Below, one piece after another: positions 1-64,000 of a stretch of DNA of 64,000 nucleotides (position 1 is its first letter; every line of letters begins with the position of its first letter). The translations under genes and the position numbers were made by a program. The stretch covers positions 682,001-746,000 of the forward strand of contig NZ_CP115842.1 of NCBI RefSeq assembly GCF_013318015.2. The letters are read 5' to 3'. The notes under the pieces were generated by a model. That model made no database searches. It was not told where the DNA came from and worked only from the letters and a program-made list of their open reading frames with translations. The stretch comes from Agrobacterium tumefaciens. Lineage in GTDB: Bacteria > Pseudomonadota > Alphaproteobacteria > Rhizobiales > Rhizobiaceae.

Positions 1-1074
1 CTCCGCGCCTTCAAATCAGCGATGCGCAAGGGCGGTATCGGCGGCGTTTATGTTTCGCACGATCTCGCAGTCGTCGCCCAGATTGCCGACCGGATCGTGG
101 TGCTGAAAGGCGGCGAGATACAGGAAACCGGCACGACCACGGATATTCTCGAGAATGCCCAGCATCCTTATACGCGGGAGTTGCTCACCGCTTTTAACGA
201 CAAGGTACGCACCGTAGCGCCGCTAAAACAAATTGACGCGAAGCCGCTGCTGGATATCGAGAAGCTGATCGCCGGATATGGAACGAAAGGCGATGACCAT
301 ATGCCGCTGGTGCGTGCGGTCGATTCCGTTAGCCTTGCAGTCTATCCCGGACGCAATCTCGGCATCATCGGCGAATCCGGTTGCGGAAAATCGACGCTGG
401 CGCGCGCCATTGCCGGCATTCTGCCCGCCGCCAGCGGTCATGTCATCTTCGAAGGTCGGCAGCTGGATGCCGATGCCCGCCGACGCACCAGCAATCAGTT
501 GCGCCGCATGCAGATCGTCTTCCAATATGCCGATACGGCGCTCAACCCGGCCAAATCCATCGAGGATATTCTTGGCCGGCCGCTGACCTTTTATCACGGC
601 ATGAGAGGCAAGGCGCGCGACGCCCGGATCGACCAGTTGCTGGATATGGTGAAGCTGCCGCGCTCGGTTCGCCACCGCCATCCTTCCGGCCTATCGGGCG
701 GACAGAAGCAACGCGTCAACTTCGCCCGCGCACTCGCAGCAGAACCATCGCTCATCATTTGCGATGAAATTACCTCGGCGCTTGATACGGTCGTCGCAGC
801 CGCGATCATCGACCTGCTCGGCGAACTCCAGCGAGAGCTGAACCTCTCCTACATCTTCATCAGCCACGATCTCTCTGTGGTGGAAACCATCTGCGACGAA
901 ATCGTCGTGATGTATGGCGGGCAGAAAGTGGAGCATCTGGCAACGGAAGCGATCAAGTCGCCGACCCATCCCTATTCGAAGCTCCTGTTCTCCTCGGTAC
1001 CGAAGCTCGACCCGAAATGGCTCGACAATCTTCAGCAGGATGCAGAGTTGGTGCGAGCGTTTTCCAAGAGGTGA
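1..1074 (+). CDS. ABC transporter double ATP-binding protein, 5' partial
   Basis: The reading frame is open from base 1, so the gene begins before the window. The first 60 or so residues are the end of a first nucleotide-binding domain: an H-loop VSHD, then the HPYTREL motif typical of oligopeptide/nickel importers. A complete second ATPase domain follows, with Walker A GESGCGKST (about 373-400), signature LSGGQKQR (about 690-715), Walker B IICDEITSALD and H-loop ISHD. Such tandem ATPases (GsiA/YejF type) energise a dipeptide-family importer whose permeases would lie upstream, outside the window. It acts on the cytoplasmic face of the membrane. The substrate cannot be told. Confidence 0.9.
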   Translation, partial: LRAFKSAMRKGGIGGVYVSHDLAVVAQIADRIVVLKGGEIQETGTTTDILENAQHPYTRELLTAFNDKVRTVAPLKQIDAKPLLDIEKLIAGYGTKGDDHMPLVRAVDSVSLAVYPGRNLGIIGESGCGKSTLARAIAGILPAASGHVIFEGRQLDADARRRTSNQLRRMQIVFQYADTALNPAKSIEDILGRPLTFYHGMRGKARDARIDQLLDMVKLPRSVRHRHPSGLSGGQKQRVNFARALAAEPSLIICDEITSALDTVVAAAIIDLLGELQRELNLSYIFISHDLSVVETICDEIVVMYGGQKVEHLATEAIKSPTHPYSKLLFSSVPKLDPKWLDNLQQDAELVRAFSKR

Positions 1075-1086
1075 CAACATCATTTT

Positions 1087-1117
1087 CGTCATCCTCGGGC
1101 TCGTCCCCAGGATGACG
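1087..1117. repeat. Dispersed rhizobial-type palindrome, possible terminator
   Basis: Nine-base arms CGTCATCCT (1087-1095) and AGGATGACG (1109-1117) are perfectly complementary, and GGG/CCC inside them can also pair. It lies 12 bases after the ABC ATPase stop and before the end of the convergent Lrp gene. The sequence resembles the short palindromes scattered between genes in Rhizobiaceae (from memory). It may act as a bidirectional terminator or mRNA stabiliser. Confidence 0.6.
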
Positions 1118-1177
1118 TTGAGTACGAAGCGACGCGTCTCGACATTCTGGCGCCCCTGCAAAGGGACGTCTTCCACC

Positions 1178-1654
1178 TCAAAGCGGAAACAGGCTGGTCA
1201 GCGGCATATGCGATTTGATGATCGGAGATTTCAGCACAACGAAGCTGAAATATTTGTCGATACCGACATCCATGTCCGTCAGCCGCTCCATGATCGACTG
1301 ATATTCGACGATGCCGGAGGTGACGAATTTCAGGAGGTAATCGTAACCGCCTGAAACGAGGTGGCATTCTACCACTTGATCGATCTTTTCGATAACGCCG
1401 AGAAAACGGGCGAAGTCGATCTGGCGGTGGTTCTTGAGCGTGATCTCGGTGAATACCGTCAGCGTCTGGCCGAGCTTGTTGATGTTGATCTGTGCCGAAT
1501 AACCTTCGATATAGCCCTCGGCCTGAAGCTTCTTGACGCGCATCAGGCAGGGGCTTGGCGAGAGATTGACAAGCTCCGCCAGCTCGACATTGGTGATGCG
1601 ACCATTTTTCTGGAGTTCGTAAAGGATCTTGATGTCGATCCGGTCAAGTTTCAT
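1178..1654 (-). CDS. Lrp/AsnC family transcriptional regulator
   Basis: A 158-residue protein, the usual Lrp size. The N-terminal helix-turn-helix begins MKLDRIDIKILYEL and includes NVELAELVNLSPSPCLMRVKKLQ, the typical AsnC-type DNA-binding region. The second half is the RAM ligand-binding/oligomerisation domain (VVECHLVSGGYDYLLKF). I chose the ATG at 1654 because the conserved family start lies there; upstream in-frame starts to 1774 only add an atypical extension. It is divergent from the FAD oxidoreductase at 1886 with about 230 bases between, so it probably controls that gene in response to an amino acid. The effector is unknown. Confidence 0.9.
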   Translation of the reverse strand: MKLDRIDIKILYELQKNGRITNVELAELVNLSPSPCLMRVKKLQAEGYIEGYSAQININKLGQTLTVFTEITLKNHRQIDFARFLGVIEKIDQVVECHLVSGGYDYLLKFVTSGIVEYQSIMERLTDMDVGIDKYFSFVVLKSPIIKSHMPLTSLFPL

Positions 1655-1885
1655 CACGTGCGGAACCCCTTTTATATTTTTTCGTGCGCGCGGCATAAAA
1701 TTCTGACGCGGCCATGGAAATCTTATCACATGAGCGTGCCCTGTCGACGCGGGGATGTTTTTTTCATCCAGCATAAAGAGTTGCAGACATGGCTACGAAC
1801 AGCAGGAGATTCCGGCAATCGGCGCAGTCTGGCAGCGTTTACCCGGCGACCAAGGTAAATTAAGACGAATACAAGGAGCCCCACC

Positions 1886-3211
1886 ATGCCTGCGCCGCTG
1901 CAACAGATCACGACATCACCGGAACTGCCGAAATCGGCGGACGCCGTCATTATTGGCGGCGGTATCGTCGGCGTGTTCGCAGCCTATTACCTCGCCCGGC
2001 GTGGCCTGAAAGTGGCTCTTGTCGAAAAAGGTCTTGTTGGCGCGGAGCAATCCAGCCGCAACTGGGGTTGGTGCCGGCAGCAGAACCGCGACGCCCGCGA
2101 ATTGCCGATTTCAACGCAGAGCCTGACGCTCTGGGAACGGTTTGCCGCAGAAAGCGGCGAAGACACCGGTTTTCGCCGCTGCGGATTGTTCTACCTGAGC
2201 GACAACGAAGCTGAAATTGCCGGCTGGGCGCGCTGGCGCGACTTTGCCATCACCGCAGGCGTGACGACGCATATGTTGAGCGCGGATGAGGCGAGCAACC
2301 GCGGACGCGCAACTGGAAAACGCTGGAAGGGTGGCGTCTTTTCGCCAACGGACGGCACCGCCGATCCCTCGATGGCGGCGCCGGCCGTCGCGCGTGCCCT
2401 CATGAAGCTGGGCGGAACGGTGCACCAGAATTGCGCCGCGCGCGGTCTGGAGACGGAAGGTGGTCGCGTTAGCGCCGTCGTTACCGAAAAAGGCACGATC
2501 CGCACCAAAACCGCCATCATGTCCGGCGGCGCCTGGGCCTCGTCCTTCTGCCGCCAGCTTGGAATTCGTTTTCCGCAGGCCGCTGTCCGCTCCTCAATTC
2601 TGTCCGTCACGGCAGGTGCAGAAGGACTGCCGGATGCGCTGCATACAAAAGCCGTTTCTGTAACACGCCGGAGCAACGGCGGTTACACGCTCGCCATCAG
2701 CGGCCTCGGTCGCATCGACCCGACCGCGCAGCAAATGCGGTTTGCACGCGAATTCGTTCCGATGTTCCTCAAGCGCTGGCGCAGCCTGCGACCGGGTGGA
2801 TTGGAGGGGATTCGCGGTGGGCACGAAACGCTGAAACACTGGCGGCTCGATGCGCCGACGCCGATGGAACGGGTTCGTATTCTCGATCCGAAACCGAATG
2901 CCGCCGCCATCCGTGAGACCCACAAAAGGGCGCTGGAACTTCTGCCTGCACTCCGCAAAACCCAGATATCCGCTGCCTGGGCCGGCTTCATCGACAGCAC
3001 GCCGGATGGTGTGCCCGCCATCGGCGAGACCAGCGAATTGCCCGGCTTCATCCTCGCCGCCGGTTTCAGCGGCCACGGTTTCGGCATCGGCCCCGGCGCT
3101 GGCCACCTGATCGCCGATATCGTGACGGGTTCAACCCCGATCGTTGACCCCGCCCCGTATCATCCCAGCCGTTTCCTTGACTCGTCATGGGGCAAGGTCG
3201 CGGATTTCTGA
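1886..3211 (+). CDS. FAD-dependent oxidoreductase (DAO family, amine/amino-acid oxidase-like)
   Basis: A 441-residue protein of the D-amino acid oxidase superfamily. It has a Rossmann dinucleotide motif GGGIVG at residues 24-29 and an acidic residue (E47) at the end of the second strand for the FAD ribose. A conserved SSRNWGWCRQQ stretch follows (about residues 56-66), and the C-terminal FAD contact GFSGHGFGIGPG is present. Members oxidise amines or amino acids, passing electrons to oxygen or the respiratory chain. The start is supported by AAGGAG eight bases upstream. The divergent Lrp-type gene suggests that an amino acid or amine induces it. It resembles the glycine/D-amino-acid or gamma-glutamylputrescine oxidase groups; the exact substrate is not readable. 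Confidence 0.88.
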   Translation: MPAPLQQITTSPELPKSADAVIIGGGIVGVFAAYYLARRGLKVALVEKGLVGAEQSSRNWGWCRQQNRDARELPISTQSLTLWERFAAESGEDTGFRRCGLFYLSDNEAEIAGWARWRDFAITAGVTTHMLSADEASNRGRATGKRWKGGVFSPTDGTADPSMAAPAVARALMKLGGTVHQNCAARGLETEGGRVSAVVTEKGTIRTKTAIMSGGAWASSFCRQLGIRFPQAAVRSSILSVTAGAEGLPDALHTKAVSVTRRSNGGYTLAISGLGRIDPTAQQMRFAREFVPMFLKRWRSLRPGGLEGIRGGHETLKHWRLDAPTPMERVRILDPKPNAAAIRETHKRALELLPALRKTQISAAWAGFIDSTPDGVPAIGETSELPGFILAAGFSGHGFGIGPGAGHLIADIVTGSTPIVDPAPYHPSRFLDSSWGKVADF

Positions 3212-3244
3212 TTGTTCTGCGCAGGCCAACAGACGAATCAAAAC

Positions 3245-3275
3245 AGCACCCGCAGGCATGACCTGCGGGTGCTGC
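3245..3275. terminator. Bidirectional terminator hairpin
   Basis: A perfect 13-base stem (3245-3257 with 3263-3275) and a five-base loop lie between the converging ends of the FAD oxidoreductase (3211) and the binding-protein gene (3300). The top strand is preceded by AAAA, which gives a short U-run for the minus strand. Confidence 0.8.
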
Positions 3276-3299
3276 CGTCCACCGCATTTATTCGACCGG

Positions 3300-4235
3300 T
3301 CAGCTTTTCGGCAGGCCGGGTGGGTTGGTTCTCGATTCCGGCAAGGCCTCTTCCGAAAGCTGCCAGCGTTCCAGTATCTTCGCGTAAGCGCCGCTCTTGA
3401 TCAGATCGTTGGTGGCGAGCGTCAGCGCATCGGCCAGTCCCGAACCCTTGCGGGTGGTGATGGCGACATCCGAACGTTCCGGCCAGCCGGCGGAGAGTGT
3501 TCCGACACGCTTGATGGTCTTGTCACGCGCGGCGATGAAGACCAGCTGCGCATGCGGCTGGACGATCACATCGGCCCGCCCGGCAGAAAGCGCGACAAGC
3601 CGGGTGGCCTCGTCGTCATAATATTGCAGCTCGAGCGGTTTTAAACCGGCGGCTACATTCTCGTCATTCCATTTCAGCAGAATACGCTCCTGATTGGTTC
3701 CAGCGCCGACGATGATCTTCAGGCCCGCCGCATCCTTCGGCTCATTTATGGCGGTGATGCCGCTGTCGGACTTCACGAAAAAGCCGTGCAGGCCCTGACG
3801 ATAGGTGGAGAAGTCGAACTTCTCCTTGCGCTGCTCGGTCACCCCGACATTGGAGATGACAGCATCGTATTTGCCGGAGGCAAGCCCCAGCGGCCAGTCG
3901 GCCCAGGCGACAGCAACCAGCTCAAGCTCAAGGCCGAGACTATCAGCCACCGCAAGCGCATAGTCCGGATCGGCACCCACCACGGTCTTGGCGTCCGTCG
4001 CATAGGTCGCGAGCGGTGGTCCGCCAGGTGCAACCGCGACCGTGAGTTTGCCCGGGGTGATGAATTTGAAATCTTTCGGGATGGCGGCGATCGCTGCGGG
4101 GTCTTTTTCTACCCTGATCCGGCCAGGCTGGTCTGGCGAAAGATCGAAGACATCAGTTGCGAAAGCCGACCCGAAAGCGGCGATAGAGAGAAAAACGCCG
4201 AACGTGACTGTGGCAAGACGAGAGGTGAGTGCCAT
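3300..4235 (-). CDS. Polar amino acid ABC transporter substrate-binding protein
   Basis: A 311-residue periplasmic binding protein of the SBP_bac_3 (PAAT) family. It has a Sec signal peptide at about residues 1-26 (cleavage near AFA/TDVFD), then a bilobal domain with the family block GKYDAVISNVGVTEQRKEKFDFSTY. The start at 4235 has GGGGAG just upstream. It is the last gene of the operon that begins at 11371 and is a paralogue of the next gene upstream (4369-5307), sharing the LSPDQ/GRVR-type N-terminus and the WADWPLGL-SGKYDAV block. Tandem binding proteins for one permease imply a broadened ligand range. From the context the likely ligand is a cysteine S-conjugate or another sulfur amino acid. 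Confidence 0.9.
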   Translation of the reverse strand: MALTSRLATVTFGVFLSIAAFGSAFATDVFDLSPDQPGRIRVEKDPAAIAAIPKDFKFITPGKLTVAVAPGGPPLATYATDAKTVVGADPDYALAVADSLGLELELVAVAWADWPLGLASGKYDAVISNVGVTEQRKEKFDFSTYRQGLHGFFVKSDSGITAINEPKDAAGLKIIVGAGTNQERILLKWNDENVAAGLKPLELQYYDDEATRLVALSAGRADVIVQPHAQLVFIAARDKTIKRVGTLSAGWPERSDVAITTRKGSGLADALTLATNDLIKSGAYAKILERWQLSEEALPESRTNPPGLPKS

Positions 4236-4269
4236 TCTGGCTCCCCGATAAAATGAATTGCAGGACGGA

Positions 4270-4301
4270 GGTAGCGCGGACGGGAGGAGGCCCGCGCTAC
4301 C
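4270..4301. other. Intercistronic hairpin between tandem binding-protein genes
   Basis: Ten-base arms GGTAGCGCGG (4270-4279) and CCGCGCTACC (4292-4301) are perfectly complementary. The hairpin lies in the 133-base gap between the two binding-protein genes. It has no U-run, so it probably stabilises the upstream mRNA or attenuates transcription rather than terminating it. Confidence 0.5.
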
Positions 4302-4368
4302 GGCTGAGTGATGTCCCACCTTCAACTCAGCTTTGTGGAAACTCAGCTTTCTGGCAGCAAACCAGCAC

Positions 4369-5307
4369 TCAGCTCTTGGGCAGACCGGGCGGATTGGTGC
4401 GGGATTCGGTGATGGCTTCCGAACCGAGGTTCCAGCGGGCGAGAACCTTGCCGTAATTGCCGTTCTTGATCTGGGCGTTCAGTGCCGCCGTGATGGCTGC
4501 GGCAATTCCGGCATCCTTTTTGGAGGCAACAGCGATTTCCGCCGCTTCCGGCCAGCCGCCGGAGAAGGTACCAACGAGCTTGGTCTTCTTCTGGCTTGCT
4601 GCCTGGAAGGCTGACGTCGCGTTGGGGCCGAGATAGGCGTCCGCGCGGCCGGATTGCAGGGCGACATCGAGCACGGCCTGATCGTCGTAATATTGCACAT
4701 CGGTGTCGGCCAGACCCTTGGCCTTGTTGTCCTTGATCCATTTCAGCAGGATCTGCTCCTGATTGGTGGCAGCGCCGACGATAACCTTCAACCCGGCAAC
4801 ATCCTCGGGCTTACTGATGCTCGTCACCTTGCTGTTGCTGCCCACGTAAAAGCCGAGCAGGTCGTTGCGGTAGCTGGAGAAGTCGAATTTTTCCTTACGG
4901 GCTTCCGTCACCGTGATGTTGGAGGTGACGGCATCATATTTGCCGGAGGTGAGGCCCAGCGGCCAATCGGCCCAGGCGATGGGAACTAGCTGAAGTTCAA
5001 GGCCAAGACTGTCAGCAACCAGCTGGGCGATATCCGGCTCCACGCCAATAGGCGTTTTTGTATCGCTGGCATAATCGACCAGCGGCAGCCGGAAAGGCAC
5101 GGTCGCGACCGTCAACTTTCCATCCGCGACGAACTTGTGGCCAGCGGGCAGAAGCTTGATCGCTTCTTCCACCTTCTCGGCGCGCACTCGCCCCTTCTGC
5201 TCCGGCGACAGGTCGATTTCCTGCGCATGCGCAGCCGGTATCAGCGCGGTGGTAGCGGTGAAAAGACCGCCTGCAAGGAACGACAATAATTTCGATGAAA
5301 AAGCCAT
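4369..5307 (-). CDS. Polar amino acid ABC transporter substrate-binding protein
   Basis: A 312-residue PAAT-family binding protein. The signal peptide MAFSSKLLSFLAGGLF... ends near AHA/QEIDLS at about residue 26. The mature part carries TVATVPFRLPLVDYASD and the GKYDAVTSNITVTEARKEKF block seen in its downstream paralogue. The start at 5307 has AAAGGAAA seven bases upstream; the open frame continues upstream only inside the preceding gene and lacks family character there. It lies 25 bases after the permease-ATPase fusion gene and is probably its main ligand receptor. Confidence 0.92.
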   Translation of the reverse strand: MAFSSKLLSFLAGGLFTATTALIPAAHAQEIDLSPEQKGRVRAEKVEEAIKLLPAGHKFVADGKLTVATVPFRLPLVDYASDTKTPIGVEPDIAQLVADSLGLELQLVPIAWADWPLGLTSGKYDAVTSNITVTEARKEKFDFSSYRNDLLGFYVGSNSKVTSISKPEDVAGLKVIVGAATNQEQILLKWIKDNKAKGLADTDVQYYDDQAVLDVALQSGRADAYLGPNATSAFQAASQKKTKLVGTFSGGWPEAAEIAVASKKDAGIAAAITAALNAQIKNGNYGKVLARWNLGSEAITESRTNPPGLPKS

Positions 5308-5332
5308 GCGAGTGTTTCCTTTGTTGTTTTGA

Positions 5333-7138
5333 TTAGAGAACTTTTGCGAGGAATTCGGCGGTGCGGGGATGTTCCGGGCTGTTGAACACCTGGTCCGGCG
5401 TGCCTGTTTCGATGATGCGGCCCTGTTCCATGAAGACGACCCTGTCGGAGACTTCACGGGCAAAACCGATTTCATGGGTAACGATGATGAGCGTGACGCC
5501 GGAGCGGGAAAGCTCCTTGATGACATCAAGCACTTCGTTGACGAGTTCAGGATCGAGCGCGGATGTCGGCTCATCGAACAGCAACACCTTCGGCCGCAAC
5601 GCCAGCGCCCGGGCGATCGCCACGCGTTGCTGCTGACCGCCGGAAAGCTGACGGGGATAAGCGCCAGCTTTTTCGGCAAGGCCGACGCGAGCCAGAAGAT
5701 CGCGCGCCTCGGTCTGCGCCTGCTCTTTCGATATGCCACGAACGGCTATGGGTGCTTCGATGATGTTTTCAAGCGCGGTCAGATGCGGGAACAGGTTGAA
5801 GCTCTGAAACACCATGCCCACTTCGGCGCGGCGCTTGAGGATTTCCCGTTCCTTCAGCTCATAAAGCGTATCGCCCTTTTGACGATAACCGACCAGTTCA
5901 CCGTCTATGGCGATAAATCCGTCATCGACGCGCTCGAGATGGTTGATGGAGCGCAGCAATGTGGACTTGCCGGAGCCGGATTGGCCGAGAATGGTGGTGA
6001 CACTGCCTGCCGGAATGGAAAGGCTGATATCATCAAGCACCTTCAGCGACCCGAAGGATTTCGAAACGCCATGAATATTGACCGACCCGCCACGATTTCC
6101 GAGCTGAAAGCTCACGGCACGGGCAGGCACCGAACGCTCGGGCCTTACGGCTGTCGTGGCCACCGTTTCCACGGCTTCAGGCAAGGGTTTGCGCGGCAGG
6201 AAGGTGCGGTAAATCGTGGCGAACAGCGATGGCGGCGGGTTGCGCAGTGCACCGCGTGAAAAATGCCGCTCGATATGGTGCTGCACGATCGAAAGCGCCG
6301 TCAGTATCACCAGATACCAGACGGTCGCGACCATCAGCAGCGGGATCACTTCCAGATTGCGGCGATAGATGATCTGGATCGTGTAGAACAGCTCCGGCAG
6401 GGCAAGGATATAGACCTGCGAAGTCCCCTTGGCGAGGCCAATGATGTCGTTGAAGGCGGTGGGCAAGATGGAGCGCATCGCCTGCGGCAGAACGATGCGG
6501 GACGCCTGCCGCCGCCGGGGAAGGCCGAGTGCTGCGGCAGCCTCAAGCTGCCCCTGATCAACCGAGAGAATGCCGCCACGGACGATTTCGGATGCGAAGG
6601 CGGCCTGATTGAGCGTCAGCCCTAGAACGGCGGCCGCAAACGGCGTCATCAGCTGCGTGGTATTCCAGCTGAAGAAGTTGATGCCGGTATAGGGCACACC
6701 GATCGTCACGGTCTCATAGAGATAACCGAGGTTGTTGAGGATCAGCAAAAGCACGATCAGCGGGATGGATCGAAAAATCCAGATATAGGTCCAGGATACG
6801 GCAACCAGCAGCGGCGAGCGTGAAACGCGCGCAAGCGCCAGCAGCGTTCCCAGCGCGAAGCCGAGCACCGCACCGAGCGCGGTCAGCAGCAGCGTCCGTC
6901 CTAAGCCGACCAACACCGGTTCAGCGAAAAACCATTCCGCAAAGACATCCCAGCCCCAGCGCGGATTGCCGAAAACGGAATGCAGAACGGCCGCAATGAT
7001 GAGTACTGAGAAGACCGTTCCCACCGTCCGCAAGGGGTAGCGGGCCGGCACGATGCGGAAATGGGAATACCCACCCTTGATCGGTTCACCCTTCTGGTCG
7101 TTCAATGCAACATGCGGAAAATCAGAGGCTATCGTCAT
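5333..7138 (-). CDS. Fused amino acid ABC transporter permease/ATP-binding protein
   Basis: A 601-residue protein joining the two usually separate subunits of a polar amino acid importer. Residues about 40-290 are a HisM/GlnP-type permease with several membrane segments and an EAA-like loop ([22 protein letters not shown]). Residues about 345-600 are a GlnQ-type ATPase with Walker [10 protein letters not shown], signature LSGGQQQR, Walker [12 protein letters not shown] and H-loop VTHE. No frameshift or stop separates the halves, so this is a true fusion. I chose the ATG at 7138 (MTIASDF) over the upstream start at 7234, which would overlap the GNAT gene. It sits between the acetyltransferase and the two binding proteins and should import the substrate of this operon. 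Confidence 0.92.
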
Positions 7139-7151
7139 CGGAAAAAGCCTT

Positions 7152-7709
7152 TCACGGGTGGGCCGGGGAAGAATGCGGCCGGGCCGCCGGTATCGACGCG
7201 CTTTCCGCAACGGAGGCGGAGGCGCTATCGGCAAGCCATTTTTCGAAAGGCAGCGACCTGATCGTTTCAGGATCGGCCGACGTATCGAACAACGCGCGAT
7301 AACCGTTGGTGAGATATAGGCCGACCGCTTCCGGCTGGCGGAAGCCCGTGGTCAGATAGACACGGGCGTAACCCTGCCGGATCGCCTGCCGCTCCAGCTC
7401 CTGAAGCACTATTTTGGCAAGCCCCTGCCGGCGGTGGGCCGAATGGGTCCAGACCCGCTTGAACTCGGCGGTTTCCTCGTCGTAGCGCATGAAGGCACCG
7501 CCGGCGATCGCCTTGCCGCCACGCAAGAGCAGCAGGAAATTGCCCGACGGCGGGCTGAAAGCCTCCGGCGGATATTTGTTAAGTTCCGCCTTGGCGCCTT
7601 CCGCGTTGAAATATGTGCCGTAGCGGCTGTCATATTCGAACAGCAACTCCTCCAGAAGCGGGGTTGCGAGCGGATCCTTGACCGATGTGTAGAGAAAACT
7701 GTCGCTCAT
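7152..7709 (-). CDS. GNAT family N-acetyltransferase
   Basis: A 185-residue GCN5-related acetyltransferase. The acetyl-CoA pyrophosphate loop RRQGLA is at residues 93-98, and the C-terminal strand-helix [16 protein letters not shown] is about 127-142. The last 25 residues are an Ala/Ser/Pro-rich tail outside the fold. A good AGGA ribosome site precedes 7709. It lies between an M20 deacylase and a polar amino acid importer in one operon with two flavin monooxygenases. In the Bacillus S-substituted cysteine routes the equivalent enzyme N-acetylates the imported amino acid before oxidation, and I infer the same job here. Confidence 0.88.
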
Positions 7710-7732
7710 CTCGTTGTCCTAAACTCGTTGCA

Positions 7733-8920
7733 TCAGGAGAGGTATGCTTCGGCCAGACGCACCCAGAAGCGTGCCGCAGGCGCAATGATCGCATCGTTGA
7801 AATCGTAGTGAGGGCTGTGCAGCGGCGCGCTCTCGCCATTGCCGACGAAGAGATAGGAGCCCGGCCGCTCCAGAAGCATGAAGGCGAAATCCTCGCTCGC
7901 CGTTCGCGGCTGAAAGCCTTCTGCAACCTGTTCGGCTGGAAAATGCCGTTTGGCGACGTCGCGGGCAAACGTTGTCTGCCTGATGTGATTGATGACGGGC
8001 GGGAAGCCACGGGAGTAGGTGACATCGGCGCTTGCGCCGAAGCTTTCCGCCTGTGCTTTGGCAAGGGCGGGAAGCCGCTCCTCCAGTCTGTCGCGCACGG
8101 CGGGCGAAAAGGCCCGCGCGGTAATCTGCAGTTCGACACTCTCGGGAATGACGTTGGAAGCAGTTCCGCCATGGATGGAGCCTACCGTCAGCACCGCCAT
8201 GTCTCGCGGGTCGACATTGCGCGAGACGATGCTCTGCAAGGCGGTGACGAAGCTTGCCGAGGCAAGAACCGGATCAACCGTTTCATGCGGCGCCGCCCCG
8301 TGCCCGCCCTTGCCGATGATCCGAACCTTCGCCTTGTCGACGGAGGCCATGGCAGGCCCTTCGACAAAGCCGAATTGTCCGGTTTCGACACCCGGCCAAT
8401 TGTGCAGCCCGAACACGGCATCGACGGGAAACCGCTCGAAAAGCCTGTCCTTTATCATCGCTCTAGCACCCGCACCGATTTCCTCGGCGGGCTGGAAAAT
8501 CAGCGTCAGCGTGCCGGAAAAACTCGATGTTTCAGCTAGATAACGGGCAGCGGCGAGCAGGATAGTCGTGTGACCGTCATGACCGCAGGCATGCATCACA
8601 CCCTGTGTCTGGCTGGCATAGGCAAGACCGGTTTCCTCGACGATGGGCAGGGCGTCGATATCGGCGCGGATACCCAGACGCTTGTCACCATGACCACGTT
8701 TCAAGGTGGCGACGACGCCATGGCCCCCGACACCCTCGGTCACCTCATATCCGAAGGAGAGGAGATAACGGGCAACGAGCGCCGCCGTGCGCTTTTCCCC
8801 AAGCGAAAGCTCCGGATGTCGGTGAAGATCGTGCCGGATGGCGATGCTTTCCTCGATGAAGGCAAGGATTCCCCGTTCGGCGTCGTCCTGCGGACGCGCG
8901 CCGTCAATGCGGATATTCAT
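7733..8920 (-). CDS. M20 family amidohydrolase (N-acyl amino acid deacylase)
   Basis: A 395-residue metal-dependent hydrolase of the hippurate hydrolase/IAA-amino acid hydrolase group. Metal-site motifs are visible: ADIDALPI (about 86-93), ACGHDGHTT (111-119, with C112, H114 and H117), PAEEIGAG (about 144-151, catalytic Glu-Glu), GLHNWPG, and the C-terminal SEDFAFM. It removes N-acyl groups from amino acids. The neighbours are a GNAT acetyltransferase (23 bases downstream) and a DszA/YxeK-type monooxygenase (upstream). The likely role is therefore to remove the acetyl group after C-S cleavage, as SndA/YxeP does in Bacillus. The start has AGGAGA nearby. Confidence 0.9.
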   Translation of the reverse strand: MNIRIDGARPQDDAERGILAFIEESIAIRHDLHRHPELSLGEKRTAALVARYLLSFGYEVTEGVGGHGVVATLKRGHGDKRLGIRADIDALPIVEETGLAYASQTQGVMHACGHDGHTTILLAAARYLAETSSFSGTLTLIFQPAEEIGAGARAMIKDRLFERFPVDAVFGLHNWPGVETGQFGFVEGPAMASVDKAKVRIIGKGGHGAAPHETVDPVLASASFVTALQSIVSRNVDPRDMAVLTVGSIHGGTASNVIPESVELQITARAFSPAVRDRLEERLPALAKAQAESFGASADVTYSRGFPPVINHIRQTTFARDVAKRHFPAEQVAEGFQPRTASEDFAFMLLERPGSYLFVGNGESAPLHSPHYDFNDAIIAPAARFWVRLAEAYLS

Positions 8921-8973
8921 GGTTCTGGTCTCCTGCGCTGCGCTTTACCCGCACAGCACCTTGAAATTCTCTC

Positions 8974-8996
8974 CGGGCGGCAATGGCTGCCGCCCG
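8974..8996. other. Intercistronic hairpin
   Basis: Nine-base arms (8974-8982 and 8988-8996) with a five-base loop lie in the 85-base gap between the DszA-type monooxygenase and M20 genes. No clear U-run follows, so partial termination or mRNA processing is possible. Confidence 0.45.
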
Positions 8997-9005
8997 ACCC
9001 CGCTT

Positions 9006-10346
9006 TTATGCGATCGCCTTGCTGGAACCGCTTTCAGCGTGGGAATAGATGCTGTCCTTGAAAGGCAGGCCGAGATGCTCACGCAGCGTTCTGCCTTCCA
9101 GATGCGGTTCGAAATATCCGCGCCGTTGCAGCACCGGTATGACGAGGCGGATGAAATCATCCAGCCCTTCGGCAATCACCGGGAAGCCCAGAATGAAACC
9201 GTCGGCCGCATCGTGCTCAACCCAGCGGATGATCTCGTCCGCCACCTTGTCCGGAGTTCCGATGAAACCTTCGCGCGGGGTCGCCGCCTCCAGCGCCGCT
9301 TCGCGCAACGTCTGGCTCTTTTCCTTCGCACGGCGCTTGATGCGGTCGGTCGTCGAACGGAAGCTGTTCTTGCCGATCTCGCCAAGTTCGGGGAAAGGCT
9401 CATCCAGCGGATAGACACTGAAGTCGTGGTGGTCGAAGAAACGGCCGAGATAGGCGAGCGCATCCTCGATGGTGATGAGGTTGCGGATGATGTCGTATTT
9501 CGCTTCCGCCTCCTCCTGCGTTTCGCCCACAATCGGCCCGATGCCAGGGAAAATCTTCACGTCGGCTGCGGATCTGCCCTGCGCGACAGCACTCTGCTTC
9601 ACGCGCTTGAGGAATGTCTGGTTTTCCTCGAGCGACGCAGAATTAGTAAAAACGGCGTCGGCATGTTTACCCGCAAGCCCTATACCGGCATCCGAAGAAC
9701 CCGCCTGGAAAATCACCGGCTGCCCCTGCGGCGAACGCTGGATGTTCAGCGGGCCTTCCACCTGGAAGAAGCGACCCTTGTGGCCGAGCGTGTGGAGTTT
9801 TTGCCTGTCGAAGAACTGTCCCGTCTCGCGGTTACGCACGAAGGCATCGTCGTCCCAGCTGTCCCACAGGCCCTTGATCACCTCCAGATATTCATCGGCG
9901 ATCTCGTAACGCAGCGCATGTTCGGGATGGTTGCGGCTGTAGTTCTTCGCCGTACCTTCGAGTGGCGTCGTCACTGCATTCCAGCCGGCCCTGCCACCGC
10001 TCAGAAGATCGAGCGAGGCGAACTGGCGCGCGATGGTGAAGGGCTCGCTGTAGGAGGTCGAAACCGTGCCGGCAAGACCGATCTTCGAGGTGACGGAGGC
10101 GAGCGCCGAAAGGATGGTCAAAGGCTCGAACCGGTTGAGGAAATGCGGAATGGACTTGTCGTTGATGTAAAGCCCGTCGGCAACGAAGGCGAAGGCGATG
10201 CCGGCGGCTTCTGCCTTCAGCGCGTTCTTCCTGAAGAAATCGAAGTTGACGCTGGCATCAACAGGGCTTTTCGGGTGCCGCCAGGCGTTCATGTGCCCGC
10301 CGGGGCCCTGGAGCATAATGCCGAAATGGATTGTCTTTTTCGTCAT
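9006..10346 (-). CDS. LLM-class FMN-dependent monooxygenase, NtaA/SnaA/DszA family
   Basis: A 446-residue two-component flavin monooxygenase. It shows family blocks [10 protein letters not shown] near the N-terminus, [17 protein letters not shown] (phosphate/flavin loop region), [18 protein letters not shown], and a C-terminal [26 protein letters not shown]. These match DszA, NtaA and Bacillus YxeK/CmoJ. It needs FMNH2 from a separate reductase and typically cleaves C-S or C-N bonds. I chose the start at 10346, which has AGGAGG eight bases upstream. It lies 23 bases from the preceding LLM gene and is followed by the M20 and GNAT genes. That suggests oxidative C-S cleavage of an N-acetylated S-substituted cysteine. 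Confidence 0.92.
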
Positions 10347-10369
10347 GTCATTTCCTCCTGAGGACAAGT

Positions 10370-11371
10370 TCACGCGGCCCTGGAAAGGCGGTGTGTGGCC
10401 AGCAATTCGATCGAGGCGAGCCTCTGATCGGCCCCCACATGCGGCGGCTCCACGATGAATTCCTCGATACCGTGCTCATCGGAAAGCGCGCGCAGCGCCT
10501 TGTGAATATCGTCCGGCCCGCCATGCAGGACGTTGGGCTTACGCTCCTCGATGCGATAATCGGTATCGCCGGACTGGCGGGCGAATTCTTCCGCCTGTTC
10601 ACGGCGGCCAAGGTTGAACGCCTTGCCGTCGCTGAGGAACACCCGGTAGATGCGCTGACCTTCCACCTGCCGCGCCGCATGGTCGGGATCACTGGCGGCA
10701 AAGACGGAGAGGGCAAGGATCGGCGCCCTTCCGCCGCTCTCCTCACGGAAAGCCGAGAGGCTGCTGCGAAGAACCTCCGGATCACCATTGAGGTGGCCGG
10801 CAAAGACGAAATTCCATCCTTTGGAAGCTGCAAGCCTTGCGCTTTCCGGGCTGGCACCGAGCAGAAACCGTTCCACCGCAACCGGCGGCACCGGTGTTGC
10901 CTGCAACCCGGCCTGCGCATGCCCCTTCGGCGCGGCACCGGAGAGAAATGTGGTAAGCTCACCAAAAGCCGTTTCGAAATCCGGCTTGCGAGCGGGATCA
11001 TAGGCCTGCTGTAGGGCAGACGTCGCAAGCGGCAGCCCGCCCGGTGTCTTGCCGACGCCGAGATCGACCCGACCGGGGGCAAGCGACGACAGCACGTTGA
11101 AAACCTCGGCGACCTTGTAGGGGCTGTAATGCTGCAGCATCACGCCGCCCGAGCCGACGCGGATACGAGAGGTCTTCGCCAGAATCCATGCAACCAGCGC
11201 TTCCGGCGCGGAACCGGCAAGCTCCGGCGAATTGTGATGTTCTGCCACCCAGAATCGGCGATAGCCCAGTTCTTCGGCGCGTTTGGCGAGATTGATCGTG
11301 TCGCGGAACGCGCTTGCCGCGTTCTCACCCGTTGGAACAGGGCTCTTGTCCAGCAAACTGAGAGTATACAT
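10370..11371 (-). CDS. LLM-class flavin-dependent oxidoreductase, MsnO8/CmoO-like
   Basis: A 333-residue luciferase-like protein and the first gene of the operon. Family blocks are [40 protein letters not shown] and [14 protein letters not shown]. These are typical of the MsnO8 group, which includes Bacillus YtmO/CmoO from the S-alkylcysteine locus. The start at 11371 is set by GAGG about six bases upstream; an ATG immediately before it is too close to that site. It probably uses FMNH2 and oxygen on an organosulfur substrate, working with the neighbouring DszA-type enzyme. Confidence 0.9.
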
Positions 11372-11678
11372 CATCACCTCGCATGTCTTTTGATGCATAC
11401 TTTGTCTACTGATTTTATATAGTAATAAAGGACGTTCGTTCCACGTTGCGACGCGATCAGAGAAAATATTGTTTCCCGCTATGGTTTCGGCAGGCGTCTT
11501 TGGCAAAGCAATCCGAAACGATGAGGAAACAGGGCGAAAAACGATGGTGTAAAGCCGCTTTGTGCATCGAGCCGGGACGAAACGGACTTGCGCGGGAATT
11601 CGGTAAAAACTACTTAGTAAGTTGAGAACACCATAACCCGGCACTCAGAAGGTGCTGGCCCTCTTTGCGGATCATGCG
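11372..11678. promoter_or_regulatory. Divergent promoter region, cysteine-conjugate operon/Rrf2 gene
   Basis: These 307 bases contain no gene. AT-rich TTTATATAGTAATAAAGG at 11414-11431 adjoins TTGTCTACTG at 11402-11411, an 8/10 match to the TAGTCNACTA element repeated in this island. Nearer the Rrf2 gene is a perfect 11-base palindrome ACTTAGTAAGT (11612-11622), about 57 bases before the start codon. It is a plausible Rrf2 operator. Confidence 0.5.
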
Positions 11679-12128
11679 ATGTTGACCAAAAAAGGCAAAT
11701 ACGGACTGAAGGCTCTTGTCGATCTGGCGCGGTTGCCCCAGGGCGAGACCGCCTTTGTGACCGAGATTGCAACCCGCAACAATATTCCGAAAAAATTTCT
11801 GGATACTATTCTTCTGGAACTGCGCAACAGCGGCATTCTGCGTTCCAAGAAGGGACCGAATGGCGGTTATTCGCTGTCGAAAATGCCATCGGAAATCATG
11901 ATCGGGCAGGTCATCCGAACGCTGGACGGGCCCTTGGCCCCCATCCGCTGTGCCAGCCGCACCGCTTTTGAAGCCTGCGACGACTGCGACGATCCCGAGA
12001 CCTGTCAGGTCAGGGTTTCGATGACGGACGTGCGGGACGCCATCGCAACAATCCTGGACAATATGACGCTCGCACAATTCGTGGCAAAAGGCGGACAAGA
12101 CGCGCAATTTATTCCGGCAGGCGAGTAA
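11679..12128 (+). CDS. Rrf2 family transcriptional regulator (CymR/IscR-like)
   Basis: A 149-residue protein with the Rrf2 winged helix: MLTKKGKYGLKALVDLA, then IATRNNIPKKFLDTILLELRNSGILRSKKGPNGGYSLSK, with the GGY wing at residues 62-64. Four cysteines lie at C91, C100, C103 and C109 in the loop where Fe-S-binding Rrf2 proteins keep three. A redox or Fe-S signal is therefore possible. The start at 11679 matches the family N-terminus; an upstream start at 11652 adds nine unlikely residues. It is divergent from the S-cysteine operon. In Bacillus the Rrf2 protein CymR represses the equivalent yxe and ytm genes, so a sulfur-status repressor is the natural inference. Confidence 0.9.
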   Translation: MLTKKGKYGLKALVDLARLPQGETAFVTEIATRNNIPKKFLDTILLELRNSGILRSKKGPNGGYSLSKMPSEIMIGQVIRTLDGPLAPIRCASRTAFEACDDCDDPETCQVRVSMTDVRDAIATILDNMTLAQFVAKGGQDAQFIPAGE

Positions 12129-12135
12129 GCGCCGT

Positions 12136-13080
12136 TTACTGCCGGCGCAGATCGTCTCCCAGGGTCGCAATCAGGCCGGATTCGCTTGCACCATCGATAA
12201 GGCCGAGACGGGCCATTAGAATTTCCAGCGTGATGGCATTGTTGCGGACAGAGCGAAAGGTCACGCTTTCCGCCCCCACCTGCGCCGCATCGATATTGGC
12301 CGCGAGGCGGGAAATCTGTGCCTTCAGCAATTCGATTGCGAGAAATATTTCGCCGATAAGGGGGCGCGCATCACCGTCCTCGGCCAATCTGTCAATCAGC
12401 AACGCTGAAAGCTCACGCTGTTTCTCACCCAGAGCCACGGCGGCCTTCAGAAGGGTGAAAACGGAGGCTGCCAGATTTCCAGCGCCCTGCGCAAGAAACG
12501 CGACCTGATCGGCGCGCAGCAGGCCGTCCCATGATGTATCCGGGCGATTGCGAAGAACAACGAGCACGGCCTGCCCTGCCGCGTTGACTGCCGGGACAAC
12601 GATCCAGTCTGCATCTGAGGTAACAGATCGGGCAATGTCAGCGGGCAGCCGCAAGCCATAGTCGTCGCCAGTCAACAGAACCGCCTGATCCACGCCGGCG
12701 TCAGATGAGGCAAGCGCAAAAGTCTCACCAAGATCGAGGCGGGCGAAGAGGGTTTTGCGCTGCTCTTCGCTACCGGCGTTCCTGATGAATTCGAGCGCCG
12801 TGAAGTGTTCGGCAAGCGCATGCGCCGCCTCCGCATCCGCCGCGGAAATAATCGAGAGAGCTTGCGAGAGAACGTCGTTTGTGATGTCCGCCCCGCCCAG
12901 ATCGTTTGGAACGGAGAGGGCGAGAAGGCCGGAACGGGCAATCCGCGCGTGGATTTGTGCGGCACTTTCCACCGCGCATTTTTCGGCAATCGTCCGGGCA
13001 ACGGTCAGTACATCCCCATCCGCGCCGAGACGCGGGGACACGAAACGAATTCTTTCGCCGAGCGGCGTGACAGATCCCAT
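12136..13080 (-). CDS. Short acyl-CoA dehydrogenase-fold protein (DszC/SfnB-like), reduced
   Basis: A 314-residue protein with the N-terminal helical half of the acyl-CoA dehydrogenase fold (IARSGLLALSVPNDLGGADITNDVLSQALSIISAADAEAAHALAEHF). Full DszC/SfnB members are near 400 residues; here the middle beta domain is shortened. The C-terminal FDR-WRN-RT-H-P block seen in the 27000-28238 protein is absent. The frame is intact, so it may be a divergent or accessory member rather than a pseudogene. The ATG at 13080 has GAGGGAG upstream. It follows the flavin reductase by 51 bases, which suggests a flavin-linked role in sulfur oxidation. The activity is uncertain. Confidence 0.75.
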   Translation of the reverse strand: MGSVTPLGERIRFVSPRLGADGDVLTVARTIAEKCAVESAAQIHARIARSGLLALSVPNDLGGADITNDVLSQALSIISAADAEAAHALAEHFTALEFIRNAGSEEQRKTLFARLDLGETFALASSDAGVDQAVLLTGDDYGLRLPADIARSVTSDADWIVVPAVNAAGQAVLVVLRNRPDTSWDGLLRADQVAFLAQGAGNLAASVFTLLKAAVALGEKQRELSALLIDRLAEDGDARPLIGEIFLAIELLKAQISRLAANIDAAQVGAESVTFRSVRNNAITLEILMARLGLIDGASESGLIATLGDDLRRQ

Positions 13081-13131
13081 GCTCAACTCCCTCAAAGAAT
13101 GACCCAGTGAAAGCGCCGGAAAGGCCGGAGC

Positions 13132-13677
13132 TCAGTCCAGCGAATGATAACGGCCGTTTTGATAGACCAGCGAGTGACCCGACCCGATGCGGATCGCCTC
13201 CACCTTGCCGATGATGATGACGTGGCTGTGGCGCTCGATCGCCTCCTCGATGGTGCAATCGATCGCGGCAACGGCGTCCTCGAGGATGGGCGCGCCGCTC
13301 GCCAGACGGGTCCATTCCGCGCCGCGATAACGGTCCACACCTTTCAGACCGCCAACACCGGCAAACTGGTTGGCGATGAACTGATGGTTCGGGCCGATAA
13401 TATTCACCGCCAGATGGCCGAAGCGCTGCACCACAGGCCATGTGGAGGAGGAGCGGTTGAGCGCAACCAGAATTCTTGGCGGATCGACCGACAGGGCTGT
13501 GGCGGATGTTACCGTAGCACCCGTGCGCGCATCACCCTCGCCCGCCGTAATGACACTGACACCGCCGCCCAGCGTCCTGAGCGCCGCCTTAAGGCTATCG
13601 GCATCCGGCGCCTTGCCAGAGACGGGATCGCGGAGATTGATGAATTGTTGATCCTTGGCCGCATATTGCAATGTCAT
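13132..13677 (-). CDS. Flavin reductase family protein (FMN reductase component)
   Basis: A 181-residue flavin reductase-like split-barrel protein. Conserved features are LRTLGGGVSVITA, GATVTSATALSVDPPRILVALN (the flavin-binding loop), FAVNII-like LAVNIIGPN and a C-terminal GRYHSLD. Such proteins (HpaC, DszD, MsuE-like) supply FMNH2 to two-component monooxygenases. It is the only recognisable flavin reductase near eight LLM enzymes and two or three DszC-like enzymes, so it may serve many of them. The start has AGGAGC upstream. A TTCCATA/TATGGAA inverted repeat lies about 70 bases before it, so it probably has its own promoter. Confidence 0.92.
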   Translation of the reverse strand: MTLQYAAKDQQFINLRDPVSGKAPDADSLKAALRTLGGGVSVITAGEGDARTGATVTSATALSVDPPRILVALNRSSSTWPVVQRFGHLAVNIIGPNHQFIANQFAGVGGLKGVDRYRGAEWTRLASGAPILEDAVAAIDCTIEEAIERHSHVIIIGKVEAIRIGSGHSLVYQNGRYHSLD

Positions 13678-13747
13678 CGATCGCTCCTGAAAACAGCTTG
13701 TTGCTCAATAGTTAGCAGCGGCGGCGGGGCGTGAAATAGACATCGTA

Positions 13748-13773
13748 TTCCATAATACTTATATTCTATGGAA
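13748..13773 (-). promoter_or_regulatory. TTCCATA-N12-TATGGAA operator candidate
   Basis: Perfect seven-base inverted arms lie at 13748-13754 and 13767-13773, in a strongly AT-rich patch 70 bases upstream of the flavin reductase start. Related TTCCATA sequences lie in other promoters of the island (15472, 16433, 21891). Confidence 0.55.
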
Positions 13774-13837
13774 ATAATGTTTTATATGCCGCTCTCCCGT
13801 GAACGCTCCGCCGAATGACGCCCATAGGAAAGGCTAA

Positions 13838-13865
13838 CCGGAAGACAGGGCCGCCTGCCTTCCGG
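13838..13865 (-). terminator. Hairpin after ssuD
   Basis: A composite stem pairs CCGGAAG (13838-13844) with CTTCCGG (13859-13865), with an inner CAGG/CCTG pair. It lies just after the ssuD stop and separates it from the flavin reductase promoter. No strong U-run is seen. Confidence 0.5.
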
Positions 13866-13872
13866 CGATTGA

Positions 13873-15042
13873 TCACGAGCCGGATACCAGCTTGACGTTA
13901 CCGCCGTGGCCGCCGCCGCCGAAAACCTGTTTTGTGCCGAAAGACGAACGGATCTGATTACGTGGCCCATCAAGCCCGATTTCCGGAAACAGCAATTCGG
14001 ATAGACGATAGGCTTCCTCCAGATGCGGATAGCCCGATGCGATGACGGTATCGATGCCCAGCGCCTGATACTCCCGCAGCCGTGCCGCAACTGTCTTCGG
14101 CGAACCCACCAGCGCGGTGCCGGCGCCAGAGCGGACAAGACCGATTCCCGCCCACAAGTTCGGAGAGACTTCAAGCTGGTCACGCCGGCCATTATGCAGC
14201 GCCCGCATCCTTGCCTGACCGACCGAATCCGACGCCTTTAAGAAGGCCTCCTGAGCGGAAGCGATGGTTTCGTCGGAAAGCTTGGAAATCAGTTTGTCCG
14301 CATCGGCCCAGGCCTCCTCATCGGTTTCGCGCACGATGAAATGCAGGCGAATGCCGAATGTCACTTCTCGCCCCTTTTTCGCTGCGGCGGCGCGAACCTT
14401 GGCGATTTTTTCCGCCACCTGTGCCGGCGGCTCACCCCAGGTCAGATACTTGTCGGTGATACCGGCCGAGAACTCGATCCCGGCATCGGAGGAGCCGCCG
14501 AAATAAAGGGGCGGACGCGGTTCCTGCACCGGTGGCAGGCCGAGCCTGGCACCCTGTGCCTTGATATATTTGCCGTCGAGATCTCCCTTGCCAGTTTCGA
14601 TCAACGAATTGAACACCTGGAAGAACTCGTCAGCGTGGTCGTAACGCTCGTCGTGCGGCAGGAAGATGCCATCACCAGCCAGCTCCTGCGCGCTGCCGCC
14701 AACGACGATGTTGAGAAGCAGCCGACCATGGGAAACACGGTCCAGCGTGGAGGCCAGCCGCGCATAATAGGCCGGCGAGGCAACGCCCGGACGGATGGCG
14801 ACGAGGAATTTCAGTTTCTCGGTATAGGCGGCGAGATTGGCCGCGAGGATGAAGGATTCCTCGCAGGCGACGCCGGTAGGAATAAGCACCCCGGAATAAC
14901 CGAGCCGATCCGCAGCCTGCGCTATTTCCCGAAAATAGCCGGGATCGGCGGGACGTGACAGATCGTCGGAGCCAAGATAGCTGCCGTCGCCTGAGGTGGG
15001 TATGAACCACAGAAAATCGAGTGGTTTGTCAGCTGTGCTCAT
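13873..15042 (-). CDS. ssuD: FMNH2-dependent alkanesulfonate monooxygenase
   Basis: A 389-residue protein that follows E. coli SsuD (381 residues, from memory) closely along its length: [15 protein letters not shown] at the start, [18 protein letters not shown] including the conserved cysteine, [21 protein letters not shown] and [17 protein letters not shown]. It cleaves the C-S bond of alkanesulfonates with FMNH2 and O2 to give an aldehyde and sulfite. The ATG at 15042 has AAAGGA upstream. No ssuABC importer adjoins it, so substrates probably arrive by another system or arise inside the cell. The C-terminus is Gly/His-rich ([11 protein letters not shown]). Confidence 0.95.
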
Positions 15043-15213
15043 CGACAGGTCCTTTGCAATCCGCCCATCGGGCAATTCGGCTGGGTACTAAAAGGGTAGC
15101 CAATTCCCCGCCGCGTTTAAGAAATTTTGTTCCAATTTCCGTGCCGCAAGGAGAGTTTATCTCCGCTGGGAAATGGGTCTGGGAAGCGAAAACAAACCTT
15201 TCGCCTCCCTGTG

Positions 15214-15411
15214 TCAGAGGACCGGATAAAGTCCGAGCATCGCAAAATTCATTTCGTAAATCTCTTCCCGCTCAAGGTCGAGATCGCTCTTTTCCCGCTT
15301 GATACGACCGGAATGATCCAGCGGCTGGAGACTGCCCTGATCAACCCCTCGCGGCCTACGCCTGGCCAGACCGAACAGATCGACAGTAAACGCATGAAGT
15401 CCCTGCGGCAT
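15214..15411 (-). CDS. Hypothetical small protein upstream of ssuD
   Basis: A 65-residue frame beginning MPQGLHAFTVDLFGLARRR, with AAAGGAGG placed seven bases before the ATG. That is as good as any ribosome site in the window. It is Arg-rich near the N-terminus and has an acidic middle (SDLDLEREEIYEMN). No cysteine, membrane segment or known domain is seen. It lies 60 bases downstream of the AT-rich element at 15472-15500 and 170 bases upstream of ssuD, in the same direction. It could be a leader peptide or small regulator of the ssuD transcript, or chance. Confidence 0.4.
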   Translation of the reverse strand: MPQGLHAFTVDLFGLARRRPRGVDQGSLQPLDHSGRIKREKSDLDLEREEIYEMNFAMLGLYPVL

Positions 15412-15471
15412 GTGCGCCTCCTTTGGTCAATTCGCTCTATCCTCCGGCGAGCGCCCAGATTGGTCAATATT

Positions 15472-15500
15472 TTCCATAAAATTACTATTCTATAATTGGC
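15472..15500 (-). promoter_or_regulatory. AT-rich TTCCATA-type element upstream of small ORF/ssuD
   Basis: TTCCATAAAATTACTATTCTATAATTGG shares TTCCATA and TTCTAT blocks with the element at 13748-13773, and CCATAAAATTA with 21893-21903. It lies about 60 bases upstream of the small frame at 15411. Confidence 0.45.
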
Positions 15501-15628
15501 GGATTGCCGGCAAACGTGGACTAAGGTTGCGGCAGCGGGAAAAATTCCGTTTCGAACCGCCAATAAAGGGGTCATCGCAATGGCACCGACACGATGGCCG
15601 CTGAAAGCACGGACTTGGGACGAAAAGA

Positions 15629-16246
15629 CTATAGAGCGCCGGCATCACCCTGCAGCAGCGCACCGTGCAGAACGGGTGATCCGCGCTTCCTCGATCTGCT
15701 GGCCTTGATTTCGGACGCCGCTTTCAGGCGTGCGAAAAGAGCATAGCCCTCGGACCACCGGCCGAAACCGGCGGCAATATTGATGTGTCCAACGGAGCCG
15801 AGATTGACGATATCGCTTCCCCAGTCAGCAGCGGTGCGGGCTAACTCGTCCGGGTTCATATAGGGGTCGTTCATGCTACCTACGACGAGACTGGGGAAGG
15901 TGAGCGGCGACCGAGGAAATGCGCCGAAGCGGACGATGCATGGATGCATTGCCTCCACTCTGTCGAGATGGGCGGGCGCCACCAGAAGCGCACCCCTGAT
16001 TTTGCTGGCCACGGGTCGTGTCGCCATATTGGCGACGAGCAGGCAACCCAGGCTGTGGGCGACAATATAGGCGCTTTCGGTTGCGGCGAGCGCCGCTTCC
16101 AGACGCTCAAGCCAGTATTCAAGAACCGGGCATTCCCAATTCTGCTGATCGACCAGCTGCGCCTCCGAATCTTCCAGCAGCCAGTGCCGCTGCCAATGCC
16201 CCTCATCCGAACCGTTGAGGCCGGGGACAATCAAGGTGGTACACAT
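15629..16246 (-). CDS. RBBP9/YdeN-type alpha/beta serine hydrolase
   Basis: A 205-residue small hydrolase. The N-terminus MCTTLIVPGLNGSDEGHW is typical of the RBBP9/YdeN family. The nucleophile is S65 in AHSLGC, the acid lies in GSMNDPYMN (about 122-130), and the histidine in GHINIAAGFG. The family hydrolyses small esters or thioesters, mostly uncharacterised. A GGAG site precedes the ATG. The basic C-terminal tail (KASRSRKRGS) is unusual. It is transcribed alone between ssuD-like genes, and its promoter contains a perfect TAGTCGACTA palindrome shared with other genes of the island. It may therefore belong to the same regulon. Confidence 0.85.
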   Translation of the reverse strand: MCTTLIVPGLNGSDEGHWQRHWLLEDSEAQLVDQQNWECPVLEYWLERLEAALAATESAYIVAHSLGCLLVANMATRPVASKIRGALLVAPAHLDRVEAMHPCIVRFGAFPRSPLTFPSLVVGSMNDPYMNPDELARTAADWGSDIVNLGSVGHINIAAGFGRWSEGYALFARLKAASEIKASRSRKRGSPVLHGALLQGDAGAL

Positions 16247-16301
16247 GCCTACTCCGTGGTTTGCGGGCGGGGTGTGCCAAGAATGGTGAATTTCGCAATT
16301 T

Positions 16302-16311
16302 TAGTCGACTA
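16302..16311. promoter_or_regulatory. TAGTCGACTA palindrome
   Basis: A perfect ten-base palindrome 56 bases upstream of the hydrolase start at 16246. Matching or near-matching TAGTCNACTA sites lie at 11402, 21902, 39029 and 41890, all in promoter regions of this island. Confidence 0.5.
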
Positions 16312-16427
16312 TTGCCTTGCTCAGCTTTTCCGAACTCGAGAAAAATCGATCCAGACAATTCCGTTGCGGCAAAAAATACGTTCTCGGCAGCAGCCTTGGC
16401 ACTGCGCATGTGGAATCATTGCCTAAA

Positions 16428-16447
16428 ATATTTTCCATAGAAAATAT
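16428..16447. promoter_or_regulatory. ATATTTTC-CATA-GAAAATAT palindromic operator candidate
   Basis: Perfect eight-base arms (16428-16435 and 16440-16447) surround CATA. A 24-base stretch starting at 16425 matches 39010-39033, upstream of the second DszB-like operon, at 20 positions. Confidence 0.55.
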
Positions 16448-16645
16448 GTTCTAATCGAGCAAACCGCGCGGAAAGCTTTTCCTCTGCCGCATTCCAAAAG
16501 AAACGCCGCTGCTTGGCCGTGCCGCCGCCGGTTTGTCATTCTCGCACTGTCGGAGACCTCAACCTCCCGAACCTCAAAATGGCAAATGCCGAGCCTCGGC
16601 ACGGCCATTCCACCGCGACATAAAGCGAAAATTCAGGCGGATAAT

Positions 16646-17716
16646 GTGAGCAGCACGAGCGAATTTCTCTGGTACATCCCCAATGACGTCAAACCCGGAC
16701 ATCGGGGCGACGCCGTCAGCGAAAACCACAACAGCCTCGATACTTTAACTACCCATGCCAGGGCGCTGGAAAACCATGGCTGGAAGGGCGCGTTGATCGG
16801 CACAGGCTGGGGGCGTCCGGATACCTTTACGGTTGCGGCGTCGCTTACCGCGCGTACCACCACTTTCGAGCCACTGATCGCTATCCGCCCCGGCTACTGG
16901 AAGCCGGCCAATCTCGCATCGGCCGCCGCCACGCTCGATCAGCTTTCTGGTGGCCGGGTACGAATCAATGTCGTTTCCGGCAGGGACGAGCTTGCGGCCT
17001 ATGGCGACGAAGAAGGCGATCAGGCGCAGCGTTATGCGCGCACGAAGGAGTTCATGCGGCTGGTGCGGCGGCTCTGGACTGAGGAAAACGTCACTTTCAA
17101 TGGCGACCATTTCCGGGTCAAGAACTCCACCGTCTCGCCGCGCATCAGCGAGAGTGCCGGCCGGCCACATCCCAAACTTTATTTCGGCGGCGCGTCCGAG
17201 GCCGCCGAACAGGTTGCCGCAACTGAAGCCGATGTCCAGCTCTTCTGGGGCGAACCGCTCGCCGGCGTGCGCGAAAGGATCGAACGTCTCAGACATTTCA
17301 GTGAGACCCTCGGCCGTGACCTGCCGCCGCTGCAATTCGGTCTGCGGATCACCACGCTAGTGCGCGAAACCGCGGCTGAGGCTTGGCGCGATGCGGAAGC
17401 AAAGGTGGCGGAGATGGCTGCGAACAATGGCGTGCGCTGGAACGATCATCTGCAAGGTGTCGCGGTCGGCCAGCGCCGCCTGCTGGATCTGCACACGCAG
17501 AGCGATGTGCTGGACGACAATCTTTATACCGCACCCGGCAAATTTGGCGGAGGCGGTGCCGCAACGACATGGCTCGTCGGTTCGGCGGAAGACGTCGCCG
17601 CGTCGCTGCGCAAATACCGCGCGCTTGGCATCACCCATTTCGTGCTTTCCGACACGCCCTATCTTCAGGAAATTGAACGGCAGGGCGACAAGCTGTTGCC
17701 GCTACTCCGGGACTGA
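16646..17716 (+). CDS. SsuD-type LLM FMN-dependent monooxygenase
   Basis: A 356-residue alkanesulfonate monooxygenase-like protein. It starts SSTSEFLWYIPNDVKPGHRGD and carries LDQLSGGRVRINVVSGRDELAAYGDEEGDQAQRYARTKEF, HPKLYFGGASEAAEQVAA and WLVGSAEDVAASLRKYRALGITHFVLSDTPYLQEIERQGDKLLP. The GTG at 16646 has AGGCGG five bases upstream, better than the ATG at 16586, which would add 20 atypical residues. It lacks the SsuD cysteine motif, so the substrate probably differs. It uses FMNH2 from a reductase elsewhere and stands alone, convergent with the DszC-like gene. Confidence 0.9.
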   Translation: MSSTSEFLWYIPNDVKPGHRGDAVSENHNSLDTLTTHARALENHGWKGALIGTGWGRPDTFTVAASLTARTTTFEPLIAIRPGYWKPANLASAAATLDQLSGGRVRINVVSGRDELAAYGDEEGDQAQRYARTKEFMRLVRRLWTEENVTFNGDHFRVKNSTVSPRISESAGRPHPKLYFGGASEAAEQVAATEADVQLFWGEPLAGVRERIERLRHFSETLGRDLPPLQFGLRITTLVRETAAEAWRDAEAKVAEMAANNGVRWNDHLQGVAVGQRRLLDLHTQSDVLDDNLYTAPGKFGGGGAATTWLVGSAEDVAASLRKYRALGITHFVLSDTPYLQEIERQGDKLLPLLRD

Positions 17717-17730
17717 TGCGGGCGGCGTCA

Positions 17731-17764
17731 ACATGGGCGGCCTGCCAAACAAAGCCGCCCATGT
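17731..17764. terminator. Bidirectional terminator hairpin
   Basis: Eleven-base arms ACATGGGCGGC (17731-17741) and GCCGCCCATGT (17754-17764) lie between the converging stops at 17716 and 17774. Confidence 0.65.
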
Positions 17765-17773
17765 CTTCTACGG

Positions 17774-18949
17774 TCAGCCGCCAACAGCCTTGATGCTCTG
17801 ACGGCCGAGGATAGTTCGGATCATGTGGCTTTGCGGCGCATGCGCCCTTGCCGTTATGGCGTCGCGGTGATGCCGCTCGAGATTATAGTCCCGGCGAAGG
17901 CCGCGATTGCCGCCAAGCTCCAGCGCCAGATCCGTCACTGCCAGCGCATTGTCGATCACCACATGACGAACGGCGAGCGCATCCGTGCCTACCCTCTCAC
18001 CCGCATCGATATCACGCGCGACGGAGCGGAGCAGACGCCTGTTGGCCGCAAGAAGTACCTCGATCTCGCCCACACCTTCCTGAATGCGCGGAATGGATGA
18101 CAGCGGCGCGCCGAGGCTTGCCGGAACATGGCCTGTCAGATGGCGCAAGAGGGCGTCACGCGCCGAAAGCGCGACACCGTGATAGACGGAGGCCAGCAGC
18201 ACGAAGAAATTGTAACCGTCCGCCTCATCCCGCCGCAACGGCTCGTCCGCCGGCTGTTCGGCAACGATATCGGCGAGCGGCACCCTCACATTCTCAAGCA
18301 GGAGATCGTCGCTGGCGGTGGCATACATTCCTGTCGCTTCCCATGCCTTTTCCCGGCCGATGCCCGGCGCATCGAGCGGGACCAGAAGCTGGATCAGACG
18401 CGGCGCCTCTTCCGTCGTGACGGCAAGTACAATCGCCCATTTCAGACCCGGCAGGCCGGTGACGAAGCTCTTGCGGCCATTGACCACCCAGAAATCGCCC
18501 TCGATCCGCGCCGTCGTTTCCGGCAGTCCGCCATGGGCCGGGGAACCGATCCCCGGCTCTGCCTGCGCATTGTTCAGAAGCGCCCGCTCCCTGTTATTGG
18601 CGGCCAGCACTTTTGCCGCGAGATCTGCCGGCCACCTGCCGCGCCGGATGGCAGCATGAACGCTGTAATGCATGGCAAGGATGAGGGCGGTTGACGGATC
18701 ACCCTTGGCAATGGCGGCGATGACGGCATGCGCGGTTTCCATGCCCTCTCCCCAACCACCGTCCTTTTCAGCCGTCACGAGACCAAGCAGGCCAGACTTG
18801 AAAAGTGCCTCGAAATTACCGGCGGCGAATTCGCCGCTTTTGTCATACTCCGCCGCAGTCAGGCTGAAATCTTCGGCGAGCGCGGTTGCGATGGCGACGG
18901 GATTCAAGTGCTGCTCCGGGCTCGGAACGGCGGATAAAGCGCCGCTCAT
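17774..18949 (-). CDS. Acyl-CoA dehydrogenase-fold monooxygenase, SfnB/DszC-like
   Basis: A 391-residue protein of the acyl-CoA dehydrogenase fold. N-terminal FKSGLLGLVTAEKDGGWGEGMETAHAVIAAIAKGDPSTALILAMHY, central WVVNGRKSFVTGLPGLKWAIVLAV and C-terminal LELGGNRGLRRDYNLERHHRDAITARAHAPQSHMI match the SfnB/DszC branch. The LERHHRD...H-P segment is equivalent to the FDR-WRN-RT-H-P active-site block of DszC. These enzymes use FMNH2 and O2 to oxidise sulfur rather than to dehydrogenate CoA esters. Its ATG overlaps the stop of the DszB-like gene by four bases, a tight sign of translational coupling and joint function. Confidence 0.88.
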   Translation of the reverse strand: MSGALSAVPSPEQHLNPVAIATALAEDFSLTAAEYDKSGEFAAGNFEALFKSGLLGLVTAEKDGGWGEGMETAHAVIAAIAKGDPSTALILAMHYSVHAAIRRGRWPADLAAKVLAANNRERALLNNAQAEPGIGSPAHGGLPETTARIEGDFWVVNGRKSFVTGLPGLKWAIVLAVTTEEAPRLIQLLVPLDAPGIGREKAWEATGMYATASDDLLLENVRVPLADIVAEQPADEPLRRDEADGYNFFVLLASVYHGVALSARDALLRHLTGHVPASLGAPLSSIPRIQEGVGEIEVLLAANRRLLRSVARDIDAGERVGTDALAVRHVVIDNALAVTDLALELGGNRGLRRDYNLERHHRDAITARAHAPQSHMIRTILGRQSIKAVGG

Positions 18950-19977
18950 GCCACCGCCCTTTCACTGGTCGTGACGAAACGGTCATCGATCCACGCAGCG
19001 AGATCGAAGTCGTTTTCAAGGAAACCCCATTGATGCAGGAAATCCTTGTAATGGCCGACGGCGGCGACGAGGTCTGCATCGAGGCCAAGACCTAGATGGC
19101 GGTGGACATCCGGGCCGTTGGCGGCCAGAACCTGCTCTTCGGTCGCACCCGCCTCGCGCGCGATAAAACGGCGGGTCTCTTCCGGATGCTGCTCCGCCCA
19201 GAGCGAGGCTTTGGCAATGGCGGCAACCAGCCGCTCCACCAGATCGGGGCGCTCATCGGCAAGTCGTCCGTCAACTGTCAGCACGCGGGGAGAGCCGGAG
19301 TTGATACGTATCTTCGGGTCGGGGTGAAAACCGAATTCCGCCACTTGCACGGCGCCGATCAGGTTCGCGGCGGCGATACCGGCAGTACCCTTGACGAAAA
19401 TCGCATCGACCTCACCCCGCAACAGCGCGATGATCTCCTCACCGAAGGATTGTCGCCGCTTCAGGCCGAAAAGGGATGGTCCCTCCTGTGTCGCCAGCAC
19501 GGAATCCTTGATCACGATATCCTTCAGCTCGATATCCTCGACCCTCAGCCCCTCCAGCGAAAGCGCCGAAACGATGCCCTTCAATGCTGTCGCTCGCATG
19601 AAATCGACAATCCCATCAGGTCTGCGCGGCACACCGAAACGGCGGCCGACGAGATCGGCAAGCGAGCGGATACCGTTTTCCGGAAGGGTGATGATCGCCT
19701 GGAACTCATCGGTCCAGGTAATGCCGATAAGACGCGTATTGCGCCCTTCCGAGCGGGCGCGGATAGGGGGCACATTACCGCCGTGGCGGAAGGACCATTC
19801 CAGCGTGTGGTTGAAATGGCTCTGCCGCACAGAACGATCCGGTGAATCGATGATGGATTTCAGCGATATCCCCACATCCTCAAAGGTCTGCGCGAGATAA
19901 CCGAGCTGCGCCGCAAGCCCCACGGGCGTGGGCACCGGGCAACGTGTGTACCAGATTTCAGAAAGTGTCGTGCTCAT
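18946..19977 (-). CDS. DszB-like sulfinate desulfinase (binding-protein fold)
   Basis: A 343-residue protein that would routinely be called a nitrate/sulfonate binding protein, but it starts MSTTLSEIWYTRCPVP with no signal peptide. It keeps the DszB active-site pattern: C13 in RCPVP, then H54 and R64 followed by GGN-PP. In 2'-hydroxybiphenyl-2-sulfinate desulfinase I recall C27, H60 and R70 followed by GGE-PP, with the same ten-residue His-Arg spacing. TRLIGIT, DLVGRRFGV and ERLVAAIAKASLWAEQH also match DszB. I infer cytoplasmic release of sulfite from an organic sulfinate. The gene lies between a Tat-exported peptide-type binding protein and a DszC-like gene, overlapping the latter. Confidence 0.82.
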   Translation of the reverse strand: MSTTLSEIWYTRCPVPTPVGLAAQLGYLAQTFEDVGISLKSIIDSPDRSVRQSHFNHTLEWSFRHGGNVPPIRARSEGRNTRLIGITWTDEFQAIITLPENGIRSLADLVGRRFGVPRRPDGIVDFMRATALKGIVSALSLEGLRVEDIELKDIVIKDSVLATQEGPSLFGLKRRQSFGEEIIALLRGEVDAIFVKGTAGIAAANLIGAVQVAEFGFHPDPKIRINSGSPRVLTVDGRLADERPDLVERLVAAIAKASLWAEQHPEETRRFIAREAGATEEQVLAANGPDVHRHLGLGLDADLVAAVGHYKDFLHQWGFLENDFDLAAWIDDRFVTTSERAVA

Positions 19978-20046
19978 GGCTTTGGCCTCGATGAAAACGA
20001 TGACACCAGAAAGCGATGCTGCGGTGCCCGTCGACGAAAGGGAGAT

Positions 20047-20078
20047 GCCCCTGCCCGCCGCAAACGGCGGGCAGGGGC
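20047..20078 (-). other. Strong hairpin between binding-protein and desulfinase genes
   Basis: A perfect 14-base stem (20047-20060 with 20065-20078) with a CAAA loop follows the binding-protein stop by about 12 bases. No U-run follows on the minus strand. It probably protects the binding-protein mRNA and lowers downstream expression, a usual arrangement in importer operons. Confidence 0.65.
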
Positions 20079-20089
20079 TGGCGAGACGA

Positions 20090-21697
20090 TCAGGATGCCG
20101 CGATATGCGCGAAGGCCAAGCTGCCCGCGACGCCTTCTGCACCGATAGTGTGATCGGCAATGCGCTTGTTGAAGATGGTGATTTCAGGTGCAGCAACGAT
20201 ATCGATGGCAGGAACGTCATCGACGAGGATCTGCTGTATTTCCTTCCATTGCGCGACGCGCTTGTCCGGATCGATCTCGACAGCGGCAGCTTCCAGCAGC
20301 GCATCCACCTTGGGGTTGCTGTAGGCGGCGCCATTTGAGAAGGGCACGCCCTTCTTGAAGTTTTTCGACCAGTATAGCCGCTGCACACCGACGGTCGGGT
20401 CGAAGAGATTGCTCATGCCCTCATAGGCAAAATCGAAATCGCGATCCGTGTAGATGCGCTTGGTATAGGTGGCGAAATCCTGCGTCCGCACCGTCACATC
20501 CACACCGACCTTCGCCAGCGCCTGGCGAATATAGTCCGCGCCACGCGGATAGGCTTCGGTGCTCGGCACATAGTCCAGATTGAGCTTGAAACGGATACCA
20601 TCCGCGCCGCGCTTGTATCCCGCCTCGTCCAGCAGCGCTTCGGCCGCCTTCAGATCGATCGGATAGGTCTTCAGATCGTCCACGAACCATTTCGTCAGCT
20701 TCGGATTGATCGGGCCGGTGATTGTCGCGCCATAGCCATAATTGACCGTGTTGAAGATGACTTTGCGGTCAATGACATGCGCGAAGGCGCGGCGGACGCG
20801 GACATCCTTGAACACGTCCTTCTCGAGGTTGAACTCCACGCGGCTGATCGAATTGGTATATTGATAGCCATTGGTCTCGAAGCCGAGGCTCGGCAGCTCC
20901 TTCAGCCGGTCGAGATCGCTATAGGCGACCGGGGTGCTCGGAGCGAGATCGATCTCACCGGTTTCGATTGCGATGGCACGGGCCGACGCATCTGGAATGA
21001 AGCGAACAATCAGCTTGTCGAGATAGGGGCGCGGCGCATCCCAATAATCGGCATTGCGCTCAAAAACGATATGGCTGCCGCGCACCCATTCCTTGAACTT
21101 GAACGGGCCGGTACCAACAGGCGCGAGATTGATGGGATTTTCGGTGACTTTCGTGCCTTCATAAAGATGCTTGGGCACGATAGGCGTTTCAGCAGCGGCA
21201 AGCGCCGTTATCAGATACGGCGCAGGCTTGGAAAGAACCAGCACGGCCGTCAGATCATCCGGGGTCTCGACAGCAGTGAGGTTCAGGAAGGTATTGCGCC
21301 CGCGCGGATGCACTTCCTTGATGGTGTTGATGGAGAACGCCACATCGGCAGATGTGAAAGGCTTGCCGTCATGCCATTTTACACCGGGTCTCAGATTGAA
21401 GGTGTAACGCAGGCCATCGCCGCTGACATCCCATGATTTGGCCAGGAGCGGCTTGGGGTTGAGGTCGAAATCATAGGTCAGCAGGCCTTCCGTGACCTTG
21501 GGCGATATGTAGACGGAATTATAGGCCGTGTGCGCGATCGTCGTCAGAACCGGCGGCTCCGATGAGATGAGTAGGGTGGCTGTGCCACCGCTTGCCGGCT
21601 CCGCCGCGTTGAGCTTCAGCCCCGGCAACGACACCACGCCAAGAGCCACCGACGCCAGCAGAAATCCGCGGCGCGTCGTCTGGTTGAAAACAGTCAT
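20090..21697 (-). CDS. Dipeptide/nickel-type ABC transporter substrate-binding protein, Tat signal
   Basis: A 535-residue SBP_bac_5 (cluster C) binding protein. The N-terminus MTVFNQTTRRGFLLASVALG carries a twin-arginine motif and hydrophobic core, with cleavage near NAA/EPASGG. The mature protein has LAKSWDVSGDGLRYTFNLRPGVKWHDGKPFTSADV, the family signature, and YRADIR-like FSNGAAYSNPKVDALLEAA near the end. The start has AAGGAGAGG. It is divergent from the DppBCDF-type genes (21967 onward), which must be its importer, and heads the operon with the DszB-like and DszC-like genes. The ligand is therefore likely an organosulfur compound. Confidence 0.92.
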   Translation of the reverse strand: MTVFNQTTRRGFLLASVALGVVSLPGLKLNAAEPASGGTATLLISSEPPVLTTIAHTAYNSVYISPKVTEGLLTYDFDLNPKPLLAKSWDVSGDGLRYTFNLRPGVKWHDGKPFTSADVAFSINTIKEVHPRGRNTFLNLTAVETPDDLTAVLVLSKPAPYLITALAAAETPIVPKHLYEGTKVTENPINLAPVGTGPFKFKEWVRGSHIVFERNADYWDAPRPYLDKLIVRFIPDASARAIAIETGEIDLAPSTPVAYSDLDRLKELPSLGFETNGYQYTNSISRVEFNLEKDVFKDVRVRRAFAHVIDRKVIFNTVNYGYGATITGPINPKLTKWFVDDLKTYPIDLKAAEALLDEAGYKRGADGIRFKLNLDYVPSTEAYPRGADYIRQALAKVGVDVTVRTQDFATYTKRIYTDRDFDFAYEGMSNLFDPTVGVQRLYWSKNFKKGVPFSNGAAYSNPKVDALLEAAAVEIDPDKRVAQWKEIQQILVDDVPAIDIVAAPEITIFNKRIADHTIGAEGVAGSLAFAHIAAS

Positions 21698-21882
21698 GCG
21701 ATACCTCTCCTTAATTGAACCGGCGAAAAACCGGCAAAACTGAACGGCCGCGCTTGGGAAGAAGTTTGTTCCGCAGACGAGAGTGAGATTGGCATGAAGC
21801 ACCAACCATTCTCATAAATAGGAATTATCTTTTCTTTATGGCGCATTTTTCCGTAAATTTCAGAAAATAATTCTATTACTCT

Positions 21883-21915
21883 TTGACAAATTCCATAAAA
21901 TTAGTCAACTAATAC
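21883..21915. promoter_or_regulatory. Divergent promoter with TTCCATA and TAGTCAACTA elements
   Basis: TTGACA at 21883-21888 could be a -35 box for the plus-strand importer operon. It is followed by TTCCATAAAATTAGTCAACTAATACC (21891 onward), which joins the TTCCATA block and the TAGTCAACTA near-palindrome (21902-21911). The whole gap 21698-21966 is AT-rich and holds no gene. Confidence 0.5.
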
Positions 21916-21966
21916 CAACGCCTTTACGGGCCGATTTCATGTTTTCAAGCGAATGGACTGGAGCCG

Positions 21967-22956
21967 ATGTCGAATTCGAAACGGATTTTATCGCAGGCAA
22001 GGCGGGTGGCCATTCAGGCCGTCCCGACGGTTCTCGGTATCGTCATCCTGAACTTCTTCCTGCTGCAGCTGGCGCCTGGTGATGCGGCTGACGTGCTGGC
22101 CGCGGAAGCGGGTTCGGCGACCGTCGAGACCATGGCCGAAATTCGCTCACGCTTCGGGCTCGACCTGCCGGTCGTCCATCAGCTCATGAACTATCTCGGC
22201 AATCTGGCCCAGTTCAGCCTCGGCTTTTCACCCCGCTACGGCATGCCGGTCGCCGATCTTATCGGCCAGCGGTTGCCCGGCACGCTGGCGCTGATGGGAG
22301 CAGCACTTGGCATTGCGATTTTCGTCGGCGTTTTCCTCGGCTCCATCATGGCGCTCTTTTCCGGCAAGCTGCCGGACCGGATCATTTCGATTGGCTCGCT
22401 AATCTTTTATTCCGTGCCGGGCTTCTGGATCGGCCTGATGCTTATCCTCACGTTCTCGGTCAAGCTCGGCTGGCTTCCGTCTGGCGGCGACAGCACCATC
22501 GGCAGCAGCCTCACCGGCCTCGACGCTTTTCTGGACAGGCTGCGCTATATCGTTCTCCCCGCCCTTTCGCTGGCGCTTTATTTTCTGGCGATTTATGCCC
22601 GCCTCACCCGCGCGGCGATGCTGGAAGTCAAATCCCAGGACTATGTGCGCACGGCACGGGCAAAAGGCGTTTCGCCTTTCCGGCTCACCACACGCCATAT
22701 TCTGCGCAACGCGCTCATCCCAATCACCACCATGGCCGGCATGCATATTGGCGGCCTGCTGGGCGGTGCGGTCGTGGTCGAGACGGTCTTCAGCTGGCCA
22801 GGCCTTGGCCGTCTTGCTTTCGAGGCCGTCATGGCCCGCGATTTCAGCGTGCTGCTCGGCATTCTGCTTCTCTCTTCCCTTGTCGTCATCATTGTCAATG
22901 CCGCCGTGGACCTGTTGCAGGCATGGCTCGACCCCCGCATCGGAGAAAGCCGATGA
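21967..22956 (+). CDS. ABC transporter permease, DppB type
   Basis: A 329-residue inner-membrane permease with about six hydrophobic segments. The conserved cytoplasmic EAA loop reads YVRTARAKGVSPFRLTTRHILRNALIPI (about 228-255), and the C-terminus is AAVDLLQAWLDPRIGES, standard for DppB/OppB. GGAG precedes the ATG. First gene of a seven-gene operon: permease, permease, ATPase, ATPase, aldo-keto reductase, DszC-like, LysR. It pairs with DppC next door, whose ATG overlaps its stop by four bases. Confidence 0.94.
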   Translation: MSNSKRILSQARRVAIQAVPTVLGIVILNFFLLQLAPGDAADVLAAEAGSATVETMAEIRSRFGLDLPVVHQLMNYLGNLAQFSLGFSPRYGMPVADLIGQRLPGTLALMGAALGIAIFVGVFLGSIMALFSGKLPDRIISIGSLIFYSVPGFWIGLMLILTFSVKLGWLPSGGDSTIGSSLTGLDAFLDRLRYIVLPALSLALYFLAIYARLTRAAMLEVKSQDYVRTARAKGVSPFRLTTRHILRNALIPITTMAGMHIGGLLGGAVVVETVFSWPGLGRLAFEAVMARDFSVLLGILLLSSLVVIIVNAAVDLLQAWLDPRIGESR

Positions 22957-23948
22957 ATTCCTCCCAGACATCAGCAGTTCTCGACGCGGCCGAACTCAGT
23001 GCCGAAGAGAGCAATCCCAAACCTAAAAAACCTGAAGAAAAAGTCTGGCCCTATATCCATGCGCCGGACGCGCTTTCAGCCCGCTCCGTCTCCGTGCCGC
23101 GGCGCGGCTTGCGGCGGGAACTGAAGATTTTCCTGACCAATCCCAACGCCATCGTTGGGCTGCTGTTCCTTGCCACCGTCCTCATCGCCGCTGTCACGGC
23201 CCCGCTGATCTATCCGGGCGATCCGCTGGAAATGGTGGCCCGCCCCTTCCTCTGGCCCGGCCAGAATCCAGCCTATCCGCTCGGCACCGATTCCATGGGG
23301 CGTGATGTGCTGGCGGGCATCGTGCATGGCGCAAGCATCTCGCTCACCGTCGGTGTCGTCGCCACCCTGATAGGGCTGACGATCGGCATAACAATCGGTG
23401 CTTTCGCCGGTTATTTCGGTGGCATCATCGACGATATTCTTGTAAAGATCATCGAAATCTTCCAGACATTGCCGAACTTCGTGCTGCTGGTGGTGCTCGT
23501 CGCCATTGCCCAGCCTTCGGTCACCACGGTAACCTCGGCAATCGGCATCATTACCTGGCCACTTGTTGCGCGCCTGACCCGCGCCGAATTCCGCGCCATC
23601 CGCGAGAAGGACTATGTGCTTGCCGCACGAAGCCTCGGTTATGGCCATGCGCGTATCGTGTTTCAGGAAATTCTGCCCAACGCCCTGCCGCCGATCATCG
23701 TCACCTCCTCCGTCATGGTGGCGGGTGCGATCCTCATGGAAGCAGCCCTTTCCTTCATGGGACTTGGCGACCCCAACCGTGTTTCCTGGGGTTCGATGAT
23801 CGGGTCGGGACGCGACGTCATTCGCACCGCCTGGTATCTGACCGCCCTTCCCGGCCTCGCCATCGTCTTCACCGTCATTTCGCTGAACCTCATCAGCGAC
23901 GGTCTCAACGATGCGCTCAACCCCCGTTTTTCGGAGGAACGCCGATGA
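22953..23948 (+). CDS. ABC transporter permease, DppC type
   Basis: A 331-residue permease. It has a long cytoplasmic N-terminus (about 65 residues, Glu/Lys/Pro-rich), then the DppC/OppC N-terminal domain with FLTNPNAIVGLLFLATVLIAAVTAPLIYP, the motif HPLGTDSMGRDVL-like YPLGTDSMGRDVLAG, and the EAA loop YVLAARSLGYGHARIVFQEILPNALPPI. I chose the start at 22953 for the ATGA overlap with the preceding gene. It forms the channel with the DppB partner. Confidence 0.94.
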   Translation: MNSSQTSAVLDAAELSAEESNPKPKKPEEKVWPYIHAPDALSARSVSVPRRGLRRELKIFLTNPNAIVGLLFLATVLIAAVTAPLIYPGDPLEMVARPFLWPGQNPAYPLGTDSMGRDVLAGIVHGASISLTVGVVATLIGLTIGITIGAFAGYFGGIIDDILVKIIEIFQTLPNFVLLVVLVAIAQPSVTTVTSAIGIITWPLVARLTRAEFRAIREKDYVLAARSLGYGHARIVFQEILPNALPPIIVTSSVMVAGAILMEAALSFMGLGDPNRVSWGSMIGSGRDVIRTAWYLTALPGLAIVFTVISLNLISDGLNDALNPRFSEERR

Positions 23949-24920
23949 GCAAACTTATCGAAGTCCACGATCTTTCCGTCAGCTTCGGCTCAGCCCAACC
24001 GGTCAAGGGCGTCAGCTTCGATGTGGAGTCCGGCGAAATGCTGGCAATCGTCGGCGAAAGCGGCTCGGGAAAATCACTGACTGCGCTCGGCCTGATCGGC
24101 CTGTTGCCGTCGCATGCAAAAACCGGCGGGCGTGTTCTGCTCGAAGGCCGCGATCTCCTGCCGCTTTCCGAGCGGCAATGGCGCGGCATTCGCGGCCGCG
24201 ATATCGGCATGATCTTTCAGGAACCGATGACCTCGCTGAACCCGGTCCTGACGGTGGGCGAACAGATCATCGAGGTGCTGCGCATCCATGAAAGGATCGA
24301 CAGGCACCAGGCGCGCAAACGCGCCATCGAGCTTCTGGACCTCGTCAATATTCCCGACGCCCAGCGCCGCGTGGACGATTATCCGCACCAGCTTTCCGGC
24401 GGCATGCGCCAACGCGTCATGATCGCCATCGGCGTTGCCTGCAATCCCAAACTACTGATCGCCGATGAGGCGACGACCGCGCTCGACGTGACGATACAGG
24501 CGCAGATCCTGCAGCTGCTCGACAATCTGCGCCGCGATCTCAACATGGCCATCATCCTCATCACCCACGATCTTGGCATTGTGGCGCAATGGGCCGATCG
24601 GGTCATGGTCATGTATGCCGGCCGCAAGGTGGAAGAAGGATTGCCTGAACCGGTTTTCTCCAATCCTTACCACCCCTATACGCGCGGCCTGCTGGCTGCC
24701 TCTCCGCGCGCCGAAGACGGCCAGCATTATCGCGACGGGCCACTCATCGAAATTCCGGGTTCAATCGTTTCGGCCACGGGGGAGCGCGGCTGCGCCTTCC
24801 GGCCACGCTGTCCGAGCGCCCGCGGTTTCTGCGGGCAGTTCGTACCGCCGCTGAGGCTCGTCTCGGAAGGCCGCTACGCCGCCTGCCCCTTCGTATCCCC
24901 CACATCCCAAGAGGTATCCG

Positions 24921-24943
<23 letters not shown>
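23945..24943 (+). CDS. ABC transporter ATP-binding protein, DppD type
   Basis: A 332-residue ATPase. Walker A GESGSGKS (about 38-45), Q-loop [11 protein letters not shown], signature LSGGMRQRV, Walker [13 protein letters not shown] and H-loop ITHD are all present. The C-terminal oligopeptide-type extension carries the cysteine motif [15 protein letters not shown]. The start overlaps the preceding stop by four bases, and its own 3' end overlaps the next gene by 23 bases. It energises the organosulfur-linked importer. Confidence 0.94.
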
Positions 24944-25856
<913 letters not shown>

Positions 25857-25874
25857 ACTGAAGGAGCAACCATA

Positions 25875-26930
25875 ATGGTCGACTATCGCTATCTCGGACG
25901 CAGCGCGCTGAAAGTTTCACCGCTGAGCCTCGGCACGATGATGTTCGGAGGCCCGACGCCGGATGACGTGGCCTTCCGCATCATCGACAAGGCACGCGAG
26001 CAGGGCATCAACTTCATCGACACTGCCGATGTCTATCACGACGGCAAGTCGGAAGAAGTCGTTGGTCGCGGTATCAAGGCCAGTCGCGATCACTGGGTTC
26101 TGGCAACGAAATTCGTCAATTCCCACACCAAGGGTCCGAACCTTGGCGGCCATTCGCGCAAATGGGTGATCGAGACCGTCGAGAATTCGCTTCGCCGTCT
26201 CAACACCGACTACATCGATATCCTCTATTTCCACCGCGCCGTCTTCGACGCGCCGCTGGAAGAGCCGGTACGCGCCATTGCCGATCTCATCCGTGCGGGC
26301 AAGCTGCGCTATTTCGGCGTTTCCAACTTCCGGGGCTGGCGCATCGCCGAAATTTCGCATTTGGCCGATCAGCTCGGCATCGACCGGCCTATCGCCAGCC
26401 AGCCGCTCTACAACATCGTCAACCGCACGGCCGAAGCCGAGCAGCTGCCTGCGGCACATAATTACGGGCTGGGCGTCGTTTCCTATTCGCCGCTGGCACG
26501 TGGCGTGCTGACCGGCAAATATCAGCCGGGTGAGCAGCCGGGCGCAGATACCCGTGTCGGCCGTGGCGACAAGCGGGTTCTGGAAACCGAATGGCGCCCC
26601 GAGTCGGTCGAAATCGCCCAGAAGGTTGCGGCGCACGCCGCATCAAAGGGTGTTTCGGCAGCGGATTTTGCGCTCGCCTGGGTGCTGAACAACAAGTTCG
26701 TCACCGCCGCGATCACCGGCCCGCGCACTGAAGACCATTGGGACGGTTACGTCCGCGCCCTCGATGTGAAGATCGATGCGGAAGACGAGGCGCTGGTCGA
26801 CAGCCTTGTGACGACAGGCCATCCCTCGACACCCGGCTTCAACGATCCGAGCCATCCCGTCGAAGGCCGCGTGCCGCGCAATATCGAACCGGCTCCCCGC
26901 CCGGTCGTCAAGCCGCGCGCGGTCGCCTGA
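25875..26930 (+). CDS. Aldo/keto reductase
   Basis: A 351-residue NADPH-dependent aldo-keto reductase of the YajO/YghZ-like group. The catalytic tetrad is visible: D and Y in FIDTADVYHDG (about 49-59), K in VLATKFV and H in ILYFHRA. The NADP-binding end is KFVTAAITGPRTEDHW. AAGGAG precedes the start. It sits in the importer operon between the ATPase and the DszC-like gene. It may reduce the aldehyde or ketone left after oxidative C-S cleavage; that role is inferred from position only. Confidence 0.92.
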   Translation: MVDYRYLGRSALKVSPLSLGTMMFGGPTPDDVAFRIIDKAREQGINFIDTADVYHDGKSEEVVGRGIKASRDHWVLATKFVNSHTKGPNLGGHSRKWVIETVENSLRRLNTDYIDILYFHRAVFDAPLEEPVRAIADLIRAGKLRYFGVSNFRGWRIAEISHLADQLGIDRPIASQPLYNIVNRTAEAEQLPAAHNYGLGVVSYSPLARGVLTGKYQPGEQPGADTRVGRGDKRVLETEWRPESVEIAQKVAAHAASKGVSAADFALAWVLNNKFVTAAITGPRTEDHWDGYVRALDVKIDAEDEALVDSLVTTGHPSTPGFNDPSHPVEGRVPRNIEPAPRPVVKPRAVA

Positions 26931-26947
26931 TCGTCCAGAAGAAAATG

Positions 26948-26971
26948 CCTGCGGCGCGACCGTGCCGCAGG
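26948..26971 (+). other. Short intercistronic hairpin
   Basis: Eight-base arms CCTGCGGC (26948-26955) and GCCGCAGG (26964-26971) lie in the 69-base gap before the DszC-like gene. No U-run follows, so partial attenuation at most. Confidence 0.4.
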
Positions 26972-26999
26972 TCATCACATCCGCTCAGGGAAATCCGCA

Positions 27000-28238
27000 A
27001 TGTCCAATCCTAAAATACAGACCGCAACCACCGATAATTCCAGCGTGCCGAGCCGAGACGACATTCTGGCCCGCGCCAGGGACATTGCGGCTGTTGCCGC
27101 CAAGGATGCCGCTCGCCGTGAGCGTCAGCGGGAACTTCCCTTCGAAATCTTCGGCCTGATCAAAGAAGCCAGGATCGGCACGCTGCGCATCCCCGAGGCC
27201 AAAGGCGGGCCGGGAGGCTCGATTGCGGACTATATAGAAGTCCTGATGATCCTCGGGGAAGCCGACAGCAATATTCCGCACGCACTCCGCAGCCATTTCA
27301 ATTTCACAGAAAACCTCGCTCTCACACCGATCGAGCTCGAGGATCGGCGGCACCTCGAAAATGTCCTCACCGGCAAGCTCTTTGCGGGCGCCAGCACGGA
27401 ACAGGGCACCAAACGTCCCGGCGAAATCACCACGCGCCTCAGCGCCGATGGCGACCGTTATCGTCTGAACGGCCGCAAATGGTATGCGACCGGCACCGCC
27501 TTCGCAGATTTCGGCACCTTTAGCGCTGTCGGCGACGACGAACAGCCGATCGGCGTCCTCATTCCGCTTGATCGGCCCGGGATCACCATCCTCGACGACT
27601 GGGACAGCATGGGCCAGCGCATGACGGCAAGCGGCGGCGTTTTGCTTGAAAATGTCGAGGTGCTCCCGCATGAACTGACGACCCGCAAGCTCGGCAGCCA
27701 GATCGGGCGCCACAGCTCGGCCATGCGACAATTGCACCTCGCTGCCTCTGCCGCCGGTGCCGTTCAGGGTGCACTCAACGATGGCATCGACTATGTTCTG
27801 CGCCAGGCGCGCACCACGCTCCACAGCAGCGCCGAAACCGCCAATCAGGACCCCTTTGTGCAGAAGATGCTCGGCGAGATCAGCGCCGGTGCCTTCGCCG
27901 TCAAGACGCTGATCCGCGAGGCGGCAAGAACGCTCGACAGGACCGCCGCCGCCTTTTCCAGCGGCGACGAAGAGGCGATAGAAGCGGCTTTGCTGGAAGG
28001 TTCTCTCGCCACCGCCCGTACCCAGATCATCGCATCGCAGCTTTCACTAACGGTCGCCACCAACCTTTACGAACTCGGCGGCGGATCGGCGACGTCCAGC
28101 GAGCGGAATTTCGACCGCCACTGGCGCAACATCCGCACGGTCTACAACCACAATCCGCTTGCCCACAAGGCGCGTGTCATCGGCGACTATTATCTCAACG
28201 GCACCACGACGCACCTCAGGGAAGGCCGGGTATTCTAG
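27000..28238 (+). CDS. DszC-type FMNH2-dependent sulfur monooxygenase (acyl-CoA dehydrogenase fold)
   Basis: A 412-residue protein and the clearest DszC homologue here. The C-terminal block FDRHWRNIRTVYNHNPLAHKARVIGDYYLNG aligns with FDRFWRNVRTHSLHDP...LNG of dibenzothiophene monooxygenase as I recall it. The middle LNGRKWYATGTAFADFG and DWDSMGQRMTASGGVLLENVEV also match. DszC adds oxygen to sulfide or sulfoxide sulfur with FMNH2. AGGGAAA precedes the ATG. It follows the aldo-keto reductase and precedes the LysR gene in the importer operon. The real substrate need not be dibenzothiophene; smaller thioethers are more likely in soil. Confidence 0.9.
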   Translation: MSNPKIQTATTDNSSVPSRDDILARARDIAAVAAKDAARRERQRELPFEIFGLIKEARIGTLRIPEAKGGPGGSIADYIEVLMILGEADSNIPHALRSHFNFTENLALTPIELEDRRHLENVLTGKLFAGASTEQGTKRPGEITTRLSADGDRYRLNGRKWYATGTAFADFGTFSAVGDDEQPIGVLIPLDRPGITILDDWDSMGQRMTASGGVLLENVEVLPHELTTRKLGSQIGRHSSAMRQLHLAASAAGAVQGALNDGIDYVLRQARTTLHSSAETANQDPFVQKMLGEISAGAFAVKTLIREAARTLDRTAAAFSSGDEEAIEAALLEGSLATARTQIIASQLSLTVATNLYELGGGSATSSERNFDRHWRNIRTVYNHNPLAHKARVIGDYYLNGTTTHLREGRVF

Positions 28239-28257
28239 CGATAAAGGGAAAACGGCC

Positions 28258-29229
28258 ATGAGAACGGAATTCATCCCTCCTTCGGTCGCAAGAGCGGCTT
28301 TCCGGTTGCCGACGCTTTCCCGGCTGCCGCCGCTGACGGCCCTGCGCGCATTTGTCGTGGCCGCGCGTCACGCCAGCTTCTCGCGGGCGGCGGAAGAACT
28401 GCATGTCTCGACTGCCGCAATCGGCCAGCAGGTGCGCATTCTGGAAACCCATCTCGGGCAAACACTCTTCAGCCGCCAGCGCGGCGAGCTGGTGCTGACC
28501 GAGGCCGGCAGCACGCTTTACCCCGGCCTTGCGGACGCTTTCGAGACGATGATCGGCAGTCTTTCCGATCTCATGGCCTCCGGCGGCCGGCGGCAGGTGA
28601 GGGTTCTGGCGGAAGGCTGTTTTGCGGCCCGATGGCTGGCACCACGGTTGGGAACCATCGTTCCAGCCCTTGGAGACGTAGATATCTCGATTGAATCTCT
28701 CGAGGGCGACGCCATCGACCTCACGCATTTCGATGCCGATTGCGCGATCGTCGCCACCCACGGACAAATCCCCGGTTTCATTCACGAACCGCTTTTTGCC
28801 GACACCGTCAGTGCCGTCTGCACCCCGGATTTTGCCACCCGCTACCAGCTTGGTGGTGAACCCGAGCGGCTTCGGGATATCTCTTTTGCGATGTTGCGCG
28901 GCAACGGCACCGATGCTGCCTTCGAATGGGCAAACTGGCTGCGCGCCTGCCGCATTCCGCTTCGGCTTTCCGCAGCAGGACCGCGCTTTTCGCGTCAGAC
29001 CGCGCTGATAGAGGCACTCTTGTCCAGCCACGGCATCGGCCTTGCGCGCCACTCGCTCATTTCCGAAGAGCTTCGAACCGGCCGTCTGATCGCACCTTTC
29101 GGTGTGCCTCAGCCGACCGCCAGCCGGTATCATCTTCTGACCAGTCCTGACAGGCGGCGGCTGCCGGAAATCGCATCTCTACTCGCCTTGTTGCGCGAGG
29201 ATACACGCTCTCTCGAAGCCGCCGCCTGA
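28258..29229 (+). CDS. LysR family transcriptional regulator (GcvA-like)
   Basis: A 323-residue LysR protein. The N-terminal helix-turn-helix region is LTALRAFVVAARHASFSRAAEELHVSTAAIGQQVRILETHLGQTLFSRQ (about 25-75), followed by the periplasmic-binding-like effector domain. I chose the ATG at 28258 (AAAGGG upstream); an earlier start overlaps the DszC-like gene. It is the last gene of the importer operon rather than divergent from a target, which is unusual for LysR proteins. It probably regulates this operon and perhaps the shared TAGTCNACTA promoters. Confidence 0.9.
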   Translation: MRTEFIPPSVARAAFRLPTLSRLPPLTALRAFVVAARHASFSRAAEELHVSTAAIGQQVRILETHLGQTLFSRQRGELVLTEAGSTLYPGLADAFETMIGSLSDLMASGGRRQVRVLAEGCFAARWLAPRLGTIVPALGDVDISIESLEGDAIDLTHFDADCAIVATHGQIPGFIHEPLFADTVSAVCTPDFATRYQLGGEPERLRDISFAMLRGNGTDAAFEWANWLRACRIPLRLSAAGPRFSRQTALIEALLSSHGIGLARHSLISEELRTGRLIAPFGVPQPTASRYHLLTSPDRRRLPEIASLLALLREDTRSLEAAA

Positions 29230-29245
29230 ACACGCCCGTCCCACA

Positions 29246-30598
29246 TCAGGCGCGTTCCCTTTGCAACTCCCTGGTCGTATGGATGTTTTCCGGCCGGGGC
29301 AGGCCGTAATGATCACGCAGCGTGTCGCCCTCGTAGTCCTCGCGGAACAGCCCGCGCTGTTTGAGGATCGGCACGACCTCGTCCACGAAAATATCGAACC
29401 CGCCATTCAGCCATGGCGGCATGATGTTGAAGCCGTCGGCAGCACCTTCACGGAACCAGGTCTCTATCCAGTCTGCCACCTGTTCCGGGGTTCCCGAAAT
29501 CACCTTGTGGCCGCGCCCGCCGGCAAGCCGGTGCAGCAATTGCCGGATCGTCGGATTTTCCCGGTCGATGACATCGAGAACCAGCTGATGCCGGCTGCTG
29601 TCCGCCTGCGCACGCGTCGCTTCCACCGCCTCCTTCGGCAACGGCTGATCGAGATCGGCCGATGAGAGATCAATGCCTGTAATGCGCTGCAACTGCCCAA
29701 GCGAAAAGGCCGGCTGGATGAGATCGTTGAAACTCGCCTCGAGCTTTCGCGCCTCCTCTTCGGTGGAGGCGATGAAGGGGCTGATCCCCGGCAGGATTTT
29801 CACATGGGCGGGATTGCGCCCCGTGGCCGCCACGCGCCTCTTTATGTCGGAATAAAAAGACCGCGCACTCTCCAGAGTTTGATGCGCGGTAAAGATTGCC
29901 TCGGCATAACGGGCAGCAAAGCCACGACCGTCCTCCGAAGAGCCGGCCTGCACATAGACCGGCCTGCCCTGCGGCGAGCGTGGCAGGTTGAGCGCGCCCC
30001 GCACCCGGTAGAACTCGCCCTCGTGATTGGCAGGATGGATGCGGTCGGTATCGGCGAAAAGACCGCTCTCCTTGTCGGCGACGATGGCATCGTCTTCCCA
30101 GCTGTCCCAGAGCTTCGTCACCACATCGACGAACTCAGTCGCCTGCCGGTAACGGTCGGCATGCGGCGGATGCTGCTGGAGATTGAAGTTTCCGGCCGCC
30201 GCATCGGCCGAGGTCGTCACGATGTTCCAGCCGACCCGGCCGCCGCTGATATGATCGACCGAGGCGAACAGCCGCGCTAGATTGTAAGGCTCGTAATAGG
30301 TGGTGGAGGCCGTCGCAATGAAGCCGATCTTTTCGGTGACGGCCGCCAAGGCCGCCAGCATGGTGATCGGTTCCAGCCGGTGCCGGGCGGCATAGCGGAT
30401 ATTGGCGTCCAGCACCGGCGCATCGGCAAAGAAAATGGCATCCAGCTTTGCCGCCTCGGCCTTGCGGGCGATATCCTGGTAGAGCCTTATATCCGTGACG
30501 CGCAGTGGCTCCGACTCGGGGTGGCGCCAGGCTGCTTCATGGTGCCCACCCGGATAGATGAACGCATTGAGGACCAGCTTCTCGGATTTTCTGCTCAT
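29246..30598 (-). CDS. DszA-type LLM FMN-dependent monooxygenase
   Basis: A 450-residue NtaA/SnaA/DszA family protein. It carries GGHHEAAWRHPESEPLRV, ATASTTYYEPYNLARLFASVDHISGGRVGWNIVTT, NLPRSPQGRPVYVQAGSSEDGRGFAARYAEAIFTAH and VVPILKQRGLFREDYEGDTLRDHYGLP, all close to DszA. DszA cleaves a C-S bond of a sulfone to yield a sulfinate, the substrate class of DszB. It is the last gene of a minus-strand operon after a CPHC protein and a Dpp-type binding protein. It converges on the LysR gene with 16 bases between. Confidence 0.92.
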   Translation of the reverse strand: MSRKSEKLVLNAFIYPGGHHEAAWRHPESEPLRVTDIRLYQDIARKAEAAKLDAIFFADAPVLDANIRYAARHRLEPITMLAALAAVTEKIGFIATASTTYYEPYNLARLFASVDHISGGRVGWNIVTTSADAAAGNFNLQQHPPHADRYRQATEFVDVVTKLWDSWEDDAIVADKESGLFADTDRIHPANHEGEFYRVRGALNLPRSPQGRPVYVQAGSSEDGRGFAARYAEAIFTAHQTLESARSFYSDIKRRVAATGRNPAHVKILPGISPFIASTEEEARKLEASFNDLIQPAFSLGQLQRITGIDLSSADLDQPLPKEAVEATRAQADSSRHQLVLDVIDRENPTIRQLLHRLAGGRGHKVISGTPEQVADWIETWFREGAADGFNIMPPWLNGGFDIFVDEVVPILKQRGLFREDYEGDTLRDHYGLPRPENIHTTRELQRERA

Positions 30599-30653
30599 GG
30601 CGATGAACCCTTTTCAACTTTGACGCGGCTTTAAACGAGAGGTGAGGATGCGC

Positions 30654-32249
30654 TTACGCCTCCTTCGTCACCCACGCTTTGGCGAGATTGCCGCTGAGCC
30701 CCTCCGCCCCTGTCGCGTAATCCTTGATGCGGACGCTGCCGACGACCGGCTGGATTGGCGAAACGAGATTGATGACGGGAAGATCCTTGGCGACGACGGC
30801 CTGAAACTCCTTGAAGAAGGCTGCGCGCTTTTCGATATCCGGCTCCACCGCGGCCGCTTCCAGCAGCCGGTCCACTTCCGGATTGGCGTAGTGGCTGGCG
30901 TTTGAGAACGGCAGGCCGATCTTGAAGTTCTTGCTCCAGTAGACACGCTGCACGCCGGCCGTCGGATCGAAGGTATTGGAGAGGGATTCGACTGAAAGGT
31001 CCCAGGCGCGATCGGTATAAACGACCTTCACATAGGTGCCGAAATCGAATTTCTGGATATCCGCCTCGATGCCGATCTTGGAAAGCGCCTGCGCTATGAA
31101 ATCCGAATAGGTCTGCGGGTTGAACGGGTTGGTGGTGACCCTGAGCTTGAAGCGCTTGCCGCCATCCTTGCGCGGAAAGCCCGCCTCATCCAGCAGCTTT
31201 TCCGCCAGCGCGACGTCGAATTTGGCAAAACCGATATCCGGATTGTGGAACTTCGCAAGGCCGGGGCTGATCGGCGTGGGCGATGGCACGGCGTAACCGT
31301 AAAGCACGGTATCGATCAGCGCCGGAACGTCGATCGCGTGGGCAATAGCCTGCCTCACCTTCAATTCCTTGAGATATTCGTTCTCAAGGTTGATGACGAG
31401 CTGGTTCTGCTGGCCGGCATAGGCGTAGATGCGGTCATCCACCTTCAGCGTCGGGATGGATTTCAGTCGTTCCAGATCGGCAAGCGCCACCGGGTTCGGG
31501 CCAATGTCGCCCTCTCCGGTTTCCAGCGCCGCCGCGCGAGCGCCCGCATCATTGATGAGGCGAATGACGACGCGGTCGAGATAAGGACCTGACGCGTCCC
31601 AGTAGTCGGCATTCTTTTCCAGAAGAATATGGCTGCCCGGCACCCATTCCTTCAGGACGAAGGGGCCGCTGCCGATGATCTGGGCGGGTTTTGGATTGTC
31701 AGTCGGCTTGAAGGTCTCGAAGATGTGCTTTGGCACAACAGGCGATTCCGACGAGGCGAGCGCGGTTATCAATCCCGGCGCCGGCTTGGAAAGCTTCACC
31801 TTCGCGACCAGCGGATCGGAAGTATCGACGCTTTCAACATGCGAGAAAGTCGCCCGGCCGCGCGGATGGGCTTCCTTCAGCCGCAGGATCGAGAACTCCA
31901 CATCCGCCGATGTCACCGGCTTGCCGTCATGGAACTTCGCATTCGGCTGCAGATGAAAGACATATTCCAGCCCGTCGGCGGAAACGCTCCATTCTTTGGC
32001 AAGGCTCGGCTTGGGCGAAAGTTCGTAATCGTACGTCAAAAGCCCGTCGTAAATCTTCGAGCCAATGAACTGCGGACCGCCCGCACTGGTATTGATTGCC
32101 ACGAGCTGCGTCGGCTCGGGAAAATAGACGATCTTGAGCGTGCCGCCCGAAACCGGCTCTTCAGCAGCAGCGAAAGAACCACCTGGAAGCGCCACGAAAG
32201 CGCCGGCGGCGAGTGCAATTTTATGAAACTGGCGTCTGGAAAAGGTCAT
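30654..32249 (-). CDS. Dipeptide/nickel-type ABC transporter substrate-binding protein, Tat signal
   Basis: A 531-residue SBP_bac_5 protein. The twin-arginine leader MTFSRRQFHKIALAAGAFVALPGG precedes a mature domain with LAKEWSVSADGLEYVFHLQPNAKFHDGKPVTSADV. It is clearly paralogous to the binding protein at 20090-21697 (shared GGT-LLTYD, PRGR-TF, GVQRVYWSKNFK-G-PFSNA-Y-NP blocks). GGAGATAG precedes the ATG. No permease genes accompany it, so it probably feeds the importer at 21967-25856. Confidence 0.92.
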   Translation of the reverse strand: MTFSRRQFHKIALAAGAFVALPGGSFAAAEEPVSGGTLKIVYFPEPTQLVAINTSAGGPQFIGSKIYDGLLTYDYELSPKPSLAKEWSVSADGLEYVFHLQPNAKFHDGKPVTSADVEFSILRLKEAHPRGRATFSHVESVDTSDPLVAKVKLSKPAPGLITALASSESPVVPKHIFETFKPTDNPKPAQIIGSGPFVLKEWVPGSHILLEKNADYWDASGPYLDRVVIRLINDAGARAAALETGEGDIGPNPVALADLERLKSIPTLKVDDRIYAYAGQQNQLVINLENEYLKELKVRQAIAHAIDVPALIDTVLYGYAVPSPTPISPGLAKFHNPDIGFAKFDVALAEKLLDEAGFPRKDGGKRFKLRVTTNPFNPQTYSDFIAQALSKIGIEADIQKFDFGTYVKVVYTDRAWDLSVESLSNTFDPTAGVQRVYWSKNFKIGLPFSNASHYANPEVDRLLEAAAVEPDIEKRAAFFKEFQAVVAKDLPVINLVSPIQPVVGSVRIKDYATGAEGLSGNLAKAWVTKEA

Positions 32250-32290
32250 GTCTATCTCCGATAAAAATCCGATGTGCGGGGTGCGGCATC

Positions 32291-32629
32291 TCAGTGCAGT
32301 TGCGGGAACCCGTGACGCTCGGCGAGGATTTGCAAAATGCGTTTCGTGTCCTGAATGAAGTGCGTGTCGCCTTTGGTCGTCGCATCGGCTGGTGCATCGC
32401 CGGTAAAGACGAACAGCGGCAACGACTGGTTTTCCTCACCCACGACGGCGATGACCGCTTCGCGCGGACGCTGAAAACCGACCCGGTGGATATCGATCCC
32501 GGCGGCAAGGTCCGGAAAGGCGGCAAGCAGGCCTTCGATCTGGTTACAATGCGGGCAGACGAACCGGACACCGGGGTGCTTGGGGTCTTCAAAACCGGGG
32601 GCGATCAAAAAAAGCGTATCCTTGGCCAT
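32291..32629 (-). CDS. DUF3088-type thioredoxin-like protein with CPHC motif
   Basis: A 112-residue protein starting MAKDTLFLIAPGFEDP with a CPHC motif at residues 25-28, resembling DUF3088 proteins of a thioredoxin-like fold. Starts at 32638 and 32665 are possible, but none has a strong ribosome site and the family N-terminus fits 32629. It is the first gene of the operon with a Dpp-type binding protein and a DszA-type monooxygenase. The dithiol could handle a thiol, disulfide or sulfite intermediate, which is inference only. Confidence 0.75.
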   Translation of the reverse strand: MAKDTLFLIAPGFEDPKHPGVRFVCPHCNQIEGLLAAFPDLAAGIDIHRVGFQRPREAVIAVVGEENQSLPLFVFTGDAPADATTKGDTHFIQDTKRILQILAERHGFPQLH

Positions 32630-32871
32630 GGCATCCATCGTGTGCGGGTGAGATTTCATGGACACAGTGCAGGCAGAGAAATCAGAGGTCCAGAAAGCTA
32701 TTCTTCCCGCAAAACGAAGAATTCCTTCGCCCTAAATTATTGAAGAAATTGATTTTTTTAGAGTTCCGATAATTGGCATCACCGTTCCTGCCGGCCTGTT
32801 CCAAAGGCAACGTTTTTCCCGAAAACGCCGTTATCCCGCGATAGTGAAAAAAGGCCGGAGGGCCGTTTTCA

Positions 32872-32911
32872 GCAATAAAAAACCCGGCAAAATTGCCGGG
32901 TTTTTTATTGC
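32872..32911. terminator. Strong bidirectional rho-independent terminator
   Basis: A near-perfect palindrome pairs bases 32872-32890 with 32893-32911, with a core CCCGGCAA/TTGCCGGG flanked by A6 and T6. It lies 15 bases after the stop of the binding-protein gene (32926). It terminates the five-gene operon from 38962 and insulates the next one. Confidence 0.92.
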
Positions 32912-32925
32912 CATATGCAAAACGC

Positions 32926-34515
32926 TCACTCGTTCTTCCAGGCCGTCGACAGATCGCCATAGGCAATGTCGATGGTGGTGACGAGAGACTGCAGGCTGGT
33001 GTTGCGCAGAATGACGGTCGGCAGGGCGACGATAGAGAAATTCGGCAATTCGTCACCGGTGATTTTCTGGATATCGTGGAACTGCCCCGCCCGTTTCGTT
33101 TCATCCACTTCAATCGCAGCGGCGCGGAAAAGATCATCCACCCTGGGATTGTTGTAGTGGGCGGCATTGACGTATGGCGCGGGTTTCTTGATGCCATCGG
33201 ACCAGTAGAGCCGCTGCACGCCCGCTGTCGGATCAAACAACCGGCTGATGCCGTTCACCGTCAGGTCAAAACCGCGCTCCGTATAGACGCGCTTGATGAA
33301 GGTCGCGAGATCGCCTTCGACGATATCCACCTTCACGCCGAGCTTGCCGAAGGACGAGCGTAGATATTCGGAGGTTTTGCGGAAAACGTCGGAGGGCAGG
33401 AAGGCCAGCCGCAGCGAAAAACGCGTGCCATCCGCACCCCTCGGATACCCCGCCTTGTCCAGCAGCTCATTCGCTTTGGCCAGATCGAAGGGATAGGTAA
33501 AGGGCTTCTCGTCATTATAGGCGGTGAATACCGCTGGAATGTTCGAACCGGCGGGTTTCGCCGTGCCGAAAAAGATCGCGTCGTTGATGAAATTGCGGTC
33601 GATGGCATGTGCCAGCGCGTGCCGCACCTCCTTTTTCGCGAGGATCGGGTTCTCCAGATTGAACTCGAATATGGCGGCGTTATTGAGATAGGAGTCGGTA
33701 TAGACCTCCACCGAAAGCTTGGGATTCTGCCGCAAACGCTCCAGATCGCTGTAGGAGACATCGGCGGTATAATCCGCCTCGCCCGTTTCCACCGAGATGG
33801 TGGTGGAGGCCGCGTCAGCGACGAACCTCGCCACGAAGCCATCTAGATAGGGAAGATCGGCCTGCCAGTAGTTCGGGTTCTTCCTGAGCTTCACATAGCT
33901 GCCGCGTTTCCATTCCTCAAACACAAAGGGGCCAGTGCCAACGGGCGCGTTGCCGTTCGGACTCTCATTGTAGTTTTCCGAAGCATAGGCATGGGCCGGC
34001 AAAATGGGCGTTTCGCCACCAGTCAGCGCCCTCAGAAGATAAGGCGCAGGTTTGGAAAGCACCACTACCGCCGTCAGCGGATCGGGCGTTTCGATATCAG
34101 CAACATTGGCGAAAGTGATACGGCCGCGTGGGCCCACCTTCTTGAAGGCAAGCAGGGAAAATTTCACATCCTGTGCGGTGAAATCCTTGCCATCATGCCA
34201 TTTGACGCCCTTGCGCAGCTTGAAGGTGTAGCGCAGCCCGTCGGTGGAGGTTTCCCAGCTTTCGGCGAGAACCGGATGCGGCTTGAACTCGCTGTCGAAG
34301 CGTACCAACCCTTCCAGGATCTTGCTGGAAATCGCGCGCGTTCGCGTATTGGAATCGGAAAGCGGCACAAGCGTCGTCGGCTCACCGAGACCCGCAAGGG
34401 TGACAATACCACCCTTTTTCGGCGTTTCTGCCGCCAGCACCGGCACGGATGGCAGCAGCATGGCCGCACCTAGCGCAGCACTCAAAAGCAATGTCTTACG
34501 TCTTGTAATATCCAT
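32926..34515 (-). CDS. Dipeptide/nickel-type ABC transporter substrate-binding protein
   Basis: A 529-residue SBP_bac_5 protein. The leader MDITRRKTLLLSAALGAAMLLPSVPVLA has a twin-arginine pair and likely cleavage after VLA. LAESWETSTDGLRYTFKLRKGVKWHDGKDFTAQDV is the family signature. It is paralogous to the proteins at 20090 and 30654, and so is the third receptor of this type without its own permease. The ATG at 34515 has AGAGGAAA upstream. It is the last gene of the operon with a DszB-like enzyme, NmrA-like reductase, LLM monooxygenase and M20 hydrolase. Confidence 0.92.
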   Translation of the reverse strand: MDITRRKTLLLSAALGAAMLLPSVPVLAAETPKKGGIVTLAGLGEPTTLVPLSDSNTRTRAISSKILEGLVRFDSEFKPHPVLAESWETSTDGLRYTFKLRKGVKWHDGKDFTAQDVKFSLLAFKKVGPRGRITFANVADIETPDPLTAVVVLSKPAPYLLRALTGGETPILPAHAYASENYNESPNGNAPVGTGPFVFEEWKRGSYVKLRKNPNYWQADLPYLDGFVARFVADAASTTISVETGEADYTADVSYSDLERLRQNPKLSVEVYTDSYLNNAAIFEFNLENPILAKKEVRHALAHAIDRNFINDAIFFGTAKPAGSNIPAVFTAYNDEKPFTYPFDLAKANELLDKAGYPRGADGTRFSLRLAFLPSDVFRKTSEYLRSSFGKLGVKVDIVEGDLATFIKRVYTERGFDLTVNGISRLFDPTAGVQRLYWSDGIKKPAPYVNAAHYNNPRVDDLFRAAAIEVDETKRAGQFHDIQKITGDELPNFSIVALPTVILRNTSLQSLVTTIDIAYGDLSTAWKNE

Positions 34516-34549
34516 GGATGTTTCCTCTTGCAGGCTTGTTTTCAAATTT

Positions 34550-35749
34550 TCAGGCAGGCTTCAGCCGGGTTTCGACCAGCCGGGCAAACAAGGTGGCGCC
34601 GACCGGCAGGATGGCATCGTCGACAATGAAACCGGGATTATGGGCTGGCACGGTGCCGGAATGACCGAGGGTGAAAAACGCACCGGACGCATGTTTCAGG
34701 AGGTCGGCGAAATCCTCGCTGCCCATGAAGCGGCTGGGCTCGGTGGAAACGCGCTCGTCTCCGAGAACTTCGCGCGCCACCCCGGCCACAATCTCCACCG
34801 ATGCGTCATCATTGGTCAGAACCGAGAATATGTCGCGAATATCCACCTCGGCGGTGAGCCCGTAAGCGGCGGCAATGTGATCGGAAATCGTGCGGATTCG
34901 GCCCCTTATGGTCTCGCGCACGCTGTCGGAGAAGGCCCGCACCGTGCCTGCAATCGAGGCCGTTTCGGGGATGACGTTATAGGCAGATCCCGCCTCGATG
35001 CGGGTGATCGACAAGACGGCCGGATCGGTCGGCGGCACATTGCGGCTGACGATGGTCTGCAATGCCTGGATGAGTTCACCCGTCGCCGGCACCGGATCAC
35101 GCGAGACATCCGGGTGAGCCGCATGCGCGCCCCTGCCCTTCAGCCGGATATCGAAGAAATCGGCGCCTGCCAGAATGGTGCCGGGCGAGACCTTCAGATG
35201 GTTGGGTGCTGCATGGGAGGAATTGTGCAACCCGTAAATTTCATCGACGGGGAAATCCTTGAACAACCCATCGGCGATCATGGCGCGTGCGCCACCCAGT
35301 CCTTCCTCGGCGGGCTGGAAAATGAAAATCACCGTGCCGGCAAAATCACGGGTTTCCGCCAGATAACGGGCGGTGCCAAGCAATATGGTGGTGTGCACAT
35401 CATGCCCGCAGCCGTGGAACTTACCGGGATAGACCGATGCATAAGGCAGCCCTGTTTCTTCCGGCATCGGCAGGGCATCCATATCCGCCCTCAACCCGAT
35501 TGAACGGTTGCCAGCATGACGGCCACGCAGCACGCCGACCACGCCGGTCTTGCCATAACCGCGATGCACCTCGATGCCCCAGGAGGTGAGCTTCTCGGCG
35601 ACGATGCCGGAGGTGCGCACCTCTTCGAAACCGATTTCCGGATGCTGGTGCAGATCGTGGCGGATGGAGACGAGTTCGGGAACATAGGTCCCGATCCGGT
35701 CTATGACTTTCGGCGCGGGCGTTTTGACGGGATCGACGGCAATATTCAC
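34550..35749 (-). CDS. M20 family amidohydrolase
   Basis: A 399-residue metal-dependent deacylase, paralogous to 7733-8920. Motifs: ADMDALPM, GCGHDVHTT, PAEEGLGGARAM, GLHNSSH and SEDFADL. The GTG start at 35749 has GAGGAG seven bases upstream. It lies between the RutA/SfnG-like monooxygenase and the Dpp-type binding protein. No acetyltransferase is in this operon, so it may hydrolyse an amide or N-acyl group already present in the imported compound. Confidence 0.92.
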   Translation of the reverse strand: MNIAVDPVKTPAPKVIDRIGTYVPELVSIRHDLHQHPEIGFEEVRTSGIVAEKLTSWGIEVHRGYGKTGVVGVLRGRHAGNRSIGLRADMDALPMPEETGLPYASVYPGKFHGCGHDVHTTILLGTARYLAETRDFAGTVIFIFQPAEEGLGGARAMIADGLFKDFPVDEIYGLHNSSHAAPNHLKVSPGTILAGADFFDIRLKGRGAHAAHPDVSRDPVPATGELIQALQTIVSRNVPPTDPAVLSITRIEAGSAYNVIPETASIAGTVRAFSDSVRETIRGRIRTISDHIAAAYGLTAEVDIRDIFSVLTNDDASVEIVAGVAREVLGDERVSTEPSRFMGSEDFADLLKHASGAFFTLGHSGTVPAHNPGFIVDDAILPVGATLFARLVETRLKPA

Positions 35750-35842
35750 GGTATCTCCTCAGGGCAAAAAAGATCGTTCTCGCAATCTCTGTGATTGCGA
35801 AGTGCTAAGCTTCAGAACTGGAAATCTGAGGCGGGAGAGGCG

Positions 35843-37012
35843 TCAGAGCCTCAGGCCAGCCTCCTTCATCAAGGGCAGAATGCGCTCAGCGAAATATTCG
35901 AGATCTTCGCGGAAATCGTAGAAATTCAGCTGCACGCCATCGATGCCAGCCTTTTTCAAGCCGACAAGCTGCTCGACCACCTGCTCCGGCGAGCCGATGA
36001 TTTCGATATTGCCGCCGAGATTGCGCCCCTGCTTTTGGCGTGCATCGCCGCGACCCCGCCAGGCATGGGCGTCGCTGTCGTAATTGTTGGTCGCAAAGGC
36101 ACGGGTGCCGGGCTGCGGTTTTCCCGCCTCGATGGCGTCGGCATAGGCGATCGCTTGCCTCTCCGTATCGCGGCTGACGATGATCGGATTGATGAGCGTC
36201 TTCACATGACGGCCATAGGCCCTGGCGCGGTTCTTGATGGTGGCGATATGATCGGGAAGCGTTTCCAGCGCGCTATCGATATGCGCGCCGCCGGGCGAGG
36301 TAACGAAAACCAGATCGGAATGGCGGGCGGCGAAATCGATACCGGCCGGCGAGCCGGTCGCCGTCACCAGCGGCGGGCGGCCAAAGGCGGGCTTTGGCGT
36401 TATCCAGCCGTTGTTGATGGCCCAGGGGTTAAGCTTGCCCTCGTAGGAGAAGTTTTCGGTTTCTCCCCACAGGCGATGCAGCACATCGAACAACTCGCCC
36501 GCCATGTCGTAGCGCTTGTCATGGTCGATCCGCTGCCAGCCGAACATTTCATGCTCGATGGCGCGGTGGCCGGTGACGATGTTGATGCCCCATCGTCCCC
36601 TGGCGATATGATCCAGCGTTGCGCCATATTTCGCGATATGAAGCGGATGCAGGGGACCGTAAAGCACATGGATGGTGGAGATTAGAAGAATACTCTTCGT
36701 GACCGCCGCCATGGCGCCGAGTGCGATGAAACTGTCGAGCGAGGATTCTCCGTCATAACCGCCCTTGGGCAGCCATTGCGTGCGGCTGAACGCGATTTCG
36801 AAACCAAGCTCCTCCGCGCGCTTCACCAGCTCCGCATTGTAGTCGAAGGTCCAGCTATTGCTGGTTGGCAGGCTGGAGAAGTTGATGTCCTGCAGATTGA
36901 GGAACAGCCCCAGCATCAGTGGCTGCTTCACCGCGCGGCTGAGCGGGCTGTCTTCGAAATCAGTGGGGCTTTTCAGTTCGGGACCTTCAGCCAGTGAAAC
37001 AGTCAGCGCCAT
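35843..37012 (-). CDS. LLM-class FMN-dependent monooxygenase, RutA/SfnG-like
   Basis: A 389-residue protein. HGRWGINIVTG-like ARGRWGINIVTGHRAIEHEMFGWQRIDHDKRYDMAGELFDVLHRLWGE and the C-terminal GIDGVQLNFYDFREDLEYFAERILPLM resemble RutA and dimethylsulfone monooxygenase SfnG more than SsuD or DszA. It uses FMNH2 and O2 and would cleave a C-S or C-N bond. GGAGG precedes the start, which overlaps the end of the NmrA-like gene by ten bases. With a DszB-like enzyme in the same operon, a sulfone or sulfoxide substrate is plausible. Confidence 0.88.
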   Translation of the reverse strand: MALTVSLAEGPELKSPTDFEDSPLSRAVKQPLMLGLFLNLQDINFSSLPTSNSWTFDYNAELVKRAEELGFEIAFSRTQWLPKGGYDGESSLDSFIALGAMAAVTKSILLISTIHVLYGPLHPLHIAKYGATLDHIARGRWGINIVTGHRAIEHEMFGWQRIDHDKRYDMAGELFDVLHRLWGETENFSYEGKLNPWAINNGWITPKPAFGRPPLVTATGSPAGIDFAARHSDLVFVTSPGGAHIDSALETLPDHIATIKNRARAYGRHVKTLINPIIVSRDTERQAIAYADAIEAGKPQPGTRAFATNNYDSDAHAWRGRGDARQKQGRNLGGNIEIIGSPEQVVEQLVGLKKAGIDGVQLNFYDFREDLEYFAERILPLMKEAGLRL

Positions 37013-37899
37013 GTCTTTTCTCCCTCGGAATGATTACTCTGCGGGGTGGTCGCTGCCAGCCGGGCGCGCAAATAGGCCTCCACGCTGCGGGGCTGCCGAC
37101 CGGTAATCCGCTCGATGTTGTCGTTGACGGGGGCCGCGAGGCCCTCGCGGATGAGTTGGCCAAATTCACCAATCGCCGTCTGTTCGAACGCTCCGATATG
37201 CGGCGGAAAAACGGAAGCGGAATGATGCGATATCCCCACGGGGCGATGCAGGATACGGGCCGCGATGCGGGCGATTTCCAGTGCCGTCAAGGCTTCACCG
37301 CCGGTTAGCACCAAGGCGCCGGAAACAGACGTGCTCGCAGTCAAGGCGTGAACCGCCACATCGGCTATATCGTCGGCATCAATGAAGGAAACGGCCGCAT
37401 CGCCGAAACGGGCGGGCACATCCTCCCCCTGGCGTAGTGCTGCGACGACGGGTTCCAGCGCCACCTGCATCCAGGCATTCGGCCGCAGCACCGTATGCGC
37501 AATGCCGCTCCCGGCCAGATGTTTTTCGACCTCGGCATGGGCGGCACCCGAGATGGAGCGTGCGGCATTGGCGATGGTCCAGTCGGAGCCGGATATTTTC
37601 ACGATCCGCGATACGCTGGCGGAGAGAGCGGCATCGATGACCGCTTTCTGGTCCGCCGCCAGCGTTTCACCGATTGGGGAAAGCAGGAACACCGTGTCTG
37701 TTGCGCGTGAGGCCTCTTTCAGGCTGGCGGGATCGGAGAAATTACCCTCCGAAATATCCACCCTGTCGCCCCAAAGCTTGAGCGCGTCCTCACCCCGCCG
37801 GGTCAGCACCCTAACCTTCGCCTCTTTCTGCAAAAGGCGGCTGACGACGCGTTGGCCGAGCTTGCCGGTTGCACCCGTTACAAGAATGGTTGCTGTCAT
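37003..37899 (-). CDS. NmrA/SDR-type NAD(P)-binding protein
   Basis: A 298-residue atypical short-chain dehydrogenase. The Rossmann motif ILVTGATGKLGQRVV is at residues 4-18; then VRVLTRRGEDAL, TDTVFLLSPIGE and a C-terminal NIERITGRQPRSVEAYLR. It resembles NmrA-like or quinone reductase (QOR2) proteins and lacks an obvious YxxxK pair. It lies between the DszB-like gene (seven-base gap) and the RutA/SfnG-like gene. It may supply reduced cofactor or reduce a product; this is not established. Confidence 0.85.
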   Translation of the reverse strand: MTATILVTGATGKLGQRVVSRLLQKEAKVRVLTRRGEDALKLWGDRVDISEGNFSDPASLKEASRATDTVFLLSPIGETLAADQKAVIDAALSASVSRIVKISGSDWTIANAARSISGAAHAEVEKHLAGSGIAHTVLRPNAWMQVALEPVVAALRQGEDVPARFGDAAVSFIDADDIADVAVHALTASTSVSGALVLTGGEALTALEIARIAARILHRPVGISHHSASVFPPHIGAFEQTAIGEFGQLIREGLAAPVNDNIERITGRQPRSVEAYLRARLAATTPQSNHSEGEKTWR

Positions 37900-37906
37900 G
37901 ACGCCC

Positions 37907-38962
37907 TCACTTCGCCGCAGCCTGTTGCAGTAAAGAAAGGGCGCGCGGATCGGCCCAGTCGTTCACATCGAAATCGTCAGGGATGAATTTCCATTCCAGC
38001 AGGAAATCCTTGAAGTGGCTGAGCGCATCCAGCTCCGCCGGATCGAGATCGAGCCTCAGGCTTCGGTACACATCCGCCCCGTTGGCGACGATAACCGCTT
38101 CCTCGCTGACGCCGATCTCGCGGGCGATGAAACGCACCGCTTCCGCCGGATTGTCATTCGCCCAGCCGGCAACCCGCTGTACCGTGGCCACGAGGTCGGC
38201 GACGAGATCGGGCCTTTCATCGGCAAAGGTGGCATCCACGGTCAAAGGACGTGGCGTGCCGTTATTGATGCGGATTTTCGGATCGGGGTGAAACCCGGTC
38301 GACACGACGACGTGCGCGCCAATGAGATTGGCGACGGTGACGCCCTCCGCTCCTTTGACAAAAAACGCATCGATCTTTCCGCGATGCAGTGCCGCGATCT
38401 CCTCCCCATAGGGCAGCCGTCGGTGCAGGCCATGGAACCTGTCGTCAGGCGGTCCGAGCAGCACCGGCTCGGTTGCGGTGAGATCGACCAGCTCGACCTC
38501 CGCCACGGAAAGGCCGGAAACGGTCAGTGCCGACACGATGCCCTTGAGCGATGTGGCGCGCTGGAAGTCGATGGTTTCGTTCGGTCGTTTCGGCAGCCCG
38601 ATGCGCCGGCCCTTCAGCTCGCCGCCCTTTGTTATACCACTGGCTGGCAGCGCTATGACCGCCTGAAACTCGTCGGTCCTGGTCAACCCCACCAGACGCG
38701 TCTGGCGTCCGCCGGATTTTGCCCAGATAGGCGGAATATTGCCGCCCTGACGGAAGGACCAGTCCAGACGGTGATCGAAATGGCTCTGGCGAATGGCCGG
38801 ATCCGCCGCATCGCGAATGGAGGACACAGTAATACCGTGGCCGGCGAAACTCTCCTCGATCCAGCCAAGCTGCACCGCGATGGAAAGCGGCGTCGGCGCC
38901 GGGCAGCGCGTGTACCAGACGGTTTCAGGGTGGGTTATCTGGCGAAGGGCCGCATCAGCCAT
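37907..38962 (-). CDS. DszB-like sulfinate desulfinase (binding-protein fold)
   Basis: A 351-residue paralogue of 18946-19977, also without a signal peptide. C20 lies in YTRCPAP, and H61 and R71 are ten residues apart in SHFDHRLDWSFRQGGNIPP, the pattern recalled for C27, H60 and R70 of DszB. TRLVGLT, LKGRRIGL and VADLVATVQRVAGWAND also fit. I infer release of sulfite from a sulfinate in the cytoplasm. First gene of a five-gene operon; GAGAGGA precedes the ATG, and AT-rich operator-like sequence lies 46-76 bases upstream. Confidence 0.82.
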   Translation of the reverse strand: MADAALRQITHPETVWYTRCPAPTPLSIAVQLGWIEESFAGHGITVSSIRDAADPAIRQSHFDHRLDWSFRQGGNIPPIWAKSGGRQTRLVGLTRTDEFQAVIALPASGITKGGELKGRRIGLPKRPNETIDFQRATSLKGIVSALTVSGLSVAEVELVDLTATEPVLLGPPDDRFHGLHRRLPYGEEIAALHRGKIDAFFVKGAEGVTVANLIGAHVVVSTGFHPDPKIRINNGTPRPLTVDATFADERPDLVADLVATVQRVAGWANDNPAEAVRFIAREIGVSEEAVIVANGADVYRSLRLDLDPAELDALSHFKDFLLEWKFIPDDFDVNDWADPRALSLLQQAAAK

Positions 38963-39321
38963 GGCGTTCGTCCTCTCAATTGCGATCTCTACGACACGCT
39001 ACACGCCATAAAATATTTTCTATAGATAAAGTGTACTATTTGAGAGGCCATTGAGGAAATTCGTTTCCATATCAGCATGGCTTCGTGCTTCCGGTAAAAT
39101 ATCCTTTCGGAAACGGCGTCATTCGCGAGCGATACTTCGGCTGAGAGCGGCACGCGATGTGAGCCTCTCCTTGGGAGCGTCGGCCATGGCTCGGAAGTTT
39201 TTCTTCTCCTGACAGCAAGGATTTTTAACTCGCGACCGGAACACCGGCTGTTACGCTTCCCCGCAATTGCGCCGGACCCGCAAGCCGGCAATCCAACAGA
39301 CCTGAAAGAAAAAGTGGCAGC
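38963..39321. other. Divergent intergenic region, DszB operon/DszA-type gene
   Basis: These 359 bases contain no supported gene. The part nearest the desulfinase carries CCATAAAATATTTTCTATAGATAAAGTGTACTATTT (39006-39041). The remainder to 39321 shows nothing distinctive. Confidence 0.5.
39008..39038. promoter_or_regulatory. AT-rich operator candidate with degenerate TAGTCNACTA
   Basis: Bases 39010-39033 match 16425-16448 at 20 of 24 positions. They run into AAGTGTACTA (39029-39038), an 8/10 match to the TAGTCTACTA site at 41890. It lies about 46-76 bases upstream of the DszB-like start and could also serve the DszA-type gene on the other strand. Confidence 0.5.
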
Positions 39322-40629
39322 ATGAGCACGAACAAACGCCGGCTCAATCTCAATGTCGGCATCAATACCACCGGATACCTCGCCAATGCCTGGAAATACA
39401 GAAGCGGAGACCGGCACGATATCAACGATATCGGCTATTACCGGCGACTGACGGAACTGGCTCACAAAGGCCGGTTCGACGCCGTTTTCCTTTCGGATCA
39501 CCCGGCATTGCTGACCGACCCGACAAGCCGGCCATTTCACACCATCGATCCGCTCATCCTTTCCACATCGCTTGCCGCACAGGTGCCGGACATCGGGTTC
39601 GTGGCGACCGTGTCCTCCACCTATAACTCGCCCTATAATTTTGCGAGACGAACGCAATCCATCGATATCGTCACGGGCGGTCGGCTGATCGTGAACATCG
39701 TCTCCTCCTTCAATCCGAACGTCGCCGCCAATTTCGGCAACGACCCGCTGCCGCCGCGCAATGAGCGATATGCCAAGGCCACGGAATTTCTCGATGTCGC
39801 GAAAAAGCTCTGGTCGAGCTGGGATCCGCGCCGCGAAGGCGAGATATCGGAAGACCGCTTCTGGGATGCGGCGACGGCCGAGACCATCGATCACGAGGGG
39901 CAATATTTTCATGTCAAAGGCCCGCTCAACGTCCCTCGTGGACCGCAGGGGCACCCCGTCATCGCCCAGGCGGGCGCTTCCGAGGGCGGCATCGATCTGG
40001 CGGCACGTCATGGCGAGATTATCTATTGCAACATATTGTCCCGTCCCGCCGGCCAGGCCTTTGGCAAAAAGGTCCGTGACCGCGCAGTGTCTTTCGGCCG
40101 CGATCCCTCCGGCATCCGCATCGTTCCCGGCCTCGTCGTCATTCTCGGCGAGACGCGCGAGGAAGCGCTGCGCAAACACGAACTCTACAGCGGAACCGGC
40201 TCGGAAGACGGTCTTCTGGCACGCTTCGCCAAGGAAAACGGTATCGATCCCCGCGATTTCGATCCCGATGCGAAACTGGATGGCGAGCGCTTCATTCCCG
40301 ACCAGAACCGGCAATGGGCTGTCGGCATGGGGCTTGGCCTTTCCGAACTGCTGACCCATGAAAAGCTCACCGCCCGCGAGGCCGTGCGGCGCTCGGAGGG
40401 GCATCACCGGCTGCTGCTCGGCACAGCGGAAGAGGTGGCGGACGGCATCATCGATCTCTGGCAGGACGGAACGGTTGACGGCTACACATTGCAGCCGCCC
40501 CGTGCCCCTGACGATATCGCCGAATTCGTCGAACAAGTCGTGCCGGTGCTGCAAGACCGCGGCGTTTATCCGCGCGAATACGAAGGCACGACCATACGCG
40601 AGAGATACGACCTGCCTCAACCAAACTGA
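39322..40629 (+). CDS. NtaA/SnaA/DszA-type LLM FMN-dependent monooxygenase
   Basis: A 435-residue protein with N-terminal RRLNLNVGINTTGYLANAWKYRSGDRHDI, TVSSTYNSPYNFARRTQSIDIVTGGRLIVNIVSSFNPNVAANFG, NVPRGPQGHPVIAQAGASEGGIDLAARHGEIIYCN and C-terminal VVPVLQDRGVYPREYEGTTIRERYDLP. It is the third DszA-type gene in the island and is transcribed divergently from the second DszB operon. It needs FMNH2 from a separate reductase. The ribosome site is weak (GTGGCAGC), but the family start fits. Confidence 0.92.
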   Translation: MSTNKRRLNLNVGINTTGYLANAWKYRSGDRHDINDIGYYRRLTELAHKGRFDAVFLSDHPALLTDPTSRPFHTIDPLILSTSLAAQVPDIGFVATVSSTYNSPYNFARRTQSIDIVTGGRLIVNIVSSFNPNVAANFGNDPLPPRNERYAKATEFLDVAKKLWSSWDPRREGEISEDRFWDAATAETIDHEGQYFHVKGPLNVPRGPQGHPVIAQAGASEGGIDLAARHGEIIYCNILSRPAGQAFGKKVRDRAVSFGRDPSGIRIVPGLVVILGETREEALRKHELYSGTGSEDGLLARFAKENGIDPRDFDPDAKLDGERFIPDQNRQWAVGMGLGLSELLTHEKLTAREAVRRSEGHHRLLLGTAEEVADGIIDLWQDGTVDGYTLQPPRAPDDIAEFVEQVVPVLQDRGVYPREYEGTTIRERYDLPQPN

Positions 40630-40645
40630 CGCTGTTCGCCTCGTT

Positions 40646-40676
40646 CGCCATTCCCACGCTCGGCGCAGGAATGGCG
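40646..40676. terminator. Hairpin between convergent monooxygenase genes
   Basis: Nine-base arms CGCCATTCC (40646-40654) and GGAATGGCG (40668-40676) lie between the stops at 40629 and 40691. There is no U-run. Confidence 0.5.
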
Positions 40677-40690
40677 ACGTTGTGAACGCA

Positions 40691-41719
40691 CTATTGAGCT
40701 GTTGCCACTTTCAAAACCGGCCTTTCGCCGGAAAGCTGCGGCAGCACAGATGCGAAATCCGTCACGATCTGGCGATAATCTTCCGGCTGGAATTCATAGG
40801 GCAGTTCCAGACGGAATTCCGAGACAAACGGCAGAACGGGGTCGCGCGACAGCTTCTCCAGAATTTCATCCGTCGTCCCGACAATATCAGGCAGAAAAAG
40901 CGTGCGGCGCGCACCATGCGGCGTATGCGTGCGCTTGTCGCGCTCGGCCGCAAACTCCGCATAACGGCGGCGTGTCGAAGGGCTGGCACTGTCCGTCGGT
41001 AAAATCACGCGGCCAAGGGCGACGCGCGGCTGGCGCTCATGCGCCCATTCCTGCCGGAACCGGGCAACGAGGGCCGCCTGCGCCGTCAGAAAATCATCGG
41101 TATTTTCACCGCTGACGATATTGCCGGTCAGCAGATTGAATCCCGCCTTCCCCGCCCAGCGAGCGGAATTCTGCGATCCGCCGCCATACCACAGCCGGTC
41201 GGTCAACCCCTTGGCGAAGGGCCGAAGGCGCGGCACCTGCGCGCCCGCTGCATTGCCCGCCTCCGTTTCGCTGGACAGCGGTTCTGATCTCAAGGCCCTG
41301 GCGAGCTTCTCGGCGCGGGCATGGCTGTAATCCGCATCGGGCGCCGTATCGACATAATCCGAAATCAGATGGGCGAAGGGCGGCGCGCCGACAGAGACGC
41401 CGACATTCAACCGTCCGTGTGACAGCACATCCACGGTGGCGAGATCTTCCGCCAGCCTGAAAGGGTTTTCATAACCCAGTTGAATGACGGCGGTGCCGAG
41501 GCCAATCCGCTTGGTGCGCTGCGACGCCGCCGCGAGAAAGGTGGCGGCCGAGGACACGCCGCGTTCCAGATGGCGCTGGCGGACCCAGGCGCTATCATAA
41601 CCCAGCGCCTCGCCGGCTTCGAAAAGCTGCAGAGTTTCCTCCAGCCCCTGCGCAGGATCATCATCGTGATAGTTGCCGGGAACCAGAAAAGCAAAATGCG
41701 AGATATGGGAAATAGGCAT
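40691..41719 (-). CDS. LLM-class flavin-dependent oxidoreductase (luciferase-like)
   Basis: A 342-residue bacterial luciferase-like protein: HFAFLVPGNYHDDDPAQGLEETLQLFEAGEALGYDSAWVRQRH, RIGLGTAVIQLGYENPFRLAEDLATVDVLSHGRLNVGVSVGAPP and WYGGGSQNSARWAGKAGFNLLTGN. The start could be 41719 or 41728; neither has a strong ribosome site, and GGATG fits 41719 slightly better. The substrate is unknown. It is transcribed alone, with a TAGTCTACTA element in its promoter region. Confidence 0.88.
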   Translation of the reverse strand: MPISHISHFAFLVPGNYHDDDPAQGLEETLQLFEAGEALGYDSAWVRQRHLERGVSSAATFLAAASQRTKRIGLGTAVIQLGYENPFRLAEDLATVDVLSHGRLNVGVSVGAPPFAHLISDYVDTAPDADYSHARAEKLARALRSEPLSSETEAGNAAGAQVPRLRPFAKGLTDRLWYGGGSQNSARWAGKAGFNLLTGNIVSGENTDDFLTAQAALVARFRQEWAHERQPRVALGRVILPTDSASPSTRRRYAEFAAERDKRTHTPHGARRTLFLPDIVGTTDEILEKLSRDPVLPFVSEFRLELPYEFQPEDYRQIVTDFASVLPQLSGERPVLKVATAQ

Positions 41720-41889
41720 GGTGTGCATCCGGGAATGTTTGTTGAGGCATGATGAAGCTCAGACAGCGCAGGTGCGGCCATCATCCTGTACCGCGCATAC
41801 CCAAGCAGAATGCACGATGACCGGCATCGCTGGCGCGGCATGGTCTTTTATAGTCCCGGCGATTTTTGAAAGATCGTTGCGCGATTCAG

Positions 41890-41910
41890 TAGTCTACTAA
41901 AATTATAGAT
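41890..41910 (-). promoter_or_regulatory. TAGTCTACTA element with AT-rich flank
   Basis: TAGTCTACTA (41890-41899) followed by AAATTATAGAT. Read on the minus strand this is TATAATTTTAGTAGACTA, similar in layout to TATATAAAATCAGTAGACAA before the operon at 11371. Confidence 0.5.
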
Positions 41911-42023
41911 TAATCCTCAAGGAGCGGTCGCTTTGTCCCCTCTCCATCCTTTTAAATACGCCGACGTATCGAGCGCCGCGCGAATGCCCTTGATTTTCCT
42001 CCCCAACATGTAATACAGATTAT

Positions 42024-42056
42024 CATACATGTTGACAAATAATGCATACATGTATG
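42024..42056 (+). promoter_or_regulatory. Promoter with CATACATG repeats (GntR-type operator candidate)
   Basis: CATACATG occurs at 42024-42031 and 42045-42052, 21 bases (two helical turns) apart. The second is part of a perfect 12-base palindrome CATACATGTATG (42045-42056). TTGACA at 42032-42037 lies between them and TATGAC follows, so the operator overlaps the promoter, as expected for repression. Confidence 0.55.
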
Positions 42057-42104
42057 ACATTGCAGCCATCACGAACGCTGCGATACCTGCATGAGGGAGG
42101 AATT

Positions 42105-43253
42105 ATGATCATCACCGACGTCGAGGTCCGTGTTTTCCGCACGACGACCCGTCGGCACTCGGACAGTGCCGGTCACGCACATCCGGGTCCGGCGCATCAG
42201 GTGGAACAGGCCATGCTGACCATCCGCACGGAAGACGGGCAAGAAGGCCATTCCTTCACAGCGCCGGAAATCGTTCGCCCGCATGTCATCGAAAAATTCG
42301 TCAAGAAGGTGCTGATCGGCGAGGATTATCGCGACCGGGAACGCCTTTGGCAGGACCTTGCTCACTGGCAACGCGGCTCGGCGGCGCAGCTGACGGACCG
42401 CACGCTGGCGGTGGTGGACTGCGCGCTCTGGGACCTTGCCGGTCGCAGCCTCGGACAACCTGTATACAAGTTGATCGGCGGTTATCGCGACAAGGTGCTC
42501 GCCTATGGCTCGATCATGTGCGGGGACGAGCTGGAAGGCGGCCTAGCAACGCCTGAAGACTACGGCCGGTTTGCCGAAACGCTGGTGAAGCGCGGTTACA
42601 AGGGCATCAAGCTTCACACCTGGATGCCGCCCGTCAGCTGGGCGCCGGATGTGAAGATGGACCTCAAGGCCTGCGCGGCCGTGCGCGAAGCGGTCGGGCC
42701 CGATATCCGCCTGATGATCGACGCCTTTCACTGGTATTCCCGCACCGATGCGCTGGCATTGGGACGTGGCCTTGAAAAGCTCGGCTTCGACTGGATCGAA
42801 GAGCCGATGGATGAGCAGTCGCTCTCCTCCTACAAGTGGCTCGCCGACAATCTCGATATTCCCGTCGTCGGCCCGGAAAGTGCTGCTGGCAAGCACTGGC
42901 ACCGCGCAGAATGGATCAAGGCCGGCGCCTGCGATATTCTTCGCACCGGCGTCAACGACGTCGGCGGCATCACGCCGGCGCTCAAGACCATGCATCTGGC
43001 CGAAGCCTTCGGCATGGAATGCGAGGTGCATGGCAATACGGCCATGAACCTGCATGTGGTCGCCGCCACCAAGAATTGCCGCTGGTACGAGCGCGGCCTC
43101 CTGCATCCCTTCCTCGAATATGATGACGGCCACGACTATCTGAAGTCTTTGTCCGACCCAATGGACCGCGATGGGTTCGTTCACGTTCCCGACCGACCGG
43201 GCCTTGGCGAGGATATCGATTTCGATTTCATCGACAACAACCGGGTGAGATAA
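42105..43253 (+). CDS. Mandelate racemase/muconate lactonizing enzyme family protein
   Basis: A 382-residue enolase-superfamily enzyme. Metal ligands are D206 (IDAFHWY), E232 (IEEPMDE) and E258 (GPESAAG). Catalytic candidates are K169 and H171 (GIKLH) and the D285/H309 pair (NDVGG, EVHGN), a mandelate racemase-subgroup layout. These enzymes abstract a proton next to a carboxylate and often dehydrate or isomerise sugar acids. GGGAGGAA precedes the ATG at 42105. It is followed five bases on by an SGNH esterase and then a Dpp-type binding protein, so the substrate may be released from an ester. The exact acid is unknown. Confidence 0.9.
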   Translation: MIITDVEVRVFRTTTRRHSDSAGHAHPGPAHQVEQAMLTIRTEDGQEGHSFTAPEIVRPHVIEKFVKKVLIGEDYRDRERLWQDLAHWQRGSAAQLTDRTLAVVDCALWDLAGRSLGQPVYKLIGGYRDKVLAYGSIMCGDELEGGLATPEDYGRFAETLVKRGYKGIKLHTWMPPVSWAPDVKMDLKACAAVREAVGPDIRLMIDAFHWYSRTDALALGRGLEKLGFDWIEEPMDEQSLSSYKWLADNLDIPVVGPESAAGKHWHRAEWIKAGACDILRTGVNDVGGITPALKTMHLAEAFGMECEVHGNTAMNLHVVAATKNCRWYERGLLHPFLEYDDGHDYLKSLSDPMDRDGFVHVPDRPGLGEDIDFDFIDNNRVR

Positions 43254-43257
43254 GGCT

Positions 43258-43887
43258 ATGAAAACCGTGCTCGCCTTTGGAGACAGCCTCACCTGGGGCG
43301 CAGACCCGGCAACGGGTCTCCGCCACCGGCCTGAGCATCGCTGGCCGGAGGTGCTGGAGGCAAAGCTTTCCGGAATGGCGAAGGTTCATGCCGAAGGACT
43401 TGGCGGACGCACCACCTGTTATGACGACCATGCCGGCCCGGCCTGCCGCAATGGCGCACGGGCGCTTGAAGTCGCGCTTTCGTGCCACATGCCGCTTGAT
43501 CTCGTCATCGTCATGCTCGGCACCAACGACATCAAGCCGGTGAATGGCGGTCGCGCGGAAGCCGCCGTTTCGGGCATGCGGCGGCTGGCGCAAATCGTCG
43601 AGACCTTCATCTACAAGCCGCGAGATGCAGTGCCTAAGCTTCTGATCGTCGCGCCACCGCCCTGCGTCGCGGGCCCCGCCGGAGAACCGGCGGGCGGCCG
43701 CGATATCGGACAATCACTACGGCTTGCGCCGCTCTATCACAAACTCGCCGCCGAACTTGGGCATCACTTCTTTGATGCCGGATCGGTCGCCAGCGCCTCG
43801 CCAGTGGATGGCGTGCATCTGGAAGCGCTGGCAACGGCCGCAATCGGCCGGGCGCTCGCCGCTCCGGTCAGAGACATTCTTGGCTGA
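43258..43887 (+). CDS. SGNH/GDSL hydrolase (arylesterase-like)
   Basis: A 209-residue esterase. The nucleophile S10 is in FGDSLTWG; the oxyanion glycine block is EGLGGRTT, then LGTNDIKP, and DGVHLE carries the Asp/His pair. It resembles the Agrobacterium radiobacter arylesterase/acyltransferase. It has no signal peptide, so it acts in the cytoplasm. It is tightly coupled to the enolase-family gene upstream, with a spacing of five bases. Confidence 0.9.
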   Translation: MKTVLAFGDSLTWGADPATGLRHRPEHRWPEVLEAKLSGMAKVHAEGLGGRTTCYDDHAGPACRNGARALEVALSCHMPLDLVIVMLGTNDIKPVNGGRAEAAVSGMRRLAQIVETFIYKPRDAVPKLLIVAPPPCVAGPAGEPAGGRDIGQSLRLAPLYHKLAAELGHHFFDAGSVASASPVDGVHLEALATAAIGRALAAPVRDILG

Positions 43888-43965
43888 TCACACGAAGCCT
43901 GTGGAGGAACAGGCGCGCGGATCGAAACGTGGAAGGCCGTATGAACCGGCCGTATGGGAGGAAAA

Positions 43966-45564
43966 ATGAGACATTTTCTTGCAACCGCAGCCCTCGGTGC
44001 ACTGCTGATCGGCGCCGTGCCGCTCAGCGTCTTTGCCGAAACGCCGAAGGACCAGCTCATCGTCGCCACGACCATGAGCAATATCCTGACCCTTGATCCA
44101 GCCGCCATTACCGGCCGCGAGACGGTGCAGGTTCTGAATAATATCTACGACACGCTGGTCGTGCTTTCGCCCAAAGACCGCAGCGTCCAGCCCCGCCTTG
44201 CCGAACGTTGGGAAATCGCCGAGGATCGGAAATCGATCCGCTTCCACCTGCGGGCCGACGCCAAGTTCGCGTCGGGCAACGCCGTGACGGCAAAGGACGT
44301 GGCTTGGAGCCTGAAACGTCTGCTCGCCCGCAATCTGGCGCAATCGTCTTTCCTCAAAACGCGCGGTTTCAAGCTGGAGGATGCCGACAAGCTTTTCGTC
44401 GCCGAAAACGACCAGACCTTCGTGCTTAATATTCCGAAGCCTGATGATCCCAACCTGCTGCTGATGATCCTTGCACAGAATGGGCCCGGCTCGATCATCG
44501 ACAGCCAGACGGCGCTTGCCAACGAAAAGGACGGCGATCTCGGTGGCGCGTGGCTGACGCTCAATTCGGCGGGCTCCGGCCCGTTCAAGCTGACCCAGTG
44601 GAAATCCAACGAATATATCATTCTCACCCGCAACGACGATTACTGGGGTGAAAAAGCCAAGATGAAGCGCGTCCTGATGCGCCATCTGCCGGAATCGCAA
44701 TCGCAGCGGCTGATGCTGGAAAAGGGCGATATCGATGTCGCCTATTCCCTGCAGGCGCCGGACCTGAAGTCGCTCGAAGCCGACAAGACCATCGCCATCG
44801 AATCCACACCCGGCTCCGGTTTTTATTACCTCAGCGTTTCGATGAAGGACGAGCGCTTTGCGAACAAGAAAGTGCGCGAAGCCCTGCGTTACCTGATCGA
44901 CTACGACGGTCTCGACAAGGCGGTCATGCCCTATTACGGCAAGCTGCATCAGCGCTCTCTCAGCACCGGTGTGATGGGCGCGCTGCCGGATCAGGGCTAC
45001 AAGCTCGATATCGCAAAAGCCAAGGCGCTTCTGGCTGAAGCCGGTTATCCAAACGGTTTCAAGACGACGTTGCGCGTGCTCTCGGAAGACCCCTTCATGA
45101 AAGCGGCAACGGCCATCCAGAACACACTGGCCCAGGCCGGCATCCAGGCCGAACTGATCAGCGGTTCCGGCGACCAGATTTACGGCGCCATGCGCGAGCG
45201 CAACTTCGAACTGCTTCTCGGCCGCGGCGGCGGCGGTCAGCAGCCGCATCCGGACAACAACCTGCGCTCCATCGCCTATAATCCGAACAATGCGGACGAC
45301 GCCAAGCTCACCAACTATCAGAGCTGGCGCACGAGCTTCTTCGATGAAAAGCTGAACAAGATGATCGAGGAAGCCCTTGTCGAGCGCGACGTGGCGAAAC
45401 AGACGAAGCTCTACGAGGACCTTCAGGCCTATATGGACGAAATCGTCATGTCCATTCAGCCATTTTCCGAAGTCGTCGACACCGCCGCTTTCCGCAGCGA
45501 CATCAAGGGTATGATCGTCAGCCCATGGCTCTCGCGCTTTGAAGAGGTGAGCAAGGAGCGGTGA
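43966..45564 (+). CDS. Dipeptide-type ABC transporter substrate-binding protein
   Basis: A 532-residue SBP_bac_5 protein with a Sec leader MRHFLATAALGALLIGAVPLSVFA (about 24 residues), unlike the Tat leaders of the three sulfur-island paralogues. The mature domain has LAERWEIAEDRKSIRFHLRADAKFASGNAVTAKDVAWSL. GGGAGG precedes the start. It is co-directional with the enolase and SGNH genes but converges on the permease/ATPase operon (45847-49355) that presumably serves it. Confidence 0.92.
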   Translation: MRHFLATAALGALLIGAVPLSVFAETPKDQLIVATTMSNILTLDPAAITGRETVQVLNNIYDTLVVLSPKDRSVQPRLAERWEIAEDRKSIRFHLRADAKFASGNAVTAKDVAWSLKRLLARNLAQSSFLKTRGFKLEDADKLFVAENDQTFVLNIPKPDDPNLLLMILAQNGPGSIIDSQTALANEKDGDLGGAWLTLNSAGSGPFKLTQWKSNEYIILTRNDDYWGEKAKMKRVLMRHLPESQSQRLMLEKGDIDVAYSLQAPDLKSLEADKTIAIESTPGSGFYYLSVSMKDERFANKKVREALRYLIDYDGLDKAVMPYYGKLHQRSLSTGVMGALPDQGYKLDIAKAKALLAEAGYPNGFKTTLRVLSEDPFMKAATAIQNTLAQAGIQAELISGSGDQIYGAMRERNFELLLGRGGGGQQPHPDNNLRSIAYNPNNADDAKLTNYQSWRTSFFDEKLNKMIEEALVERDVAKQTKLYEDLQAYMDEIVMSIQPFSEVVDTAAFRSDIKGMIVSPWLSRFEEVSKER

Positions 45565-45588
45565 TCGGCTGCCATATCTGCGATTAGG

Positions 45589-45617
45589 AAAAGGCGCGGC
45601 TAACCCCGCGCCTTTTT
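45589..45617 (+). terminator. Rho-independent terminator
   Basis: An 11-base stem AAAAGGCGCGG/CCGCGCCTTTT with a short loop and a T5 run lies 25 bases after the binding-protein stop. Confidence 0.9.
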
Positions 45618-45753
45618 GCTGTAGTGAAGCTCCATTCACCCAAGGTGTTAGGCGCAAGCGAAGCCTCCGCACTCCGTAACGCCGGACGAGATCCGGGGTC
45701 TTGTGTGAGCAGCCCAAGCGCAGTTGGCGGCCCGCCCTCCCGCCGTAGCCATC

Positions 45754-45784
45754 CAAAAAAATTGCCCGGCACTGAAGGCCGGGC
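45754..45784 (-). terminator. Rho-independent terminator
   Basis: Seven-base arms (45764-45770 and 45778-45784) are followed on the minus strand by a run of Ts (top-strand A-run at 45755-45761). It ends the importer operon whose last stop is at 45847. Confidence 0.85.
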
Positions 45785-45846
45785 GAGGAAGGAGGATTTT
45801 ATTATTCGTGATGCCCCGGAGGAGGACGATCACGCTTTGGGAGGTG

Positions 45847-46605
45847 TCATGCGCCTTCATATTCCAGCGAGGCACCGATCAGTTCGCGCGCATAGGGATG
45901 TGTCGCGCCATTGCCGGCGATTGCCTCACGCGGCAGGATTTCGGTGATTTCGCCGCGCAGCATCACGGCGAAGCGGTCGCACATGTGGTCGACCACGGCG
46001 AGATCGTGCGTCACCATGATATAGGTGAAGCCGCGCTCTTCGCGCAGGCGCTGCAACAGGTTGAGGATTTCGGCCTGCACCGAAACATCGAGCGCCGAGG
46101 TCGGCTCGTCGAGCAGAAGCAGCGACGGTTCAAGGATCAGCGCACGCGCAATCGCCACGCGCTGCCGCTGGCCGCCGGAAAGCTGATGCGGGAAGCGGTC
46201 CAGGAACGACACGGGCAGACCGACATCCGTAATTACCTTGCGCATGCGCTCTTCACGATCGCCCAGTTTATGGATGGCAAGCGATTCTCCGAGAACGGTG
46301 CGCACCGACTGGCGCGGATGCAGTGAACCATAGGGATCCTGAAACACCATCTGCAACGTGCGGCATCGCTCGATCAGCGGCATGTCGCGAACCGACTTTC
46401 CATTGATGAGGATTTCGCCGCTCCAGAAATCATTCAGCATCGACACGCAGCGCAACACTGTTGATTTGCCCGAACCGCTTTCACCGACTAGACCGAAACA
46501 CTCGCCCGGCTCGACGCGAAAGGACACCGAAGGCAACACTTTCAGCGCCGTGTGGCCGCTGCCGAAGGTGATTGAGAGATCGCGGGTTTCAACGGAAACG
46601 GCCAT
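45847..46605 (-). CDS. ABC transporter ATP-binding protein, DppF type (short)
   Basis: A 252-residue ATPase: Walker [11 protein letters not shown]-loop FQDPYGSLHPRQSV, signature LSGGQRQRVA, Walker [13 protein letters not shown]-loop VTHD. It lacks the C-terminal cysteine extension of the DppF protein at 24921. GGAGGAG precedes the ATG, which overlaps the preceding stop by one base. Last gene of the second Dpp-type importer operon. Confidence 0.93.
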   Translation of the reverse strand: MAVSVETRDLSITFGSGHTALKVLPSVSFRVEPGECFGLVGESGSGKSTVLRCVSMLNDFWSGEILINGKSVRDMPLIERCRTLQMVFQDPYGSLHPRQSVRTVLGESLAIHKLGDREERMRKVITDVGLPVSFLDRFPHQLSGGQRQRVAIARALILEPSLLLLDEPTSALDVSVQAEILNLLQRLREERGFTYIMVTHDLAVVDHMCDRFAVMLRGEITEILPREAIAGNGATHPYARELIGASLEYEGA

Positions 46606-47441
46606 TATACTTTCTCCTCCAGCCATTCGGGGCGGCGATCCAGCACCGCAAGTGGCGCACGCGTGCCGCCAATCCGCGGCTGCGCCGCGAGCAGGCCGCG
46701 CGTGTAGGGGTGCTGCGCTTGATCGAGGTCGCGCGCGGCAAGCGTTTCCACCACCCGGCCGGCATACATGATGAGTACCCGGTCGCAGAAATTGCGCACG
46801 AGATTGAGGTCGTGGCTGATCATGATGAGACCGATGCCTCTATCCCGAACGAGGCCATCGAGAATATTCAGAACCTGCAGCCGCACCGTCACATCCAGCG
46901 CAGAGGTCGGCTCGTCGGCAATGACCAGATCAGGATCGGCAAGCAGCATCATCGCAATCATGACGCGCTGGCCCATGCCACCGGAAATCTCGTGCGGATA
47001 TTGCTCGTAGACGCGCGCGGCGTCGCGGATTTTGACCGCATCGAGCATGGCGAGCGCCTTTTCCCGGGCTTCCGATTTCGACGCCTTGAAATGGCGCAGA
47101 TAGGTCTCCGTCACCTGATCGCCGACACGGCGGATGGGATTGAGGGAGAATTTTGGATCCTGAAGGATCATCGACATGCGCCGTCCGCGAACCTTCAGCA
47201 TCTCCTTCTCGCTGAGCGACAGAAGATCGAGGCCATCAAAATCAAGCTTGTCGGCCGTTATCGTCGCCGATGGCAGGAGGCGCAGCAAGGCCCGGCCGAC
47301 GGTGGACTTGCCCGAGCCGCTTTCGCCGACAATGCCGAGACGCTCCCGGCCAAGGGTGAAGGAGATGCCGCGCACGGCCTCGGTGGGCGAGCCGCCATAA
47401 CGGATGCGAAGATTTTCGACGTCGAGGATTGGTTTTTCCAT
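46605..47441 (-). CDS. ABC transporter ATP-binding protein, DppD type
   Basis: A 278-residue ATPase with Walker [11 protein letters not shown]-loop LQDPKFSLNPIRRV, signature ISGGMGQRVM, Walker [13 protein letters not shown] and H-loop ISHD. It ends soon after [12 protein letters not shown]. It is followed by the DppF-type gene (one-base overlap) and preceded by the DppC-type gene with a four-base gap. Confidence 0.93.
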   Translation of the reverse strand: MEKPILDVENLRIRYGGSPTEAVRGISFTLGRERLGIVGESGSGKSTVGRALLRLLPSATITADKLDFDGLDLLSLSEKEMLKVRGRRMSMILQDPKFSLNPIRRVGDQVTETYLRHFKASKSEAREKALAMLDAVKIRDAARVYEQYPHEISGGMGQRVMIAMMLLADPDLVIADEPTSALDVTVRLQVLNILDGLVRDRGIGLIMISHDLNLVRNFCDRVLIMYAGRVVETLAARDLDQAQHPYTRGLLAAQPRIGGTRAPLAVLDRRPEWLEEKV

Positions 47442-47445
47442 GGCC

Positions 47446-48333
47446 CTATTTCCGGTTCATCTGCTTCGGATCGAGCGCATCCCGCAGGCCGTCACCCAGA
47501 AGGTTGAAGGCGAGGCTGACGGAAAGGATCGCAACGCCGGGGAAAGTGACGAGCCACCAGCTGTCGAGCATGTAACGGCGTCCGGTCGCGATCATCGCGC
47601 CCCATTCAGGCAGGGGCGGCTGCGCGCCAAGGCCGAGGAAGCCGAGGCCTGCGGCGGTCAGAATGACGGTCGCCATATTCAGCGTCAGACGGATCAGGAC
47701 CGAAGGCAGGCACATGGGCATGATCGATTTTATGATGATGCGCAGCGGCGAAGCACCCTGCAGCCTTGCGGCGGCAATGTAGTCCGCCTTGCGGAATGTC
47801 ATTGCTTCGGCGCGTGCGAGCCGCGCGATCGGCGGCCATGAGGTGAGCGCGATCGCGATGATCGCATTGTTGAGGCTGGGTCCGAGCGCGGCCACGAAGG
47901 CGAGCGACAGGATGAGGCTCGGGAACGACAGGAAAATATCCGTGATGCGCATCATCACCGTATCGAACTTGCCGCCGAGATAACCGGAGGCCGTGCCGAC
48001 CAGCAGACCGACCGGACCGACAATGATCGACACCAGCGAGATGATGGTCAGCGTGATGCGCGCGCCCCACAGAAGGCGACTGTAAATATCGCGTCCAAGC
48101 TCGTCCGTGCCGAAGAAATGGCCGTTACCGGGCGGCTGCAGCGTCTTGGCGAGATCCTGCACGTAAGGATCATGCGTCGCAAGCCAGGGCGCGAAAATCG
48201 CCGCGATGACGAGAAGCAGCAATATCACCAGGCCGAAGGCCGATGTCGGGCTTTTCAGCAGGAAGACAATGATGTTCTTCAGCGCGTTCAAAGGCACGGG
48301 AAGACGCAAGGAAGTTTCAGCACGAGCCGTCAT
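47446..48333 (-). CDS. ABC transporter permease, DppC type
   Basis: A 295-residue permease with the DppC N-terminal domain, the HFFGTDELGRDIYSRLLWG motif, an EAA loop YIAAARLQGASPLRIIIKSIMPM and C-terminal AFNLLGDGLRDALDPKQMNR. Its ATG overlaps the stop of the DppB-type gene by one base. Confidence 0.94.
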   Translation of the reverse strand: MTARAETSLRLPVPLNALKNIIVFLLKSPTSAFGLVILLLLVIAAIFAPWLATHDPYVQDLAKTLQPPGNGHFFGTDELGRDIYSRLLWGARITLTIISLVSIIVGPVGLLVGTASGYLGGKFDTVMMRITDIFLSFPSLILSLAFVAALGPSLNNAIIAIALTSWPPIARLARAEAMTFRKADYIAAARLQGASPLRIIIKSIMPMCLPSVLIRLTLNMATVILTAAGLGFLGLGAQPPLPEWGAMIATGRRYMLDSWWLVTFPGVAILSVSLAFNLLGDGLRDALDPKQMNRK

Positions 48334-49355
48334 CAGCGGGTCCTCGGATCGAAAAAGCGGTACAGAATGTCGGACAGGAGATTGAGCCCGATGAAGATGA
48401 CGCCGACGATAAGCACGCAGGTCATCACGGCATTCATGTCGCCGATGATAAGATTGCTGGTGAGATATTGGCCGAAGCCCGGCCAGGCGAAGACGGTCTC
48501 AATAAGGACAGCGCCTTCCAGCAGTGAGCCGTAAGCAAGGGCAATGATGGTGACGAGCTGCACGCGGATATTGCCGAAAGCATGCAGCCACACCGTCTGG
48601 CGTTGCGACAGGCCTTTGACGCGCGCAGTCGTCACATATTCCTGGCCCAGCTGGTCGAGCATGAAGCTGCGCGTCATGCGGGTGATATAGGCCGACGATG
48701 AATAACCAAGCAGAGCGGCGGGCAGGATGAGGTGATTGATGGCCGACCAGAAGACTTCCATATCGCCCGCCAGCAGGCTGTCGATGAGCAGGAAGCCCGT
48801 TCGTTCCTCCACGAGGCCGATATAGAACTGGTCCATGCGGCCACCGCCGCCGACAAGCCCGAGATGAGCGTAAAAAACGATCAGCGCAATCATACCGGTC
48901 CAGAAAATCGGCATGGAATGGCCGAACAGGCTGAGCACCCGGACCAAATGGTCCTGCCAGCGGTCTTTCTTGACGGCGGCATAAACCCCCATGGGAATCC
49001 CGAGGCCGGCACCGATCAGGATCGCGAAGGTCGCAAGCTCCATCGTCGCCGGCATGACGCGTATGATATCCTGGATGACGGGCTGGCCCGTGCGGATCGA
49101 GGTTCCGAAATCGCCGGTGAACACATCGCCGAGATAATAGATGAATTGTTGCCAGAGCGGACGGTCGAAACCGAGCGCATGGTAAACCTGCTCATAGGTT
49201 TCGCGGGTCGCGTCCTCGCCGACGATGGCCCGCACCGGATCAGCGGGCATCAGGCGGCCGATGAAAAAGGTCAGCAGCAGCAATCCGAGCAGCGTGACCG
49301 CAATACTTCCGATCTGGCCGGACAGGCCATACAGCGAAAGGCGTCTTTTTGGCAT
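48333..49355 (-). CDS. ABC transporter permease, DppB type
   Basis: A 340-residue permease. LLTFFIGRLMPADPVRAIVGEDATRETYEQV is the DppB-type start, the EAA loop reads YVTTARVKGLSQRQTVWLHAFGNI, and it ends LLSDILYRFFDPRTR. The ATG at 49355 has GGGAGG upstream. First gene of the importer operon; a TGACAACT/AGTTGTCA inverted repeat lies 56-78 bases upstream. Confidence 0.94.
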   Translation of the reverse strand: MPKRRLSLYGLSGQIGSIAVTLLGLLLLTFFIGRLMPADPVRAIVGEDATRETYEQVYHALGFDRPLWQQFIYYLGDVFTGDFGTSIRTGQPVIQDIIRVMPATMELATFAILIGAGLGIPMGVYAAVKKDRWQDHLVRVLSLFGHSMPIFWTGMIALIVFYAHLGLVGGGGRMDQFYIGLVEERTGFLLIDSLLAGDMEVFWSAINHLILPAALLGYSSSAYITRMTRSFMLDQLGQEYVTTARVKGLSQRQTVWLHAFGNIRVQLVTIIALAYGSLLEGAVLIETVFAWPGFGQYLTSNLIIGDMNAVMTCVLIVGVIFIGLNLLSDILYRFFDPRTR

Positions 49356-49686
49356 GGTTCCTCCCTTGCCAGAAGTCGATTGCACAAAATAACAAAGGCG
49401 CAATCCTGTCTGACAACTATTCGCAAGTTGTCACAGGTGTGGAGAGCTGTCAAGCATATGCCGATAAAATTGGTCCTGCGGCAGGCTTGGAAAATGAGTG
49501 AAGCAGGCAACAACGCTGCCTTTCAAGACCGAGATTTCATCCGAAATCCAGCGGTTCTTTGCTTTGCCGGAGAAAGGAATCACACATATTGCCGCGATGA
49601 CAAAAGCCTGTATTCTTCGCTTCGAACTGCCTGTGGAGATGCCGGTCCGGCACCGGCATATCTCCTGCTTCACCGGGGAGGAAGAC
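49356..49686. other. Divergent intergenic region, DppB-type/LysE genes
   Basis: These 331 bases carry the inverted repeat at 49411-49433. An in-frame upstream extension of the LysE gene (from 49498) is open but lacks family character, so I treat it as noncoding. Nothing else is recognisable. Confidence 0.5.
49411..49433. promoter_or_regulatory. TGACAACT-N7-AGTTGTCA operator candidate
   Basis: Perfect eight-base arms lie at 49411-49418 and 49426-49433, just upstream of the second importer operon. The TTGTC/GACAA core suits a GntR-type repressor such as the one at 50350-51081. Confidence 0.6.
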
Positions 49687-50322
49687 ATGGCGGAAATGAC
49701 ACTTCTGGCATTTGCGATAGTTGCCTTTATCGGTATTGCCACACCTGGCCCGACGGTTTTGCTGGCGCTTGCGAATGGCTCGCGTTTCGGGGTTCGCCGC
49801 GCCTTTACAGGTATGGCCGGCGCGGTGCTGTCAGATTTCGTCCTGATCGGCGCGGTTGCACTGGGATTGGGAGCATTGCTCGCCGCCTCGGAGTTCTGGT
49901 TCGGCGTCGTCAAATGGGTCGGCGTTTGTTATCTCGCCTTCCTGGGCGTCATGCTTTTGCGCTCCAGAGGCTCGCTCGATGGCGCTCTTCAATCGGCAGA
50001 CACTTCCGGGGCCACTTCCGCCCGCTCGATTTTCCTCAAAAGCTTCCTTGTGGCCGTGACCAACCCCAAGGGATATCTGTTCTTTTCGGCTTTCCTGCCG
50101 CAATTCATCGATCCGGCAGCACCGCAGATCCAGCAATATGCGGTGCTTGCGCTGGTTTTTGCCGGCATCGATTTCATCGTCATGTTCGGATATGCCCTGC
50201 TGGGCTCGCAGGCCGTCAGACTGTTGCGGAAGTCAGGGGCGTTATGGCTCGACCGCATTTGCGGCGGCGCACTTTTGACGCTTGCCGCCTCTCTGGCTTT
50301 CTACCGACGGGCGAGCGCTTAA
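49687..50322 (+). CDS. LysE family amino acid/metabolite exporter
   Basis: A 211-residue membrane protein of the LysE/RhtB family. The N-terminal ATPGPTVLLALANGSRFGVRRAF is characteristic, and about six hydrophobic segments follow (for example AVLSDFVLIGAVALGLGALLAA and AVLALVFAGIDFIVMFGYALL). The ATG at 49687 has GGGGAGG upstream. It would export an amino acid or related metabolite. It converges on the GntR gene with 27 bases between. Confidence 0.92.
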   Translation: MAEMTLLAFAIVAFIGIATPGPTVLLALANGSRFGVRRAFTGMAGAVLSDFVLIGAVALGLGALLAASEFWFGVVKWVGVCYLAFLGVMLLRSRGSLDGALQSADTSGATSARSIFLKSFLVAVTNPKGYLFFSAFLPQFIDPAAPQIQQYAVLALVFAGIDFIVMFGYALLGSQAVRLLRKSGALWLDRICGGALLTLAASLAFYRRASA

Positions 50323-50349
50323 CCTGCTGAGAAAGCTGAAATTTCCTAG

Positions 50350-51081
50350 TTATTCAGCGGCTGTACGGGAGCGCAAAAGCACCTTGTAGCGCTCAAGACT
50401 ACCGCGCAGATGCGCCGCCATATATTGGCGGGCAGCATCGGCATCGCCTTCGATGATGGCGTCAACGATCTTCGCATGCTCCTCCTGGAGATGAAGATTG
50501 TAGTCCTTCGGACGGGAACCGGGCGCCGCCCCCTGTAATTCGCCACGCGGGATGATGCCGGAGCGGATGAGTTGAAGAAACTCGGGGAATCGCCTGTTCT
50601 GCGTCGCCTGTGCAATGGCCAGATGGAACTCGAAATCGGCATCCCGCGTCGGCAACCCGGCGGCGAGACAGTCGCCAACGCGCCGATGCGCATCGACAAT
50701 CGACTCCACCTGCACGGCGGAACGGCGCGATGCCGCAAGCCCGGCGGACTCAACTTCGAAGACGGTGCGCAATTCCAGCAGTTCGATTACCGAGGAGATC
50801 CGCCCCACGGCGAGATCATTGAAAGGCACTTCCTTGGCCGGCTTCACCTCAATGGCAAAAACGCCCGCTCCCTTGCGGGCCTCAACGAGACCATCCGCGC
50901 GCAGAATGGCGATGGCCTCCCGTACCACGGTGCGGCTGACGGAATATTCGCGTGTCAGCGCGCTCTCACTCGGGAGACGGTCGCCGGGACGGAACACGCC
51001 TTCAGACAAATCCCGCCGCAATGCGGAGCTGATTTTCGCCGCGAGCGATATTCCCGGCTTCGTGCTGCTCTCAACGTCCAT
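50350..51081 (-). CDS. GntR family regulator, FadR/FCD subfamily
   Basis: A 243-residue protein. The N-terminal winged helix is SALRRDLSEGVFRPGDRLPSESALTREYSVSRTVVREAIAILRADGLVEARKGAGVFA (about 18-78), followed by an all-helical FCD ligand domain with a DADFEFHLAIAQATQN metal/ligand motif. FCD regulators usually repress sugar-acid or organic-acid catabolic operons. The enolase, SGNH and Dpp-type genes nearby are natural targets; candidate sites are CATACATGTATG at 42045 and the repeat at 49411. Confidence 0.92.
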   Translation of the reverse strand: MDVESSTKPGISLAAKISSALRRDLSEGVFRPGDRLPSESALTREYSVSRTVVREAIAILRADGLVEARKGAGVFAIEVKPAKEVPFNDLAVGRISSVIELLELRTVFEVESAGLAASRRSAVQVESIVDAHRRVGDCLAAGLPTRDADFEFHLAIAQATQNRRFPEFLQLIRSGIIPRGELQGAAPGSRPKDYNLHLQEEHAKIVDAIIEGDADAARQYMAAHLRGSLERYKVLLRSRTAAE

Positions 51082-51202
51082 TCCGGCCCACCTGTTTTAA
51101 ACTTGTCTGGCATGTTAGCAAACACCCGCCACATTGCAAGGGCCGCGCTTCTCGCACCAAACTCGTTGCGAAGCGGCAATGTCGCAACAGCGGGATTTGC
51201 CC

Positions 51203-52198
51203 TCAGGCGGCCACCATGGCCGAACCGCTGGAAAAGCGGTTTCTGTACTCGCCCGGCGAGAGGCCGAGAATACGGTGAAATACACGACGGAAGGCAGCGG
51301 CATCCTCGTATCCCACCGACCAGGCGATCTGGTCTACCGAACGACGGGTGAATTCCAGCAGTTCCCGCGCCTTGCCGACACGAAGATGCTGGACATATTC
51401 GATAGGTTTCATACCGGTGGCGGCCTTGAAGCGGCGAAGGAAGGTTCGCTCCTCAAGCCCGGCATGTGCGGCCATATCGGAGACACTGGTCGCCCGCCCG
51501 GCGCGCGCCTGCAGCCAGTGCTGTACCTTCAGGATCGGCTCGTCGCCATGCGTCAACCGCGGCGCAAAACTGCTGTAATGTCGCTGCTCCCGACCGGAGG
51601 GGTCTATCAGCAGGAATTTACCGGTCTCGATCATCACCGAAGGCCCAAGCAGCCGGTCAACAATGCGCAGACCAAGATCGGTCCATGCCATCAGCCCACC
51701 CGCAGTGATGATATCGCCGTCTTCGATGACGATCTTGTCTATCTCCAGGCGGATATCGGGAAAGCGCTCGCGAAACCGTTCTGCAAACAGCCAGTGGGTC
51801 GTGGCCGGGCGGCCGGCCAAAAGACCTGTCGCAGCGACGATAAAGGAACCGCCGCAACTGGCGGCCAGCGTCGCGCCCTGCGCATGCCGGTCCAGCAGCC
51901 AGCGGGCATAGGGCCCGGCCTCGTCGATTTCGGCTGGCCCGGTCAGCCGGCCGGGTACGACGAAGATATCGGGATGCCCCGGCCTGCCCGGCTCGGTGTC
52001 ATGACAGCGGGAAAACTCACCGCCCTCACCCATGCTCCAGTGGCTGACGCGCAGTTTCGGCCCACCACGATCCTCTGAGAAGACCGACGCGATGGCAAAA
52101 AGATCCGTAATGCCGTGCACCATGGCGACCTGACAGTCCCGGTAGAGAACCAGACCGACTTCCCGCGCACTTCCCGCAACACCCGCCATGCCCCACAT
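51203..52198 (-). CDS. GlxA family transcriptional regulator (DJ-1/PfpI plus AraC domain)
   Basis: A 331-residue regulator. Residues about 10-195 form a DJ-1/PfpI-like domain, with C116 in [19 protein letters not shown] at the nucleophile-elbow position. The AraC helix-turn-helix region follows ([41 protein letters not shown] ... [29 protein letters not shown]). It is divergent from the hydrolase-SDR-membrane gene set at 52319 with 120 bases between, and probably controls it. Confidence 0.92.
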
Positions 52199-52318
52199 CC
52201 CCGTTTTGTCAGTTTCGGCTCGTTTTCTGTCAGAAGCGCCAATCCAGCCCCGGCTGTCTCCAGAGTATCTCTATTCCCACGGGACGCAAGCAAACCACCC
52301 GCAACAGGAGAGAGAGCC

Positions 52319-53146
52319 ATGACAACGATAGTCACCAGAGACGGAACGCACATCTTCTACAAGGACTGGGGTTCGAAAGACGGCCAGCCCATCATCTTTT
52401 CCCACGGCTGGCCGCTCAGTGCCGATGCATGGGACGCGCAGATGGTATTCTTTGCCAATAACGGTTTCCGCACCATCGCCCATGATCGCCGCAGCCACGG
52501 CCGCTCCGACCAGGTCTGGCACAACAACACCATGGATCAATATGCTGACGATCTGGCCGAGCTAATCGAACAGCTCGATCTTCACGACATCATTCTCGTC
52601 GGCCATTCCACCGGCGGCGGCGAGGTGACGCGCTATACTGGCCGCCATGGTACGGCCCGCGTCGCCAGGATCGCCCTCATCGGCGCAGTACCGCCGCTGA
52701 TGCTGAAGACGGAAAGCAATGCCATCGGCCTGCCGATCGATGTTTTCGACGGCATCCGCAAGGGTACCTACGACAATCGCAGCCAGTTCTTCAGGGATCT
52801 GACCATTCCTTTCTACGGCTATAACCGTGAAGGTGCTGTGATTTCTGAAGGTATTCGCGACGAGTTCTGGCGGCAGGGCATGATGGGCGGCCTCAAGGGC
52901 CAGCTCGACAGCATCCGCGCCTTTTCGGAAAGCGATTTCCATCAGGACCTGAAGGCTTTCGACAAGCCAACGCTCGTACTGCACGGCGACGACGACCAGA
53001 TCGTGCCGATCGGCGCTTCGGCGCTCTCCACGGTCAAGATCGTCAAACATGCGACCCTCAAGGTCTATGAGGGCGCCGACCATGGACTGACACAGACCCA
53101 TCAGGACCGGTTCAACGCCGACCTTCTTGCTTTCATCAACGCCTGA
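52319..53146 (+). CDS. Alpha/beta hydrolase, non-haem chloroperoxidase-like
   Basis: A 275-residue alpha/beta hydrolase. The nucleophile S97 is in GHSTGG, the oxyanion region in [11 protein letters not shown], the acid in HGDDDQIVP and the histidine in [10 protein letters not shown]. It matches cofactor-free haloperoxidase/esterase proteins (about 275 residues). AGGAGAGAG precedes the ATG. First of three genes with an SDR and a membrane protein, likely under the divergent GlxA-type regulator. Confidence 0.92.
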
Positions 53147-53173
53147 AACCATCAGACAAAGGAAACACGGGAC

Positions 53174-53965
53174 ATGACACAGAATACGTTTCTCATCACC
53201 GGCGCGTCCGATGGCATTGGCGCTGTTTATGCCGAGCGCCTGGCAAAACGCGGCCACGATCTTATCCTCGTGGCGCGACGCGCCGAAAAGCTGAAGGCGC
53301 TGGCCGAGCGGCTGGAAAAGGATCACCAGATCGCTGTCGAGGTTCTGGCAGCAGACCTTTCACGGGCGGAAGACCTCGAAAGGGTAGAGGCACGGCTGCG
53401 CGAGGACCGGCGGATCACCGGTCTCGTCAACAATGCCGGTATTGCCGGAGACGGCGCTATCACGGAACTGGACCCGGCCCATGTCACGACGATGATCAAT
53501 CTCAATATCCTTGCCGTCACCCGGCTTGCAGCGGCGATCGCACCGCGTCTTGCAGCAGATGGAAAGGGCACGATCATCAATATCACCTCGGTCACGGCCT
53601 TGATGCCGGCGGCATTTACCGCCGTTTATCCGGCGACCAAAGCCTTTGTGCTTGCCTTCACCGAGGCGCTGCACGCGCAGCTTTCCCCTTCCGGCGTGCG
53701 GGTTCAAGGTGTCCTGCCGGGCATCACCCGCACGGCCATCTGGGAAGAGGAACGTCTCGACGCCATTCCCGCCGCCATGGTCATGGATGCTCACGAGATG
53801 GTGGATGCAGCCCTGGCCGGTCTTGATCTGGGCGAGACGCTGACCATTCCTTCCCTGCCGGATACGGCAGACCTTGAAAATTTTCTTGCGGCCCGCGCTG
53901 CATTGAGGCCCAATCTATCGCATGCACATGCCGCCAGCCGGTATCGTGCAACCCAAACTGAATAG
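53174..53965 (+). CDS. SDR family oxidoreductase
   Basis: A 263-residue classical short-chain dehydrogenase. NAD(P) motif TGASDGIGAVYAERLAKRG is at residues 8-26, followed by NNAG (about 88-91), the catalytic serine in INITSV and YPATK (Y-x-x-x-K). It follows the hydrolase by 27 bases. The substrate is unknown. Confidence 0.92.
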   Translation: MTQNTFLITGASDGIGAVYAERLAKRGHDLILVARRAEKLKALAERLEKDHQIAVEVLAADLSRAEDLERVEARLREDRRITGLVNNAGIAGDGAITELDPAHVTTMINLNILAVTRLAAAIAPRLAADGKGTIINITSVTALMPAAFTAVYPATKAFVLAFTEALHAQLSPSGVRVQGVLPGITRTAIWEEERLDAIPAAMVMDAHEMVDAALAGLDLGETLTIPSLPDTADLENFLAARAALRPNLSHAHAASRYRATQTE

Positions 53966-53978
53966 AGGGAGACGCATC

Positions 53979-54464
53979 ATGATCCTCGGACTGACCATTC
54001 CCCAATTCACGACATTGCACGTTGCCTTGAGCCTCATAGGCATTGTAACCGGATTGATCGCCCTGCCCGCTTATGCGGCAGGGCGATGGATGCCGCGCAT
54101 GATGGCGCTGTTTCTCGTCACCACGCTCGCCACAACGCTCACCGGCTTCCTGTTTCCAATCGGCAACTTCACACCGGCACTCGGCGTCGGCATCATCTCG
54201 ACCATCATTCTGGCGGTCGCGCTGGTCGCGCTTTACGGATACGGTCTCAATGGCAGGGCGCGAACTGTTTATTCGATCACCGCCACGATGGGCCTTTATC
54301 TGAATATGTTTGTGCTGATCGTTCAGTCCTTTCTCAAGGTCGAGGCACTGAACGCACTGGCTCCGAACGGCAACGAACCACCATTCCTTGTCGCTCAACT
54401 CGCCCTGCTTATTGCGGCAATCTGTCTTGGCTGGAAAGCGACGCGCCGCAAGCTTTTAGCCTGA
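53979..54464 (+). CDS. Small hydrophobic membrane protein
   Basis: A 161-residue protein with four hydrophobic segments (about 5-30, 38-58, 66-85 and 135-155), probably an inner-membrane four-helix protein. The start at 53979 has GAGGGAG upstream; an earlier in-frame start overlaps the SDR gene. It has no recognised catalytic motif and is co-directional with the hydrolase and SDR genes, suggesting one operon. Confidence 0.75.
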   Translation: MILGLTIPQFTTLHVALSLIGIVTGLIALPAYAAGRWMPRMMALFLVTTLATTLTGFLFPIGNFTPALGVGIISTIILAVALVALYGYGLNGRARTVYSITATMGLYLNMFVLIVQSFLKVEALNALAPNGNEPPFLVAQLALLIAAICLGWKATRRKLLA

Positions 54465-54606
54465 AGCCAGCCCCCGCCCACACTCACCTGCGGGCTTCCC
54501 GGAAAAGCACACTTGCTCGATCCCCTTCGGGCAAGCTTGTGATTTCGTCGTGAACACAGGAAATCGCCGCCTCTGAAATTTTCTCTTCCGTCTGTTGCCG
54601 CCGAAC

Positions 54607-54633
54607 AATATACATTATATGATAACGTATATT
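54607..54633 (+). promoter_or_regulatory. bigR box: BigR operator candidate (AATATAC-N13-GTATATT)
   Basis: Perfect seven-base arms (54607-54613 and 54627-54633) flank an AT-rich centre immediately upstream of blh. BigR is known to bind an AT-rich palindrome at its own operon promoter in Xylella and Agrobacterium, and this is the obvious counterpart. Confidence 0.8.
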
Positions 54634-54657
54634 AATTTAGAACAACAGGAGAAACCG

Positions 54658-55953
54658 ATGAGTGCCGTGAGAATCAACGAACGTCTGACGGTCGCAGGCC
54701 AGCCGGATATCTCCGACTTTTCATCGCTTTCCGATCAGGGCTACAAAAGCATCATCAATGCCCGGCCGGATGGCGAAGAGCCCGGCCAGCCGGGCAATGA
54801 ACATGAAAAAAGCGCCGCCAATGCTGCGGGTCTTGCCTACAGTTTTATTCCGGTCAATGGCCCGACTATTACCGAAGCCGATATTCGTGCCTTTCAGCAG
54901 ACGATGACCGAGGCAAAAGGCCCCGTATTCGCCCATTGCAAGGGTGGAGCTCGGGCGCTAACGCTTTATGTGCTTGGCGAAGCGCTGGACGGGCGCATGA
55001 AACAAAGCGAGATCGCGACTTTCGGCCAACAGCATGGTTTCGATCTTTCCGGCGCCGTCCGCTGGCTGGAGCGGCAGGCTGCGGCAAAGCCGCACGTCAA
55101 GGCTTTCTTCGATCCGAGCACATCGAGCGTGCAATATGTCGTTTCCGACCCCGCAACCCGGCGCTGCGCCATCATCGATCCGGTCTACGATTTCGACGAG
55201 AAATCGGGGGCGACCGGCACGGTGAATGCCGATGCCATTCTGGCCTATGTCAAGGAGCAAGGCCTGTCGGTGGAATGGGTTCTGGACACGCATCCGCATG
55301 CCGACCATTTTTCCGCCGCGCACTATCTCAGCCAAAGAACCGGCGCGAAAACGGCAATCGGCGCCAAGGTCACCGGTGTGCAGCGGCTGTGGCAGGAGAA
55401 ATATAACTGGCCCGATCTTGAAACAGACGGCTCGCAATGGGACCGGCTGTTTGAAGCGGGAGACCGGTTCAACATCGGCTCGCTGGAAGCTCGCGTGCTG
55501 TTTTCACCCGGACATACGCTTGCCTCCGTAACCTACGTGGTGGGCGACGCCGCATTCGTGCATGACACTCTTTTCATGCCTGATTCCGGCACGGCGCGCG
55601 CCGATTTTCCAGGCGGCAGCGCCAGAGAACTCTGGGCATCCATTCAGGAGATTCTCGCCCTTCCCGACGAAACGCGGCTTTTCACCGGACACGACTATCA
55701 ACCCGGTGGCCGCGCGCCCAAATGGGAAAGCACTGTTGGAGAACAGAAACGCGGCAATCCGCATCTGGCTGGCATGACAGAGGAAGGCTTCATCCAGCTG
55801 CGTGAGGCGCGGGATCGCACCTTGCCGATGCCGAAGCTCATTCTGCACGCCTTGCAGGTCAATATCCGTGGCGGGCGCCTGCCTGAGCCGGAGGCCAATG
55901 GCAAACGTTATCTGAAGTTCCCGCTTGACGTGCTGGGGGGCAGCACATGGTAA
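54658..55953 (+). CDS. blh: Bifunctional sulfur transferase/persulfide dioxygenase Blh
   Basis: A 431-residue fusion. Residues 1-110 form a DUF442-type rhodanese/phosphatase-like domain with the catalytic loop HCKGGAR (C94). Residues about 145-431 form an ETHE1-like metallo-beta-lactamase domain with THPHADH (H212, H214, D216, H217) and the later SPGHT and TGHDY. ETHE1-type enzymes oxidise glutathione persulfide to sulfite; the first domain transfers sulfane sulfur. AGGAG precedes the ATG. First gene of the blh-bigR-pmpAB operon, which detoxifies sulfide in plant-associated bacteria. Confidence 0.95.
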   Translation: MSAVRINERLTVAGQPDISDFSSLSDQGYKSIINARPDGEEPGQPGNEHEKSAANAAGLAYSFIPVNGPTITEADIRAFQQTMTEAKGPVFAHCKGGARALTLYVLGEALDGRMKQSEIATFGQQHGFDLSGAVRWLERQAAAKPHVKAFFDPSTSSVQYVVSDPATRRCAIIDPVYDFDEKSGATGTVNADAILAYVKEQGLSVEWVLDTHPHADHFSAAHYLSQRTGAKTAIGAKVTGVQRLWQEKYNWPDLETDGSQWDRLFEAGDRFNIGSLEARVLFSPGHTLASVTYVVGDAAFVHDTLFMPDSGTARADFPGGSARELWASIQEILALPDETRLFTGHDYQPGGRAPKWESTVGEQKRGNPHLAGMTEEGFIQLREARDRTLPMPKLILHALQVNIRGGRLPEPEANGKRYLKFPLDVLGGSTW

Positions 55954-56300
55954 AGGAAAACATGCGGAAACAGATACCTGATATCACCGAAATCCCGCTT
56001 GCCGAGATGGAGGAACGCGCAGTCGAGGTCGCCATACTCTTGAAGACACTTGCCCATCCCGCGCGGCTGATGCTCGCCTGCACGCTGGCGCAGGGGGAGT
56101 TTTCTGTTGGCGAGCTGGAAGCCAAGCTGGATATCCGCCAGCCCACACTTTCCCAGCAACTTGGGGTTTTGCGTGAGGCGGGCGTTGTTGAAACGCGGCG
56201 CGAGGCCAAACAGATCTTCTACCGGTTAACCGAGGAAAAAGCGGCGCAGCTGATCGAGGCTCTCTATACCATCTTCTGTGCGCCGGAGGAAAACCCGTGA
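55947..56300 (+). CDS. bigR: ArsR-type sulfide/persulfide-sensing repressor BigR
   Basis: A 117-residue winged-helix regulator. LAHPARLMLACTLAQGEFSVGELEAKL and QPTLSQQLGVLREAGVVETRREAKQIFYRLTEEKA match Xylella BigR as recalled. The two redox cysteines are present (C45 and C111), which form a disulfide or polysulfide link and release DNA. The start at 55947 overlaps the blh stop; the ATG at 55962, with AAAGGAAAA before it, is an equally good alternative. It represses the operon through the palindrome at 54607-54633. Confidence 0.94.
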   Translation: MVKENMRKQIPDITEIPLAEMEERAVEVAILLKTLAHPARLMLACTLAQGEFSVGELEAKLDIRQPTLSQQLGVLREAGVVETRREAKQIFYRLTEEKAAQLIEALYTIFCAPEENP

Positions 56301-56704
56301 CAGCCTATTGGCCCTCTCTATTCGGCGGTATGCTGCTCGGCCTCGCGAGTATTCTTCTGTTTCTCTTTAACGGCCGCATCGCCGGTATCAGCGGCATCCT
56401 GGGCAATGTGCTCGGCAAGGAACGGCGCTTGACGGATGTGGCCTTCGTCGCAGGTTTGCTGACAGGCCCGTATCTTTACGCCGCCGCATTCGGCCGCTTT
56501 CCCGCGCTCACCATATCTGCACCCTGGCCGCTGATCGTCATTGCTGGGCTGCTGGTGGGGTTCGGTACGCGCATGGGATCCGGCTGCACATCCGGCCATG
56601 GCATCATGGGTCTTGCTCGATTTTCCCGGCGCTCCATCACCGCCACTGCCATCTTCCTGATCACCGGTATCCTTGCCGCTACGATAACCGGAGCGCTGTC
56701 ATGA
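56297..56704 (+). CDS. pmpA: YeeE/YedE-type membrane protein PmpA
   Basis: A 135-residue membrane protein, half of a YeeE/YedE-type transporter. It has four hydrophobic segments and the cysteine motif GTRMGSGCTSGHG (about 94-106). The GTG start overlaps the bigR stop by four bases. YeeE/YedE proteins move thiosulfate or sulfur compounds across the membrane; here the split partner is pmpB. Confidence 0.92.
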   Translation: MTAYWPSLFGGMLLGLASILLFLFNGRIAGISGILGNVLGKERRLTDVAFVAGLLTGPYLYAAAFGRFPALTISAPWPLIVIAGLLVGFGTRMGSGCTSGHGIMGLARFSRRSITATAIFLITGILAATITGALS

Positions 56705-57135
56705 AAAATCAGGTCATGGCGCGTTTCGTGGTGGCACTTGCGGCCGGGGCACTGTTCGGATTTGGCCTCTCCCTGTCCGGCATGATCGATCCTGCCCGCG
56801 TTTCAGGCTTTCTCGACGTGGCAAGCGGCCATTGGGATCCGAGCCTGATGTTCGTTCTCGGCGGTGCGGTTTTGGTCGCCGTGCCGGGCGTTCTGTTGTG
56901 CCGTTTCCTTGCCAAACCAGTTCTCAGTGCTGAATTTCACCTTGCCGCCAAAACTCGGGTCGACGCGCCGTTGGTTGTGGGCTCGGCTATTTTCGGCGCA
57001 GGCTGGGGGTTTGCCGGTTTCTGCCCCGGCCCGGCGATATCGGCGCTTGCTCTCGGCCTAATGCCGGTCATTCTCTTCGTTTGCGCCATGATCGCCGGCA
57101 TGCTCGTTCACGACCGAATCTACGCCAAACGGTAG
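56701..57135 (+). CDS. pmpB: YeeE/YedE-type membrane protein PmpB
   Basis: A 144-residue membrane protein, the second half of the split YeeE/YedE transporter. It has four hydrophobic segments and GAGWGFAGFCPGPA (about 100-113) with the family cysteine. The ATG overlaps the pmpA stop by four bases. It probably exports or imports sulfite, thiosulfate or persulfide in step with Blh activity. Confidence 0.92.
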   Translation: MKNQVMARFVVALAAGALFGFGLSLSGMIDPARVSGFLDVASGHWDPSLMFVLGGAVLVAVPGVLLCRFLAKPVLSAEFHLAAKTRVDAPLVVGSAIFGAGWGFAGFCPGPAISALALGLMPVILFVCAMIAGMLVHDRIYAKR

Positions 57136-57156
57136 GCATTTCCGCCTTGCCTGGAC

Positions 57157-57185
57157 ATGCGCGAGAGCAGCAGGCTCTCGCGCAT
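57157..57185. terminator. Bidirectional terminator hairpin
   Basis: Eleven-base arms ATGCGCGAGAG (57157-57167) and CTCTCGCGCAT (57175-57185) lie between the converging pmpB and gpmI stops. Confidence 0.75.
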
Positions 57186-57195
57186 CATCGCTGGA

Positions 57196-58713
57196 TTACA
57201 GGTCGATCAGGCTTTTGCCCGTCATTTCCGCAGGCAGCGGCACATTCATCAATTGCAGCAGCGTGGGAGCGACATCGGCAAGGATACCGTCATGCAGCTT
57301 CGCGCCTTCAGGTCCGCCGAACAGGATCACCGGCACCGGATTGGTGGTGTGCGCGGTGTGCGGGCCACCAGTTACCGGGTCAACCATGGTTTCACAATTA
57401 CCGTGGTCGGCAATCACCAGCATGGCGCCGCCAACCTTTTCCAGAGCGGCAACGACTGCGGCGAGCCCCCGGTCCACGGCTTCGCAAGCCTTGATCGCGG
57501 CTTGCAGATCGCCGGTATGGCCCACCATGTCGGGATTGGCGTAATTGGTGACGATGAGATCGTAACCCTTGCCGATCGCCTCGACGAATTTCTCCGTCAC
57601 CTCAGGCGCGCTCATTTCCGGCTGCAGATCGTAGGTCGCAACCTTGGGAGACTTCGGCATGAAGCGGTCTTCGCCCACTTCAGGTTCTTCCTTGCCACCA
57701 TTCAGGAAGAAAGTGACATGCGGATATTTTTCCGTCTCGGCCAGTCGGAACTGCCGCAGACCCTGCTTGGCAACCCACGCGCCCAACGTATTTTCGATAT
57801 CGCGCTTAGGGTAAGCCGTCGTCATGAAGGTCGCATGTTTGGTGGAATATTCCACCATGCCAAGCAGCGCCGAAAGCACTGGCTTTTCACGGACAAACCC
57901 GTCGAAATCATCCGCACCGATAGCAAGCAGGATTTCACGAGCGCGGTCGGCACGGAAATTCAGGCAGAAGAGACCGTCGCCCGATTTGAAGCCTTCGTAA
58001 CCATCGATGACCGTTGGCAGGATGAATTCGTCCGTAACATCATTTTTGTAGCTTGCGGCAACGGCGCTCACCGCGTCCGGCGCATGTTCGCCCCGGCCGA
58101 GAACCATGGCGTCATAGGCCTTTTCAACACGCTCCCAGCGATTATCGCGGTCCATCGCATAATAACGGCCGATCACCGTGCCAATGCTGGCGCCTTGCGG
58201 CAGGCTTGCCGCAAATGCGGCGACGAAGCCTTCCGCGGACTGCGGCGCGACATCGCGACCATCGGTGATGGCGTGCACGACGACCTTCAAACCCAGATCG
58301 GTCAGCAGCTTCACCGCCGCCCGACCGTGGACGATGTGGCCGTGAACGCCGCCATCGGAAACGACGCACATCACATGCGCCACGCCGCCCGCAGCCTTCA
58401 CCTTGGCGGCGAAATCGAGCATCGCAGCGTTCCTGAAAAAGCTGCCGTCTTCGATAGCCAGATCGATCTGGCCAAGATCCATGGCGACGATGCGACCGGC
58501 GCCGATATTGGTGTGTCCAACTTCCGAATTGCCCATTTGCCCGGTGGGCAGGCCGACATTCGGGCCGAAGGTGGTCAGCCGCGCATTCGGGCAGGTGGCG
58601 AAAAGCCGATCCATGGTGGGCGTGTTTGCCAGTACCGGCGCATTGCTGGACGTGTCCTCGCTCAGTCCCCAGCCATCGAGAATAGTCAGGACAACGGGTT
58701 TGGGAGTGCTCAT
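57196..58713 (-). CDS. gpmI: 2,3-bisphosphoglycerate-independent phosphoglycerate mutase
   Basis: A 505-residue metalloenzyme interconverting 3- and 2-phosphoglycerate in glycolysis. The N-terminal metal site is LTILDGWG; the phosphoserine region is GNSEVGHTNIGAGR (about 60-73); then SDGGVHGH and DGRDVAP. The C-terminal metal ligands are in NYANPDMVGHTGD and IADHGNCE. The length is normal for the family. The ATG at 58711-58713 matches the conserved N-terminus; the upstream open frame to 58899 is not family-like. It appears to be transcribed alone, downstream of the bkd operon terminator. Confidence 0.96.
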   Translation of the reverse strand: MSTPKPVVLTILDGWGLSEDTSSNAPVLANTPTMDRLFATCPNARLTTFGPNVGLPTGQMGNSEVGHTNIGAGRIVAMDLGQIDLAIEDGSFFRNAAMLDFAAKVKAAGGVAHVMCVVSDGGVHGHIVHGRAAVKLLTDLGLKVVVHAITDGRDVAPQSAEGFVAAFAASLPQGASIGTVIGRYYAMDRDNRWERVEKAYDAMVLGRGEHAPDAVSAVAASYKNDVTDEFILPTVIDGYEGFKSGDGLFCLNFRADRAREILLAIGADDFDGFVREKPVLSALLGMVEYSTKHATFMTTAYPKRDIENTLGAWVAKQGLRQFRLAETEKYPHVTFFLNGGKEEPEVGEDRFMPKSPKVATYDLQPEMSAPEVTEKFVEAIGKGYDLIVTNYANPDMVGHTGDLQAAIKACEAVDRGLAAVVAALEKVGGAMLVIADHGNCETMVDPVTGGPHTAHTTNPVPVILFGGPEGAKLHDGILADVAPTLLQLMNVPLPAEMTGKSLIDL

Positions 58714-58875
58714 GAAAGGACCTTCTTCTTCATTCGGTTGCCGACGAACAGCGAAGCGCTGGGCACCGGAGCGCCCCCGTCCGCCACTATGATCATGATG
58801 AGAAAACACGCTTCTCGTTCTTTCTCTTCTATACTCGAAGATCGCGAACGCAAGCCTATACCGACACCGAAACAG

Positions 58876-58903
58876 TTCCGTGAAGCTGAAGTGCTTCACG
58901 GAA
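58876..58903 (-). terminator. Hairpin after the bkd operon
   Basis: An 11-base stem TTCCGTGAAGC (58876-58886) pairs with GCTTCACGGAA (58893-58903), about 23 bases after the E2 stop. The U-run is weak. Confidence 0.6.
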
Positions 58904-58925
58904 GAAAATCCTTTTCGAACGAAGC

Positions 58926-60179
58926 TCAGCCGTCGATGAAGATCAGCGCCGGCTTTTCCAGCAGCGCCTTGATGGCCTGAATGAAGACGGCGGCATCCCA
59001 GCCGTCGACGACTCGGTGATCGAAGCTGGAGGAGAGGTTCATCATCTTGCGCGGCACGAAACCGCTGCCATCCCAGACCGGTCGCGTCACGATCTTGTTC
59101 ACGCCGATGATCGCCACCTCCGGGTGATTGATGATGGGCGTCGAAACGATACCGCCAAGGGGGCCAAGCGAGCTGATTGTGATGGTGGACCCCGTCAACT
59201 CGTCCCGTTGCGCGGCGCCGGTGCGCGCCGCCTCGGCCACGCGCACAACTTCAGCAGCACACTCCCAAAGGCCGAGCGCTTCCGTGTGGCGAACGACCGG
59301 GACCATCAGCCCCGTAGGTGTCTGCGTGGCTATGCCGATATGCACCGCTTCGTAGTGACTGACGACCCCTTTTTCGTCATCGAAGGTGGCATTCATGCCG
59401 GGATGATCGGCGACCGTTTTCACAAGTGCGCGCATCAGGAACGGCAGGATCGTCAGTTTCGGCTGTCCTGACCGGCGGTTGCCATTCATGGTCGTGCGCA
59501 AATCCTCCAGATCGGTCACGTCGATTTCCTCGACATAGGTGATGTGGGGAATGCGGGAGACAGAAAGCGTCATCTTCTCGGCGATCTTGCGCCTAAGCCC
59601 TGTCACCTTCACCTCTTCGACAGCGCTATCGCGGGAAGCTATCGGCGCAGCGGGCCGCTCAGATTGCGACCGTGCGGTCAGAAATGTATCGAGATCGGCG
59701 TGGGTGATATGCCCGTCCGGCCCTGTTCCCCTCACTTGTCCGAGATCGATATCGAGATCGTCGGCGCGCTGGCGAACGGCTGGCGACGCCAGAGGTTTAT
59801 GGTGTTCCACCTCAGGGGAAGGCGGCGCATCCTGTATTTCGCGGGCGGGCTGGATTTCAGCCGCTGGCGGCTCTTCCGTCATGTCGGATGGCGCTTCCGG
59901 CTCGGTCACATCCGCGGGGGCAGCAGCAACAGCGGAGGCATTGGTTTCGATGCGCACCAGCGGCGCCTTAACCGCCACCGTATCACCCACCTCCGCTGCC
60001 AACCATGTGACGACGCCCGCAACCGGCGATGGGATTTCAACCGTCGCCTTGTCGGTCATCACAGCGGCCAGCACCATATCCTCGTGCACGGGATCGCCGG
60101 GTTTGACATTCCATTCCACCAGTTCGGCTTCCGCAACACCTTCGCCGACATCAGGCATAGTGATAACAAATTCCGCCAT
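58926..60179 (-). CDS. bkdB: Branched-chain alpha-keto acid dehydrogenase E2 (lipoamide acyltransferase)
   Basis: A 417-residue dihydrolipoamide acyltransferase. A single lipoyl domain occupies residues 1-78 with lipoyl lysine K44 (MTDKATVEIP). A Pro/Ala/Glu-rich linker follows, then an E3-binding domain (about 128-165, LASPAVRQRADDLDIDL...GPDGHIT). The catalytic domain ends with SFDHRVVDGWDAA containing the active-site histidine. GGAGG precedes the ATG, two bases after the E1beta stop. It forms the core of the complex that oxidises keto acids from Val, Leu and Ile. No E3 gene follows in the operon. Confidence 0.95.
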   Translation of the reverse strand: MAEFVITMPDVGEGVAEAELVEWNVKPGDPVHEDMVLAAVMTDKATVEIPSPVAGVVTWLAAEVGDTVAVKAPLVRIETNASAVAAAPADVTEPEAPSDMTEEPPAAEIQPAREIQDAPPSPEVEHHKPLASPAVRQRADDLDIDLGQVRGTGPDGHITHADLDTFLTARSQSERPAAPIASRDSAVEEVKVTGLRRKIAEKMTLSVSRIPHITYVEEIDVTDLEDLRTTMNGNRRSGQPKLTILPFLMRALVKTVADHPGMNATFDDEKGVVSHYEAVHIGIATQTPTGLMVPVVRHTEALGLWECAAEVVRVAEAARTGAAQRDELTGSTITISSLGPLGGIVSTPIINHPEVAIIGVNKIVTRPVWDGSGFVPRKMMNLSSSFDHRVVDGWDAAVFIQAIKALLEKPALIFIDG

Positions 60180-60181
60180 CT

Positions 60182-61195
60182 TCAGGCCTCCATGACTTCG
60201 ACGAGAGCGCGCCCGACGCGGGCCGGCCCCGGAAAATAATCCCACTCCTGCGCGTGGGGATAAGGCGTATCCCAACCAGCCACACGGACGACCGGTGCTT
60301 CCAGATGATAGAAGCAGTGCTCCTGTACCAGCGACACGACCTCCGCACCGAAGCCTGACGTGAGCGTTGCCTCATGCACCATGACGCAGCGACCGGTCTT
60401 GGCAACGGACTTCACAATGGTGTCCAGATCGAGTGGCAAAAGGCTGCGCAGATCGATGATCTCGGCATCCACGCCCGTTTCTTCCGCTGCGGCGAGCGCA
60501 ACATGCACCATGGTGCCGTAAGCGATGACAGTGACATCCTGCCCGGCGCGGCGGATTTCGGCCTTGCCGATCGGAATGGTGTAATGTCCTTCCGGCACCT
60601 CGCCCATCTCGTGCTTCGACCATGGCGTTACCGGCCGGTCGTGATGGCCGTCGAAGGGGCCGTTATAAAGCCGCTTCGGCTCCAGAAACATCACCGGATC
60701 CGGGTCTTCGATCGAGGCGATCAGCAACCCCTTGGCGTCGTAAGGATTGGAGGGAACCACCACCTTTAGCCCGCAGACATGGGTAAAAAGCGCCTCCGGG
60801 CTCTGACTATGCGTTTGCCCGCCAAAAATGCCGCCGCCGGTCGGCATGCGCAGGACTATGGGGCAGGTGAAATCACCATTGGAGCGATAACGAATGCGCG
60901 CCGCTTCCTGGGTGATCTGGTCATAGGCCGGGTACATGTAATCCGCGAACTGGATTTCGACGCAGGGGCGCAGGCCATAAGCGGCCATGCCGATGGCCGT
61001 GCCGACAATACCGGATTCGCTGATCGGCGCGTCGAAACAGCGGGTCTTGCCATATTTGCCCTGCAAGCCCTGCGTCGCACGAAACACGCCGCCGAAATAG
61101 CCCACATCCTCACCGAAAACCACCACATCGTCGCTGCGCTCCATGGACACATCCATGGCGCTGCGGACGGCTTCGATCATCGTCATTCTTGTCAT
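60182..61195 (-). CDS. bkdA2: Branched-chain alpha-keto acid dehydrogenase E1 beta subunit
   Basis: A 337-residue transketolase-like beta subunit: MTMIEAVRSAMDVSMERSDDVVVFGEDVGYFGGVF, IAMAAYG-like GMAAYGLRPCVEIQFADYMYPAYDQI, and the C-terminal domain GRCVMVHEATLTSGFGAEV...EAPVVRVAGWDTPYPHAQEW. It forms the alpha2beta2 thiamine-diphosphate enzyme with the preceding gene, three bases away. Confidence 0.95.
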   Translation of the reverse strand: MTRMTMIEAVRSAMDVSMERSDDVVVFGEDVGYFGGVFRATQGLQGKYGKTRCFDAPISESGIVGTAIGMAAYGLRPCVEIQFADYMYPAYDQITQEAARIRYRSNGDFTCPIVLRMPTGGGIFGGQTHSQSPEALFTHVCGLKVVVPSNPYDAKGLLIASIEDPDPVMFLEPKRLYNGPFDGHHDRPVTPWSKHEMGEVPEGHYTIPIGKAEIRRAGQDVTVIAYGTMVHVALAAAEETGVDAEIIDLRSLLPLDLDTIVKSVAKTGRCVMVHEATLTSGFGAEVVSLVQEHCFYHLEAPVVRVAGWDTPYPHAQEWDYFPGPARVGRALVEVMEA

Positions 61196-61198
61196 GTC

Positions 61199-63609
<2,411 letters not shown>

Positions 63610-63621
63610 CTCCGCCTCCCT

Positions 63622-64000
63622 TCAGTGCCGCTCGACCGCAAGCGCAGTCGCCTCGCCGCCGCCGATGCAGACGGCGGCAACGCCGCGTTTCAGTCCGTGA
63701 CGCTGCAAAGCGGCCAGCAACGTGACGACGATGCGTGCACCGGAAGCCCCGATGGGATGGCCGAGCGCGCAGGCGCCGCCATGCACATTCACCTTCTCAT
63801 GTGGCAGATCGAGATCACGCATGGCCGCCATCACCACAACCGCGAAAGCCTCGTTGATTTCGAACAGATCGACATCCTTCGCCGACCAGCCGGTTTTTTC
63901 GAACAGCTTTGTCATCGCGCCGATGGGAGCCGTCGGATATCTGGCAGGTGCATCCGCATGGGATGCCTGACCGATAATGGTCGCCAGCGGTGAAAGGCCT
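63622..64000 (-). CDS. Acetyl-CoA acetyltransferase/thiolase, 5' partial
   Basis: The frame is open to the window end, so only the last 125 or so residues are seen. The conserved thiolase blocks are INEAFA, NVHGGACALGHPIGASGAR (catalytic histidine) and CIGGGEATALAVER (second cysteine). It would cleave the acetoacetyl- or methylacetoacetyl-CoA end-products of branched-chain amino acid breakdown. It is 12 bases upstream of the acyl-CoA dehydrogenase gene and evidently part of the same operon. Confidence 0.94.
   Translation of the reverse strand, partial: GLSPLATIIGQASHADAPARYPTAPIGAMTKLFEKTGWSAKDVDLFEINEAFAVVVMAAMRDLDLPHEKVNVHGGACALGHPIGASGARIVVTLLAALQRHGLKRGVAAVCIGGGEATALAVERH

Follow-up and report, generated by a model that had tools for sequence, protein, structure and literature searches.

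A DszB-like protein linked to a Dpp-type importer in Agrobacterium tumefaciens: a candidate module for organosulfur desulfination

Work on the desulfinase DszB has dealt with its slow, rate-limiting action in fuel desulfurization, and the literature covered establishes no natural role beyond this. The closest described system is the 4S dszABC cluster (pMyong1), which, like the locus reported here, groups DszC-class flavoproteins and a monooxygenase of the NtaA/DmoA family with a DszB-family protein that carries the Cys, His and RxGG residues. However, the dszA-dszB-dszC order seen in the reference locus L090 is absent here, where the order is receptor, DszB-like protein and acyl-CoA-dehydrogenase-type protein, with the NtaA-type gene in another unit. 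Our locus adds a Dpp-type importer, an aldo/keto reductase and divergent units with a conserved palindrome; it has no DszC equivalog, and its DszB-like protein shares only 28% identity with pMyong1 DszB and has different pocket residues. The sfn pathway for dimethyl sulfone is matched in part by an SfnB-like protein (gene 27000, 297 bits) and an SfnG-like protein (gene 35843, 182 bits), both below the model cut-offs, whereas the SfnB of this genome that exceeds its cut-off (607 bits) is encoded elsewhere (G000:C3:612310). We know of neither an importer nor a desulfinase in the sfn pathway. The third comparison is with the CmoO/CmoJ salvage of S-alkylcysteine in B. subtilis: the protein of gene 29246 is closest among solved structures to YtnJ, which we take to be CmoJ, and M20 amidohydrolases (7733 and 34550) could serve as the deacylase. 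As described in the accessible part of PMC10863075, the CmoJ route yields a sulfenic acid and returns cysteine, with no desulfinase step.

In S. meliloti, two divergent pSymA operons were up-regulated when pSymB was lost, and both effects were traced to region B180 (PMC5940162, accessible part). Their orientation and place, together with the five leftward genes, suggest that these operons (sma2085-sma2077 and sma2087-sma2101) are the same module; on our provisional mapping of the locus tags, the leftward genes fit DppBCDF plus an aldo/keto reductase in count, orientation and map place, and in the rightward operon we recognise six genes compared with the eight counted in that report. The accessible text of PMC5940162 reports the joint up-regulation and gives no function. 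The initial annotation knew of no described system with this composition. This holds for description by function, of which we found none in the open-licence PMC literature, but not for the co-up-regulation of the S. meliloti operons.

The window, the whole stretch of 64,000 nucleotides analysed here (G000:C2:682001-746000), belongs to a genome of 6.0 Mb in six contigs. An ORF check found an open frame in place for every gene named in the initial annotation. Two listed frames are too long: gene 20090 (571 aa as listed) is read from the ATG at 21697, and gene 18946 (480 aa as listed) is read as 18946-19977, encoding 343 aa. The features, with genes named by their left coordinate, are as follows.

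11652..12128, +, Rrf2-family, CymR-like regulator (Rrf2 model 110 bits, cut-off 73.3; CymR 86 bits, cut-off 195)
13132..13677, -, candidate flavin reductase (Flavin_Reduct) for two-component monooxygenases
16586..17716, +, SsuD-like luciferase-family monooxygenase adjoining 17774
17774..18949, -, acyl-CoA-dehydrogenase-type flavoprotein, 391 aa
18946..19977, -, candidate DszB-like sulfinate desulfinase, 343 aa (C13, H54, R64-x-G66-G67)
20090..21697, -, Dpp/Opp-type solute-binding protein (SBP_bac_5), first gene of the minus-strand unit
21883..21908, no strand, conserved palindrome TTGAC-N16-GTCAA, candidate operator in the divergent promoter
21967..22956, +, DppB-type permease
22923..23948, +, DppC-type permease
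23945..24943, +, DppD-type ATPase with oligo_HPY domain
24921..25856, +, DppF-type ATPase with oligo_HPY domain
25875..26930, +, aldo/keto reductase, proposed to act on the carbonyl product of C-S cleavage
27000..28238, +, candidate flavin monooxygenase of the SfnB/DszC/MsuC class
28258..29229, +, LysR-family regulator
29246..30598, -, NtaA/DmoA-family FMN monooxygenase, nearest solved structure YtnJ (CmoJ)
30654..32249, -, second SBP_bac_5 receptor
32926..34515, -, third SBP_bac_5 receptor (best specific model GsiB, 185 bits, cut-off 594)
34550..35749, -, M20 amidohydrolase
35843..37012, -, SfnG-like luciferase-family monooxygenase (182 bits, cut-off 383)
37003..37899, -, NmrA/SDR-type reductase
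37907..38962, -, second DszB-like protein, 53% identical to that of 18946
39322..40629, +, NtaA/DmoA-family monooxygenase (384 bits, cut-off 279.7)

The minus-strand unit runs from receptor 20090 through the DszB-like gene 18946 to 17774, the last two sharing a 4-base ATGA overlap, and diverges from DppBCDF, the aldo/keto reductase and the SfnB-like gene 27000. Its DszB-like protein is 100% identical to that of the Agrobacterium tumefaciens CNPSo 675 locus. Two permeases, two ATPases with oligo_HPY domains (21967-25856, plus strand) and an SBP_bac_5 receptor make up a complete importer of the Dpp/Opp type. The initial annotation had named it with two of its receptors, and a third is encoded at 32926. 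None of the three receptors (20090, 30654 and 32926) scored above the cut-off of a specific NCBIfam model, and the best structure matches of 20090 are spread across many ligands.

Against the sequences of solved structures, the 18946 protein matched only DszB at E ≤ 0.01 (2de2, E = 9.9e-16; 2de3, E = 2.9e-14). A Foldseek search with its predicted structure (pLDDT 88.3) placed three DszB chains on top (E = 1.3e-20 to 5.9e-20, query TM-score 0.72-0.73 for the predicted model), followed by TauA and SsuA (E about 1e-14). Since SsuA comes close to DszB in TM-score (target-normalised, up to 0.74 for SsuA), the verdict that DszB is the best relative rests on the E-values. The residues C13, H54 and R64-x-G66-G67 align with Cys27, His60 and R70-x-G-G of DszB (PMC6100217, accessible part). 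Gene 18946 therefore encodes a DszB homologue with conserved catalytic residues and putative desulfinase activity, in agreement with the initial annotation.

Among 8000 scored proteins, 899 are related to the DszB-like protein at E ≤ 0.001. The His and RxGG residues are kept in 80/80 loci and 120/120 proteins, and the catalytic Cys in all 119 proteins reaching that alignment column and in 80/80 loci, a count partly due to selection because one search pattern contains RCP. Ser replaces this Cys in 4 of 15 far DszB-like proteins and in one of 16 second-type copies, which means that catalysis is not common to the whole family. It offers hundreds of candidate desulfinases, including natural Cys-to-Ser paralogues, many of which are presently named ABC transporter substrate-binding proteins.

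Linkage was scored within 10 kb, at set identity thresholds, in 80 loci representing the best 80 of 555 relatives. All four DppBCDF genes lie within this distance in 73 loci; the other seven lack at least one of them, some owing to contig or flank ends. An SBP receptor is present in 76 loci, the aldo/keto reductase in 73, at least one of three luciferase-type enzymes in 77, and homologues of 17774 and 27000 in 68 and 60, respectively. The module also occurs, rearranged, in Variovorax, Comamonas, Sphingobium and Acetobacter loci, as well as in a locus reached by an independent route (L096). Far DszB-like relatives without a clear Dpp importer are found in L092-L095, L097 and L098. The recurrence of the neighbourhood across genera, together with the excess of luciferase-family matches given below, indicates more than chance clustering. 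The coupling of an oxidise-cleave-desulfinate gene set to a Dpp-type importer, as put forward in the initial annotation, is borne out as a physical and evolutionary linkage.

Of the 73 divergent promoters, 69 carry the palindrome TTGAC-N16-GTCAA, which occurs at no other position in the 80 loci and has one exact place in the Agrobacterium genome; the betaproteobacterial loci gave no match. A search of the window alone with three mismatches performed at chance level (two matches, a number reached by 28 of 100 shuffles). Sharing a single promoter region with this conserved site, from which they run in opposite directions, the units for the importer and for the enzymes are probably co-regulated. 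An attempt to tie a regulator to the palindrome found no link. The LysR regulator 28258 (at least 45% identity) accompanies the module in 16/16 Agrobacterium-like loci and 2/64 others.

The two flavoproteins had both been called DszC-like. For 17774 this holds at the superfamily level only: it is rejected as DszC, with 82 bits against a model cut-off of 850 and about 66 bits to DszC among structures, compared with 172 bits for the best match. This remote relative of DszC may not act on sulfur. The product of 27000 does fall in the SfnB/DszC/MsuC class, aligning with DszC, TdsC and MsuC including the HxPxxxK stretch (HNPLAHK, compared with HDPxxYK in the three enzymes). It is nearer to SfnB (TIGR04022, 297 bits, below the cut-off of 430.9) than to DszC (124 bits), and is likewise rejected as a DszC equivalog; pMyong1 DszC, as a control, scores 865 bits.

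The designation of 29246 as DszA-like was not upheld. This protein exceeds the NtaA/DmoA cut-off (TIGR03860, 590 bits against 279.7) and is closer to YtnJ (361 bits) than to DszA (322 bits). Homologues with at least 70% identity occur in only 17/80 loci, 15 of them among the 16 Agrobacterium-like loci, with relatives at 46-52% identity in a few more; 29246 was therefore rejected as the usual C-S-cleaving partner. Commoner partners are the types of 35843 (45/80 loci, lying between the receptor and the DszB-like gene in many Rhizobium loci) and 39322 (25/80 loci, inside the module in Devosia, Ensifer, Sinorhizobium and other loci). In Agrobacterium these two are found beside the second DszB-like gene, 37907, at a distance of 16-20 kb from the first. 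Homologues of 16586 adjoin the module in 25/80 loci.

We consider it rather probable that the core is an import-coupled module for organosulfur desulfination, with each step proposed from gene content. The receptors and DppBCDF would import a water-soluble thioether, sulfoxide or sulfone, whose sulfur would be oxidised towards the sulfone by flavoproteins of the DszC/SfnB class (27000, perhaps 17774). Reduced flavin could come from a reductase such as 13132, a Flavin_Reduct protein as initially annotated. SfnG and DszA chemistry provides the model for the next step, in which one C-S bond would be cut by an FMN monooxygenase of the luciferase type, of the 35843 or 39322 kind (Agrobacterium could also use 29246 or 16586), giving a carbonyl compound and a sulfinate. 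The DszB-like protein, with its matching fold and residues, would release sulfite from the sulfinate, and the aldo/keto reductase would reduce the aldehyde or ketone. Since DszB has been calculated to work by electrophilic aromatic substitution, by analogy the sulfinate is probably aryl or alkenyl, bound in a pocket unlike that of DszB. In an alignment of 232 proteins that includes both DszB-like proteins of the window, pocket residue F61 is kept in 228, Thr replaces W155 in 213, and 230 have no F203 segment. A hydrophilic substrate is compatible with the importer and with the apparent loss of the aromatic residues W155 and F203.

Could the neighbourhood instead be a general sulfur-starvation island, whose genes share a starvation signal but serve different substrates? 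Such an arrangement is unlikely, though not negligible. Several other sulfur-type units occupy the window, as do 8 of the 24 luciferase-family matches of the genome (0.26 expected; binomial P = 1e-10, computed post hoc for a window already chosen). However, each core partner is retained in 60-77 of the 80 loci, compared with 11 for SsuD and 14 for the flavin reductase, both of which lie within the 10-kb flank at the home locus, and the palindrome is restricted to a single divergent promoter. It is quite improbable that the DszB-like protein is a non-enzymatic substrate-binding protein of the NMT1/SsuA or THI5-like type. The names of its public relatives, its Pfam family (NMT1), the NCBIfam SsuA_fam model (below cut-off) and the similar TM-scores of SsuA and TauA suggest binding, but pMyong1 DszB carries the same SsuA_fam label, and DszB is the top match by both sequence and fold. 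Moreover, the start of the 18946 protein, MSTTLSEIWYTRCP, has no signal-peptide-like features on inspection, its catalytic residues are conserved, and L098 has, next to a DszB-like pair, a permease and a further protein whose start does resemble a signal peptide.

Two further readings concern the flavoproteins and the substrate. Were 17774 and 27000 CoA-ester dehydrogenases of a catabolic pathway, the cluster would be unrelated to sulfur, and the acyl-CoA-dehydrogenase-type models and structures that score best with 17774 point this way. In SCAD the Glu of the C-terminal YEGT motif is catalytic. In 17774, by contrast, this position is Ala (within AHAP), 27000 aligns with the sulfur enzymes, and both genes accompany the DszB homologue, which makes a CoA-ester role very improbable. 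A true 4S pathway for dibenzothiophene is the hardest to credit: DszA-, DszB- and DszC-family genes do lie within 13 kb, and Agrobacterium strain MC501 is cited as a dibenzothiophene desulfurizer (PMC4327732, accessible part), but the DszC equivalog and the dszABC order are absent, a peptide-type importer is attached, and the DszB-like protein is divergent in both overall identity and pocket. Dibenzothiophene is thus an unlikely substrate.

Returning to import-coupled desulfination, the role of the DszB family in nature probably extends beyond the oil desulfurization from which it is known. With chances slightly short of even, its members would mainly be importer-linked desulfinases in a dedicated pathway of Hyphomicrobiales and Burkholderiales, taking up a water-soluble aryl or alkenyl thioether or sulfone (for example an S-conjugate), oxidising it and converting it into a carbonyl compound and a sulfinate, then sulfite, with an alphaproteobacterial regulator reading the module-specific palindrome. 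The conserved importer, oxygenases, carbonyl reductase and private site offer a testable physiological setting for this family in common plant-associated bacteria, and hint at an unnamed organosulfur source in soil.

Elsewhere in the window are an SsuD (588 bits, cut-off 518.2) and, at 3.3-11.6 kb, an amino-acid-type ABC system with M20, NtaA/DmoA and MsnO8-type enzymes. Gene 9006 scores 521 bits with the NtaA/DmoA model (cut-off 279.7).

The genome spans 6.0 Mb in six contigs, and the window belongs to contig C2; its region from about 3 to 41 kb is rich in organosulfur-type genes. The window as a whole holds eight of the 24 luciferase-family (PF00296) matches of the genome (expected 0.26; binomial P 1e-10, calculated post hoc once the window had been picked), four of the 35 SBP_bac_5 receptors (expected 0.37) and one of the 12 flavin reductases. 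The product of gene 13873 (genes are named by window position) scores as SsuD above the curated cut-off (588 vs 518.2 bits). Within this region, two divergent units form a candidate organosulfur desulfination module:

20090-21697, minus strand, Dpp-type receptor, upstream of the DszB-like gene
18946-19977, minus strand, DszB-like gene, downstream of the receptor gene
17774-18949, minus strand, acyl-CoA-dehydrogenase-type flavoprotein, with a 4-base ATGA overlap with the DszB-like gene
21967-25856, plus strand, DppB, DppC, DppD and DppF, divergent from the minus-strand unit
25875, plus strand, aldo/keto reductase, after DppBCDF
27000, plus strand, SfnB-like flavoprotein, after the aldo/keto reductase
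28258, plus strand, LysR regulator, after 27000

The starts of the DszB-like gene and the receptor were taken from the sequence, as the ORF listing was over-long for both (480 and 571 aa). For the receptors 20090, 30654 and 32926, no model specific for a substrate class reached its cut-off.

The 18946 protein is identical to its counterpart in Agrobacterium tumefaciens CNPSo 675, and DszB was its sole match at E ≤ 0.01 among sequences of solved structures (2de2, 9.9e-16). An AlphaFold model built from 25 sequences (pLDDT 88.3, pTM 0.86) retrieved DszB chains as the top three Foldseek hits (E 1.3e-20 to 5.9e-20, query TM 0.72-0.73). TauA and SsuA ranked below these (E ~1e-14), and TM-scores alone do not separate DszB from SsuA/TauA (SsuA up to 0.74, target-normalised). 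The key residues described for DszB (PMC6100217), Cys27, His60 and R70-x-G-G, align with C13, H54 and R64-x-G-G of 18946. Both His and RxGG are conserved in all 80 loci (the best 80 of 555 confirmed relatives) and in 120/120 listed proteins. The Cys is likewise present in 80/80 of these best loci, a count that is partly selected because one search pattern contained RCP, and in all 119 of the 120 proteins that reach this column. Second-type DszB-like copies in the 80 loci (n = 16) retain Cys in 15 and His in 15. Two binding-protein-like loci (L099 and L100, 24-26% identity) were excluded from the residue count. Among 15 far proteins, including DszB of the reference dszABC record pMyong1, all have His and Arg, 11 have Cys and four have Ser, a substitution that reportedly inactivates DszB. 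These four (L092:7368-8369, L093:9825-10838, L094:8948-9961 and L095:8898-9911) are each paired in tandem with a Cys copy, and a further Ser-for-Cys paralogue was seen in L065 from 1870.

The pocket of these proteins, as predicted from alignment, is unlike that of DszB: W155 is replaced by Thr in 213/232 aligned proteins and the segment bearing F203 is absent from 230/232, with F61 kept in 228/232. The window encodes two DszB-like proteins, 18946 and 37907, which share 53% identity. Public names among the 120 listed relatives are mostly ABC transporter substrate-binding or nitrate/sulfonate transport protein, and a few of those named are called desulfurase or DszB.

Conservation of the neighbourhood was analyzed with 10-kb flanks in these 80 loci, which came from a contig scan of genomes; since they are only the top-ranked of the 555 confirmed relatives, distant ones are under-represented. 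One locus (L101), judged from its length to be on the contig of L059, was left uncounted. By identity thresholds, DppB was found in 77, DppC in 77, DppD in 75, DppF in 74 and all four in 73 of these best 80 loci, together with the receptor (76), the aldo/keto reductase (73) and homologues of 17774 (68) and 27000 (60). Homologues of 35843 (45/80), 39322 (25/80) and 29246 (17/80) were less frequent, with at least one of the three in 77/80; of the same best 80 loci, 25 had a homologue of 16586, 18 the LysR gene, 14 the flavin reductase and 11 SsuD. In Agrobacterium-like loci the flank omits the M20 gene 7733 and the genes from 35843 to 40629, so that 35843 and 39322 were scored absent there. The partner genes of the window lie at 17.8-28.2 and 35.8-40.6 kb, and Agrobacterium thus has the full set, split in two. 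In Rhizobium loci the 35843 homologue is located between the receptor and the DszB-like gene; second DszB-like, NmrA-type and 39322-type genes then follow in Devosia, Ensifer and Sinorhizobium. All eight betaproteobacterial loci have the receptor and a 35843 homologue, with altered gene order and, in some, a partial or complete importer (DppB 6, DppC 6, DppD 4, DppF 4 of 8). Among the far relatives, L096 is linked to an importer, and L092-L095, L097 and L098 have no clear Dpp importer within their loci. Occurrence is patchy, with matches in 6/151 genomes of the family sample (one match being fragmentary and two genomes reaching 30-33% identity) and 9/398 of the phylum sample, of which two were remote and binding-protein-like and two were shared with the family sample.

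DppB is divergent from a receptor, DszB-like or 35843-like gene in 73 of the best 80 loci, and 69 of these 73 intergenic regions contain a single copy of TTGAC-N16-GTCAA (consensus TTGACTAA-N10-TTTGTCAA). No further copy occurs in the 80 loci, which total 1,620,295 bases. Of the four exceptions, L079, L083 and L085 are betaproteobacterial, and L075 carries a site with two mismatches. After removal of near-duplicates, 38 of the 69 sites remained; their arm values are mostly set by the search pattern, and the spacer, which the search left unfixed, has a mean information of 1.19 bits per column compared to 0.16 and 0.56 for the flanks. No exact match other than the window copy (21883-21908) occurs in the genome, with five more places at two mismatches compared to one for a reversed control pattern; a search restricted to the window and tolerating three mismatches did no better than chance. 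Its reading as two overlapping sigma-70 promoters was rejected, since a consensus scan called none in this intergenic region.

The palindrome is also found at the corresponding place on pSymA of Sinorhizobium meliloti. According to PMC5940162, a five-gene operon (sma2085-sma2077) and a divergent eight-gene operon (sma2087-sma2101) of pSymA are up when pSymB is lost, an effect traced for both operons to the pSymB region B180. At 1.17-1.19 Mb of pSymA, five leftward genes (DppBCDF and aldo/keto reductase) fit the five-gene operon exactly, whereas six rightward genes were recognised versus the eight of that paper; the sma tags probably correspond to module genes. In S. meliloti 1021, 17774 has a homologue (L089:15339-16274) with an open frame of just 311 aa, the match spanning 68% of 17774.

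The Rrf2-family, CymR-like regulator encoded at 11652-12128 was considered a candidate both for binding the palindrome and for being the S. meliloti factor lost with B180. The only points in its favour are Rrf2 genes in L026, L029, L062, L065, L066, L071, L081 and 12 Agrobacterium-like loci and, in L081, a palindrome-like site between an Rrf2 gene and DppB (two or four mismatches, depending on the strand read). The prediction failed and this candidate was rejected: B180 (pSymB 635940-869642) contains no relative of 11652 at E ≤ 1e-3. For the LysR regulator 28258, B180 has only a 32% partial match. Genes of the 11652 type recur close to the module in loci from Neorhizobium, Rhizobium oryzicola, Devosia and Sphingobium.

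By its sequence, 27000 is assigned to the SfnB/DszC/MsuC class: it scores 297 bits with the SfnB model (cut-off 430.9) and 124 with DszC (cut-off 850), and has an HxPxxxK stretch common to TdsC, MsuC and DszC. An above-cut-off SfnB (607 bits) is found elsewhere in the genome. The more remote 17774 has 5z8t/5gj7 as its best structure matches (172 bits; DszC 66 bits), and it carries Ala where the YEGT motif of SCAD has Glu, which speaks against a classical dehydrogenase and is no proof of a monooxygenase. A role for 29246 as the module's DszA was rejected, since homologues (≥70% identity) accompany the module in 17 of the best 80 loci, 15 of them among the 16 Agrobacterium-like loci. This protein belongs to the NtaA/DmoA family (590 bits, cut-off 279.7), and its structure matches rank YtnJ (361 bits) and a nitrilotriacetate-monooxygenase entry (341) above DszA (322). 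A class-A FAD monooxygenase-like gene (L067:14195-15445) has relatives in or near the module, with matches in 19 records from Sinorhizobium, Ensifer, Devosia, Mesorhizobium, Chelatococcus, Sphingobium, Acetobacter and others.

Gene content, conserved linkage, the DszB fold and residues and the palindrome are established features of the module. In the proposed pathway, the importer would take up an organosulfur compound, which would then be oxidised and undergo C-S cleavage to a carbonyl and a sulfinate; the sulfinate would be desulfinated and the carbonyl product reduced by the aldo/keto reductase. C-S cleavage by SfnG and DszA yields a carbonyl and a sulfinate. The products given for CmoJ in PMC10863075 are an aldehyde and a sulfenic acid. 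As the mechanism of DszB was calculated to be electrophilic aromatic substitution (PMC6100217), an aryl or alkenyl sulfinate would be the likeliest substrate. A Variovorax plasmid locus additionally contains amidase, cysteine dioxygenase, metC and hydantoinase genes, which hint weakly at amino-acid- or peptide-derived sulfur compounds.

Within the listings and passages covered from open-licence PMC literature, no described system of this composition was found. Agrobacterium sp. MC501 is cited as a dibenzothiophene desulfurizer in a research article (PMC4327732), and Chelatococcus proteomics reported DszABC-like peptides (PMC4839641).

Upstream in the window, 12136-13095 encodes a shortened SfnB/acyl-CoA-dehydrogenase-like protein of 319 aa, with model matches confined to its first half. 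A frameshifted SfnB was rejected here, as among nine other loci compared, seven carry an intact 319-aa version, one a 318-aa version and one only a remote relative. At 3300-11644, genes for a fused permease-ATPase and two SBP_bac_3 receptors accompany those for an M20 amidohydrolase and two further enzymes, one of the NtaA/DmoA family and one MsnO8-type member of the luciferase family. This composition resembles that of the ytm/cmo S-alkylcysteine salvage genes of B. subtilis.
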